Shown: piece by piece, positions 1 to 37,884 of the stretch
How positions within the stretch are numbered: the first letter of the stretch is position 1
Layout: each line of letters opens with the position of its first letter
Assembly: GCA_017857875.1 (NCBI GenBank)
Contig: JAFMCH010000013.1
Coordinates: forward strand, 1 to 37,884
Length of the DNA: 37,884 nucleotides
Origin: Actinomycetota bacterium
Lineage (GTDB): Bacteria > Actinomycetota > Actinomycetes > S36-B12
Direction: 5' to 3'
The notes under the pieces: model-generated
The model's input: the letters and a program-made list of their open reading frames with translations, nothing else
What the model was told of the DNA's origin: nothing
Database searches by the model: none
Program-made: the position numbers and the translations under genes

Positions 1-408
1 CCAGTCGGCAAACGCCGACACGTCGACCACCGGATTGTTATCCATCGACCAGCCCACCAGGGTTACCTGGCCATCTGGAGTCACGAACACCACATCATGC
101 GAAAGCGAGACCGATCTGGCACCCAAGACCGATATTCCCGCATCATGAACGCGCGCCCACGTGCTCGCGGTATCGGTCACGATATCTAGAGCCTCAAGCG
201 ACGCGGTACGTGCCGATATCGGCGCTGATGCCGCTGGGAGCGCTAGCGTTAATTGAACACCTGTCTCCACGATGCGAGCATCCACGATGTCTGCGAGCCC
301 TGGGATCTTTGCACGCTGCAACGTCCTGCGTCGCAATTGGTCGCGCCCAATGAGGTCATCGGTGCAGGGAACAATAATGCTGGAACAGACTGTTGGATTG
401 TTGTTCAT
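1..408 (-). CDS. Hypothetical protein, N-terminal part, weak protein-kinase-like signature
   Basis: An open frame starts at an ATG at 408 and runs leftward off the window edge, so only the first 136 codons are visible. I do not recognise a definite family. Residues 88-91 (HDAG) and about 107-121 (VFVTPDGQVTLVGW) resemble the stretch around the catalytic loop of Ser/Thr kinases, where HDAG...HRD is followed by a strand, a PDG turn and DFG. Here neither HRD nor DFG is present, so if the fold is kinase-like it would be a pseudokinase. The 81 bp to the divergent gene at 490 must hold promoters for both genes. It contains a small inverted repeat (CCCCT-N6-AGGGG, 421-436). The coding assignment is fairly secure; the fold is a guess. 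Confidence 0.6.
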   Translation of the reverse strand, partial: MNNNPTVCSSIIVPCTDDLIGRDQLRRRTLQRAKIPGLADIVDARIVETGVQLTLALPAASAPISARTASLEALDIVTDTASTWARVHDAGISVLGARSVSLSHDVVFVTPDGQVTLVGWSMDNNPVVDVSAFADW

Positions 409-489
409 GTCGCGATCTTGCCCCTAAACGCAGGGGCCTCGTCGTGGCTCATCCACAGGCAGCGGTGGGTCCGCGATAGCGTCACCTAC

Positions 490-1749
490 GTGTCCTTACC
501 TGCATCGGCCGAGGTTGTCGTCATTGGTGCAGGCATGGCCGGTCTTGCCGCCGCGCGACATCTCATCGATCACGGTGTCGACGTCTGCCTCGTAGAAGCC
601 AGCGATGCCGTGGGCGGTCGGGTTCGAACCGACATCGTTGACGGATTTCGCCTAGATCGGGGTTTCCAGTTGTACAACCCTTCCTACCCCGAGGGCAAGA
701 AGGTTCTGGACCTTGCCGCCCTAGCCTTGCAGCCCTTCGTGGCCGGGGCCGAGATCATCTTGACCAATACACGCGCTCGAGTGGCAGATCCGCGCCGCGC
801 ACCCGCATGGATCTGGCCCTCACTGTTGGCTCCGCTGGGCAGCCTGCTTGGCGAAGTGAATTTCGCTCGATACGCCTGGAGCACCGGTCAGTCCAGCATG
901 GCCGATCTTCAGCAGCGCCCCGATGTCACCAGTCACGCGGCCCTGCTTGCTGCGGGCATCGACGAGAAGCTCATCGATCGGTTTATCCGACCCTTTTTGG
1001 CCGGGGTCTTCTTGGATGATTCACTGCACACGTCACGCCGGTTCCTTGATCTGGTACTACGGTCTTTCGTGCGGGGTACACCCTCGGTTCCGCGACTAGG
1101 GATGGGCGAAATCGCAGCCCAGCTAGCACGACCGATGATCAATCACCTGCATCTGCGCACCATGGTCACGGAGTTGGTCGGATCTGGCGTCAGGACTCAA
1201 CGCGGCGTGATCAAAGCACAACAGGTGGTCATTGCAACCGACCCCGGCACTGCCGGGGAACTCGCCCCGGGCCTTTCGATACCCGCCGCCCGCTCTGTCA
1301 CCACGTGGTACCACCGCATTCGCGCTGGGCATCCACAGTTGACGCATGGGCGCGGCGTCCTTGTTCTTGACGGCACCGGTGCCGGACCGGTGATCAACAC
1401 CGTCGTGATGACCGCCGCGGCACCGTCATACTCGGCCAGCGGCGACACCCTGGTGTCCTCGTCAGTCCTTGGCATACACACCAGCGATGCCATGAGCGAG
1501 CGCGTGCGTGCCCACCTGGCCCGGCTGTACGCGACCGACACGCGCGAATGGGACCTCATTACGTCTTACGCCATTCCCTACGCACTACCGGCCATGTCGG
1601 TGCCCCTCAACACTGCCCAAACAGTTCGGCTAGGACCAGACCGTTACATCGCCGGAGACCATCGCGACACGGCGTCCATCCAAGGAGCGCTGGTCAGCGG
1701 ACGTCGAGCAGCCACCGCAATCATTCAGGACCGAAAGGAAAAGTTGTGA
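490..1749 (+). CDS. FAD-dependent amine-oxidase / phytoene-desaturase-like oxidoreductase
   Basis: A 419-residue flavoprotein of the flavin-containing amine oxidoreductase superfamily. The N-terminal Rossmann motif IGAGMAGLAAARHL is at residues 12-25, followed by VGGRVRT, the second FAD-contacting motif of this superfamily. The C-terminus carries the closing FAD motif (YIAGDHRDTASIQGAL) just before the end. The GTG at 490 is chosen because the frame can be extended upstream to 253 but those roughly 80 residues show no family similarity and overlap the divergent gene's start. The substrate cannot be told from sequence; relatives act on amines, carotenoid precursors or protoporphyrinogen. It overlaps the next gene by 4 bp (GTGA), so the two are probably co-translated. 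Confidence 0.85.
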   Translation: MSLPASAEVVVIGAGMAGLAAARHLIDHGVDVCLVEASDAVGGRVRTDIVDGFRLDRGFQLYNPSYPEGKKVLDLAALALQPFVAGAEIILTNTRARVADPRRAPAWIWPSLLAPLGSLLGEVNFARYAWSTGQSSMADLQQRPDVTSHAALLAAGIDEKLIDRFIRPFLAGVFLDDSLHTSRRFLDLVLRSFVRGTPSVPRLGMGEIAAQLARPMINHLHLRTMVTELVGSGVRTQRGVIKAQQVVIATDPGTAGELAPGLSIPAARSVTTWYHRIRAGHPQLTHGRGVLVLDGTGAGPVINTVVMTAAAPSYSASGDTLVSSSVLGIHTSDAMSERVRAHLARLYATDTREWDLITSYAIPYALPAMSVPLNTAQTVRLGPDRYIAGDHRDTASIQGALVSGRRAATAIIQDRKEKL

Positions 1750-2474
1750 CAGCACAACGCATTCTGGCAACCAGCGGAGGTTTTTTGGCAACGGACCGCT
1801 GGGGCGTGATGAAACCAGGACCGATGATTCTTGAAGCCCTTCGTCGCACAGGAAAGTCACGACCACGCGTCTGCCTACTCATGACCGCGAGCGGCGATGA
1901 TGCCACCTATCTTGCGCGCTCGTACGCCGCCTTGTCTGACTTGGGCTGCGATGTCGATCATCTTGCGTTGTTCACCATGCCCAACCGGGACCCGGCCGAA
2001 GCGTTGATGTCCAGTGACCTGGTGTGGGTGGGAGGCGGCAGCGTCGCCAATCTGCTGGCCCTGTGGCGGTTACACCGAGTCGATGAAGCCCTGCGTGCAG
2101 CTGCCGACAACGGCACGATTTTGGCCGGTGTGAGCGCCGGATCCATTTGCTGGCACGTCGGTGGACCGACCGACTCATTCGGGCCAACACTGGCTCCCGT
2201 GACCGACGCCTTAGCGCTACTGCCCTATGGCAATGGCGTGCACTACGACTCTGAAGCGCAACGGCGACCCTTACTGCACTCGCTGGTGGGCGATGGCACG
2301 CTACCCACGTCCTACGCCACCGACGACCGCATCGGCCTTTGGTACGAGGCAGATGAAGTCGTTGAGGTGATGTCGGACGTGCCCGCCAGCCCCGAGGGTC
2401 CGGCTGCATACCGCGTTGAGCGGGTGGGGGGTGAAGTCGTGGAAACCCGACTGTCGATTGGTCGACAGCTCTAG
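1746..2474 (+). CDS. Peptidase E-like protein (family S51, class I glutamine amidotransferase-like fold)
   Basis: A 242-residue protein starting at GTG 1746, inside the stop of the flavoprotein gene, with AAGGA about 8 nt upstream. The S51 nucleophile elbow GVSAGS places the catalytic serine at Ser130. The preceding strand LVWVGGGSVANLL is the typical glycine-rich loop of dipeptidase E and cyanophycinase relatives. Family members cleave Asp-X dipeptides or cyanophycin-like peptides in the cytoplasm. At 242 residues it fits peptidase E better than cyanophycinase, which is longer. The exact substrate and its link to the upstream oxidoreductase are unknown. Its TAG stop overlaps the convergent gene's stop in a shared CTAG. 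Confidence 0.85.
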   Translation: MTAQRILATSGGFLATDRWGVMKPGPMILEALRRTGKSRPRVCLLMTASGDDATYLARSYAALSDLGCDVDHLALFTMPNRDPAEALMSSDLVWVGGGSVANLLALWRLHRVDEALRAAADNGTILAGVSAGSICWHVGGPTDSFGPTLAPVTDALALLPYGNGVHYDSEAQRRPLLHSLVGDGTLPTSYATDDRIGLWYEADEVVEVMSDVPASPEGPAAYRVERVGGEVVETRLSIGRQL

Positions 2475-3007
2475 GCGCCGGGCATCTCCAACGGGCCGGT
2501 CTTGGCCTGCGGGAAGTAGTCCTGACCTATTCCGGCCTCTTTCTTAGGGATCATGACCGAACGGGTCCAGGAAACGATCTCGTCGCCGTCCTGGTTGAGC
2601 CCGCGCGTACGCATCGTGATGATGCCCATCGTGGGCCGCGAGGCACTTTCACGCATGTCAATGCAAATGCTTTCGGCGTAAATGGTGTCGCCAACATAGG
2701 CCGGGTGGGTGAGCTTGATATCGGTCCAGCCGAGATTTGCCACCGCATTCTGGCTCATGTCAATCACTGAGAGACCGAGCACGAGAGCCACCGTCAAGCC
2801 GGAGTTAATAATGACCCGCCCACCGGTAATCGGATTGGACTGCGCGAGGTGGGCGTTGAAGTGGTTTTGGTTGGTATTACACGTCAGCAGCGTGAACCAG
2901 GTTGAATCCGCCTCTGAAATCGTCCGACCAAAGGGGTGCTGGTAGGTGTCGCCGACAACATAATCATCAAAGAAGAGCCCCAATTGGGCTGGATGCACGG
3001 TAGCCAT
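2471..3007 (-). CDS. MaoC family dehydratase (hot-dog fold)
   Basis: A 178-residue single hot-dog-domain enzyme of the MaoC/(R)-hydratase superfamily, expected to hydrate or dehydrate an acyl-CoA. The active-site region LLTCNTNQNHFN matches the N-x-N-x-x-H version of the hydratase motif seen in mesaconyl-CoA and itaconyl-CoA hydratase-like MaoC proteins; the classical (R)-hydratases carry Asp at the first position. GGRVIINSGLT and HPAYVGDTIYAES are further family landmarks. The ATG at 3007 is preferred over the upstream frame extension because the extension is unlike the family, and AGGA lies 8-9 nt upstream. The gene is divergent from moxR (83 bp between starts), so the control region is shared. 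The natural substrate is not evident. Confidence 0.87.
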   Translation of the reverse strand: MATVHPAQLGLFFDDYVVGDTYQHPFGRTISEADSTWFTLLTCNTNQNHFNAHLAQSNPITGGRVIINSGLTVALVLGLSVIDMSQNAVANLGWTDIKLTHPAYVGDTIYAESICIDMRESASRPTMGIITMRTRGLNQDGDEIVSWTRSVMIPKKEAGIGQDYFPQAKTGPLEMPGA

Positions 3008-3090
3008 GGTGGCATCCTGCCGAAGTGGGTTTCTTGGGCAATCACCGGGTACCCGCTGGCGTCGGGCCCGCCCTCGGGAGAGAATCAAGA

Positions 3091-4047
3091 GTGTCTTCTC
3101 ACCCCGCCATCGTCGATGTCAGCGCCGCTCGACGGATGGGCACCGCGGTGTCCACGGTTATCTCCGGCAAACCAGAGGCGGTTCGCACCGCATTGGTCGT
3201 GATGCTCGCTGGTGGGCATCTACTCATCGAGGATGTGCCAGGAGTCGGTAAAACGATGCTGGCAAAGTCCCTGGCCAAGTCACTGGGATGCTCGGTTCGA
3301 CGCATTCAATTTACCCCAGACCTGCTACCCAGTGACGTCGTCGGCGTCAGCATCTTCAATACGGGGTCATCAGATTTCGAGTTTAAGCCCGGTGCGATCT
3401 TCGCCAATGTCGTCATCGCTGATGAGATCAACCGCGCTTCCCCCAAGACCCAAGCGGCACTGTTGGAATGCATGGAAGAAGGCCAGGTATCCGTCGATGG
3501 GGCAACGTATCTACTCGCCAAACCGTTCATGGTTGTGGCCACCCAGAACCCGGCCGAGATGGAAGGCACGTATCCGCTACCCGAAGCCCAGCGGGATCGA
3601 TTCATGGCACGCATCCAGATGGGCTATCCCGATTCGGATGCCGAATTGGCCATGCTCAACGCACACGGGGCCAATGACCCGTTAAGTCAGGTTGCCGCGA
3701 TCGCATCGGCGGCAGATGTCAGCACCATGGTCGACGCGGTCAGCCGCGTGCACGTGTCTGACGCCCTTGCGGCCTATGTTGTCGACCTCGTGCGTGCAAC
3801 CCGCAACAGCCCTGAGGTGCGTCTTGGTGCGTCGCCGCGCGCTGCCCTTCATCTCCTGCGCGCTTCCCGAGCCGCCGCAGCCCTCTCCGAACGCGACTAC
3901 GTATTGCCCGATGACGTACAAAGACTTGCTGTACCCGTCCTTGCCCATCGACTTCTCCTGACAACCGAGGCACAGTTGGCCCGCCGGAGCCCGCAACAGG
4001 TCATGGCCTCGATCGTGTCCGCCGTGCCCATTCCGCAGCCGAACTGA
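3091..4047 (+). CDS. MoxR family AAA+ ATPase
   Basis: A 318-residue cytoplasmic AAA_3 ATPase. Walker A is DVPGVGKT at about residues 48-55, Walker B is VVIADEINRA, and the sensor region is ATQNPAEMEGTYPLPEAQRDRF, all typical of MoxR. MoxR proteins act as chaperone-like ATPases with the DUF58 protein encoded next to them. The GTG at 3091 is chosen because GGGAG lies about 10 nt upstream and the family N-terminus starts there; an upstream ATG at 3025 would add 22 unlikely residues. It is the first gene of a MoxR / DUF58 / transglutaminase operon, an arrangement very common in Actinomycetota. Confidence 0.93.
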   Translation: MSSHPAIVDVSAARRMGTAVSTVISGKPEAVRTALVVMLAGGHLLIEDVPGVGKTMLAKSLAKSLGCSVRRIQFTPDLLPSDVVGVSIFNTGSSDFEFKPGAIFANVVIADEINRASPKTQAALLECMEEGQVSVDGATYLLAKPFMVVATQNPAEMEGTYPLPEAQRDRFMARIQMGYPDSDAELAMLNAHGANDPLSQVAAIASAADVSTMVDAVSRVHVSDALAAYVVDLVRATRNSPEVRLGASPRAALHLLRASRAAAALSERDYVLPDDVQRLAVPVLAHRLLLTTEAQLARRSPQQVMASIVSAVPIPQPN

Positions 4048-4060
4048 TGCCCGCATCACC

Positions 4061-5329
4061 ATGAACATCGCAGCGCTGGCACGGGGCACCCAGCAGGGCG
4101 CCCGGGCGTTAACACTGCGCGGCAAAGGGTTAATTGCGGTTGGATTCGGACTTGCGGCGGGTGCGACCCTGTCTGGTCAACCAGATCTGCTCAGTATCGC
4201 GCTGCTGCTCATTGCCCTGCCCGTCATCACACTCATTCGCGTGAGTCGACGCAGATTCAGTCTCGGCTGTGACCGCGTCGTTGTGCCCACTCAATTGGCT
4301 GTGGGCGACACCGCAGAGGTGACCACGACATTGACGAATGTGGGTTCTGGCGACACCGGTGGCCTACTCATTGCCGAATCGGTCTCAGCCGAGCTCGGTC
4401 GACCAGCGTTTCGCGTCTTGACCAGGCTCAAGCCGGGGGCGTCGGCAAGTTTCACGTACACCATCAGCGCCCAGCAACGCGGCCAATGGCTGATCGGCCC
4501 CCTGCGAGTGACCGCCGTTGACCCATTTGGTCTGGTGCGATTGCAGCGGGCTTTTCGATCTCAACACAAGACGTTGGTAGTGCCCCGGGTGATCGACCTG
4601 GGCACCGGTTTACTCCAGGCCGAGCATCTGGGAACCGGAGACGGTAGCGCAACGGTGCTGGCGGCTCGGGGCAATGATGACGTCGTGCCGCGGGAGTATC
4701 ACGTAGGCGATGACATGCGTCGCATTCATTGGCGAGCCAGCGCTCGAACCGGGGCGCTGATGGTGCGTCGGGAGGAACAGCCCTGGACCAGGCGAGCCAG
4801 CATCGTGGTTGATTTATCCGGCCCATCACATGCCGGCATGGGGCCTTTGTCGAGTTTCGAAACCGCAATAACGATCGTTGCTAGCGTCGGTGTCACGTTG
4901 CTCCGCAAGGGTTTTCGCATTGACCTGCTTGCCAGCGACGGCACCATGCTGCTGGGTTCTCTACACGGAATCACCGGTGAAGCTCGCTTCCTTGCCGATC
5001 TCGCGCTGCTAGATCCGACGCCACCGACCTCCCTAGCGGCGAATCCGTTGCATGCCGATCTGAGCATTGGGGTGTTCACGTCCCGACCCGGATGTGATCA
5101 TTTACTGGAGCAGCAAGCACCTCGGGGCCGAGGTGACTTGGGGCTTGCCTTCATCTTGGATACAGCGGCCTGGGGTGATCCGCAGGCGTTAACCGCACAC
5201 GATGTGTGCCGATCGGCCCGACGTGGTGGCTGGCGGGCAGCAGTCGTGCCCGCACGCGCGGACACCATGACCCAACTGCCCCAACTATGGGCATCCATGC
5301 TGCGTGGCGAATATGCGGGTGCACAATGA
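4061..5329 (+). CDS. DUF58 domain-containing membrane protein
   Basis: A 422-residue protein with two closely spaced hydrophobic segments at about residues 24-58, then a beta-rich region and the DUF58 core. The hallmark is the segment around REYHVGDDMRRIHWRASAR, followed by a VWA-like strand (ASIVVDLS). DUF58 proteins are encoded beside MoxR ATPases and are thought to be their membrane-anchored partners, with a role in envelope or peptidoglycan physiology suspected but not settled. The start lies 13 bp after moxR, and its end overlaps the transglutaminase gene by 4 bp (ATGA), so the three genes are almost surely one transcript. No clear Shine-Dalgarno precedes the ATG. Confidence 0.9.
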   Translation: MNIAALARGTQQGARALTLRGKGLIAVGFGLAAGATLSGQPDLLSIALLLIALPVITLIRVSRRRFSLGCDRVVVPTQLAVGDTAEVTTTLTNVGSGDTGGLLIAESVSAELGRPAFRVLTRLKPGASASFTYTISAQQRGQWLIGPLRVTAVDPFGLVRLQRAFRSQHKTLVVPRVIDLGTGLLQAEHLGTGDGSATVLAARGNDDVVPREYHVGDDMRRIHWRASARTGALMVRREEQPWTRRASIVVDLSGPSHAGMGPLSSFETAITIVASVGVTLLRKGFRIDLLASDGTMLLGSLHGITGEARFLADLALLDPTPPTSLAANPLHADLSIGVFTSRPGCDHLLEQQAPRGRGDLGLAFILDTAAWGDPQALTAHDVCRSARRGGWRAAVVPARADTMTQLPQLWASMLRGEYAGAQ

Positions 5330-7737
5330 CTGTGACGCGCGCATCTGACGCACAGGTGAATCGGTGGACCCAGGCACAGCCTGGATCAACTTTGGCGGCA
5401 CTCATCGCTACGTTAGCGGCGAGCCTGGTACTCATTCCGCTTTTTGATTCGCCCTCCTTTCTCGGTCCCGTCGCACTGGTCGCCATCGCGGTGAGCATCG
5501 CGGGTCTCCTCAGCCGAGCCGTCAGCCTGCCGCTGCCACTGCATCCCATCGCGATGCTGCTGGCCTTGGTCACGATGCTTACCTGGCTATACGCGCTACC
5601 CGAGGCATTTCTCGCGGTGCTCCCAGGCCCCGCGGCAATTGAGGCCTTACGCGACCTCGCCCAACTCGGTGTGAACGAATCGCAGATTTTGGTTGCACCG
5701 GTGCCGACCGACGCGGCTTTGACAATCCTTGCTGCCGGTGGAGTCGGTCTGGTAGGGATCTGTGTTGACGTCATCGGAGTGTCACTGCGTATGCCGGCTC
5801 TGGCCGGTATTCCACTCCTGGTGCTGTACTCGCTGCCGGCTGCCGTCCTTCGAGAAGGGGTGACCTGGTGGCTGCTACCGATCGCCATCCTGGGTTGGCT
5901 GCTGCTGCTGGCCAGCGATGCGCAGTTCCAACTGACCCGATGGGGACGCCCCCTTCGACCTCAAGCGACAGGCCCGGGCGCGAAAGGTGCCGGGCCGCGA
6001 GCACACGCCAGAGGCGATAAACCTCGTATCGCCCCTCAAGGATGGCTGGCAGCTATCGTCGCAATCGCCCTTGCCATGAGTATTCCCGCGGTCATCCCGG
6101 GGCTGGATAACCCCGTCTGGGGTACCGGGCGTGGTACCGCGGTTCCAGGAACGGGTTCAAGTTCCGACACCGTCAGCCTGGACCCGTTCGTGTCTTTGCG
6201 CCGCAACCTGGTGAATAACTCCACCCAAGAGGTGCTGCGAATGCAAAGCGACTCAACCGATCCTGGCTATTTGAGGCTCAATACCCTGACCGATTTCGAT
6301 GGTGTGCGATGGTCGTCATCGGAATCGTTCCGCGTTCCGCTGGCCGAGACGCTGCCGCCGCCAGAACTTGCCCGCTCGGTCGACCGCGAGGACATCGCCT
6401 ACTCAATCTCGGTTGGTCCGTTGGATAACCCGGGCCTACCGGTGCCCTTTGCCGCGTTGCGCGTTGAAGGCACTGATGCGTCGCTCAGCGATGCTTGGAC
6501 CTGGGATCCGGTCACACGAACGGTCATCGGCGATGGTGTTTCTAGCCTCGACCAGGACTATTCCGTCCTGGCCCAGAGGGCGCTACCCACGCGCGCTCAA
6601 CTGCAGCGCTTCACCTCCGTTGATTCGCCAGCAGGGACCACTGCACTGCCCTCCGATCTTGATCCCCTCGTTGCCCAACTGGCTGCCGAAGTAACGCAGG
6701 GAGCCACGACGCCATACGAGCAGGCCGCCGCCCTCGAACGCTGGTTTACCACGACCGGCGGGTTCACCTACAGCACATCAATTCTCGGTAATCCTGATAC
6801 CGATCCCGTAGTCGACTTTCTGCAAGAACGCGTGGGCTACTGCGAACAGTTTGCCGCCACGATGGCCTTGATGGCGCGAAGCCTCGGTATTCCTAGTCGC
6901 GTCAACGTGGGATTCACGTCTGGTCAGCAGGTCGAGCCGAACGTGTGGTCGGTGCAAGGGCGCAACGCTCACGCCTGGCCAGAACTGTGGTTCGATCAGG
7001 TCGGATGGGTGTGGTTTGAACCCACGCCACGTAGCGACACCACCGCCGGGGTGGTCGCGCCGCCGTATTCGGATCGAGCGGATGCCGATCAGCCAACTCC
7101 GGCGCCGAGCACACAAGCCCCGCAGCCGCCTGAGGTTGTCGTGCCCGATGGCGCTAGCGCAGGCACCGAGGACGCCGCTAGCCCCATGGGTTGGGTCATC
7201 CTGGTCGGACTCTTGACCGGCGCTGTGCTCGCCGCGATCGGTCTGATTGTGCCTGGCCTGGTCATACACCTTCGACGCCGTCGCGGTCTCAACCAGCCAG
7301 ACCCGGACCTGCGGATAACCAACGCCTGGAAGGAGTTAACGCTCGTAGCCGGGGCTTGGGGCTGGTCGTGGCCGGCTTCCATGACGCCACGTCAGGCAAT
7401 CGCTACCTGGCTGCGCACCGCGGACCTAGGTGATCCGACCAAGCACGAACTCGCCCAATTGCTGTGGTGGGTAGAACAGGCCCGCTATGCCCGAGGCGAC
7501 ACAGATTTATCCAGCATCAGCGGCCCACGCCTGCAGGCGGTGATCAGTGACGTGGAACGTGCGTTGCAGGCGAAATGCCGATGGTGGCAACGCCAACGCG
7601 CCAGATGGGCAACTGCCTGGAGCCGAGGTACCCATCGAAGGGCGGATGCGTGGGCGTGGCCGGTCGCTGATAATCCTTGGTTGGCTCATGTGCAACGTTC
7701 GGATGTTGCGATGGGCGAGCCAGCGAAACTGAGTTAG
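5326..7737 (+). CDS. TgpA-type transglutaminase-like membrane protein (DUF3488 / TGc / DUF4129)
   Basis: An 803-residue protein. Roughly seven hydrophobic segments fill the first 270 residues, followed by an extracytoplasmic region with the transglutaminase core, a Pro-rich linker, one more membrane segment at about 625-650, and a DUF4129-like cytoplasmic tail. The catalytic pair is visible: Cys506 in GYCEQFAATMALMAR and His549 in NAHAWPELWF. The third position is Glu565 (WFEPTPR) where many transglutaminases have Asp; the FEPTP form is, to my knowledge, common in actinobacterial members. ATG 5326 overlaps the DUF58 stop, which fixes the start. Function is probably envelope-associated protease or transpeptidase chemistry; the substrate is unknown. 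The stop overlaps the convergent DUF3040 gene by 4 bp. Confidence 0.92.
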   Translation: MTVTRASDAQVNRWTQAQPGSTLAALIATLAASLVLIPLFDSPSFLGPVALVAIAVSIAGLLSRAVSLPLPLHPIAMLLALVTMLTWLYALPEAFLAVLPGPAAIEALRDLAQLGVNESQILVAPVPTDAALTILAAGGVGLVGICVDVIGVSLRMPALAGIPLLVLYSLPAAVLREGVTWWLLPIAILGWLLLLASDAQFQLTRWGRPLRPQATGPGAKGAGPRAHARGDKPRIAPQGWLAAIVAIALAMSIPAVIPGLDNPVWGTGRGTAVPGTGSSSDTVSLDPFVSLRRNLVNNSTQEVLRMQSDSTDPGYLRLNTLTDFDGVRWSSSESFRVPLAETLPPPELARSVDREDIAYSISVGPLDNPGLPVPFAALRVEGTDASLSDAWTWDPVTRTVIGDGVSSLDQDYSVLAQRALPTRAQLQRFTSVDSPAGTTALPSDLDPLVAQLAAEVTQGATTPYEQAAALERWFTTTGGFTYSTSILGNPDTDPVVDFLQERVGYCEQFAATMALMARSLGIPSRVNVGFTSGQQVEPNVWSVQGRNAHAWPELWFDQVGWVWFEPTPRSDTTAGVVAPPYSDRADADQPTPAPSTQAPQPPEVVVPDGASAGTEDAASPMGWVILVGLLTGAVLAAIGLIVPGLVIHLRRRRGLNQPDPDLRITNAWKELTLVAGAWGWSWPASMTPRQAIATWLRTADLGDPTKHELAQLLWWVEQARYARGDTDLSSISGPRLQAVISDVERALQAKCRWWQRQRARWATAWSRGTHRRADAWAWPVADNPWLAHVQRSDVAMGEPAKLS

Positions 7738-8159
7738 TTGCCGCCCGGTCCATCTTCGCGGCGACGCTGCCAGCGATCTTCAAGGCCCCGCATGAATCCA
7801 CCCGACGCCTTGGGAGCACGACCGGCCTTACCGCCCCCGCTGCCCGGTTGAGCGGCCCCGGCACCGGTGGTATCGCCCTCGGCTGTGGCCGGTCCCGGGC
7901 GCAAGCCCAGGTAGGCCAAGAGCGCACCAACCATCATCAAAGCGAAGCCAGCAACGCCGAGGGGAATCAACGGAGTGATGGCACCACCGAGCAAAACGGC
8001 AATACCCACGAAGAAAACGATGACACCGAGCGCGGCCCTACCGCGACTGGCGCGCCCAGCGCTGCTGTGTCGCAGCGAGGTAGCGAACTTGGGGTCCTCG
8101 GCATAGAGGGCCTGTTCCATCTGCTCAAGCAGTCGCTGCTCATGCTCAGATAAGGGCAT
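7734..8159 (-). CDS. DUF3040 domain-containing small membrane protein
   Basis: A 141-residue protein with the family's N-terminal signature MPLSEHEQRLLEQMEQALYA, then a short basic linker, two adjacent hydrophobic segments at about residues 42-62 and 66-88, and a Gly/Arg-rich tail. DUF3040 proteins are found in Actinomycetota, often near division and cell-wall genes; their function is not established. A strong Shine-Dalgarno (GAGGAGGA) precedes ATG 8159. It stands alone between convergent neighbours, and its promoter must lie in the 204 bp upstream. Confidence 0.9.
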   Translation of the reverse strand: MPLSEHEQRLLEQMEQALYAEDPKFATSLRHSSAGRASRGRAALGVIVFFVGIAVLLGGAITPLIPLGVAGFALMMVGALLAYLGLRPGPATAEGDTTGAGAAQPGSGGGKAGRAPKASGGFMRGLEDRWQRRREDGPGGN

Positions 8160-8363
8160 GGCATCCTCCTCGCACCGCTAGTCGGTGATGATCTACATGC
8201 AGAGCATAGGCGGCCATCGCTCATTGCGATAGCCGAAACCTCAACTGCTGATCATGGCCGAGCATTCGTGACCGGTCTGGTCATAAGCCACATTACCTTG
8301 ACTGGCGCTATCAGGCGAGAACGTGGGGGGATCCAAGTGGGTAAGCCAGCCACCGTGGGCGGG
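8160..8363. other. Intergenic region upstream of the DUF3040 gene
   Basis: This 204-bp gap lies between the end of dinB and the start of the DUF3040 gene. It must hold the DUF3040 promoter on the minus strand, but I cannot place convincing -10/-35 hexamers. The only clear structure is the imperfect hairpin at 8211-8235. No ORF with a ribosome binding site was found. Confidence 0.5.
8211..8235. repeat. Imperfect hairpin in the DUF3040 leader
   Basis: The arms CGGCCATCGC and GCGATAGCCG pair at 9 of 10 positions around a 5-nt loop. The structure lies about 52 bp upstream of the DUF3040 start. There is no U-run on either strand, so it is not an obvious terminator. It may be a leader structure or chance. 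Confidence 0.35.
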
Positions 8364-9599
8364 TCAATCGGGTGGATCTAGCAGCCGGGCCGGTTGCACA
8401 GCGCCGTCACCAAACCGCCGCCGCACGTCGTCGGCCGCGCGCTCAGCGGCGCGCCACTCCAGCGGGTCAGCGGTGTCCTGAGGAAGCAGGGATAACTGAT
8501 CGACACGCTCACCATCGCCGGTCAAGCCCTCAAGCCGCACGCCAACAAGACGAACCCGCACCCGCTGCAGTCCAAGACCGGCGTATAGGTCTTTCACCAC
8601 GGCATACACCTCATGGGCGATGTCAGTCGGCGTGTCTTGGGTACGCGAGCGGGTAACAGTCGTGAAGTCGGAAAATCGCACCTTGATCGCGATAGTTCGA
8701 GCGGACAGTTGTCGCACCCGAGCTCGATGGGCGACTCGTTCGGTCAGTCTGAGTAATTCACGCAGGATCAACTCAGGGTCATCGACATCACGCTCGAAGG
8801 TGCTCTCATTGCTGATGCTCTTATCGGGAGCATCAGGGATGACAGCGCGATCATCACGCCCCCAGGCCAGGTCGACTAAATGGCTGCCGGTCGAGGCACC
8901 GAGGGCCCGAGTCATGGTTTCGAGGGGGGTGTGGGCGATATCGCCGATAGTGCGCAAGCCCAGATGGCGCAATCGATCATTGGTGCGGTCACCCACTCCG
9001 CCGAGGGCGCTGACCGGCAGCGGGTGCAAGAACGCGAGGGTGTGATCCACCGGCACCACCAGCAAACCATCTGGTTTGGCCACGGTGGAGGCAAGTTTGG
9101 CGACGAACTTTGAGGCGGCGACGCCGACGCTGCAGGTGATATGTGTCTGGGTTTCAACACGCTCGCGAATGAGTTGACCAATGCTGGTGGGGCTCCCCAG
9201 GCGTCGACGCGCACCGGCAACATCGAGAAATGCCTCATCAAGGCTGAGCGGTTCAACAAGTGGCGTGATGGAGGCGAAAATCTCCATCACCTGATGACTG
9301 ATCTGGTGATAGCGGTCGTGATGGGGGGTGATGACCGTGGCATCGGGGGCGATCCGTCGTGCCCGTGCCATCGGCATTGCTGCGTGGACTCCCAAGGCAC
9401 GGGCTTCATACGTGGCCGATAGCACCACCCCGCGGGCGCCACCGCCGATTATGACCGGGGTACCGCGCAGGTCTGGACGGTCGATGAGTTCGACAGAGGC
9501 GTAGAAGGCATCCATATCAATGTGCAAGATTGAGCAGTCGGTGTCATCAGTGCCCATAGCGAGCTCACCGGCCAGATGAGACAGGGAACGTCGACTCAT
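8364..9599 (-). CDS. dinB: DNA polymerase IV (Y-family translesion polymerase)
   Basis: A 411-residue Y-family polymerase. Metal-binding carboxylates are intact: Asp28 in HIDMDAFYASVE and Asp121-Glu122 in LSLDEAFLDV. It is therefore a catalytically competent DinB rather than the non-catalytic ImuB often paired with DnaE2. A QLSLLP sequence near the C-terminus resembles the sliding-clamp binding motif. Its ATG (9599) overlaps the dnaE2 stop (TGA at 9598-9596), implying translational coupling. A start at Met15 is possible, but the overlap favours the longer form. As the last gene of the cassette behind the LexA box, it is probably damage-inducible. It inserts nucleotides opposite lesions, with reduced fidelity. 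Confidence 0.94.
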   Translation of the reverse strand: MSRRSLSHLAGELAMGTDDTDCSILHIDMDAFYASVELIDRPDLRGTPVIIGGGARGVVLSATYEARALGVHAAMPMARARRIAPDATVITPHHDRYHQISHQVMEIFASITPLVEPLSLDEAFLDVAGARRRLGSPTSIGQLIRERVETQTHITCSVGVAASKFVAKLASTVAKPDGLLVVPVDHTLAFLHPLPVSALGGVGDRTNDRLRHLGLRTIGDIAHTPLETMTRALGASTGSHLVDLAWGRDDRAVIPDAPDKSISNESTFERDVDDPELILRELLRLTERVAHRARVRQLSARTIAIKVRFSDFTTVTRSRTQDTPTDIAHEVYAVVKDLYAGLGLQRVRVRLVGVRLEGLTGDGERVDQLSLLPQDTADPLEWRAAERAADDVRRRFGDGAVQPARLLDPPD

Positions 9600-12500
9600 C
9601 GCGATACCCGTACCGGAATCGGCGCGGACAACACAGCATCGCGTACTGCCTGCGGTCCCTCATTCATCCACTGATCATGGAGCACGCGAAGATCCCAGCA
9701 GCCCGTTGCTCGAATAGACACTCCGCGAGGGCCGGTTCGACGCAGTACTCCACGCACAAGAAGCATCGATGCCGACAGCAAGGTGGTGGCATAGTCGGCT
9801 TGCACATCGTCGAAAAATGCCACATCAACAGGCCCTGTTGCATCATCAAGGGTGAGGAAGATGACGCGTCGACCGCTGCGCACCGGAGGTGTCTGGGTAA
9901 TGATTTTTATGCCAGCCACTACAAGGGTCGACTGAGAACGTCGCGTAAGAAGATCACGGGCACGAGTGACCTGCAGGTCGGCCAACATCGAGTCATAGAA
10001 GTCCACTACGTGGCAACTCACATCAATACCCAACACATCCATTTCAGCACGCACTCGTTCAGCAGTGGTCATCTCAGGAAGTCCAGTAGGCAATGCGGGA
10101 ATTTTTTCTTTAACGTCACTCAACATAAGCTGCTGACCTTTATCGTTCGCGGGTTGGGCGCGACGGCGAAACCCACGAGCAAGATCGGCTGCCTGCAGCA
10201 ACAGATCGCGTCGTGTGACTCGGGCTCGTTGCCGCGATGGGAAACCACCACCGGATTCGGTGCGAAAGTTAAGCCCATACAGAGAGTCAAATGCACCAGC
10301 CATCAACAACTTTTCGACAAGAGCCAGTGGGAGTCCGGCACGAAAAAAAAAGTCGGGCAGATCTTGGTAGGGGCGATTGTCGATGATTCGCTGGGCATCT
10401 GCGATGCCCAGACCAGAAACCTCCAGAAGCGATAATCGAATACCATAGTCGTCTGAATCTGCTACCTGCTCCAACACGTAACTGGTATCTGACGCATTAA
10501 CGTCGAGGCCGAGAATCTCAATACCCATATTGCGAGCATCATCAATGATCAGGCGTTTGGGATACATGCCTGGATCATGAGTCAAGACACCGGCAAAAAA
10601 TGCAGCCGGGTAGTGGGCTTTAAACCAGGCTGACTGATAGGTCGGTAATGCAAAAGCTGCCGCGTGTGCTTTACAAAACCCAAAAGCGGCGAATGCTCGC
10701 AGCACCTCCCACACACGTTGCACCGTGGCCTGGTCATAGCCGCGACGGACAGCGGTGGGAATAAACCAAGCCTCCACTTCATCTCGGATCATCGTGTTCT
10801 TCATGCTCCGACGTGTCTCATCTGCCTCGGCAAGGGAACATCCGGTCATCACAGAAATAATGCGCAACACCTGTTCATGGAAAACCACCACACCGTGGGT
10901 CTCGGCAAGGATGGGGCGTAGGTCTTCATGCAGATAGGTGGCCTGCGTCCAGCCTTGTCGGGCCGAAAGAAAGGGGGTGATCATGTCGGACTTGACCGGC
11001 CCAGGGCGAAACAGCGAAATATCAACGATGAGGTCATGAAATGTCTCGGGTGCAAACTTACCGATGAGTTCGCGCTGCCCGGGTGACTCGATTTGAAAAC
11101 AACCCAGGGTGCGAGTGGACTGGATCAGTGCGAATGTGGCGGCATCGTCACGGGGAATCCGCTCAAGATCAATGGGCGTATCGTCAACACGGGTAACCTC
11201 GGTTACCGCATGAGCCAGCGCCGATTGCATACGCACACCTAACACATCAAGTTTAAGAAAACCCATATGTTCGACATCATCTTTATCAAAGGATGTCATC
11301 GGGTAACCTGCGCCACTGGGCTCAATAGGAGTTCGGTCATGCAGACTCGCGTTGGCGATGATCACTCCGCAAGGATGCATCGCGATATGCCGCGGGAGGG
11401 CGTCTAGACCCTCTACTAAATCCAGCACCATGTCGAGTTCGCCACGGGCAGCCAATCGACCCACACCACTGTGTCGGAGTTCGGGAAGTTCTGCGAGCAC
11501 CGAACGAATATCGCGCGCTCTTACCTGCGGAAAGGTTTTAGCAATGGAATCAATATCAGCCGGTGACCAGCCCAAAGCTGCGCCAACATCACGCAGTGCG
11601 TGCCGAATACGATAGGTCTCTGGCATGGATACACAGGCCACGCGCTCTTTACCGAAACGATCAATGATGGCGTCGTACACATCAGTGCGTCGAGCTGATT
11701 CCACATCAATATCAATATCGGGCAGTTCACGTCGCAGCGTGGTTAAGAACCGCTCCATCAATAAGCCATGCTCCAACGGATCAACCCCAGAAATACCCAA
11801 CAGGTAGGTGATCACACTGCCCGCTCCAGATCCACGTGCTGCTACGCGAATATTCATGCTGCGCGTGAGATCAACAATCTGGGCGACCGTGAGAAAATAG
11901 TTGGCGAAACCCAAGGTGCTCACCGTGCGCAGCTCAGTGGCTAAGCGTTCGTGCGCGGCAGGCAACTGCGCAGCGGAATAACGCGATAACCCTTGCTCGC
12001 AGCGAGCCCGTAAAACCGCATCCGCTTGACCTTGACCAGGAAGGTCACGGTGGATGCTTTTCGGCAGTAAAAGATGATCCTCGGGCAAGACCACATCACC
12101 CATGCCGAGATCTGCCGGGGTGAGTGCGCAGTCAGTGGCCAACCTCGCGGCACTGGTGAGTAACCGCATCGCCGTATCGCTGGGAAGTCCAGCGGCAACT
12201 GAAATTTCTTGGGCTAAGGAGCCCATGAAATCGGTGTCGGCAAAAAATCCTTGAGCATTCACACGGTCACGGTGCCGATCATCAAGGGGTACAAGCCGTC
12301 GTGACGCATCTAGTACATCGGCGATGGGTGCCTGCTGCGCGGACAGATAACGCACCGAATGGGCAATGACACACGGCAGTTGGCGCTGGTTGGCCCAACC
12401 CAAAGTACGCGCTGCCACCGCGGTAGACAGCGGACCTTGCTCGTGTCGGTGCGAGGTGATTTGAATATGCAGATTTTCACCAAAGATGTTGCGCCAGTCT

Positions 12501-13009
12501 TGTAACTGTTCATCAGCCTGGGCATAACGACGCTTTGCAATGGATGCCACAATCGGTGAGTCAGGACCCATCAGAGCAACAAGACCATCGGCGTGTGCAG
12601 CGATATCCGCGCGGGTAATCGCCACGGGTGCACGGGTGTAATACAGCGAGAGCAACCGACACAGGGAAGACCAGCCCTGCCGATTACGAGCGAGCAACAC
12701 CAGTCGGGGCACACGAGGTGCTCGCCAGGTACTGCCGTGTACCGGGGTGCGCTGCGCAACTGCCTGCTGGCCATCACTTAGCGCTAGGTCGACTCCCAGC
12801 ACGGGAGCCACACCAGCGTGAACACATGCGCGAATGAATCGAACCGCACCACGCACCCCATCACGATCGGTGAGTGCTAGTGCCGGCTGGCCAAGCTCTA
12901 CTGCGCGCGCCACAAGATCAGTCGGGGTTGTCACCCCGTATTGCAATGAGTAGGAAGAGGCCACGTGTAAATGTGAAAAAGGAACCGTGGCGTATGGCGA
13001 CACAGTCAC
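9596..13009 (-). CDS. dnaE2: Error-prone DNA polymerase III alpha-type subunit (DnaE2-like)
   Basis: A 1137-residue C-family polymerase starting at GTG 13009, only 3 bp after the HEPN gene. The N-terminal PHP domain begins with HLHVASSYSL and ALTDRDGVRG. The polymerase active-site triplet is at residues 430-435 (PDIDID), with the third Asp region in FLKLDVLGVR. Helix-hairpin-helix and OB-fold segments follow toward the C-terminus. Its position in a cassette with DinB, HEPN and DUF6504 genes, and not with replication genes, points to the damage-inducible mutagenic paralogue and not the replicative DnaE1. The middle of the gene is visibly more A+T-rich than its neighbours and contains a nine-T run on the coding strand (codons 887-889, Phe-Phe-Phe). 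Confidence 0.9.
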   Translation of the reverse strand: MTVSPYATVPFSHLHVASSYSLQYGVTTPTDLVARAVELGQPALALTDRDGVRGAVRFIRACVHAGVAPVLGVDLALSDGQQAVAQRTPVHGSTWRAPRVPRLVLLARNRQGWSSLCRLLSLYYTRAPVAITRADIAAHADGLVALMGPDSPIVASIAKRRYAQADEQLQDWRNIFGENLHIQITSHRHEQGPLSTAVAARTLGWANQRQLPCVIAHSVRYLSAQQAPIADVLDASRRLVPLDDRHRDRVNAQGFFADTDFMGSLAQEISVAAGLPSDTAMRLLTSAARLATDCALTPADLGMGDVVLPEDHLLLPKSIHRDLPGQGQADAVLRARCEQGLSRYSAAQLPAAHERLATELRTVSTLGFANYFLTVAQIVDLTRSMNIRVAARGSGAGSVITYLLGISGVDPLEHGLLMERFLTTLRRELPDIDIDVESARRTDVYDAIIDRFGKERVACVSMPETYRIRHALRDVGAALGWSPADIDSIAKTFPQVRARDIRSVLAELPELRHSGVGRLAARGELDMVLDLVEGLDALPRHIAMHPCGVIIANASLHDRTPIEPSGAGYPMTSFDKDDVEHMGFLKLDVLGVRMQSALAHAVTEVTRVDDTPIDLERIPRDDAATFALIQSTRTLGCFQIESPGQRELIGKFAPETFHDLIVDISLFRPGPVKSDMITPFLSARQGWTQATYLHEDLRPILAETHGVVVFHEQVLRIISVMTGCSLAEADETRRSMKNTMIRDEVEAWFIPTAVRRGYDQATVQRVWEVLRAFAAFGFCKAHAAAFALPTYQSAWFKAHYPAAFFAGVLTHDPGMYPKRLIIDDARNMGIEILGLDVNASDTSYVLEQVADSDDYGIRLSLLEVSGLGIADAQRIIDNRPYQDLPDFFFRAGLPLALVEKLLMAGAFDSLYGLNFRTESGGGFPSRQRARVTRRDLLLQAADLARGFRRRAQPANDKGQQLMLSDVKEKIPALPTGLPEMTTAERVRAEMDVLGIDVSCHVVDFYDSMLADLQVTRARDLLTRRSQSTLVVAGIKIITQTPPVRSGRRVIFLTLDDATGPVDVAFFDDVQADYATTLLSASMLLVRGVLRRTGPRGVSIRATGCWDLRVLHDQWMNEGPQAVRDAVLSAPIPVRVSR
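10343..10351 (-). repeat. Nine-base homopolymer inside dnaE2
   Basis: Nine consecutive A on the plus strand read as three TTT codons (Phe887-889) in dnaE2. Homopolymers this long are uncommon in G+C-rich coding DNA and are prone to slippage. Loss or gain of one base would truncate the polymerase well before its C-terminal domains. Confidence 0.9.
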
Positions 13010-13012
13010 TGA

Positions 13013-13435
13013 TTACCCCGTGGCCGGCAAAAACTCTTGCCCCGATGCATTCAATAATGCAGCGGTCTGGTCATAGAACCGCTGAGCATCACGCAGAAGA
13101 TCATCGGCCTCACGAGCGGTCACTACGGGAACACCCGCTTGAGCCAAGGATCGCTTAGCCGAACCGGCGGCAAAGAACTGCGCCCACTCGCTCAGTTGAG
13201 GCGCCACCTTCACCAATAGCACCCACACGCTTCGCGGCCGAGATCGCTGGCCACTGATGGACTGGCTACTGATGGACTGGCTACTGATGGGATTGGCCCG
13301 CGCAGCCAGCACTGCCGCCGCTGCGCGTAGGGCGGCAAGATGCGCCTGGGCATAACGTTCGGCAGGCCGTTCGGCCATGGCGGCAGCGGTGAGCCCGCGT
13401 TGGGCTGTGGCTAATAGTTGAACCGATGTATTCAT
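13013..13435 (-). CDS. SAV_6107 family HEPN domain protein
   Basis: A 140-residue, helix-rich protein matching my memory of the actinobacterial SAV_6107 HEPN family (ERYAQAHLAALRAAAAVLAAR near the start, SVWVLLVKVAPQLSEWA in the middle). It contains R27-x4-H32, which fits the RX4-6H motif of HEPN ribonucleases, although it lies in an N-terminal helix and not in the usual C-terminal one. The family is commonly encoded beside DnaE/DinB genes; its biochemical role is not established. The start ATG at 13435 has GGGGGA 7-8 nt upstream. Residues around 50-65 are a Ser-Ile-Ser-Gln repeat (see 13253-13290). Spacing is 13 bp from DUF6504 and 3 bp to dnaE2, so it is an operon member. Confidence 0.85.
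   Translation of the reverse strand: MNTSVQLLATAQRGLTAAAMAERPAERYAQAHLAALRAAAAVLAARANPISSQSISSQSISGQRSRPRSVWVLLVKVAPQLSEWAQFFAAGSAKRSLAQAGVPVVTAREADDLLRDAQRFYDQTAALLNASGQEFLPATG
13253..13290. repeat. 15-bp tandem repeat, about 2.5 copies, in frame
   Basis: The unit ACTGATGGACTGGCT occurs twice in full and once in part, inside the HEPN gene. Because 15 is a multiple of three, it codes for a repeating five-residue Ser/Ile/Gln linker, and copy-number changes would keep the frame. It lies between the two conserved helical parts. Confidence 0.9.
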
Positions 13436-13448
13436 GACCTATCCCCCA

Positions 13449-13796
13449 CTACCTATCTCCTACTCGATGGCCCACTCGATCGCCAACGTGGGCAACCTGC
13501 CAGTCCTGACCGGCACAACGCAGGTCCATCACCTGCGCACTGCCACCCAAACGGCACAGGGTGACGCGCCAAATATGGGTATCTATATCGACACCGGTCA
13601 ACCACCAGGGCGAACCACTCACCCAGTGGCCGTGCACCTGCTGGACTACGTAGTGCCAGCCACGAACCGTGCAATGCTCAGGCACTCCCTGCGTACTCGT
13701 AGTGACCTGTACCTGAGGACGCGCAGGCACCGTACGTTGCCCGGCTGTGGCCTGTGTCGTGATGCTCACGTCGATGTCCTTATCTTTCACCTGCAT
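13449..13796 (-). CDS. DUF6504 family protein
   Basis: A 115-residue protein. The segments RGWHYVVQQVHGHW, SPWW and IWRVTLC, followed by a YDL-like element (VMDLRC), correspond to the small beta-rich DUF6504 family of Actinomycetota, which is recurrently encoded next to dinB or dnaE2. Its function is unknown; a damage-tolerance accessory role is inferred from context. ATG 13796 has AAGGA about 10 nt upstream. It is the first gene after the LexA box (box edge about 28 bp from the start codon) and therefore heads the predicted SOS operon DUF6504-HEPN-dnaE2-dinB. Confidence 0.8.
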   Translation of the reverse strand: MQVKDKDIDVSITTQATAGQRTVPARPQVQVTTSTQGVPEHCTVRGWHYVVQQVHGHWVSGSPWWLTGVDIDTHIWRVTLCRLGGSAQVMDLRCAGQDWQVAHVGDRVGHRVGDR

Positions 13797-13815
13797 TGCC
13801 TGTACATCCTTAACC

Positions 13816-13847
13816 CCTCATATTCGAACAAATGTTCGAATATGAGG
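13816..13847. promoter_or_regulatory. LexA (SOS) box within a 14-bp-arm perfect palindrome
   Basis: TCGAAC-AAAT-GTTCGA at 13824-13839 is an exact match to the actinobacterial/Bacillus-type LexA operator TCGAAC-N4-GTTCGA. The inverted repeat extends further, to 14 perfect bases per arm (CCTCATATTCGAAC and its complement) around a 4-nt centre. It ends about 20 bp before the DUF6504 start on the minus strand, so LexA binding would block leftward transcription of the polymerase cassette. It lies 53-85 bp upstream of the rightward methyltransferase start. Confidence 0.93.
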
Positions 13848-13865
13848 TCACGATAGACCGCTGCT

Positions 13866-13893
13866 CAGACATCGTCAAGGGGCGGCCTATTGT
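13866..13893 (+). promoter_or_regulatory. Candidate promoter for a leaderless methyltransferase mRNA
   Basis: CAGACA (13866-13871) and TATTGT (13888-13893) each match the sigma-70 consensus at 4 of 6 positions, separated by 16 bp. The expected start point is at about 13900, directly at the ATG at 13901, which has no Shine-Dalgarno. This fits a leaderless transcript, common in Actinomycetota. The match is modest. Confidence 0.3.
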
Positions 13894-13900
13894 CGCGTTT

Positions 13901-14743
13901 ATGACAACTGCGCAACCGAATCCGCAGACACCGGATCCACAAAAAATCGAGCAGCAGTGGCGGGCTGGGCTCGCTGACTGGGCAATTCCCGAACACATCA
14001 TGGCCCAGGCACCGACCAATCCTTGGATCCACCCTGTCGGTCAATTCACCGTTGTCGGACCAATTGCCGACTCCCCCTCCCACCTAGCCGCTCGCCGTGC
14101 GCTTCCCCCTGGGGGCAGCGTCCTTGACATCGGCTGCGGTGGCGGCCGCGCAGCCCTGGCTTTGATTCCACCAGCCGGGCACATCATCGGCGTCGATCAT
14201 CAACCGGGCATGCTCGCCGCATTCGCCGAAGCCGCCGATGCCCGCGGGGTCACCCACGAAGAAATCCTCGGCGACTGGCCTGATGTCGCCCACCGCACCC
14301 CCAGCGCCGATGTAGTGGTGTGTCACCACGTGGCCTATAACGTGGCCGATCTGGGCGCATTCATCACCGAACTCAGCGCCCATGCGCATCACCGCGTGGT
14401 CATTGAACTTCCCATGCAGCATCCGCTGACCTGGATGAATCCACTGTGGAAGCATTTTTGGGATATCGATCGCCCCACCACGCCCACGGCTCACGATGCT
14501 CTGGCCATTATTCGAGGTCGCGGATACGACGCTCACCTTGAGCAGTTCGCCGAGACAGGCAGTCGCAGCAACGCCCTTGACCCTCAGGCCCAAGCCGAGG
14601 CAACATGCGTGCGTTTATGCCTACCGATCGACCGCACCCATGAGGTAATCGATGCCATGTCGGCCAACGATGAGTCCACTCACCCATCCTCGTCGCGCCC
14701 GGTAGCCACCATCTGGTGGGACACAGAAGCTGGCCGGACGTAG
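13901..14743 (+). CDS. Class I SAM-dependent methyltransferase
   Basis: A 280-residue protein with the SAM-binding motif I VLDIGCGGGRAAL starting at residue 74, followed by an acidic strand end (IIGVDH) and DVVVCHHVAYNV as the later strand/motif. The fold is the class I Rossmann methyltransferase; I cannot assign a substrate. The frame opens at 13832 inside the LexA palindrome, but the first 23 residues of that extension look non-coding, so ATG 13901 is chosen despite the lack of a Shine-Dalgarno. It is divergent from the SOS cassette; whether LexA also affects it is open, since the box lies well upstream of its likely promoter. Confidence 0.85.
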   Translation: MTTAQPNPQTPDPQKIEQQWRAGLADWAIPEHIMAQAPTNPWIHPVGQFTVVGPIADSPSHLAARRALPPGGSVLDIGCGGGRAALALIPPAGHIIGVDHQPGMLAAFAEAADARGVTHEEILGDWPDVAHRTPSADVVVCHHVAYNVADLGAFITELSAHAHHRVVIELPMQHPLTWMNPLWKHFWDIDRPTTPTAHDALAIIRGRGYDAHLEQFAETGSRSNALDPQAQAEATCVRLCLPIDRTHEVIDAMSANDESTHPSSSRPVATIWWDTEAGRT

Positions 14744-14769
14744 GAGACCGAAAAAAATGTGGAGGACCT

Positions 14770-14796
14770 GCATCCACGGCAGGGGTCTAGCCGGAA
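14770..14796 (+). promoter_or_regulatory. Candidate SigK-like ECF promoter ahead of the DUF4397 gene
   Basis: GCATCC (14770-14775) and CCGGAA (14791-14796) resemble the mycobacterial SigK elements CCATCC and CCGAAT (5/6 and 4/6 matches) with a 15-bp spacer, slightly short. The site lies 53 bp upstream of the first gene of an operon that encodes an ECF sigma factor with an RskA-like anti-sigma, so autoregulation is plausible. This is a weak call made by eye. Confidence 0.25.
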
Positions 14797-14848
14797 GTAC
14801 CCCATGAGAGTCGATCGACCACGACCGACCCGACCGAAAGGCACGAAC

Positions 14849-15676
14849 ATGACCCAGCGCAACATCACCCGCGCCGGCGCCGTTGCCGCCGCCGCACTTC
14901 TTCCCATTGGTCTCGTCCTTGCAGCCACCCCCGCCGGTGCTGCCGACGATGCCACCGTCTCGGTGCTGCACGGCATCCCCGAGGGCCTCGGCGCCGACGT
15001 CGTTGACGTCTACGCCAATGGCAACCTGCTCATCGACGACTTCACCCCGGGTTCCTTGGAGACCGCGACCGTTCCGGCCGGCTCCTATGATCTCGGCGTC
15101 TACGCCGATGGCACCACCCCTGAGGACAGCGATCCCGTGCTGTCTGCCGATGGTGTCGAGGTGCCTGCCGGCATCAACGCCACCGTCACCGCCAACCTTG
15201 ACGCTGAGGGCAACCCAGCCTTGAACGTCTTCGTCAATGACACCGCCACCATCGCTGCCGGTGAGGCTCGCTTGACCGTTCGTCACGTGGCTGCCGCTCC
15301 TGCAGTGGACATCCTTGCCGACGGCGCTGTGCTGTTCAGCAACCTGACCAACCCCAACCAGGACCTGGCCTCTGTTCCGGCCGGTTCTTATGAAGCAGCA
15401 GTGAACCTCGCAGGAACCGACACCACGGCCATCGGGCCGGCGGATGTCAGCCTTGAGGCCGGCGCCAACACGATCGTGTACGCGTGGGGCTCCGCAGCAG
15501 ATGAGACCTTGGCGCTTGCCGTTCAGGTCATCCCCGGCCTTGGTGCCACCCCCGACGGCGTACCTGCTGGCGATGGCTCCACCACCGGCACTCCCGTGTG
15601 GGCCCTTGGCCTCGCTGCCGTCGCCGCACTCGGACTCGTGGGCGCAGGCGCTCGCCTGTCAGCTGCTCGTCGCTGA
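14849..15676 (+). CDS. Secreted DUF4397 domain protein with C-terminal membrane anchor
   Basis: A 275-residue exported protein. A Sec signal peptide occupies about residues 1-31 (basic start, hydrophobic core, cleavage after ATPAGA). Two DUF4397 units follow: VSVLHGIPEG...VDVYANG...VPAGSYDLGVYADG, then LTVRHVAAAPAVDILADG...VPAGSYEAAVNLAG. The C-terminus has a hydrophobic stretch and ends ...ARLSAARR, the topology of a sortase sorting signal, but no LPXTG is visible before it (only TTGTPVWAL). Start ATG 14849 has GAAAGG about 8 nt upstream; an upstream frame extension to 14759 is rejected. The next gene is a sortase, so this is its likely partner. Family function is unknown; surface adhesion or structure is guessed. 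Confidence 0.88.
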   Translation: MTQRNITRAGAVAAAALLPIGLVLAATPAGAADDATVSVLHGIPEGLGADVVDVYANGNLLIDDFTPGSLETATVPAGSYDLGVYADGTTPEDSDPVLSADGVEVPAGINATVTANLDAEGNPALNVFVNDTATIAAGEARLTVRHVAAAPAVDILADGAVLFSNLTNPNQDLASVPAGSYEAAVNLAGTDTTAIGPADVSLEAGANTIVYAWGSAADETLALAVQVIPGLGATPDGVPAGDGSTTGTPVWALGLAAVAALGLVGAGARLSAARR

Positions 15677-15712
15677 TCACCACATCACCGAACCAGAATA
15701 GGTAGACCTCCG

Positions 15713-16435
15713 ATGACTCGAATCCGCCCCGCGATCTGGGTGCTCATGCTCAGCGCGATCGCTTTGGCCACGGCCGCGGTCGTAATCGCGATGGCGGGTT
15801 CGGGTTCATCGGTGGCTTCGGTCGGAGCTCGCCCTGCCGCATCGCAGTCGGTACCCACCGATTCAGCGAGCGGCGGGGCGAGCGCTTCGGATTCGATCGA
15901 TTCTGACCAGGCATCTGCTGGCTTTGACACGCGCACCGATGCGACCGTGTTGCCGGTTCAAGATGTCACCATGACCCCGGTGTCCATCGCCATTCGTTCC
16001 CTAGGCGTCACCGCTGAGGTGGGCAACGTGGGGATCGATGGCCTCGGGCGCGTTGACGTTCCTCGCGATGTCTTTCGCACCGGCTGGTATCAGTACAGCG
16101 TCCGGCCTGGATCACCCCAAGGCTCCACCGTCATCGTGGGGCACAAAGACGGCGTGGATCAGGGCGCTGGTGCCTTTTTCGCACTCGGTGAAGCTGCCAT
16201 AGACGACATCGTTGTCGTCACCACCGCCAACGGGACCAAACTGCGCTACCAGGTGGTCGCACGGGAATCCTTCGACAAAAATACGGTGCCCCTCAATGAA
16301 CTTTTCGCGGCAACCGGCCCACACCGACTCACTCTCATTACCTGCGGTGGACCCTTTGATGCGACCACTCTTGGCTATACGGATAACGTGGTGGTGACCG
16401 CGGTACCGGTCGACTCCGCGTCTGGGGCCAGCTGA
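15713..16435 (+). CDS. Class F-like sortase
   Basis: A 240-residue protein with an N-terminal membrane anchor (residues 7-28), a Ser/Ala-rich linker to about 80, then the sortase beta-barrel. His144 (IVGHKDG) and Cys211 (LTLITCGG) are the catalytic pair, and the family landmarks FRTGWYQYSVRPGSPQGSTVIVGH are present. Sortases cleave sorting signals and join surface proteins to the wall or to other proteins. Oddly, no Arg occurs after Cys211: the position where class A enzymes have Arg (C+13) is in the sequence GYTDNVVV. The DUF4397 gene 36 bp upstream is the likely substrate gene. It overlaps by one base a possible early start of the sigma factor gene. Confidence 0.88.
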   Translation: MTRIRPAIWVLMLSAIALATAAVVIAMAGSGSSVASVGARPAASQSVPTDSASGGASASDSIDSDQASAGFDTRTDATVLPVQDVTMTPVSIAIRSLGVTAEVGNVGIDGLGRVDVPRDVFRTGWYQYSVRPGSPQGSTVIVGHKDGVDQGAGAFFALGEAAIDDIVVVTTANGTKLRYQVVARESFDKNTVPLNELFAATGPHRLTLITCGGPFDATTLGYTDNVVVTAVPVDSASGAS

Positions 16436-16480
16436 TGAGCATGGCTTCGGTCACGGCCCTCGACCTACATCGACATAGGC

Positions 16481-16489
16481 GGGGAGGGA
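16481..16489 (+). promoter_or_regulatory. Strong ribosome binding site that decides the sigma-factor start
   Basis: GGGGAGGGA lies 5-6 nt before the GTG at 16495. The alternative ATG at 16435, touching the sortase stop, has no comparable Shine-Dalgarno. I therefore place the sigma-factor start at 16495. Confidence 0.65.
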
Positions 16490-16494
16490 TACGC

Positions 16495-17133
16495 GTGAGC
16501 GAGCCATTTCGGCCTGCCCCACTGCCCCTGTCACCCGTGGATCCCCCTGCTGCCAAGACAGACGCCGACCAGGAAATCACCGAACGCTTTGTGGCGTCCG
16601 TCAACGGTGATCCGCACATCAGTGCCAATGACGTGTTCGCGGAGGTCTACCGGCGGTGGTCCCCGCTGGTGTTCTCCGTCGCCCGCCGCGCGATGAATGA
16701 TGAGAACGAGGCCGGTGAAGTAACCCAGCGGGTCTTCATCTCGGCCTGGCGGTCTCGGCAGGGATTCAACCCAACGGCCGGGTCTTTGCCCGGATGGTTA
16801 CTCGGCATTACTCGACGCCGCATTGCCGATCGGTGGAGTGAACGCAAACATCCCACCTCGGACACGACCGATAGTGTTCCCGAACACACCGGCGATCTGG
16901 GCCCCCACGACCCCCGGGTTGATCAGGTCATTGACCAGGTGGTCCTCGCCGACGAACTCGACCGGCTCGGACCGCCACCCAGCGATATTCTGCGCCTGGC
17001 TTTTTTCGAGGACCTCACCCACGGAGAAATCGCCGAGAGACTTTCCCTACCGCTAGGAACGGTCAAAAGCCATATTCGTCGTTCACTTGTCCGGCTACGC
17101 ACACGATTGGAGGTTGCTCGCGATGAACCGTAA
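16495..17133 (+). CDS. ECF sigma factor (SigK-like)
   Basis: A 212-residue RNA polymerase sigma-70 family ECF protein. Region 2 includes FAEVYRRWSPLVFSVARRAM and TQRVFISAWRSRQGF. Region 4 has LRLAFFEDLTHGEIAERLSLPLGTVKSHIRRSLVRLR with a clear helix-turn-helix. It should direct RNA polymerase to a small regulon when released from the membrane anti-sigma factor encoded next. Pairing with an RskA-type partner suggests the SigK group. The gene end overlaps the anti-sigma start by 11 bp, the usual arrangement for stoichiometric synthesis. The alternative start at 16435 would add 20 residues. Confidence 0.92.
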   Translation: MSEPFRPAPLPLSPVDPPAAKTDADQEITERFVASVNGDPHISANDVFAEVYRRWSPLVFSVARRAMNDENEAGEVTQRVFISAWRSRQGFNPTAGSLPGWLLGITRRRIADRWSERKHPTSDTTDSVPEHTGDLGPHDPRVDQVIDQVVLADELDRLGPPPSDILRLAFFEDLTHGEIAERLSLPLGTVKSHIRRSLVRLRTRLEVARDEP

Positions 17134-17875
17134 TTCTTTTACAGGTCCGGGGCATGACGACCGCGATCAACACTGCGATCTTGATGATCTCGCCCTTCTT
17201 GCGATGGGCGAGGAGGTTGACCTGGACACAGAGCACCTGGCCGCATGCGGGCAGTGCCGATCAGAAGCCGCATCATTGCGTCGCGTCGTGCGCACCATGC
17301 GCACGGTCTCACCGGCCGACTCCCCCAATGCACCGCCCGCAAACGTGTGGACGGCTATCCAACAGCAGATGGCAAGCGACACGAGCAGCGACCAGGAGAC
17401 CGGCGATGCCGCGGTTCTCGCAACGGTGATTCCGCTTCGATCTCGCAAAGCTCCCTGGATTGCGCTGGCGGCTGTGGTGGGCCTGTTTTTTGGTGGCATC
17501 GTGGGCGCCTCCGTCATCAGCACCGAAACCGTTGCTCCATCGTTGGTGGCCCAAGCTGCACTCGAGCCGCTGCCTGGATTCACCACCAGCGGTACCGCAC
17601 AGGTGGAACAGACAGACGCGGGTGAGATGTTGGCGGTTGACCTGACCGGGCTCCCACCGGCCGAAGATGGCTACTTTGAAGTGTGGCTCATCACTAGCGA
17701 GTCCGACTCCATGATTTCCCTCGGTGCTGTTGGGGCGGGTGGAAGCACGCGCCTACCCATCCCCCAGGGTCTCGCCCTGGACCGGTACAGCATGGTGGAT
17801 GTCTCTGCTGAACGCTTTGATGGTGACGCAACGCACAGCACGATCAGCGTGGTTCGCGGGACCCTCGACACCTAA
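17123..17875 (+). CDS. Anti-sigma factor, RskA family with zinc-finger domain
   Basis: A 250-residue single-pass membrane protein. The cytoplasmic N-terminal domain has the ZAS zinc motif H38-x3-C42-x2-C45. One transmembrane segment is at about residues 112-133, and the extracytoplasmic RskA domain contains the hallmark GYFEVWLI and a SLGAVG turn. It should hold the preceding sigma factor at the membrane and release it after regulated proteolysis. ATG 17123 has GGAGG 9 nt upstream, inside the sigma gene. The zinc motif suggests possible redox sensitivity (inference). Confidence 0.92.
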   Translation: MNRNSFTGPGHDDRDQHCDLDDLALLAMGEEVDLDTEHLAACGQCRSEAASLRRVVRTMRTVSPADSPNAPPANVWTAIQQQMASDTSSDQETGDAAVLATVIPLRSRKAPWIALAAVVGLFFGGIVGASVISTETVAPSLVAQAALEPLPGFTTSGTAQVEQTDAGEMLAVDLTGLPPAEDGYFEVWLITSESDSMISLGAVGAGGSTRLPIPQGLALDRYSMVDVSAERFDGDATHSTISVVRGTLDT

Positions 17876-17887
17876 GGCATAGTGCAC

Positions 17888-17922
17888 GGATCCTCTTCGA
17901 CTAGTGCGAAGCCGAGGATTCC
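17888..17922. terminator. Possible bidirectional terminator between convergent genes
   Basis: An interrupted hairpin (GGATCCTCTTCG with CGAA-GCC-GAGGATTCC) lies just past the anti-sigma stop and overlaps the last codons of the saccharopine-dehydrogenase-like gene. There is no U-run on either side, so termination activity is uncertain. Confidence 0.3.
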
Positions 17923-19124
17923 TCGCGCAGTTCCCACTCTTGACCGTAGCCATCGCGCATCAATGCCAGGTACACCGATGCGTCAAAGGCCTCCGGGCCC
18001 TTCACTCCAACGCCAGACCACTGGCCGGTCGCAAGGAGCTCCAACGCAATGACCGGATTCATCGCCGTCTGCCACACGACGGCCTGGGTGCCGTAGTCGC
18101 GCATGGTCTTGGCGTTGTCAGCCAGGTGGTACAGATACACCGCGCGCGGTTGGCCGGCTAGATCAAGACCGGTGACCTGCGTGCCGGCACACGTCACACC
18201 GCTCATCCGATCTCCCAGCGTTGCCGGGTCGGGCAGGCATGCGGCCACCACATCGCGGGGGCTTACCTGTTGGCCACCCACGCTGACTGGATCCGTGCGG
18301 TCAAGACCGAGCGTGTGCAACACGCGCAGCACCTCGATGAACTCCTCACCCAGCCCGTACTTAAAGGTCACTCGATCGCAGTCGATCCATCGAGGTATCA
18401 ACATGACTTCCTCGTGCTCAACGTTTACGCACTCCACCGGACCAATGCCACCTGGAAAATCAAAAACCTCGGGCTGACTGAATGGCTCGGTCGTAAACCA
18501 GCCACGGCCGCGTTCATAGATAACCGGCGGATTCAAGCACTCTTCGATGGTGGTCCAAATGGAAAAAGACGGGGCGAAGTCGTAACCGGCCACAACCAAA
18601 TTTGCCCCATCACGAACCCCGATTTCAGACACCGACGAAAACAGGTGATCGGCAGCGTATCGAGCGAATACATCCGACAGACCTGGCTCAACCCCGATAC
18701 CGCACAGGGCAAGTCGGCCCCGGTTCTCCCAATCAGCGGTCTGAGCGAATTGCTCTTGACCAAGGGTCACAAAAGTCTGCGCAAACGGTGCCTCAGGGTG
18801 CGGCTGGGACAGGCTCATCGCCGTATCAAGATAGTCGCAGTCCGCAGCCAAGGCGGCCCTAAAGATGGGCATCACAAATCGCGGATCAACAACATTGAGC
18901 ACGTGGGTGATCTGATGATCACGACATACCTGCTCCACCGCAGCGGAATCTGATGCGTCCAGGGCAACCGCACTGAAGCGCGGATCATCCACTCGATCAA
19001 CCACGTGCACTGCGCGTTCAAAGGAATAATCAGCAACAAGCCAGGACTCAAAAAAGGTCCGACGAGCAGAAATCAATGCCGCCGATGTGCCCACGCCACC
19101 GGCACCAATCGCTAGTACTCGCAT
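17901..19124 (-). CDS. Saccharopine dehydrogenase family protein
   Basis: A 407-residue NAD(P)-binding enzyme. The N-terminus RVLAIGAGGVGTSAA is the Rossmann motif. The pattern HVLNVVDPRFVMPIFRAALAADCDYLDTA and the later NPVIALELLATGQWSGVGVKGPEAFD are characteristic of saccharopine/carboxynorspermidine dehydrogenases. Such enzymes make or split a secondary amine between an amino acid or amine and an aldehyde or keto acid. The second of two adjacent ATGs is preferred (6 nt from AAGGAGG; the first is only 3 nt away). It is the last gene of the pot operon, 29 bp after a FAD amine oxidase gene, so a polyamine- or lysine-derived substrate is likely. Which one cannot be told from sequence. Confidence 0.86.
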   Translation of the reverse strand: MRVLAIGAGGVGTSAALISARRTFFESWLVADYSFERAVHVVDRVDDPRFSAVALDASDSAAVEQVCRDHQITHVLNVVDPRFVMPIFRAALAADCDYLDTAMSLSQPHPEAPFAQTFVTLGQEQFAQTADWENRGRLALCGIGVEPGLSDVFARYAADHLFSSVSEIGVRDGANLVVAGYDFAPSFSIWTTIEECLNPPVIYERGRGWFTTEPFSQPEVFDFPGGIGPVECVNVEHEEVMLIPRWIDCDRVTFKYGLGEEFIEVLRVLHTLGLDRTDPVSVGGQQVSPRDVVAACLPDPATLGDRMSGVTCAGTQVTGLDLAGQPRAVYLYHLADNAKTMRDYGTQAVVWQTAMNPVIALELLATGQWSGVGVKGPEAFDASVYLALMRDGYGQEWELREESSASH

Positions 19125-19153
19125 CATGTTCCTCCTTGACACCACATGGGCAA

Positions 19154-20566
19154 TTAGCTGTCGAAGCCCAGGCCTAGGCGATCGAGGGTCCGCAACCACA
19201 GATTGCGCCTACCCGCGTTATTGTCCGCCGCGGCAATAGATCGACGGGTCAGTGAAATACCGATATCACGCAAAGGTCGGGGCGGGAACGGGATCGGCTT
19301 CGTTCGCACCATCGGCAATCGAGTTCGTTCAGTGTCTTGCCCCCACAGCAGATCCAGCATGACCTGGGCACCGAAACGAGACGCACCCACTCCGAGTCCG
19401 GTGAAGCCAAGACTGTAGGAGACTCGCCCTTCATTGGCAGTGCCCCAGAAAGCGCTGAACCGCGAACACGTATCGATGGCCCCTGCCCAAGCGTGCGTGA
19501 ACCGAAGACCCTCCAATTGTGGGAACGTCTGCTCAAAGTGAGCGGCCAGGCGGCCAAAGGCTTCAGGATTGTTCTCCCGATGCGGGCCCATATCGCTGTA
19601 GTAGCTTGCATCGTAGCCACCCCAGAGAATGCGACCATCTTCACTCATCCGGTAATAATGGAATTGATTGCCGGCATCGCTCACACCCTCACGGCCAGTC
19701 CAGCCAATGTCCGCACGCTGCGTCGGCGAGAGTGGCTCGGTCATCAAGACGGAGTCGTAAACCGGCACGATGTAGTGATCAAGTCGTTTGAGTAATGGTG
19801 GGTATGCGCTGGTCGCAAGAGCTACCCGACCGGTTCGCACTCGGCCGTGATCAGTACCGACCATCATGCCGCTACCCATCCGAGACATCGTGCGCGCGGG
19901 CGTGTGCTCAAATATGCGCACTCCCCGCCGGGCAACTGCTTCGGCCAATCCCCAGGCCAGGCGTGCCGGGTCGATCATCGCGACCCCGTGCGCGTCGAAA
20001 GCACCCGCAAGATAGGTCGGCGAGTTAACGCGTTCCCGCGTCTCCTCCGCACTGAGAAACTCAAGCCCCGCACCCAGACTGTTGGCCTCGTCGACCATTT
20101 CCCGCAACTCACCCACCTGATAGGGCGCCACGGCTACGTCGATCTCACCGCTGCGTTGCAGGTCACAATCAATCTGCTCAGCCTCAATGGTGGCGATGAT
20201 GCCATCGAGGTTTTCCTGGCCTAGGCGATGCAGCGTAGGCATCTGGGCAGGCCAACGGGCGAATCCGTTGGAAATGCCATGGGTCAGGGAAGCAGCGACG
20301 AATCCACCATTTCGACCGGTCGCAGCGCCCGCAACGCGGCCGCCATCAAGGAGCACAATGTCGATGCCAGGGTTCCGCTCGGCGGCAAGGTAGGCAGTCC
20401 ATAGACCGCTGAATCCGCCACCGATAATGGTCAGGTCGGCGGTGATGGGCTCAACCAGCGGTGGACGCGGTTCGGGTCGAGCAGGATTGTCCAGCCAGAA
20501 GGGGGTGTGTTGTACATCGCGCAGCATTGCTGCTGCCTGTGCGGAAACTTCGTGGGTAAACGTCAC
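19154..20566 (-). CDS. FAD-dependent amine oxidase, DAO family (PuuB-like)
   Basis: A 470-residue flavoprotein of the DAO (glycine/D-amino-acid oxidase) family. The FAD motif IIGGGFSGLWTAYLAAE is at about residues 47-63, followed by GAATGRNGGFVA, and the C-terminal GFTGLGVGASRFGAQVMLDLL closes the FAD site. The layout resembles gamma-glutamylputrescine oxidase and related polyamine-pathway oxidases. The gene sits 12 bp after potC in the same direction, so the substrate is probably an imported polyamine or its derivative. GTG 20566 is the start, with no strong Shine-Dalgarno. A similar enzyme (30445) is on the other side of the island. Confidence 0.87.
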   Translation of the reverse strand: MTFTHEVSAQAAAMLRDVQHTPFWLDNPARPEPRPPLVEPITADLTIIGGGFSGLWTAYLAAERNPGIDIVLLDGGRVAGAATGRNGGFVAASLTHGISNGFARWPAQMPTLHRLGQENLDGIIATIEAEQIDCDLQRSGEIDVAVAPYQVGELREMVDEANSLGAGLEFLSAEETRERVNSPTYLAGAFDAHGVAMIDPARLAWGLAEAVARRGVRIFEHTPARTMSRMGSGMMVGTDHGRVRTGRVALATSAYPPLLKRLDHYIVPVYDSVLMTEPLSPTQRADIGWTGREGVSDAGNQFHYYRMSEDGRILWGGYDASYYSDMGPHRENNPEAFGRLAAHFEQTFPQLEGLRFTHAWAGAIDTCSRFSAFWGTANEGRVSYSLGFTGLGVGASRFGAQVMLDLLWGQDTERTRLPMVRTKPIPFPPRPLRDIGISLTRRSIAAADNNAGRRNLWLRTLDRLGLGFDS

Positions 20567-20578
20567 AATGCTTGAAGT

Positions 20579-21391
20579 CTATGTCGAGATGCCGACCGCG
20601 GCCTCAAGGCTGCGCCGACGCCGATGATTGATCCATTGCACTACGAGGACGAACACCAAGGCCACGAGGAATACCAGCGTTGCGAGGGCATATGCCTGCA
20701 CGGGAATACCACGTTGGGCCGCGCCCCAGATGTACACGGGGAAAGTAACCAGCGTGCCTGCATTGAAGAAGGTGATGATGAAGTCATCGAAACTCAAGGC
20801 GAAGCCCAGCAGCGCAGCACCCAAAATGCCTGGAAGGACCAGTGGGAACGTCACGTATCGGAAGGTGGCCGCAGGATTCGCATAAAGGTCACGGGAGGCT
20901 TCTTCTAATCGGGGATCCATGCCCTGCAACCGCGCCTTAACAGCCACCACGATGAAAGAAATGGTGAACATGATGTGCGCGATGAGGACGGTCCAAAAGC
21001 CGAGCGGGAAGGCAAGATTTAAGAACAATGCCAACAGACTTGAACCCAATACAACCTCGGGTGTTGCCATCGGCAAGAAGATCAATAGGTTGGTCGTATC
21101 CCTGCCACGAAATCGATAGCGAACCAGCGCGAATGCAATCATCGCACCAAAAATTGTCGCCACAAGCGTTGCGAATAGGCCGATCTGAATACTCAAGACA
21201 AACGATGAACACACTCCAGGAACCCCGCAGATATTCGTCCACGCGTCAATAGAGAACTCATTCCATGAGGTGTTGTATTTGCCGACCGGTGAGTTGAAGC
21301 TCAAGACACCCACGACCGCGATGGGTACGAACAGGTAGACCAAAACCAGGATCGCGATGATGCCAATCAAGTGGCGGCGTAACCAGCGCAT
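20579..21391 (-). CDS. potC: Spermidine/putrescine ABC transporter permease PotC
   Basis: A 270-residue inner-membrane permease with about six hydrophobic segments. The EAA loop that contacts the ATPase is visible as EASRDLYANPAATFRYVTFPLVLPGI. FALSFDDFIITFF is the PotC-type signature. It pairs with PotB. Start ATG 21391 shares one base with the potB stop (TGATG). It takes up polyamines in a PotABCD complex. Confidence 0.93.
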   Translation of the reverse strand: MRWLRRHLIGIIAILVLVYLFVPIAVVGVLSFNSPVGKYNTSWNEFSIDAWTNICGVPGVCSSFVLSIQIGLFATLVATIFGAMIAFALVRYRFRGRDTTNLLIFLPMATPEVVLGSSLLALFLNLAFPLGFWTVLIAHIMFTISFIVVAVKARLQGMDPRLEEASRDLYANPAATFRYVTFPLVLPGILGAALLGFALSFDDFIITFFNAGTLVTFPVYIWGAAQRGIPVQAYALATLVFLVALVFVLVVQWINHRRRRSLEAAVGIST

Positions 21392-22281
21392 CAGACCAAA
21401 TCCTCCGTCCCGGCACGACGGATATAGATAAAGACCACGGTCAAGATGATCGCCATCAAGATGAACGAGAGGGCGCTGGCTACCGGATAATCGCGAAACT
21501 GAAGGAAGTTCACTTGAATCGCTGTGCCCACCATGCTGTCGCTGGGTGATCCCAAGAGTCTTGCGTTGATGAAGTCACCACTGGCTGGGATGAACGTGAG
21601 CAGGGTGCCGGCCACGACACCGGGCAAACTCAAGGGCCAAATAACCTTGCGAAAACCCGTGAACGGACGGGCATACAGGTCATTGGCAGCCTCGATAAGT
21701 CGCGGGTCAATCTTTTCCAGCGCCGCGTAGAGGGGCAAAATCATAAAGGGCAAGAAGTTGTAGGTCAGCCCTAGCACCACGCCTATCGGTGTGTTCAGTA
21801 TTCGATTATCGGGGAGCAGATTCAATGCGTTGAAAAACGAAGTGATCGCACCTTCATCAGACAAGATCGTCCGCCAGGCATAGGTGCGCAGTAGAAAAGA
21901 TGCGAAAAACGGCGCTACCACCAGTACCAGCATGAGGGCACGCCATCGGCCGGCCTTGAATGCAATGAAGTACGCCAACGGGTACGCCAGAAGCAACGCG
22001 AGAATCGTTGCGATACTCGCATAGACAAATGACCGAATGAACTGCGGCCAATAGGCACTCAACGCATCAGCGTAGTTGGAAACTTCAAAGCCCAGTGTGT
22101 AGACGCCTGAACGTCCAGGCACCGGAGCCTGCAGGCTCGTAATCAACAAGGTGATGATCGGCACCACGAAAAACACAGCCAACCACGCGATGCCTGGAAG
22201 CAGAAGCAGATATCCGGTGCGCGGTCGTCGCTGTGTTGACACGCTGGTGGCCGCAACCGGTGTTGAGGTCGTGGTCGCCAC
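21391..22281 (-). CDS. potB: Spermidine/putrescine ABC transporter permease PotB
   Basis: A 296-residue permease with an N-terminal membrane segment after a Thr/Arg-rich tail and about six segments overall. Its EAA loop is IEAANDLYARPFTGFRKVIWPLSLPGVVAG. LLRTYAWRTIL and SGDFINARLLGSP are PotB landmarks. GTG 22281 follows the potA stop by 2 bp, so it is translationally coupled. Confidence 0.93.
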   Translation of the reverse strand: MATTTSTPVAATSVSTQRRPRTGYLLLLPGIAWLAVFFVVPIITLLITSLQAPVPGRSGVYTLGFEVSNYADALSAYWPQFIRSFVYASIATILALLLAYPLAYFIAFKAGRWRALMLVLVVAPFFASFLLRTYAWRTILSDEGAITSFFNALNLLPDNRILNTPIGVVLGLTYNFLPFMILPLYAALEKIDPRLIEAANDLYARPFTGFRKVIWPLSLPGVVAGTLLTFIPASGDFINARLLGSPSDSMVGTAIQVNFLQFRDYPVASALSFILMAIILTVVFIYIRRAGTEDLV

Positions 22282-22283
22282 CG

Positions 22284-23402
22284 TTATACCTGTGGGCTAA
22301 GGCCGAAGGAGTGCTCCACCAGCCAGTGCACCACAACTTCGTCGCCGGGGCGCAGAGGCTGGCTCGCCGACCTATTTTGCTCGAAGACGATCCACTCATC
22401 GCCCCACGAGGTCATCACCATGTACTGGGTTGATACCCCGGCAAATGAGGTGTCGGTGATCTTGCCTGAGACCTGATTAGCCTGTGCGGCAACTGAGTCG
22501 GCCTGACCAGCTGGCACAATGCCAAGCTTTTCCGGTCGCACACCAAGATAGGCCGGACCCTGATCAACGACGGATCGGCTGGCCGGAACGCCGAAGCGCT
22601 GACCATAGGCAGAAAAGACGAGTTCATCACCCGACGATTCAACGATCTGACCCTCAATCTCATTTGACTGCCCGAGAAAAGTGGCCACAAAGCGCGTTGT
22701 CGGCAGGTCGTAAATGTCAACGGGGGCTCCCATTTGCTCGATACGCCCCATATTCATCACCGCCACCGTGTCAGCCATCGTCATTGCTTCTTCTTGATCA
22801 TGCGTAACGTGAACAAAGCTGGTGCCCACCTCGGTTTGGATGCGCTTGAGCTCGATTTGCATCTGCCGACGCAATTTAAGATCAAGGGCACCCAGCGGCT
22901 CATCCAAGAGCAAGACGCCAGGATTGTTAATCAGCGCCCGAGCCACCGCCACACGCTGTTGCTGACCACCTGATAACTGACCGGGTTTGCGTCGAGCAAG
23001 AGGTCCCAGTTCAACGAGTTCGAGCATCTGGTTGACCTGCCCGGCTACGTCCTTAATGCCTCGACGACGCAGACCGAAGGCCACGTTTTCGAACACATCA
23101 AGGTGGGGAAACAGCGCGTAGGACTGAAAAACTGTGTTGACCGGCCGCTTGAAGGCCTTGAGGCTGGTGAGATCACGGTCACCGAGCATGATCTGACCGG
23201 CCGTAGGGTCTTCCAGGCCAGCCACCATGCGCAAGGTTGTGGTCTTGCCACACCCCGAGGGCCCCAGTAGTGCAAAAAACGATCCCGCCGGGATCGTGAG
23301 GGTGAGGTCATCGACGGCAATGAAGTCGCCGAAGGACTTGGTGAGGTTGATCAACGTCAAATCCGCAACATCAACCCCGTTGGCACCCGGCGCCAGTGTC
23401 AC
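22284..23402 (-). CDS. potA: Spermidine/putrescine ABC transporter ATPase PotA
   Basis: A 372-residue ABC ATPase. Walker A is GPSGCGKT (47-54), followed by the Q-loop in VFQSYALFPHLDV, the signature LSGGQQQRVAVARAL and Walker B LLLDEPLGALD. The C-terminal third is a TOBE-type regulatory domain (YLGVRPEKLGIV). GTG 23402 has AAGGAGG 6-7 nt upstream. It powers polyamine import with PotB, PotC and PotD. Confidence 0.95.
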   Translation of the reverse strand: MTLAPGANGVDVADLTLINLTKSFGDFIAVDDLTLTIPAGSFFALLGPSGCGKTTTLRMVAGLEDPTAGQIMLGDRDLTSLKAFKRPVNTVFQSYALFPHLDVFENVAFGLRRRGIKDVAGQVNQMLELVELGPLARRKPGQLSGGQQQRVAVARALINNPGVLLLDEPLGALDLKLRRQMQIELKRIQTEVGTSFVHVTHDQEEAMTMADTVAVMNMGRIEQMGAPVDIYDLPTTRFVATFLGQSNEIEGQIVESSGDELVFSAYGQRFGVPASRSVVDQGPAYLGVRPEKLGIVPAGQADSVAAQANQVSGKITDTSFAGVSTQYMVMTSWGDEWIVFEQNRSASQPLRPGDEVVVHWLVEHSFGLSPQV

Positions 23403-23441
23403 TGTTTTCCTCCTTGTGATCTCACCCTCGAATCCGATTGA

Positions 23442-24671
23442 TTACAGGCCTATGGCTGCTTGGAACTCGCGCTGATAGGCCTCATCCTGCTCGGCAGTGA
23501 GATCCATGAACACGTAGGAGGAGTCGAGCTTTTCTTGATCCGGGAAAATAAAGGGATTATCGGCCAACTCCGGATCGATCGCCTGCATGGCCTCTTTGGC
23601 TCCAGTGACCGGGCACAGGTAGTTGATGTAGGCGGCCACCTCGGCGGCAACGACCGGATCGTAGTAGTAGTTCATGACCTGTTCGGCGTTCTTCTTGTGT
23701 GTCGACGTTGAGGGGATCAACATGTTGTCCGTCCACAGCGTCGCGCCACTTTCTGGCAGCGAGAAGCCGTACTCCTCACCAAGGGTGAGCACATCTCCGG
23801 ACCAACCGATCACCGCCAGAACATCGCCCGTTCCCAGCGCGTCCAGATAGTCGTTGCCGGCGACCTGACGGATCTGGCCATTATCGATTTGCTCGGCAAG
23901 CGCGGCGATGGCTTGCTGGAACTGCTCATCGGTGAAGTTCGATGGGTCGTTGCCCTGCCAGGCCATGATCACACCGACTGTGTCGCGCATTTCCGACAAA
24001 ACCGTGATGCGACCACGCAAAGCAGGGTCGAAAAGTTGATCGAGTGACGTCAGGGTATCGACGCCAAGGGTGCTTTGAATGCCGGGAATGTTGTACCCCA
24101 GACCGGCGAACCCGCCCTGCCAAGGCAGGGTGAAATCACGCGGTTCGTCGAACGACACATTTTCCAGCCGGGGAATGAGGTTGACCGAGTTCGGGATCAT
24201 CGCCTTGTCGAGTTTTTGGGCAAAACCGTTACTAATCCACAGACCCGCCATCCAATCGGTAAGCACGACCAGGTCGCGATCGATGGACTGGCCCTGCTCT
24301 AACTGTGTACGCACCTTGGCGTAGAACTCGTTGTTGTCGTTGACGTCCTCGTTGTAGGAAACCGTGATTCCGGTGGCCTCCTCGAAGGCTTCCAGCGTGG
24401 GGCGACTGCCCGAATCCTCATCGAGGTCAAGGTACTCAACCCAGTTTGACCACGACACCGTCTTCTCGGTGTCCGACATATCTTCCGGACCCGTGGGCAC
24501 CGGCGCGGGACCAGTGGTGGGGTCATCGGCTCCACCGCCGGCGCCACACGCCGCCGCAGCGACCGCTGCCGTGCCAAGCCCGGCAACCTGGAGCAGTCGT
24601 CGTCGGGTAACCGCCGAGCGAGTGAGGCGAACAATATCGGCTGCCTCTGGGGACAGTGGGCGCTTCATCAT
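23442..24671 (-). CDS. potD: Spermidine/putrescine-binding lipoprotein PotD
   Basis: A 409-residue periplasmic-type binding protein. The N-terminus has a twin-arginine motif (TRRRLLQ, Arg23-25) and a lipobox ending at Cys42 (AAAAC), so it is predicted to be Tat-exported and lipid-anchored. A linker rich in Gly, Pro and Thr follows, then a solute-binding domain starting TVSWSNWVEYLDLDE with NVNDNNEF-like ligand-lobe elements and a DTLTSLDQLFDPALRGRI segment typical of PotD/PotF. A Shine-Dalgarno (AAGGAG) lies upstream of ATG 24671. It is the first gene of the potD-A-B-C block, 107 bp after the second aldehyde dehydrogenase gene. Confidence 0.93.
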   Translation of the reverse strand: MMKRPLSPEAADIVRLTRSAVTRRRLLQVAGLGTAAVAAAACGAGGGADDPTTGPAPVPTGPEDMSDTEKTVSWSNWVEYLDLDEDSGSRPTLEAFEEATGITVSYNEDVNDNNEFYAKVRTQLEQGQSIDRDLVVLTDWMAGLWISNGFAQKLDKAMIPNSVNLIPRLENVSFDEPRDFTLPWQGGFAGLGYNIPGIQSTLGVDTLTSLDQLFDPALRGRITVLSEMRDTVGVIMAWQGNDPSNFTDEQFQQAIAALAEQIDNGQIRQVAGNDYLDALGTGDVLAVIGWSGDVLTLGEEYGFSLPESGATLWTDNMLIPSTSTHKKNAEQVMNYYYDPVVAAEVAAYINYLCPVTGAKEAMQAIDPELADNPFIFPDQEKLDSSYVFMDLTAEQDEAYQREFQAAIGL

Positions 24672-24763
24672 GGTCTGGGCTCCTTTTTCTCGTGCGGCGC
24701 AAGCACCGACTTCCTCCGACGGTTAATGCTGGTGCTGATTATCTGCTATTCGTGTGTGATTAT

Positions 24764-24775
24764 GTGTCTAGACAC
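24764..24775. promoter_or_regulatory. Palindrome GTGTCTAGACAC upstream of potD
   Basis: A perfect 12-bp palindrome lies 88 bp or more upstream of potD. It is preceded by TGATTATG, giving TGATT-N3-TGTCTAGA. A near-identical arrangement is found in the aldehyde dehydrogenase / Lrp control region (27761-27777). It could be a shared operator; the regulator is unknown, the adjacent Lrp/AsnC protein being the obvious candidate. Confidence 0.4.
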
Positions 24776-24778
24776 CGG

Positions 24779-26221
24779 TTATTGCTGCCGATTCGCAAAG
24801 ATGATCCGGTGCCAGGGCTTGTGACTACGAGCTGAGATATCCCAAGAGACATGCTTGATCACCGTGTACTCCTCCATTGAGTAAAGCGACATGTCTTTGC
24901 CGAATCCCGAGCCCTTCATGCCTCCGTGGGGCATCTCGCTGACGATCGGGATGTGGTCATTGATCCAAACACACCCGGCCTTAATTTCACGCTGGGCGCG
25001 CATGGCGCGATAGACGTCATTGGTCCATGCCGAGGCTGCTAGCCCAAAGCGCGTGTCATTGGCCAACCTGATGCCCTCATCGTCGGTATCAAAAGGTAAG
25101 ACCACCAGGACGGGGCCGAAGATCTCGTCCTGAACGATCTCGTCATCTTGGGCGACCGAGGTCACCACGGTGGCAGGGTAGAACGCACCGGCAGCGAGAT
25201 CACCCCCCGGCAGTTGCCCGCCGGCAGTCACACGTGCGCCGGATGCAACCGCACGGTCGATGAACCCGGCAACTCGGTCACGTTGGGTGAGGGAAACCAG
25301 TGGGCCCATGTCTGTGTCAGTTGCGCGTGGGTCACCCATCCTAATTTCTGCGAACACCTGCGACACCCCGGTGAGAAAGCGATCGAACACTGATCGCTGA
25401 ACATAGGCCCGGGTGGCCGCGGTGCAGTCTTGACCGGTGTTAATCAACGCACCAGCGGCAGCGCCTTGAATCGCGGCATCAATATCGGCATCATCGAAGA
25501 CGACGAACGGAGCCTTACCGCCGAGTTCCATATGCACCCTTGCCGCCCGTTGCGCCGCAAGGGTCATCACCCGACGACCGACAGGGGTCGATCCCGTAAA
25601 TGACACCATGTCAACATCGCCGTGACCAACCAAGGCCTCACCAACTGTCGGCCCAGTTCCGTTCACGATATTGATCACTCCGGTGGGAATACCGGCAGCA
25701 ATTGCATCTTCAGCAAGCATCAGCGACGTCAACGGAGTGATCTCAGCTGGCTTGAGCACGATGGTGTTGCCGGCCGCAATCGCCGGCAGTATCTTCCACA
25801 TTGCCATCTGAAGCGGGTAGTTCCATGGCGCAATCGAGCCGACCACACCCACTGCTTCACGACGAATAACCGACGTGTGATCGGGGTCGTACTCCCCCGA
25901 CGCCAAGCCTTGCAGTTGACGCGCAGCGCCGGCGAAGAAGTTCACGTTGTCGATCGAGCCCGGCACATCAAATTCGCTAGCCAGCCGGAGCGTCTTGCCC
26001 GTTTGACGCGACTCGACCATGGCGTACTCAGATGCCCGGGAACTCACCCGATCCGCGAGGGCCATGAGTGCATCGGAGCGAGCAACTGGGGGTTGGCTAG
26101 ACCACTCGGCGAAGGCGGTCCGCGCTCGCCGAACAGCGCGGTCTACTTCCTCAACCGTGTCATAGGAAACAACGTCGATGACGCTGCCGTCAAAGGGGTC
26201 GGTGATGGGTTGATCAGTCAC
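24779..26221 (-). CDS. Aldehyde dehydrogenase, gamma-aminobutyraldehyde type
   Basis: A 480-residue NAD(P)-dependent aldehyde dehydrogenase. Catalytic Cys266 is in NTGQDCTAATR and the general base Glu232 is in HMELGGK. APWNYPLQMAMWKILPAIAAGNT is the cofactor region. The GQDC active-site context and the ending SMEEYTVIKHV fit 4-aminobutyraldehyde / aminoaldehyde dehydrogenases. It should oxidise the aminoaldehyde made by deamination of putrescine or cadaverine. GTG 26221 lies 3 bp after the stop of a second, similar enzyme, and potD follows. Confidence 0.9.
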   Translation of the reverse strand: MTDQPITDPFDGSVIDVVSYDTVEEVDRAVRRARTAFAEWSSQPPVARSDALMALADRVSSRASEYAMVESRQTGKTLRLASEFDVPGSIDNVNFFAGAARQLQGLASGEYDPDHTSVIRREAVGVVGSIAPWNYPLQMAMWKILPAIAAGNTIVLKPAEITPLTSLMLAEDAIAAGIPTGVINIVNGTGPTVGEALVGHGDVDMVSFTGSTPVGRRVMTLAAQRAARVHMELGGKAPFVVFDDADIDAAIQGAAAGALINTGQDCTAATRAYVQRSVFDRFLTGVSQVFAEIRMGDPRATDTDMGPLVSLTQRDRVAGFIDRAVASGARVTAGGQLPGGDLAAGAFYPATVVTSVAQDDEIVQDEIFGPVLVVLPFDTDDEGIRLANDTRFGLAASAWTNDVYRAMRAQREIKAGCVWINDHIPIVSEMPHGGMKGSGFGKDMSLYSMEEYTVIKHVSWDISARSHKPWHRIIFANRQQ

Positions 26222-26224
26222 AGG

Positions 26225-27670
26225 TCAACTATCGAGATTCGCCATCACGTGCTTAATGCGCGTGTAGTCCTCAAATCCGTACATGGACAAGTCCTTACCG
26301 TAACCCGATTGCTTGAATCCACCGTGGGGCATCTCAGCGACCAGCGGTATGTGGGTGTTGATCCACACACAGCCGAAGTCCAGCGCACGCGACATGCGCA
26401 TCGCACGACCGAAATCTTTGGTCCACACCGAGGACGCCAGCCCGTATCGCACACCGTTGGCCCAGCGCAACGCTTCGGACTCGTCGGTAAACTTCTGCAC
26501 CGTAATGACCGGCCCAAAGATCTCGTCTTGAATCAATTCGTCGTTTTGCTTGAGCCCAGCGATGAGCGTTGGCTCAATGAAGTAGCCGCGATCTCCCTGA
26601 CGATGCCCGCCTGCCATGACCTGCGCATGCGCTGGAGCACGCTGGATGAACCCGAGCACGCGTTCGAGCTGATGGACGTTATTGACCGGAGGCACCAGGG
26701 CGTCACCACCTGGACCGTCCGCGAGGGTTGTCTGGGTCGCTCTGGCCTGTTCGGTAAGCGCAGCAACAAATTCATCGTGAATCCCCGGGGCCACCAAGAC
26801 TCGAGTCGCTGCCGTGCAATCTTGGCCAGCATTGAAATATCCGGCGACGGCTAGAGTTTCGGCCGCCGCTTCAATATCGGCGTCGTCGAATACCACAACG
26901 GGGGCCTTACCACCTAGTTCTAGGTGAACCCGCTTGACATTTTGGGCGGCCTCAGTAGCGACTTCAATGCCCGCGCGAACCGATCCGGTGATCGACACCA
27001 TGTCGGGTCGGTCGTGCTTGACCAACGCCCGACCCGTTTCTCGATCGCCGCAGATGACATTGAAGACGCCCGGCGGCAATAACTCGGCTTCGTTGATGAG
27101 CTCGGCCATGCGAACAGTGGAGGCAGGAGTCGTGTCGGAGGGCTTCAAGACCACCGTGTTACCGGCGGCAATCGCCGGGATGTACTTCCATACCGCCATC
27201 ATCATGGGATAATTCCAAGGCGTCACCTGCCCGATCACACCCACCGGCTCGCGGCGAATAAAGGAGGTGAATCCGGCCATGTATTCACCCGCTGCGCGCC
27301 CCTCAAGTACCCGAGCCGCACCGGCGAAAAACCGGATCTGATCGATCATCGGGGGGACCTCCTCCGATGCGGTCAAGGCCAGCGGCTTACCGGTGTTATT
27401 GCTCTCCAACTCGATCAGTTCCGACGCATGGGCCTCGAACAGATCCGCAATGGCTAGTAGGGCTTTTTGCCGTTCTGCCGGAATCGTGTCGCGCCAGCCG
27501 GCGAACGCCGCGTCTGCGGCCCGGTAAGCACGATCAACGTCCTCAGCGCCGGACTCTGCGACCTGGGCCCACACCTGTCCGGTGGTTGGATCGATCAGAT
27601 CGCGAGTGCGGCCATCGGCGGCACCGACCGACTCCCCATTAATCACATTTCTAATCTCGCGGTGACTCAT
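26225..27670 (-). CDS. Aldehyde dehydrogenase, gamma-aminobutyraldehyde type (paralogue)
   Basis: A 481-residue aldehyde dehydrogenase with catalytic Cys285 (NAGQDCTAATR) and Glu in HLELGGK. It has the same architecture as the following gene but is clearly diverged, so this is an old duplication and not a recent one. Tandem paralogues suggest different chain lengths or branches (C4 and C5 aminoaldehydes, or succinate/glutarate semialdehyde); this is inference. ATG 27670 is preceded by GAGGAAGGA. It is the first leftward gene from the control region shared with the Lrp/AsnC regulator. Confidence 0.9.
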   Translation of the reverse strand: MSHREIRNVINGESVGAADGRTRDLIDPTTGQVWAQVAESGAEDVDRAYRAADAAFAGWRDTIPAERQKALLAIADLFEAHASELIELESNNTGKPLALTASEEVPPMIDQIRFFAGAARVLEGRAAGEYMAGFTSFIRREPVGVIGQVTPWNYPMMMAVWKYIPAIAAGNTVVLKPSDTTPASTVRMAELINEAELLPPGVFNVICGDRETGRALVKHDRPDMVSITGSVRAGIEVATEAAQNVKRVHLELGGKAPVVVFDDADIEAAAETLAVAGYFNAGQDCTAATRVLVAPGIHDEFVAALTEQARATQTTLADGPGGDALVPPVNNVHQLERVLGFIQRAPAHAQVMAGGHRQGDRGYFIEPTLIAGLKQNDELIQDEIFGPVITVQKFTDESEALRWANGVRYGLASSVWTKDFGRAMRMSRALDFGCVWINTHIPLVAEMPHGGFKQSGYGKDLSMYGFEDYTRIKHVMANLDS

Positions 27671-27760
27671 GTCGGTCCTTCCTCGACCCCAGGGCGTCCA
27701 ACGTTGACGAAACGCTACTGCACCTCACGAACTCCGTTGAGGATCCGCGCATAAGCCCAC

Positions 27761-27787
27761 TGATTTAGTTGTCTAGATCGTTATAAC
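27761..27787. promoter_or_regulatory. Candidate operator TGATT-N4-TGTCTAGA plus GTTATAAC
   Basis: In the 164-bp divergent region, TGATTTAGTTGTCTAGA repeats the sequence upstream of potD (TGATT-N3-TGTCTAGA). The 8-bp palindrome GTTATAAC (27780-27787) follows at once and could also supply a leftward -10 element. Placement between the regulator and its likely target operon supports a regulatory role. Confidence 0.4.
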
Positions 27788-27799
27788 CCACTGATTCCC

Positions 27800-27828
27800 T
27801 TGCTATCGCGACGAACTTTGGGCATCAT
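27800..27828 (+). promoter_or_regulatory. Candidate promoter for a leaderless Lrp/AsnC mRNA
   Basis: TTGCTA (27800-27805) and CATCAT (27823-27828), each 4/6 to consensus, are spaced by 17 bp. Transcription would start near 27835, the GTG start codon itself. The G-rich stretch touching the GTG is too close to be a Shine-Dalgarno. Confidence 0.35.
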
Positions 27829-27834
27829 AAGGGG

Positions 27835-28314
27835 GTGTCCAGTCTTACGCATCCACGCCCGACCATGGCACGTCTTGATGACGTGTCTAAGGCGATCATT
27901 TCCCAACTCCAACAAGATGGGCGCCGATCCTATGGGTCCATCGGCAAGGCGGTCGGCCTCTCCGAGGCAGCCGTGCGCCAGCGTGTGCAACGTCTTATTG
28001 ACACCGGCGTGATGCAAATCGTTGCCGTGACCGACCCCCTGCAGGTGGGATTTCCTCGGGCCGCGATGGTGGGCATCAATGTCGACGGCGACGTCGAGAG
28101 CGTGGCCGATGCGGTGCAAGCCATGCCAGAGGTGGACTATCTGGTGATTTGCGCCGGCGGATTCGACCTGATGGCCGAGGTGGTCGCAGAAGATGATGAC
28201 CATCTGCTTGAAATCGTCAACCGCCGCATCCGCGGTTGTCCAGGAGTTCGCAGTACCGAAACCTTCGTCTACCTGAAGTTACGCAAGCAGATCTACTCAT
28301 GGGGCACGCGTTAA
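27835..28314 (+). CDS. Lrp/AsnC family transcriptional regulator
   Basis: A 159-residue regulator. The N-terminal helix-turn-helix is LDDVSKAIISQLQQDGRRSYGSIGKAVGLSEAAVRQRVQRL, followed by the RAM/AsnC ligand-binding domain (AAMVGINVDGD...VDYLVICAGGFDLMAEVV). Such proteins form octamers or dimers that sense amino acids or amines. It lies between the leftward aldehyde dehydrogenase/pot genes and the rightward aminotransferase genes, the expected place for the local regulator. The GTG at 27835 is accepted with a leaderless promoter; an ATG at 27865 would give a 149-residue protein that also fits the family. Confidence 0.9.
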   Translation: MSSLTHPRPTMARLDDVSKAIISQLQQDGRRSYGSIGKAVGLSEAAVRQRVQRLIDTGVMQIVAVTDPLQVGFPRAAMVGINVDGDVESVADAVQAMPEVDYLVICAGGFDLMAEVVAEDDDHLLEIVNRRIRGCPGVRSTETFVYLKLRKQIYSWGTR

Positions 28315-28376
28315 CACGAACACCGACCTGTCACCCCGACCGACACCACTGACTATCGCCAAGTAAAGGACACCAG

Positions 28377-29777
28377 ATGACCACGACACCGCAGTACGTC
28401 ACCGAGTCGGATGCCGATGCCTTAGCCGAGCGAGCGCGTCGACACCTGTGGATGCACTTCACCCGGCATTCCACATACGAAGACGGCGGCCATGTGCCGA
28501 TCATCGTTCGGGGTGAAGGTCCATATATCTGGGATGACCAAGGTCGACGTTACTTCGATGGCCTCTCTGGACTATTCGTCGTTCAGGCCGGCCATGGACG
28601 CGCCGAGATCGCCAACGCGATGTCGGCCCAGGCTCAAAATCTCGGCTTCTTTCCCCTGTGGTCCTATGCCCACCCGGGTGCAATCATGTTGGCCGAGCGA
28701 CTCGCCGGTTACGCTCCCGGCGACCTCAATCGAGTGTTTTTCACCAGTGGTGGTGGCGAGGCGGTCGAGAGTGCCTGGAAGTTGGCCAAGCAATACTTCA
28801 AGCTCACCGGTAAGCCCACAAAGTACAAGGTGATTTCCCGAGCAGTGGCCTATCACGGCACCCCGCAGGGCGCCTTGAGCATCACCGGTATCCCCCCGGC
28901 GAAGGTGCCCTTCGAGCCGCTAGTTCCCGGTGGCGTGAAAGTTCCCAATACCAATCATTACCGGGCTCCAGAAGAGTACCGATACGACGAGAAGGCCTTC
29001 GGACTATGGGCTGCCGAGCGCATTGCCGAAGCGATTGAGTTTGAGGGCCCCGATTCGGTCGCTGCCGTCTTCATTGAACCGGTGCAAAACTCAGGTGGTT
29101 GTTTCCCACCGCCACCGGGATACCTCGAGCGCGTACGCGAGATTTGCGATGCTTACGACGTTCTTTTGGTGGCCGACGAAACCATCACATCGTTCGGACG
29201 TATTGGTGATTTCTTCGCGATGAACCGCTTCGGTGTCGTACCCGACATCATTACCTGCGCCAAGGGAATGACCTCTGGCTACTCCCCCATGGGCGCCATG
29301 ATCGCCAGCGATCGACTTTTCGAGCCGTTCAAGCACGGCAACACCACATTCCTACACGGATACACCTGGGGCGGACATCCGGTCGGAGCTGCCGCTGCGA
29401 TGGCGAATCTTGACATCTTTGAACGCGAGGACCTCAACGGAAACGTTCGCGATAACGAGGGTGCCTTCCGCCGCACCCTGGAGAAACTGCTCGACCTGCC
29501 CATTGTTGGCGATGTGCGCGGCGCCGGATACTTCTACGGAATCGAATTGGTGAAGGATAAGGACACGCGAGAGACCTTCAATGAAGAAGAGTCTGAGCGC
29601 CTGCTTCGTGGCTTCCTCTCTAAGGCCCTGTTCGATAACGGCTTATACTGCCGGGCGGACGATCGCGGCGACCCGGTTATCCAGTTAGCGCCACCGCTCA
29701 TCATCGGACAAGATCACTTCGACGAAATCGAAGGGATCTTGCGTCACGTACTCACCGAAGCCGGCAACATCCTGTGA
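28377..29777 (+). CDS. Class III aminotransferase (putrescine/omega-amine:pyruvate type)
   Basis: A 466-residue PLP enzyme. The PLP Schiff-base lysine is Lys296 (TCAKGMTSGYSPMGA) and Asp267 (LLVADETITSFGR) contacts the ring nitrogen. FDGLSGLFVVQAGHGR near the start and the segments FFTSGGGEAVESAWKLAKQYF are typical of the omega-amine transaminases that include putrescine-pyruvate aminotransferase (SpuC). It should convert putrescine or cadaverine to the aminoaldehyde consumed by the aldehyde dehydrogenases across the control region. AAAGGA lies about 8 nt before ATG 28377. The gene overlaps the next by 4 bp. Confidence 0.9.
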   Translation: MTTTPQYVTESDADALAERARRHLWMHFTRHSTYEDGGHVPIIVRGEGPYIWDDQGRRYFDGLSGLFVVQAGHGRAEIANAMSAQAQNLGFFPLWSYAHPGAIMLAERLAGYAPGDLNRVFFTSGGGEAVESAWKLAKQYFKLTGKPTKYKVISRAVAYHGTPQGALSITGIPPAKVPFEPLVPGGVKVPNTNHYRAPEEYRYDEKAFGLWAAERIAEAIEFEGPDSVAAVFIEPVQNSGGCFPPPPGYLERVREICDAYDVLLVADETITSFGRIGDFFAMNRFGVVPDIITCAKGMTSGYSPMGAMIASDRLFEPFKHGNTTFLHGYTWGGHPVGAAAAMANLDIFEREDLNGNVRDNEGAFRRTLEKLLDLPIVGDVRGAGYFYGIELVKDKDTRETFNEEESERLLRGFLSKALFDNGLYCRADDRGDPVIQLAPPLIIGQDHFDEIEGILRHVLTEAGNIL

Positions 29778-30460
29778 GTGACCCAGGCCTAACGCCGGAC
29801 GGCCCGCAACCCGGGTCAACGAAACGCACGAAAATTCGGCGAATTCCTGATCGTGCGGTTACCTCTCCTACGGTGCGCGATGAAGTGCTCGATGCCGGAC
29901 TCGTCGCACATGTGGCTGTTATCGATGCGGGTCAACCCTTTGTGGTGCCGGTGGCATACGCGCGAAGTGGAAAGGAGGTCCTCTTTCACGGCTCATCGGC
30001 TTCTCGGCTGTTCAAGACTCTTGCGGACGGTCAACCGACCTGCCTGAGCGTCACGCTACTAGACGGATTAGTGCTGGCCCGCAGCGCTTTTGAGTCAAGC
30101 ATGAACTACCGCAGTGTCATGGTGATCGGAAGTCCGCGACTCCTCGAAGGTGACGAAAAGGCTGAGGCCCTGCGTCGTATCAGCGATCATCTACTGCCTG
30201 GTCGCTGGAGTGACATCCGTCCACCCAGCGATCAGGAGAGCAAGGCAACGATCGTGCTCGCACTGTCTCTCGATGAATGCTCAGTCAAAGTGCGCACCGG
30301 AAACCCTGAAGACGTCCCGGAAGATCTTGTTGACCCAAATTTTGCACAAGTCTGGGGCGGAACAGTGCCTCTCACCGAATCATTTGGGACCGCTGTACCC
30401 GATGAGTTCAGTGGCGGAATCCAAGCGCCCAGTTACATCGAGACATGGACACGGTCGTGA
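29774..30460 (+). CDS. Pyridoxamine 5'-phosphate oxidase-like flavin split-barrel protein
   Basis: A 228-residue protein of the FMN-binding split barrel superfamily, NimA-like branch. Recognisable are GLVAHVAVIDAGQPFVVPVAYA and the second-strand pattern EVLFHGSSASRLFKTLADGQPTCLSVTLLDGLVLARS. No specific enzyme assignment is possible; these proteins bind FMN, F420 or heme. GTG 29774 overlaps the aminotransferase stop (GTGA), and its own stop overlaps the oxidase gene, so it is locked into the polyamine operon. A role in PLP or flavin supply is a guess. Confidence 0.8.
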   Translation: MSDPGLTPDGPQPGSTKRTKIRRIPDRAVTSPTVRDEVLDAGLVAHVAVIDAGQPFVVPVAYARSGKEVLFHGSSASRLFKTLADGQPTCLSVTLLDGLVLARSAFESSMNYRSVMVIGSPRLLEGDEKAEALRRISDHLLPGRWSDIRPPSDQESKATIVLALSLDECSVKVRTGNPEDVPEDLVDPNFAQVWGGTVPLTESFGTAVPDEFSGGIQAPSYIETWTRS

Positions 30461-31824
30461 CCTCACTGTGGGCCGATACCCTCCCGCGCGAACTCTCCGC
30501 CCCGCTGGGTGCGCCCCTAGAGGCTGACATTGATGCTGACGTTGCGATTATTGGTGCCGGCTATACCGGCCTATGGACGGCCTACTACCTGTTAAGTCTG
30601 GCGCCGGGAACCCGCGTGGCCATCATTGATAGTCACGAAGCAGGATTCGGTGCCAGTGGACGCAATGGCGGGTGGTGCTCTGCATTATTTCCCGCCTCCG
30701 TGGATAACATCGCTCGAACCTACGGCCGCACGGCCGCTGTTGCCCAGACCCAGGCAATGCACGAGACAGTCGCGACGATTGAACAAACGGCCAATGACGA
30801 GGGATGGCAGATTGATGCGGCCACCGGCGGGTCGGTCGTGGCGGCTCGAACGCCGGTGCAATTACAGCGGGCCAAAAACGAGATTGATCAATGGCGCCAT
30901 TTTGGTTTCGGGTCTGCAGACTACCGACTGCTGACCGCCGATGAAACGCTGGAGCAAGTGAACGTCACCGATGCGCTCGGCGGTGTGTACACGCCGCACT
31001 GCACGGCGATCCAGCCGGCAAAACTGGTGCGATCACTTGCACGCACGGTGATGACACTCGGCGGTCAACTATTCGAGCACTCCCCCGCGGTCTCTGTGCA
31101 GCCAGGAGTCGTTCGAACTGACCGGGGAAGCATTCGCGCTTCGTTTATCGTGCGGGCCACGGAGGGCTTTACCGCAACACTCCCCGGCTTCACTCGGGAT
31201 CTGATACCCGTGTATTCGCTCATGCTGGCCACCCAGCCGCTACCCGGCGACGTGTGGGAACAGATTGGCCTGAGCCAGCGACAAACCTTTGCTGACTTTC
31301 GTCATCTGATCATTTACGGTCAGCGGACAGCCGACGACCGCATCGCATTCGGCGGACGCGGTGCTCCCTATCATTTCCGGTCGCGTATTCGACCTGCGTT
31401 CGATCGCGATGCCACCATCTTCGGCGAGCTGTGGCATACGCTCACCGACCTATTTCCTAGTGTCGCCGGATACGAGGTCACCCACACCTGGGGCGGCCCG
31501 CTAGGTGTGCCCCGCGACTGGTTCGCATCCTGCGGGCTCGACCGAACAACTGGCATGGCATGGTCGGGCGGTTATGTCGGCGACGGAGTCGGCACTTCCC
31601 ATTTGGGCGGCCAAACGTTGGCCGACTTAATCCTGGGCCTATCGACACCGCGGACTCAACTGCCATGGGTTAATCATCAGTCACCCCGCTGGGAGCCCGA
31701 GCCACTGCGTTGGCTCGGCACAAACATCGGCTTGCACACGATGACCTCTGCGGATAACAGTGAAGGCCGAACCGGCCGACCTTCGGTGCGAGCCAAACTG
31801 TTCTCCAGGCTGCTGGGCGGTTAG
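30445..31824 (+). CDS. FAD-dependent amine oxidase, DAO family
   Basis: A 459-residue flavoprotein with the FAD motif IIGAGYTGLWTAYYLL at about residues 35-50, then GFGASGRNGGWCSALFP, and the closing GGYVGDGVGTSHLGGQTLADLI. It is related to the enzyme at 19154 but distinctly diverged. Probably oxidises an amine or N-modified amine in the same pathway. The ATG at 30445 overlaps the previous gene by 16 bp; a GTG at 30457 (4-bp GTGA overlap) is an equally credible start and would give 455 residues. The stop overlaps the convergent gcdH stop by 4 bp. Confidence 0.85.
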   Translation: MDTVVTSLWADTLPRELSAPLGAPLEADIDADVAIIGAGYTGLWTAYYLLSLAPGTRVAIIDSHEAGFGASGRNGGWCSALFPASVDNIARTYGRTAAVAQTQAMHETVATIEQTANDEGWQIDAATGGSVVAARTPVQLQRAKNEIDQWRHFGFGSADYRLLTADETLEQVNVTDALGGVYTPHCTAIQPAKLVRSLARTVMTLGGQLFEHSPAVSVQPGVVRTDRGSIRASFIVRATEGFTATLPGFTRDLIPVYSLMLATQPLPGDVWEQIGLSQRQTFADFRHLIIYGQRTADDRIAFGGRGAPYHFRSRIRPAFDRDATIFGELWHTLTDLFPSVAGYEVTHTWGGPLGVPRDWFASCGLDRTTGMAWSGGYVGDGVGTSHLGGQTLADLILGLSTPRTQLPWVNHQSPRWEPEPLRWLGTNIGLHTMTSADNSEGRTGRPSVRAKLFSRLLGG

Positions 31825-32996
31825 CGAAAAGCGGCCAGCCCGGTGAGTGCCTGACCAATCACCAGCGTATGCATCTCGTTTGTGCCCTCATAGGTAAAGA
31901 CCGACTCTAGGTTGTTCATGTGTCGGATGACGGGGTACTCAAGGGTGATGCCGTTACCGCCGAGGATGCTCCTGCACTCTCGGGCAATGGCCAGTGCCTC
32001 GCGGGCATTATTGAGTTTGCCGATGCTGATTTGTTCGGGCGTGATGAGGTGCTCATCCTTGAGTCGACCCAGGTGCAGCGCCAACAGCATCCCCTTGCCC
32101 AACTCAACAGCCATGTCCGCTAGCTTCTTTTGCGTCAACTGGAAGCCAGCGATGGGTTGATCGAACTGCTCACGGTCCAGCGAATAGGAAATTGCTGTTT
32201 CCAAGCAATCTCGAGCAGCCCCCAGGGTGCCAAAAGCGATACCGAAACGTGCCTCGTTCAAGCAGGCAAGCGGGCCGCGTAATCCGCGCACATTGGGCAG
32301 CAGAGCATCGGCAGGCAGTCGCACCGAATCGAAAACCAGTTCCGCCGTCACAGATGCGCGTAATGACATCTTCTTGTGAATCTCGGTGGCACTGAATCCG
32401 GGAGTGTTAGTCGGGACAACGAAGCCGCGAATACCATCGTCGGACTGTGCCCACACGATCGCGACGTCGGCGACGGTGCCGTTGGTAATCCACATCTTCG
32501 ACCCGTCGAGAATCCAATCATCACCGTCACGTTTGGCGTTTGTGCGCATGCCTGACGGATTCGACCCGAAGTCAGCCTCCGTCAATCCAAAGCATCCGAT
32601 CAATTCACCCCGAGCCATGCCTGGCAACCATTGATCCTTGTGTTCTTGTGAGCCGAACGCGTGGATCGCATACATCGCCAGTGACCCCTGCACGCTCACC
32701 AGGGAGCGAATGCCAGAATCACCCGCCTCCAATTCCATCGCGGCTAGGCCGTAGGCCACCGCACTCATACCAGCGCAGCCGTAGCCGTCAAGGTGCATGC
32801 CCAATAGGCCGAGATCGCCAAACTCCAAAGCGAGTTCGCGTGCCGGGATTGAACCGGCCTCGAACCAGTCACCAACCTGCGGAAGAATGCGCCTGGAGAC
32901 AAAATCGCGCACAACGTCGCGAATGGCACGCTCTTCCTCGGACAGAAGATGGTCGATATTAAGCAATGCCAACGGGGCTTGGGGTGCTTGAGACAC
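31821..32996 (-). CDS. gcdH: Glutaryl-CoA dehydrogenase
   Basis: A 391-residue acyl-CoA dehydrogenase. The catalytic base is Glu370 in FTYEGTNEMHTLVIGQALTG. Arg97-Ser98 in SGIRSLVSVQGSL match the glutarate-binding Arg-Ser of glutaryl-CoA dehydrogenases, which other acyl-CoA dehydrogenases lack. It should oxidise and decarboxylate glutaryl-CoA to crotonyl-CoA, passing electrons to ETF. GTG 32996 is chosen because GAGGAGGA lies just upstream; an upstream ATG (33026) would add 10 residues and remove this spacing. It is the last gene of the acyl-CoA synthetase / CoA-transferase / gcdH operon, 35 bp after the transferase. Confidence 0.9.
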   Translation of the reverse strand: MSQAPQAPLALLNIDHLLSEEERAIRDVVRDFVSRRILPQVGDWFEAGSIPARELALEFGDLGLLGMHLDGYGCAGMSAVAYGLAAMELEAGDSGIRSLVSVQGSLAMYAIHAFGSQEHKDQWLPGMARGELIGCFGLTEADFGSNPSGMRTNAKRDGDDWILDGSKMWITNGTVADVAIVWAQSDDGIRGFVVPTNTPGFSATEIHKKMSLRASVTAELVFDSVRLPADALLPNVRGLRGPLACLNEARFGIAFGTLGAARDCLETAISYSLDREQFDQPIAGFQLTQKKLADMAVELGKGMLLALHLGRLKDEHLITPEQISIGKLNNAREALAIARECRSILGGNGITLEYPVIRHMNNLESVFTYEGTNEMHTLVIGQALTGLAAFR

Positions 32997-33031
32997 TGGT
33001 CCTCCTCGGTCTGTCTGGCTGAGCATATCCG

Positions 33032-34150
33032 TTAATCGGCAGCATGATCGGGCGGCGCAAGTCGATACTGAGCAGGCGTTGCCGAAAGTCGTATGGGGTT
33101 GCTCACGACCGGCACACCCTCGGCGTCGGCGATGGGGTCCAAACCCAACGCTGCAGCCAGGTCAATCGCTTGGCCGACATCGTTGATCGGACCGCAGGGG
33201 ACTCCCACGGCTGAAAGTTCGCGCTGCCACAGGGCACTGTCTTTGACCATTAGCCGTTGGTTGATGATGGCCTCGAGTTCAAGGCGGTGGGCAACCCGCT
33301 GCGGATTTGTGCGAAATCGGTGATCGTCGGCAAGTTCAGGCGCACCCAATTGGACAACCAGACTTGCGAACTGCGCATCATTGCCTACAGCCAGCACCAT
33401 GGGGCCGTCGGCCGTCGTGAAGACCGCGTAAGGAGCGATGGATGGGTGCGCATTGCCCAAAATACCTGGAACCTTCCCCGCCCCCACCACGCTGGCAGCT
33501 TGGTTGACCAACCCAGACAGCAGCGAACTGAGCAGGTTCACCTCGACATGTTGACCTTGGCCGGTGATGTCCCGATGGCGTAACGCCGCCAAGATGCCCA
33601 CCGTGGCGTGGAGCCCGGTAACGACATCAACCAATGCCACGCCAACCTTGGTCGGATCCCCCGGATGTGACCCGGTCACGCTCATCAGACCACCCATCGC
33701 CTGCACGAGTAGGTCATAGCCGGGCAGGTGCTTGCCCTCATCCGTACCAAACCCCGAAATGGAACACATCACGAGTCTGGGCATCTGTTGATGCAGATCA
33801 GCGAAACCCAAACCCATGCGATCAAGGGTTCCGGGTTTGAAATTCTCCACCAGCACGTCGCTGCCGGCGATGATCTCTGCCGCTTGGTCACGCCCCCGCC
33901 GAGTCGACAGGTCACAGGTCACCGAGACTTTATTGCGATTAATCGACTGGAAGTACGTGCTCTGCCCATTCGCCGCGAATGGTGGCCCCCAGGAACGCGT
34001 GTCATCTCCGATGCCTGGACGCTCCACCTTGATGACCTGCGCACCTAGATCGGCAAGCATCATCGTGGCGTAAGGGCCGGCCAAAATGCGGGAAAAATCA
34101 GCAACGACGACCCCGTCTAAAGCACCCGGGGTCCCCTCACTAGACGTCAC
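33032..34150 (-). CDS. CaiB/BaiF family CoA-transferase (possible glutarate CoA-transferase)
   Basis: A 372-residue class III CoA-transferase. Family motifs are DFSRILAGPYATMMLADLGAQVIKVERP, ENFKPGTLDRMGLG and PGYDLLVQAMGG, with catalytic Asp146 in GYD. These enzymes move CoA between carboxylic acids through an aspartyl-CoA intermediate. Placement directly before gcdH suggests it activates glutarate, as the human SUGCT homologue does with succinyl-CoA as donor. GTG 34150 overlaps the synthetase stop by 4 bp. Other dicarboxylate donors or acceptors cannot be excluded. Confidence 0.88.
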   Translation of the reverse strand: MTSSEGTPGALDGVVVADFSRILAGPYATMMLADLGAQVIKVERPGIGDDTRSWGPPFAANGQSTYFQSINRNKVSVTCDLSTRRGRDQAAEIIAGSDVLVENFKPGTLDRMGLGFADLHQQMPRLVMCSISGFGTDEGKHLPGYDLLVQAMGGLMSVTGSHPGDPTKVGVALVDVVTGLHATVGILAALRHRDITGQGQHVEVNLLSSLLSGLVNQAASVVGAGKVPGILGNAHPSIAPYAVFTTADGPMVLAVGNDAQFASLVVQLGAPELADDHRFRTNPQRVAHRLELEAIINQRLMVKDSALWQRELSAVGVPCGPINDVGQAIDLAAALGLDPIADAEGVPVVSNPIRLSATPAQYRLAPPDHAAD

Positions 34151-36042
34151 GAGGAACCAGTTGTCGGGTCGCGTAGGAGTGGGGCGATCGAGACCAACAC
34201 CGTCGCATCTTCAATCGTCGCCGGCACGGGCTCATCTCGACCATCGGCGATGGCGCGCATCGCTTTGCGCAGGATCTTCCCCGATCGCGTCTTCGGAAGC
34301 GCCGACACGATCAATACGTCCTTCAGCGACGCTATGGCACCGATTCGTTCGCGAACGGACGCGGCAATCTCACCGGCAAGTTCTTGAGGGTCTGGGTTGA
34401 GTCCAGACTTCACAACAACCAAGGCTCGCGGTAGCTGCCCCTTGATCGAGTCGTGCACGCCGATGACGGCACACTCAGCAACCGATGGGTGAGCGGCAAC
34501 GACGGCCTCAATAGCGCCGGTCGACAGTCGGTGTCCGGCAACGTTGATGACGTCATCCATGCGTCCCATGACGTACAGATAGCCATCTGCGTCGAAATAG
34601 CCACCATCTCCGGTTGTGTAATGACCAGGAACCGCGGATAGATACTCATCGACGAATCGCTGATCATCGCCCCACAGGGTGGGGGCTGACCCCGGTGGAA
34701 GCGGCAGCCGGATGACGATACTGCCGTCGTGATCCGCACCTACGTCGGCGCCACTTTCATCGACGACGCGAACATCGAAGCCAGGAACCGGCTTCGTGGG
34801 CGAACCGGACTTGATGGGTAAGGGATCTAGCCCGCGCAGGTTGGCCGCAATTGGCCACCCGGTTTCGGTTTGCCACCAGTTGTCTACGACCGGCACTCCC
34901 AGGTGCTGGGTGGCCCATTCATATGTGTCAGGGTCCAGTCTCTCACCGGCCAAAAACAACGATTGCAGACTCGACACATCATGCTCGGCCAACATATCCG
35001 CGGTCGGGTCCTCCTTTTTGATGGCTCGAATCGCAGTCGGAGCGGTAAACAGTGCCTTCACCTGATGATCGTGGATCACTCGCCAAAACGCGCCCGCGTC
35101 TGGTGTTCCTACAGGCTTACCTTCGAACATCACCGTCGTTGCTCCGGTGATCAGCGGTGCGTACACGATGTATGAATGCCCCACGACCCACCCGACATCT
35201 GAGGCAGCCCACCACACATCGCCCGGTCCGATGCCGTAGACATTGCGCATCGACCAGGCCATAGCCACCGCATGTCCACCATTATCGCGGACGATTCCCT
35301 TCGGTCGCCCGGTCGTTCCGGACGTGTAGATGATGTAGAGCGGATCGGTTGCATCCACCGGCACCGGATCGGCGGGGGTGGCCGCACTAACGGCCTGTGC
35401 CCAGTCGATATCGCCGTCTGTCATCGACGCGGTTGCGTAGGGACGCTGTAGCACAATCGTTCGCCGCGGTCGATGATGTGCGATAAGCAATGCAGCATCC
35501 ACGAGGGGTTTGTACTCGATGACTCGTGTGCCCTCAATCCCACACGACGCGGTAAGAACGACGACGGGCTGCGCATCGTCGATTCGAGCCGCGAGTTCCT
35601 CGGGGGCGAAACCGCCGAACACAACAGAGTGCACGGCGCCGATCCGCGCGCAGGCAAGCATTGCGATCACTGCCTCCGGCACCATGGGCAGATAGATGAC
35701 GACGCGATCACCACGTTGAACACCCTCCGTCGTGAGTGCGCCCGCGAACGCTGCCACCTTCGTCAGCAGCTGCGCGTAGGTGAAACGCGTGACCTCGCCA
35801 CTGACCGAACTGTCATGGATCAACGCGGGTCGGTCGCCATTTCCTGACTCGACATGACGATCAAGTGCATTGACGCAGGTGTTGAGGACACCATCAGAAA
35901 ACCATCGGTACAGCGGCGCTTCCGTATCGTCAAGGATCGTTGTCGGTGGGGTGACCCATTCGACCAGCGCTGCAGCCTGCGCCCAAAAATCTGGGGCATC
36001 GTCAATGCTGCGTCGGAAGCTCTCGTCGTACCGCGCGCCCAT
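34147..36042 (-). CDS. Acyl-CoA synthetase, acetyl/propionyl-CoA synthetase family (PrpE/ACSS3-like)
   Basis: A 631-residue ANL-superfamily ligase. The P-loop YTSGTTGRPKGIVRD, the adenylate motif WWQTETGWP, the hinge YTTGDGGYFDADGYLYVMGR and catalytic Lys589 in TRSGKILRK are all present. GKPVGTPDAGAFWRVI and the NVYGIGPGDVWWAASDVGWVVGHSYIVYAPL region resemble propionyl-CoA synthetases. It should activate a short-chain carboxylate with ATP and CoA. It is the first gene of the CoA-transferase / gcdH operon. The start at 36042 has only a weak Shine-Dalgarno. Confidence 0.88.
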   Translation of the reverse strand: MGARYDESFRRSIDDAPDFWAQAAALVEWVTPPTTILDDTEAPLYRWFSDGVLNTCVNALDRHVESGNGDRPALIHDSSVSGEVTRFTYAQLLTKVAAFAGALTTEGVQRGDRVVIYLPMVPEAVIAMLACARIGAVHSVVFGGFAPEELAARIDDAQPVVVLTASCGIEGTRVIEYKPLVDAALLIAHHRPRRTIVLQRPYATASMTDGDIDWAQAVSAATPADPVPVDATDPLYIIYTSGTTGRPKGIVRDNGGHAVAMAWSMRNVYGIGPGDVWWAASDVGWVVGHSYIVYAPLITGATTVMFEGKPVGTPDAGAFWRVIHDHQVKALFTAPTAIRAIKKEDPTADMLAEHDVSSLQSLFLAGERLDPDTYEWATQHLGVPVVDNWWQTETGWPIAANLRGLDPLPIKSGSPTKPVPGFDVRVVDESGADVGADHDGSIVIRLPLPPGSAPTLWGDDQRFVDEYLSAVPGHYTTGDGGYFDADGYLYVMGRMDDVINVAGHRLSTGAIEAVVAAHPSVAECAVIGVHDSIKGQLPRALVVVKSGLNPDPQELAGEIAASVRERIGAIASLKDVLIVSALPKTRSGKILRKAMRAIADGRDEPVPATIEDATVLVSIAPLLRDPTTGSS

Positions 36043-36062
36043 GGCCTGACGCTAGCGCAGAT

Positions 36063-37178
36063 TCATGCCCCCGCGGGTTCGGTACTGGCAGCGAGCTGCC
36101 CGCAAGCACCATCAATTTGCTGGCCGCGTGTGTCGCGGACCGTCGTCGATATACCCGCATCGCGCAGGATTTTCACGAAGGTGCGTTCGTCCCGACGTCG
36201 AGATGAAGTCCATATCGATCCGGGTGTGGGATTTAGCGGAATCAGGTTGACATGCACCAGCCGCCCCTTGAGCAACCGCACCAGATGACGGGCTCGTTCG
36301 GCCTGGTCGTTGATATCGCGAATGAGAGCGTATTCAATACTCACGCGGCGTCCAGTGGTCTCGGCGTAGTTCCACGCCGCATCCAGTACCTCGCCCACGG
36401 CCCAGCGGTTGTTGATGGGAACGAGGGTGTCGCGAAGTTCATCATCGGGTGCGTGCAAAGACACAGCCAACCGCACCGGAATGCCTTCATCGGCTAGCTG
36501 CCGCATCCGGGGAACCAAGCCGACCGTCGAAACAGTGACTCCGCGCGCTGACATACCCAGGCCTGCGGGTGGATCATCAGTCAACCGGCGAAGCGCCCCC
36601 ACCAGGGCGGAGTAGTTCGCCAATGGTTCACCCATGCCCATGAAGACCACATTGGACACGCGCTGATGATGTCCGGGCAGATCGCGCACCCATCGGGATC
36701 CGTTGAGGGCCTGCTGCACGATCTCAGCCGTGGAAAGGTTCCTGGTCAGGCCTGCTTGCCCGGTGGCACAGAACGGGCAATTCATCCCGCAACCAGCCTG
36801 TGACGACACGCAAATCGTGACGCGATCGCCGTAGTCCATGAGCACGCTTTCTACGAGCGAACCATCATGTAGTCGCCACACATTCTTGACCGTTGCTCCG
36901 TCATCACAAGTGATATCGCGAACAGAAGTGAGCAAATCGGGCAGCAGACGCTCGCTCAACACGTGCGCATCAGCCGGTGAGATATCACTCCATCGCTGCG
37001 GGTCGAACTCCAAACGGGAAAACCACTGACGGGAGAGTTGATCGGCCCGAAAGGCTGGTAGGCCAAGTTCTTGGACAGCCGCGCGGCGCTGTTGGGGATC
37101 AAGGTCCACCAGATGTGTCGGTGGCTTGCCTCGCTGAGGTGCGACCATGATGAGTTCGCCGGGAGCGGGCATGACCAC
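36063..37178 (-). CDS. rlmN: 23S rRNA (adenine2503-C2)-methyltransferase / tRNA A37 methyltransferase RlmN
   Basis: A 371-residue radical SAM enzyme. The [4Fe-4S] cysteines are C130-x3-C134-x2-C137 (CGMNCPFC), with C123 upstream and the methyl-carrying Cys359 (GACGQL) near the end, as in E. coli Rlm[14 protein letters not shown] is the SAM-binding GGE-like region. It methylates A2503 of 23S rRNA and A37 of some tRNAs. The start is uncertain: GTG 37178, ATG 37172 and ATG 37148 are all in frame and none has a clear Shine-Dalgarno. It follows cdsA, a common actinobacterial order. Confidence 0.95.
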
Positions 37179-37233
37179 AGTGTGTCACTTCAGGGTTTCG
37201 TGACCATCGCTCCCTCGCCCGGGAGTCGTCACA

Positions 37234-37884
37234 CTAGAACAGAGCCGGCCCGAGGAACACCGAGAATAGAGCCCAGGCCGCGAACGCGTTAATCACCAGG
37301 GAATCCAATCGATCCATCATGCCCCCGTGACCAGGCAGCAAAGACCCCATGTCCTTGACCCCTAGATCGCGTTTGATGGCGCTTTCGGCGAAGTCACCAG
37401 CCGTCGCGGTAACAGTGAGGACAACACCCATAACCAATCCCTGCCACCAAGGCGCATCCAGCAACCACACGAACGCTGCAACACCAAGCAGCGCCTGGAC
37501 TATCAACGACCCGGCAAAGCCCTCCCACGACTTTTTGGGGCTGATTGATGGAGCCATCGGATGGCGACCGAACAAGACGCCCGCGGCGTATCCACCAATA
37601 TCATTGCCGATCGTGAGCACGATAAAGGTCACGATGCGGGCCGGCCCATCATTGGCCGCCAGAATGAGCGCGGCGAAGCCACCCATGAGGGGCAAATAGG
37701 CGAGGGCGAAGATGCTGGCGCTGACATCACGGACATAGCCGTCGACACCGCGGCGGATTCGCCACATCATGATCACCACGACCATGAGGCCGATACTGAA
37801 CACAAGCGCTGCCGGGCCGAACAGGTAGGCCAGGGTCATAGCCAGCGGGACCGCCAGGAACAGCGGCGTCCGTGCGATCCGAAT
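37234..37884 (-). CDS. cdsA: Phosphatidate cytidylyltransferase (5' end outside window)
   Basis: The open frame continues through the window edge at 37884, so the N-terminus is missing; 216 C-terminal residues are visible. The family signature SAIKRDLGVKDMGSLLPGHG, continuing to a GMMDRLD block, is intact, with Lys-Asp and Asp residues that bind Mg and CTP. At least five hydrophobic segments lie before it. The enzyme makes CDP-diacylglycerol, the precursor of phosphatidylglycerol and phosphatidylinositol, at the membrane. Confidence 0.95.
   Translation of the reverse strand: MRIARTPLFLAVPLAMTLAYLFGPAALVFSIGLMVVVIMMWRIRRGVDGYVRDVSASIFALAYLPLMGGFAALILAANDGPARIVTFIVLTIGNDIGGYAAGVLFGRHPMAPSISPKKSWEGFAGSLIVQALLGVAAFVWLLDAPWWQGLVMGVVLTVTATAGDFAESAIKRDLGVKDMGSLLPGHGGMMDRLDSLVINAFAAWALFSVFLGPALF

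Follow-up and report, generated by a model that had tools for sequence, protein, structure and literature searches.

The window analyzed here is a stretch of 37,884 nucleotides whose minus strand carries an operon with the gene order ALDH2-ALDH1-potDABC-FAD oxidase (OX1)-SDH and gaps of -1 to 107 nt between genes. The saccharopine-dehydrogenase-like gene (SDH; positions 17901 to 19124, minus strand) is the last gene of this operon and lies 26 to 29 nt after OX1. It encodes a protein of 407 aa, with the ATG start at 19124 or, in frame, at 19127, and a strong Shine-Dalgarno motif, AAGGAGG, read from the sequence, is at 19131 to 19137 on the minus strand. An alternative GTG start at 19199 would yield 432 aa and overlap OX1; this start is not needed, since most homologues align from residue 1. 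The gene is real, and a chance open reading frame is excluded because an alignment of 46 homologues has about 100 invariant columns. We also found that its product contains the Pfam domain pair PF03435 and PF16653, both above their gathering scores (Sacchrp_dh_NADP, 65.5 bits with a cut-off of 25.1; Sacchrp_dh_C, 84 bits with a cut-off of 31). Promoter and terminator scans gave scores no better than those of shuffled sequences. The genes beyond position 17901 are convergent with the operon and encode, between 14759 and 17875, a DUF4397 protein, a sortase, a sigma-70-family factor, and an RskA-like anti-sigma protein. Farther away, at 8364 to 13435, genes for an impB/mucB/samB-type polymerase, a putative 1137-aa DNA polymerase III alpha-like protein, and a SAV_6107-like HEPN protein are consecutive, a three-gene row that looks like a mutagenesis cassette.

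The other operon genes, all on the minus strand, suggest a role in polyamine catabolism. OX1 (19154 to 20566) encodes a DAO-family FAD oxidoreductase of 470 aa, recognized by a family-model match, and is preceded by genes for potC-like (20579 to 21391) and potB-like (21391 to 22281) permeases and a potA-like ATPase (22284 to 23402), each assigned as an open reading frame that recurs as a conserved neighbor. Because the potD/potF-like binding protein (23442 to 24671) matches PotF (96.7 bits) and PotD (87.1 bits) below their cut-offs, we infer polyamine transport by the pot genes, a reading backed by two aldehyde dehydrogenases, ALDH1 (24779 to 26221; 682.9 bits) and ALDH2 (26225 to 27670; 701.1 bits), that both exceed the cut-off of 615 for the aminobutyraldehyde dehydrogenase subfamily. 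A gamma-aminobutyraldehyde dehydrogenase is among the closest solved structures of ALDH2. Divergent from the operon, on the plus strand, are genes for an Lrp/AsnC-type regulator (27835 to 28314), a class-III aminotransferase (AT; 28377 to 29777; NF005102, 806.7 bits with a cut-off of 574), a pyridoxamine-phosphate-oxidase-like protein (29774 to 30460), and a second DAO-family FAD oxidoreductase, OX2 (30445 to 31824). The best NCBIfam match of both OX1 and OX2 is a putative aminophosphonate oxidoreductase model, with scores far below its cut-off. The first-pass annotation had placed SDH beside an amine oxidase; this is right in the sense that a DAO-family FAD oxidoreductase, a putative amine oxidase, adjoins it.

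The only strong sequence matches of the SDH-like protein to solved structures are carboxyspermidine dehydrogenases (CASDHs; 4INA, 8DEB, 4RL6, and 8H4Z). Its AlphaFold model (mean pLDDT, 92.3) matches the fold of CASDHs with Z scores of 45.6 to 53.2, rmsd values of 1.8 to 2.8, and 24 to 30% identity, followed by L-lysine 6-dehydrogenase (3ABI; Z score of 37.5, 16% identity), homospermidine synthase (4PLP and 6Y87; Z score of about 31, about 15% identity), and saccharopine dehydrogenases (1E5L, 2AXQ, and 5L78; Z scores of 25 to 30, 12 to 15% identity). Thus, by sequence and by predicted fold, the protein groups with CASDHs and not with saccharopine dehydrogenases. This comparison had been proposed in the first-pass annotation, whose assignment to the saccharopine-dehydrogenase-like fold family is borne out by the Pfam domains and the structure matches.

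Residue equivalences to BfCASDH were taken from a HMMER alignment and counted by hand, and thus come from aligned sequences only; conservation was counted over 194 family sequences in which all checked sites were aligned, after those below 45% identity or incomplete had been dropped. Catalysis by BfCASDH is assigned to Glu188, His228, Glu229, and Glu230 in the available part of its description (PMC10413350), and these residues align with E195, H237, E238, and E239 of the SDH-like protein. This catalytic set is kept across the family (E195, H237, and E238 in 194/194 sequences and E239 in 193/194), with the codons of H237-E238-E239 at 18408 to 18416 (minus strand). E194, C196, N198, E236, Q347, and Q352 are each found in all 194 sequences, and W190 in 193. 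The presence of the His-Glu-Glu triad, together with the lower fold similarity, argues against saccharopine, one of the substrates offered in the first-pass annotation. Where CASDH has the pocket stretch NFNPEINIRE, the SDH-like protein has SFSIWTTIEECLNPP (residues 186 to 200; 18525 to 18569, minus strand), in which E195 aligns with Glu188 and W190 takes the place of Glu183.

An acidic residue at the end of beta-2 is typical of NAD enzymes. In 193 of the 194 family sequences the residue mapped to this position by the HMMER alignment is an aspartate, D32 (codon at 19029 to 19031, minus strand), which would coincide with Ser34 of BfCASDH. Ser34 lines the NADP site of that enzyme, whose 2'-phosphate is held by Thr36 and Lys39 among others and which showed no turnover with NADH, according to the portion of the study available (PMC10413350). 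When the three positions Ser34, Thr36, and Lys39 were compared, the NADP-phosphate site was not recovered: D32 stands at Ser34, position 34 is mostly Asp, and the Lys39 equivalent is still basic (R37). The acid at D32 suggests NAD+ and therefore an oxidative direction, but the cofactor choice is not certain, since R37 is basic and a CASDH-type protein from another class of the same phylum (L298) is also acidic at the D32 position.

These residues also bear on whether the enzyme might act as a reductive trap, or like a homospermidine synthase, joining a released aminoaldehyde to another amine. Homospermidine synthase, in the parts available of two reports (PMC8489232 and PMC4725965), requires a cation-pi contact from Trp229 together with the triad Glu237-His296-Glu298, and its order of Trp, Glu, and His-x-Glu matches W190, E195, and H237-x-E239; it also uses NAD and, in a profile alignment, carries an acidic residue where beta-2 ends. 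However, the Trp-to-Glu spacing is 5 here and 8 in homospermidine synthase, so the tryptophans may not be equivalent, the fold match is weaker than that to CASDHs, and hhalign aligned only residues 3 to 162, the Rossmann half, with 19% probability. We therefore treat the active-site likeness as a lead only and regard such a joining reaction as improbable.

A role in biosynthesis, as a carboxyspermidine or carboxyaminopropylagmatine dehydrogenase that condenses putrescine or agmatine with aspartate semialdehyde, would fit the identity of the closest solved structures, and an agmatinase-family gene (AGM) adjoins SDH in many relatives, as in the operon of L298, whose gene sits between speA (arginine decarboxylase) and agmatinase. 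This neighbor first suggested the carboxyaminopropylagmatine route, which we rejected on the absence of the decarboxylase, the score, and the cofactor site. The NCBIfam carboxynorspermidine synthase model NF043000 matches the SDH-like protein over its whole length at 141.6 bits with a cut-off of 800, and the partner decarboxylase (nspC/CASDC, or CANSDC) exceeded the cut-off of its model in 0 of 246 class genomes, with eight weak matches; the control for this search was over the cut-off in 1 of 14. L298 itself differs, scoring 399 bits with NF043000, likewise below the cut-off, in its speA and agmatinase context. With the NADP ligands also largely lost, a biosynthetic role is very unlikely. The reductive trapping and carboxyspermidine chemistry that had been suggested for this gene are not supported as such, given the absence of CANSDC, the NAD-type site, and the changed pocket.

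We found the SDH gene in 30 of 59 relatives, in 109 of 246 class genomes, and, at a stricter threshold, in 48 of 246 phylum genomes, a few of these matches having only 30 to 48% identity. For named genomes, at least 592 pattern matches were obtained, of which 570 were confirmed and the best 80 kept; the matches listed include Micromonospora, Streptomyces, Mycolicibacterium, Microbacterium, Nocardioidaceae, and Candidatus Nanopelagicales, as well as a few metagenome-assembled genomes labeled Chloroflexi or Spirochaetaceae. Two loci (L008 and L015) and several Streptomyces matches have one internal stop in SDH, which may reflect alignment ends, sequencing errors, or pseudogenes. In annotated plasmid records, the clade is named only as a saccharopine dehydrogenase C-terminal domain-containing protein.

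Gene neighborhoods were scored for polyamine-module genes (pot, OX1, OX2, AT, ALDH, agmatinase-family AGM, GABA transaminase GABT, and SSADH) with per-gene identity thresholds. Among 85 loci from relatives and the class (30 from the relatives search and 55 chosen among class matches), 52 have a module gene within 10 kb of SDH, as do 48 of 80 named loci, which share some genomes with the first set; for other classes the figure is only 4 of 32, which counts against a polyamine-dehydrogenase reading. These are raw counts. Gene order varies among families, with an aldehyde dehydrogenase, pot, AGM, GABT, or an APC-family permease recurring beside SDH. In one arrangement AGM is between OX1 and SDH and GABT is convergent; elsewhere SDH directly follows potC, or follows ALDH2 (Nocardioidaceae loci L192, L193, and L196 and, in another class, L289 and L290), and at L267 and L274 pot-ALDH2 is divergent from SDH. 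The APC-family permease adjoins SDH in 14/85, 12/80, and 2/32 loci, in three orientations. SDH is thus associated with a conserved module of pot and aminobutyraldehyde dehydrogenase genes. The catabolic context proposed in the first-pass annotation is supported, and in many families SDH recurs together with aminoaldehyde dehydrogenase, oxidase, and pot genes. The AGM ureohydrolase (L043, 8327 to 9352, and its equivalents; TIGR01230, 201.3 bits with a cut-off of 174.3), found between oxidase and SDH in many relatives and absent from that place in the window, might be either an agmatinase or a guanidinobutyrase. Open reading frames of 464 to 693 aa in some polyamine clusters (L226, 12086 to 15049; L227, 6425 to 7969; L231, 7195 to 9276) had no Pfam match at 0.001, and some may be spurious. 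The Streptomyces coelicolor polyamine genes SCO5655 to SCO5679 have the same functions as the window module, and the part of their description available does not mention saccharopine (PMC5403932).

Many loci, in Streptomyces, mycobacteria, and acI-like genomes, have no polyamine gene nearby, which would suit a function outside polyamines, for example on an amino-acid amine such as lysine; the linkage to polyamine genes would then be secondary. The mycobacterial neighbors of SDH are a cytochrome P450, Tgt, and a CoA-transferase-type gene. Yet pot, AT, or OX1 is still present in most genomes with an unlinked SDH, the acI-like genomes have the polyamine module elsewhere, and we consider such a function rather unlikely. 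No common theme was found among the neighbors of unlinked SDH genes (MMPL, cholesterol-oxidase-like, formyltetrahydrofolate deformylase, Tgt, P450, GGDEF-EAL, and alpha/beta hydrolase). The P450 gene adjoins SDH in mycobacterial and several other loci (L198, L101, L105, L185, L189, L212, L218, L291, and L292), some of which also contain Tgt and a CoA-transferase-type gene. Two apparent links to amine metabolism were set aside: a flavin amine oxidase near SDH at three mycobacterial loci resembles phytoene dehydrogenase among solved structures, and a gamma-glutamylputrescine-synthetase-like gene at L291 and L292 scores 240.2 bits, far below its cut-off of 650.

In the 246 class genomes, SDH is present in 109, AT in 138, potB in 125, and OX1 in 120, and the 109 genomes with SDH include 85 with AT, 82 with pot, and 76 with OX1. 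At least one of AT, potB, and OX1 is found in 105 of these 109 genomes, compared to 62 of the 137 genomes without SDH; the Fisher P values are tiny but descriptive, given the relatedness among the genomes and the dominance of a few genera. Co-occurrence with the pot and oxidase genes, the lack of which had been named as grounds for dropping the polyamine reading, is therefore seen for the module, but SDH does not require OX1, the oxidase gene at 19154. Two observations count against a polyamine dehydrogenase: 28 class genomes contain AT, pot, and OX1 and lack SDH, and four genomes (G108, G136, and the near-complete G178 and G259) contain SDH without AT, pot, or OX1 at the thresholds used. These thresholds miss some genes, since G136 has AT, ALDH, and AGM beside SDH (locus L096).

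The 21 near-complete small genomes of one family (f31) separate SDH from OX1. Twenty of them have pot, and each of these 20 contains at least one of SDH and OX1: SDH alone in 6, OX1 alone in 3, and the two together in 11. The six genomes with SDH only (G082, G117, G131, G144, G194, and G229) all contain pot, ALDH, and a GABT orthologue at 59 to 60% identity; in five of them the operon consists only of ALDH2-binding protein-potABC and SDH lies at a separate place in the genome, and in G131 the polyamine operon adds AGM to these genes. At 1e-12 these six genomes gave no match resembling OX1, and they lack an AT orthologue, their best class-III aminotransferases being 28 to 43% identical to AT. 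A strict dependence of SDH on OX1 is thereby ruled out. The six genomes have an importer, ALDH, and GABT, so, as far as OX1 and AT are concerned, an enzyme that opens the amine would be missing unless it is SDH. Each also contains four to five genes of the PF01593 amine-oxidase family, as do genomes with OX1, and these may or may not oxidize amines; because of these genes and the class-III aminotransferases, SDH is not proven to be the sole candidate for the amine-opening step.

We give about even chances to the SDH-like enzyme being an NAD+-linked polyamine dehydrogenase that works in the direction of breakdown, a reading in which we infer cofactor, direction, and substrate alike. NAD+ would oxidize an imported polyamine at its C-N carbon, with H237 as the general base acting together with E195, E238, and E239, and water would then hydrolyze the imine, freeing an omega-aminoaldehyde (4-aminobutanal or 3-aminopropanal). 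ALDH1 and ALDH2 would convert the aminoaldehyde to GABA, and GABA transaminase would convert GABA to succinate semialdehyde. The chemistry would match what homospermidine synthase does in its first half-reaction, or what CASDH would do in reverse, ended by water. Spermidine would be the most likely substrate, because the coexistence of SDH with a putrescine-type AT in 85 of 109 genomes suggests that the two enzymes act on different substrates; putrescine or a gamma-glutamyl polyamine is possible. The same coexistence would also fit an enzyme that acts one step later, as an N-carboxyalkyl-amine dehydrogenase on a secondary amine made into a carboxylate by AT and ALDH. Its substrates might be N-(3-aminopropyl)-GABA, a desamino analogue of carboxynorspermidine, or putreanine, yielding a diamine and succinate or malonate semialdehyde; this is consistent with the retention of the equivalents of Glu188 and Glu229, thought to serve CASDH in binding its carboxylated aldehyde partner, and with the SSADH-like gene of some clusters. 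However, the pocket stretch is changed throughout, 24 of the 109 SDH genomes have no AT orthologue at the threshold used, and these substrates come from chemical reasoning, with no bacterial pathway evident from title or abstract among the open-access papers listed for putreanine. We find this later step unlikely.

A polyamine dehydrogenase of this kind would bear on how spermidine is cleaved in bacteria without spdH. Marine bacteria use spermidine without spdH, as stated in the part available of a SAR11 study (PMC8437039), and acI actinobacteria are predicted polyamine importers in the available text of another report (PMC5574706). Tentatively, a saccharopine-fold NAD+-dependent spermidine dehydrogenase would provide a cleavage route that needs no flavin, heme, aminotransferase, or gamma-glutamylation and may open spermidine in streamlined freshwater actinobacteria, in which only the importer and aldehyde dehydrogenase genes are left of the known operon. 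We found no description in the open-access papers searched of this clade or of saccharopine-fold NAD+ polyamine cleavage, in keeping with the suggestion in the first-pass annotation that the step is unrecognized. The clade is a widespread, apparently uncharacterized actinobacterial relative of a spermidine-making enzyme. Among the matches listed, this one conserved enzyme is common to Streptomyces, Micromonospora, Mycolicibacterium, Microbacterium, Nocardioidaceae, and freshwater lineages, and assigning its function would settle a step shared by many actinobacteria and end a misleading saccharopine annotation.

The SpdH and gamma-glutamylation (Puu) enzymes are unrelated to the SDH-like protein. 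Both routes would occupy the position in the pathway that we propose for it (SpdH reaction in the part available of PMC8437039). L-Lysine 6-dehydrogenase (3ABI) shares the fold and is, as proposed for the SDH-like enzyme, an amine dehydrogenase that depends on NAD, and saccharopine dehydrogenase has the same Pfam domain pair; the available portion of the BfCASDH study states that both 3ABI and the saccharopine dehydrogenase 1E5Q lack the His-Glu-Glu sequence (PMC10413350), and the SDH-like protein differs from saccharopine dehydrogenase by having H237-E238-E239. Homospermidine synthase appears to share the NAD-type acid at beta-2, the Trp-Glu-His-x-Glu order, and polyamine chemistry, a likeness known from sequence alone and with a different residue spacing. 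CASDHs (BfCASDH 8DEB, HpCASDH 8H52, 4INA, and 4RL6) share the whole-length fold and the catalytic set of Glu and His-Glu-Glu, but the SDH clade has largely replaced the NADP-phosphate ligands, has the pocket SIWTTIEECLNPP instead of NFNPEINIRE, and lies without a decarboxylase partner in a catabolic context. Since the fold and catalytic residues agree and three other CASDH features tested (the NF043000 score, the NADP-phosphate site, and the partner decarboxylase) do not, the SDH clade is best placed as a CASDH-like sister clade that is distinct from CASDH, saccharopine dehydrogenase, and homospermidine synthase.
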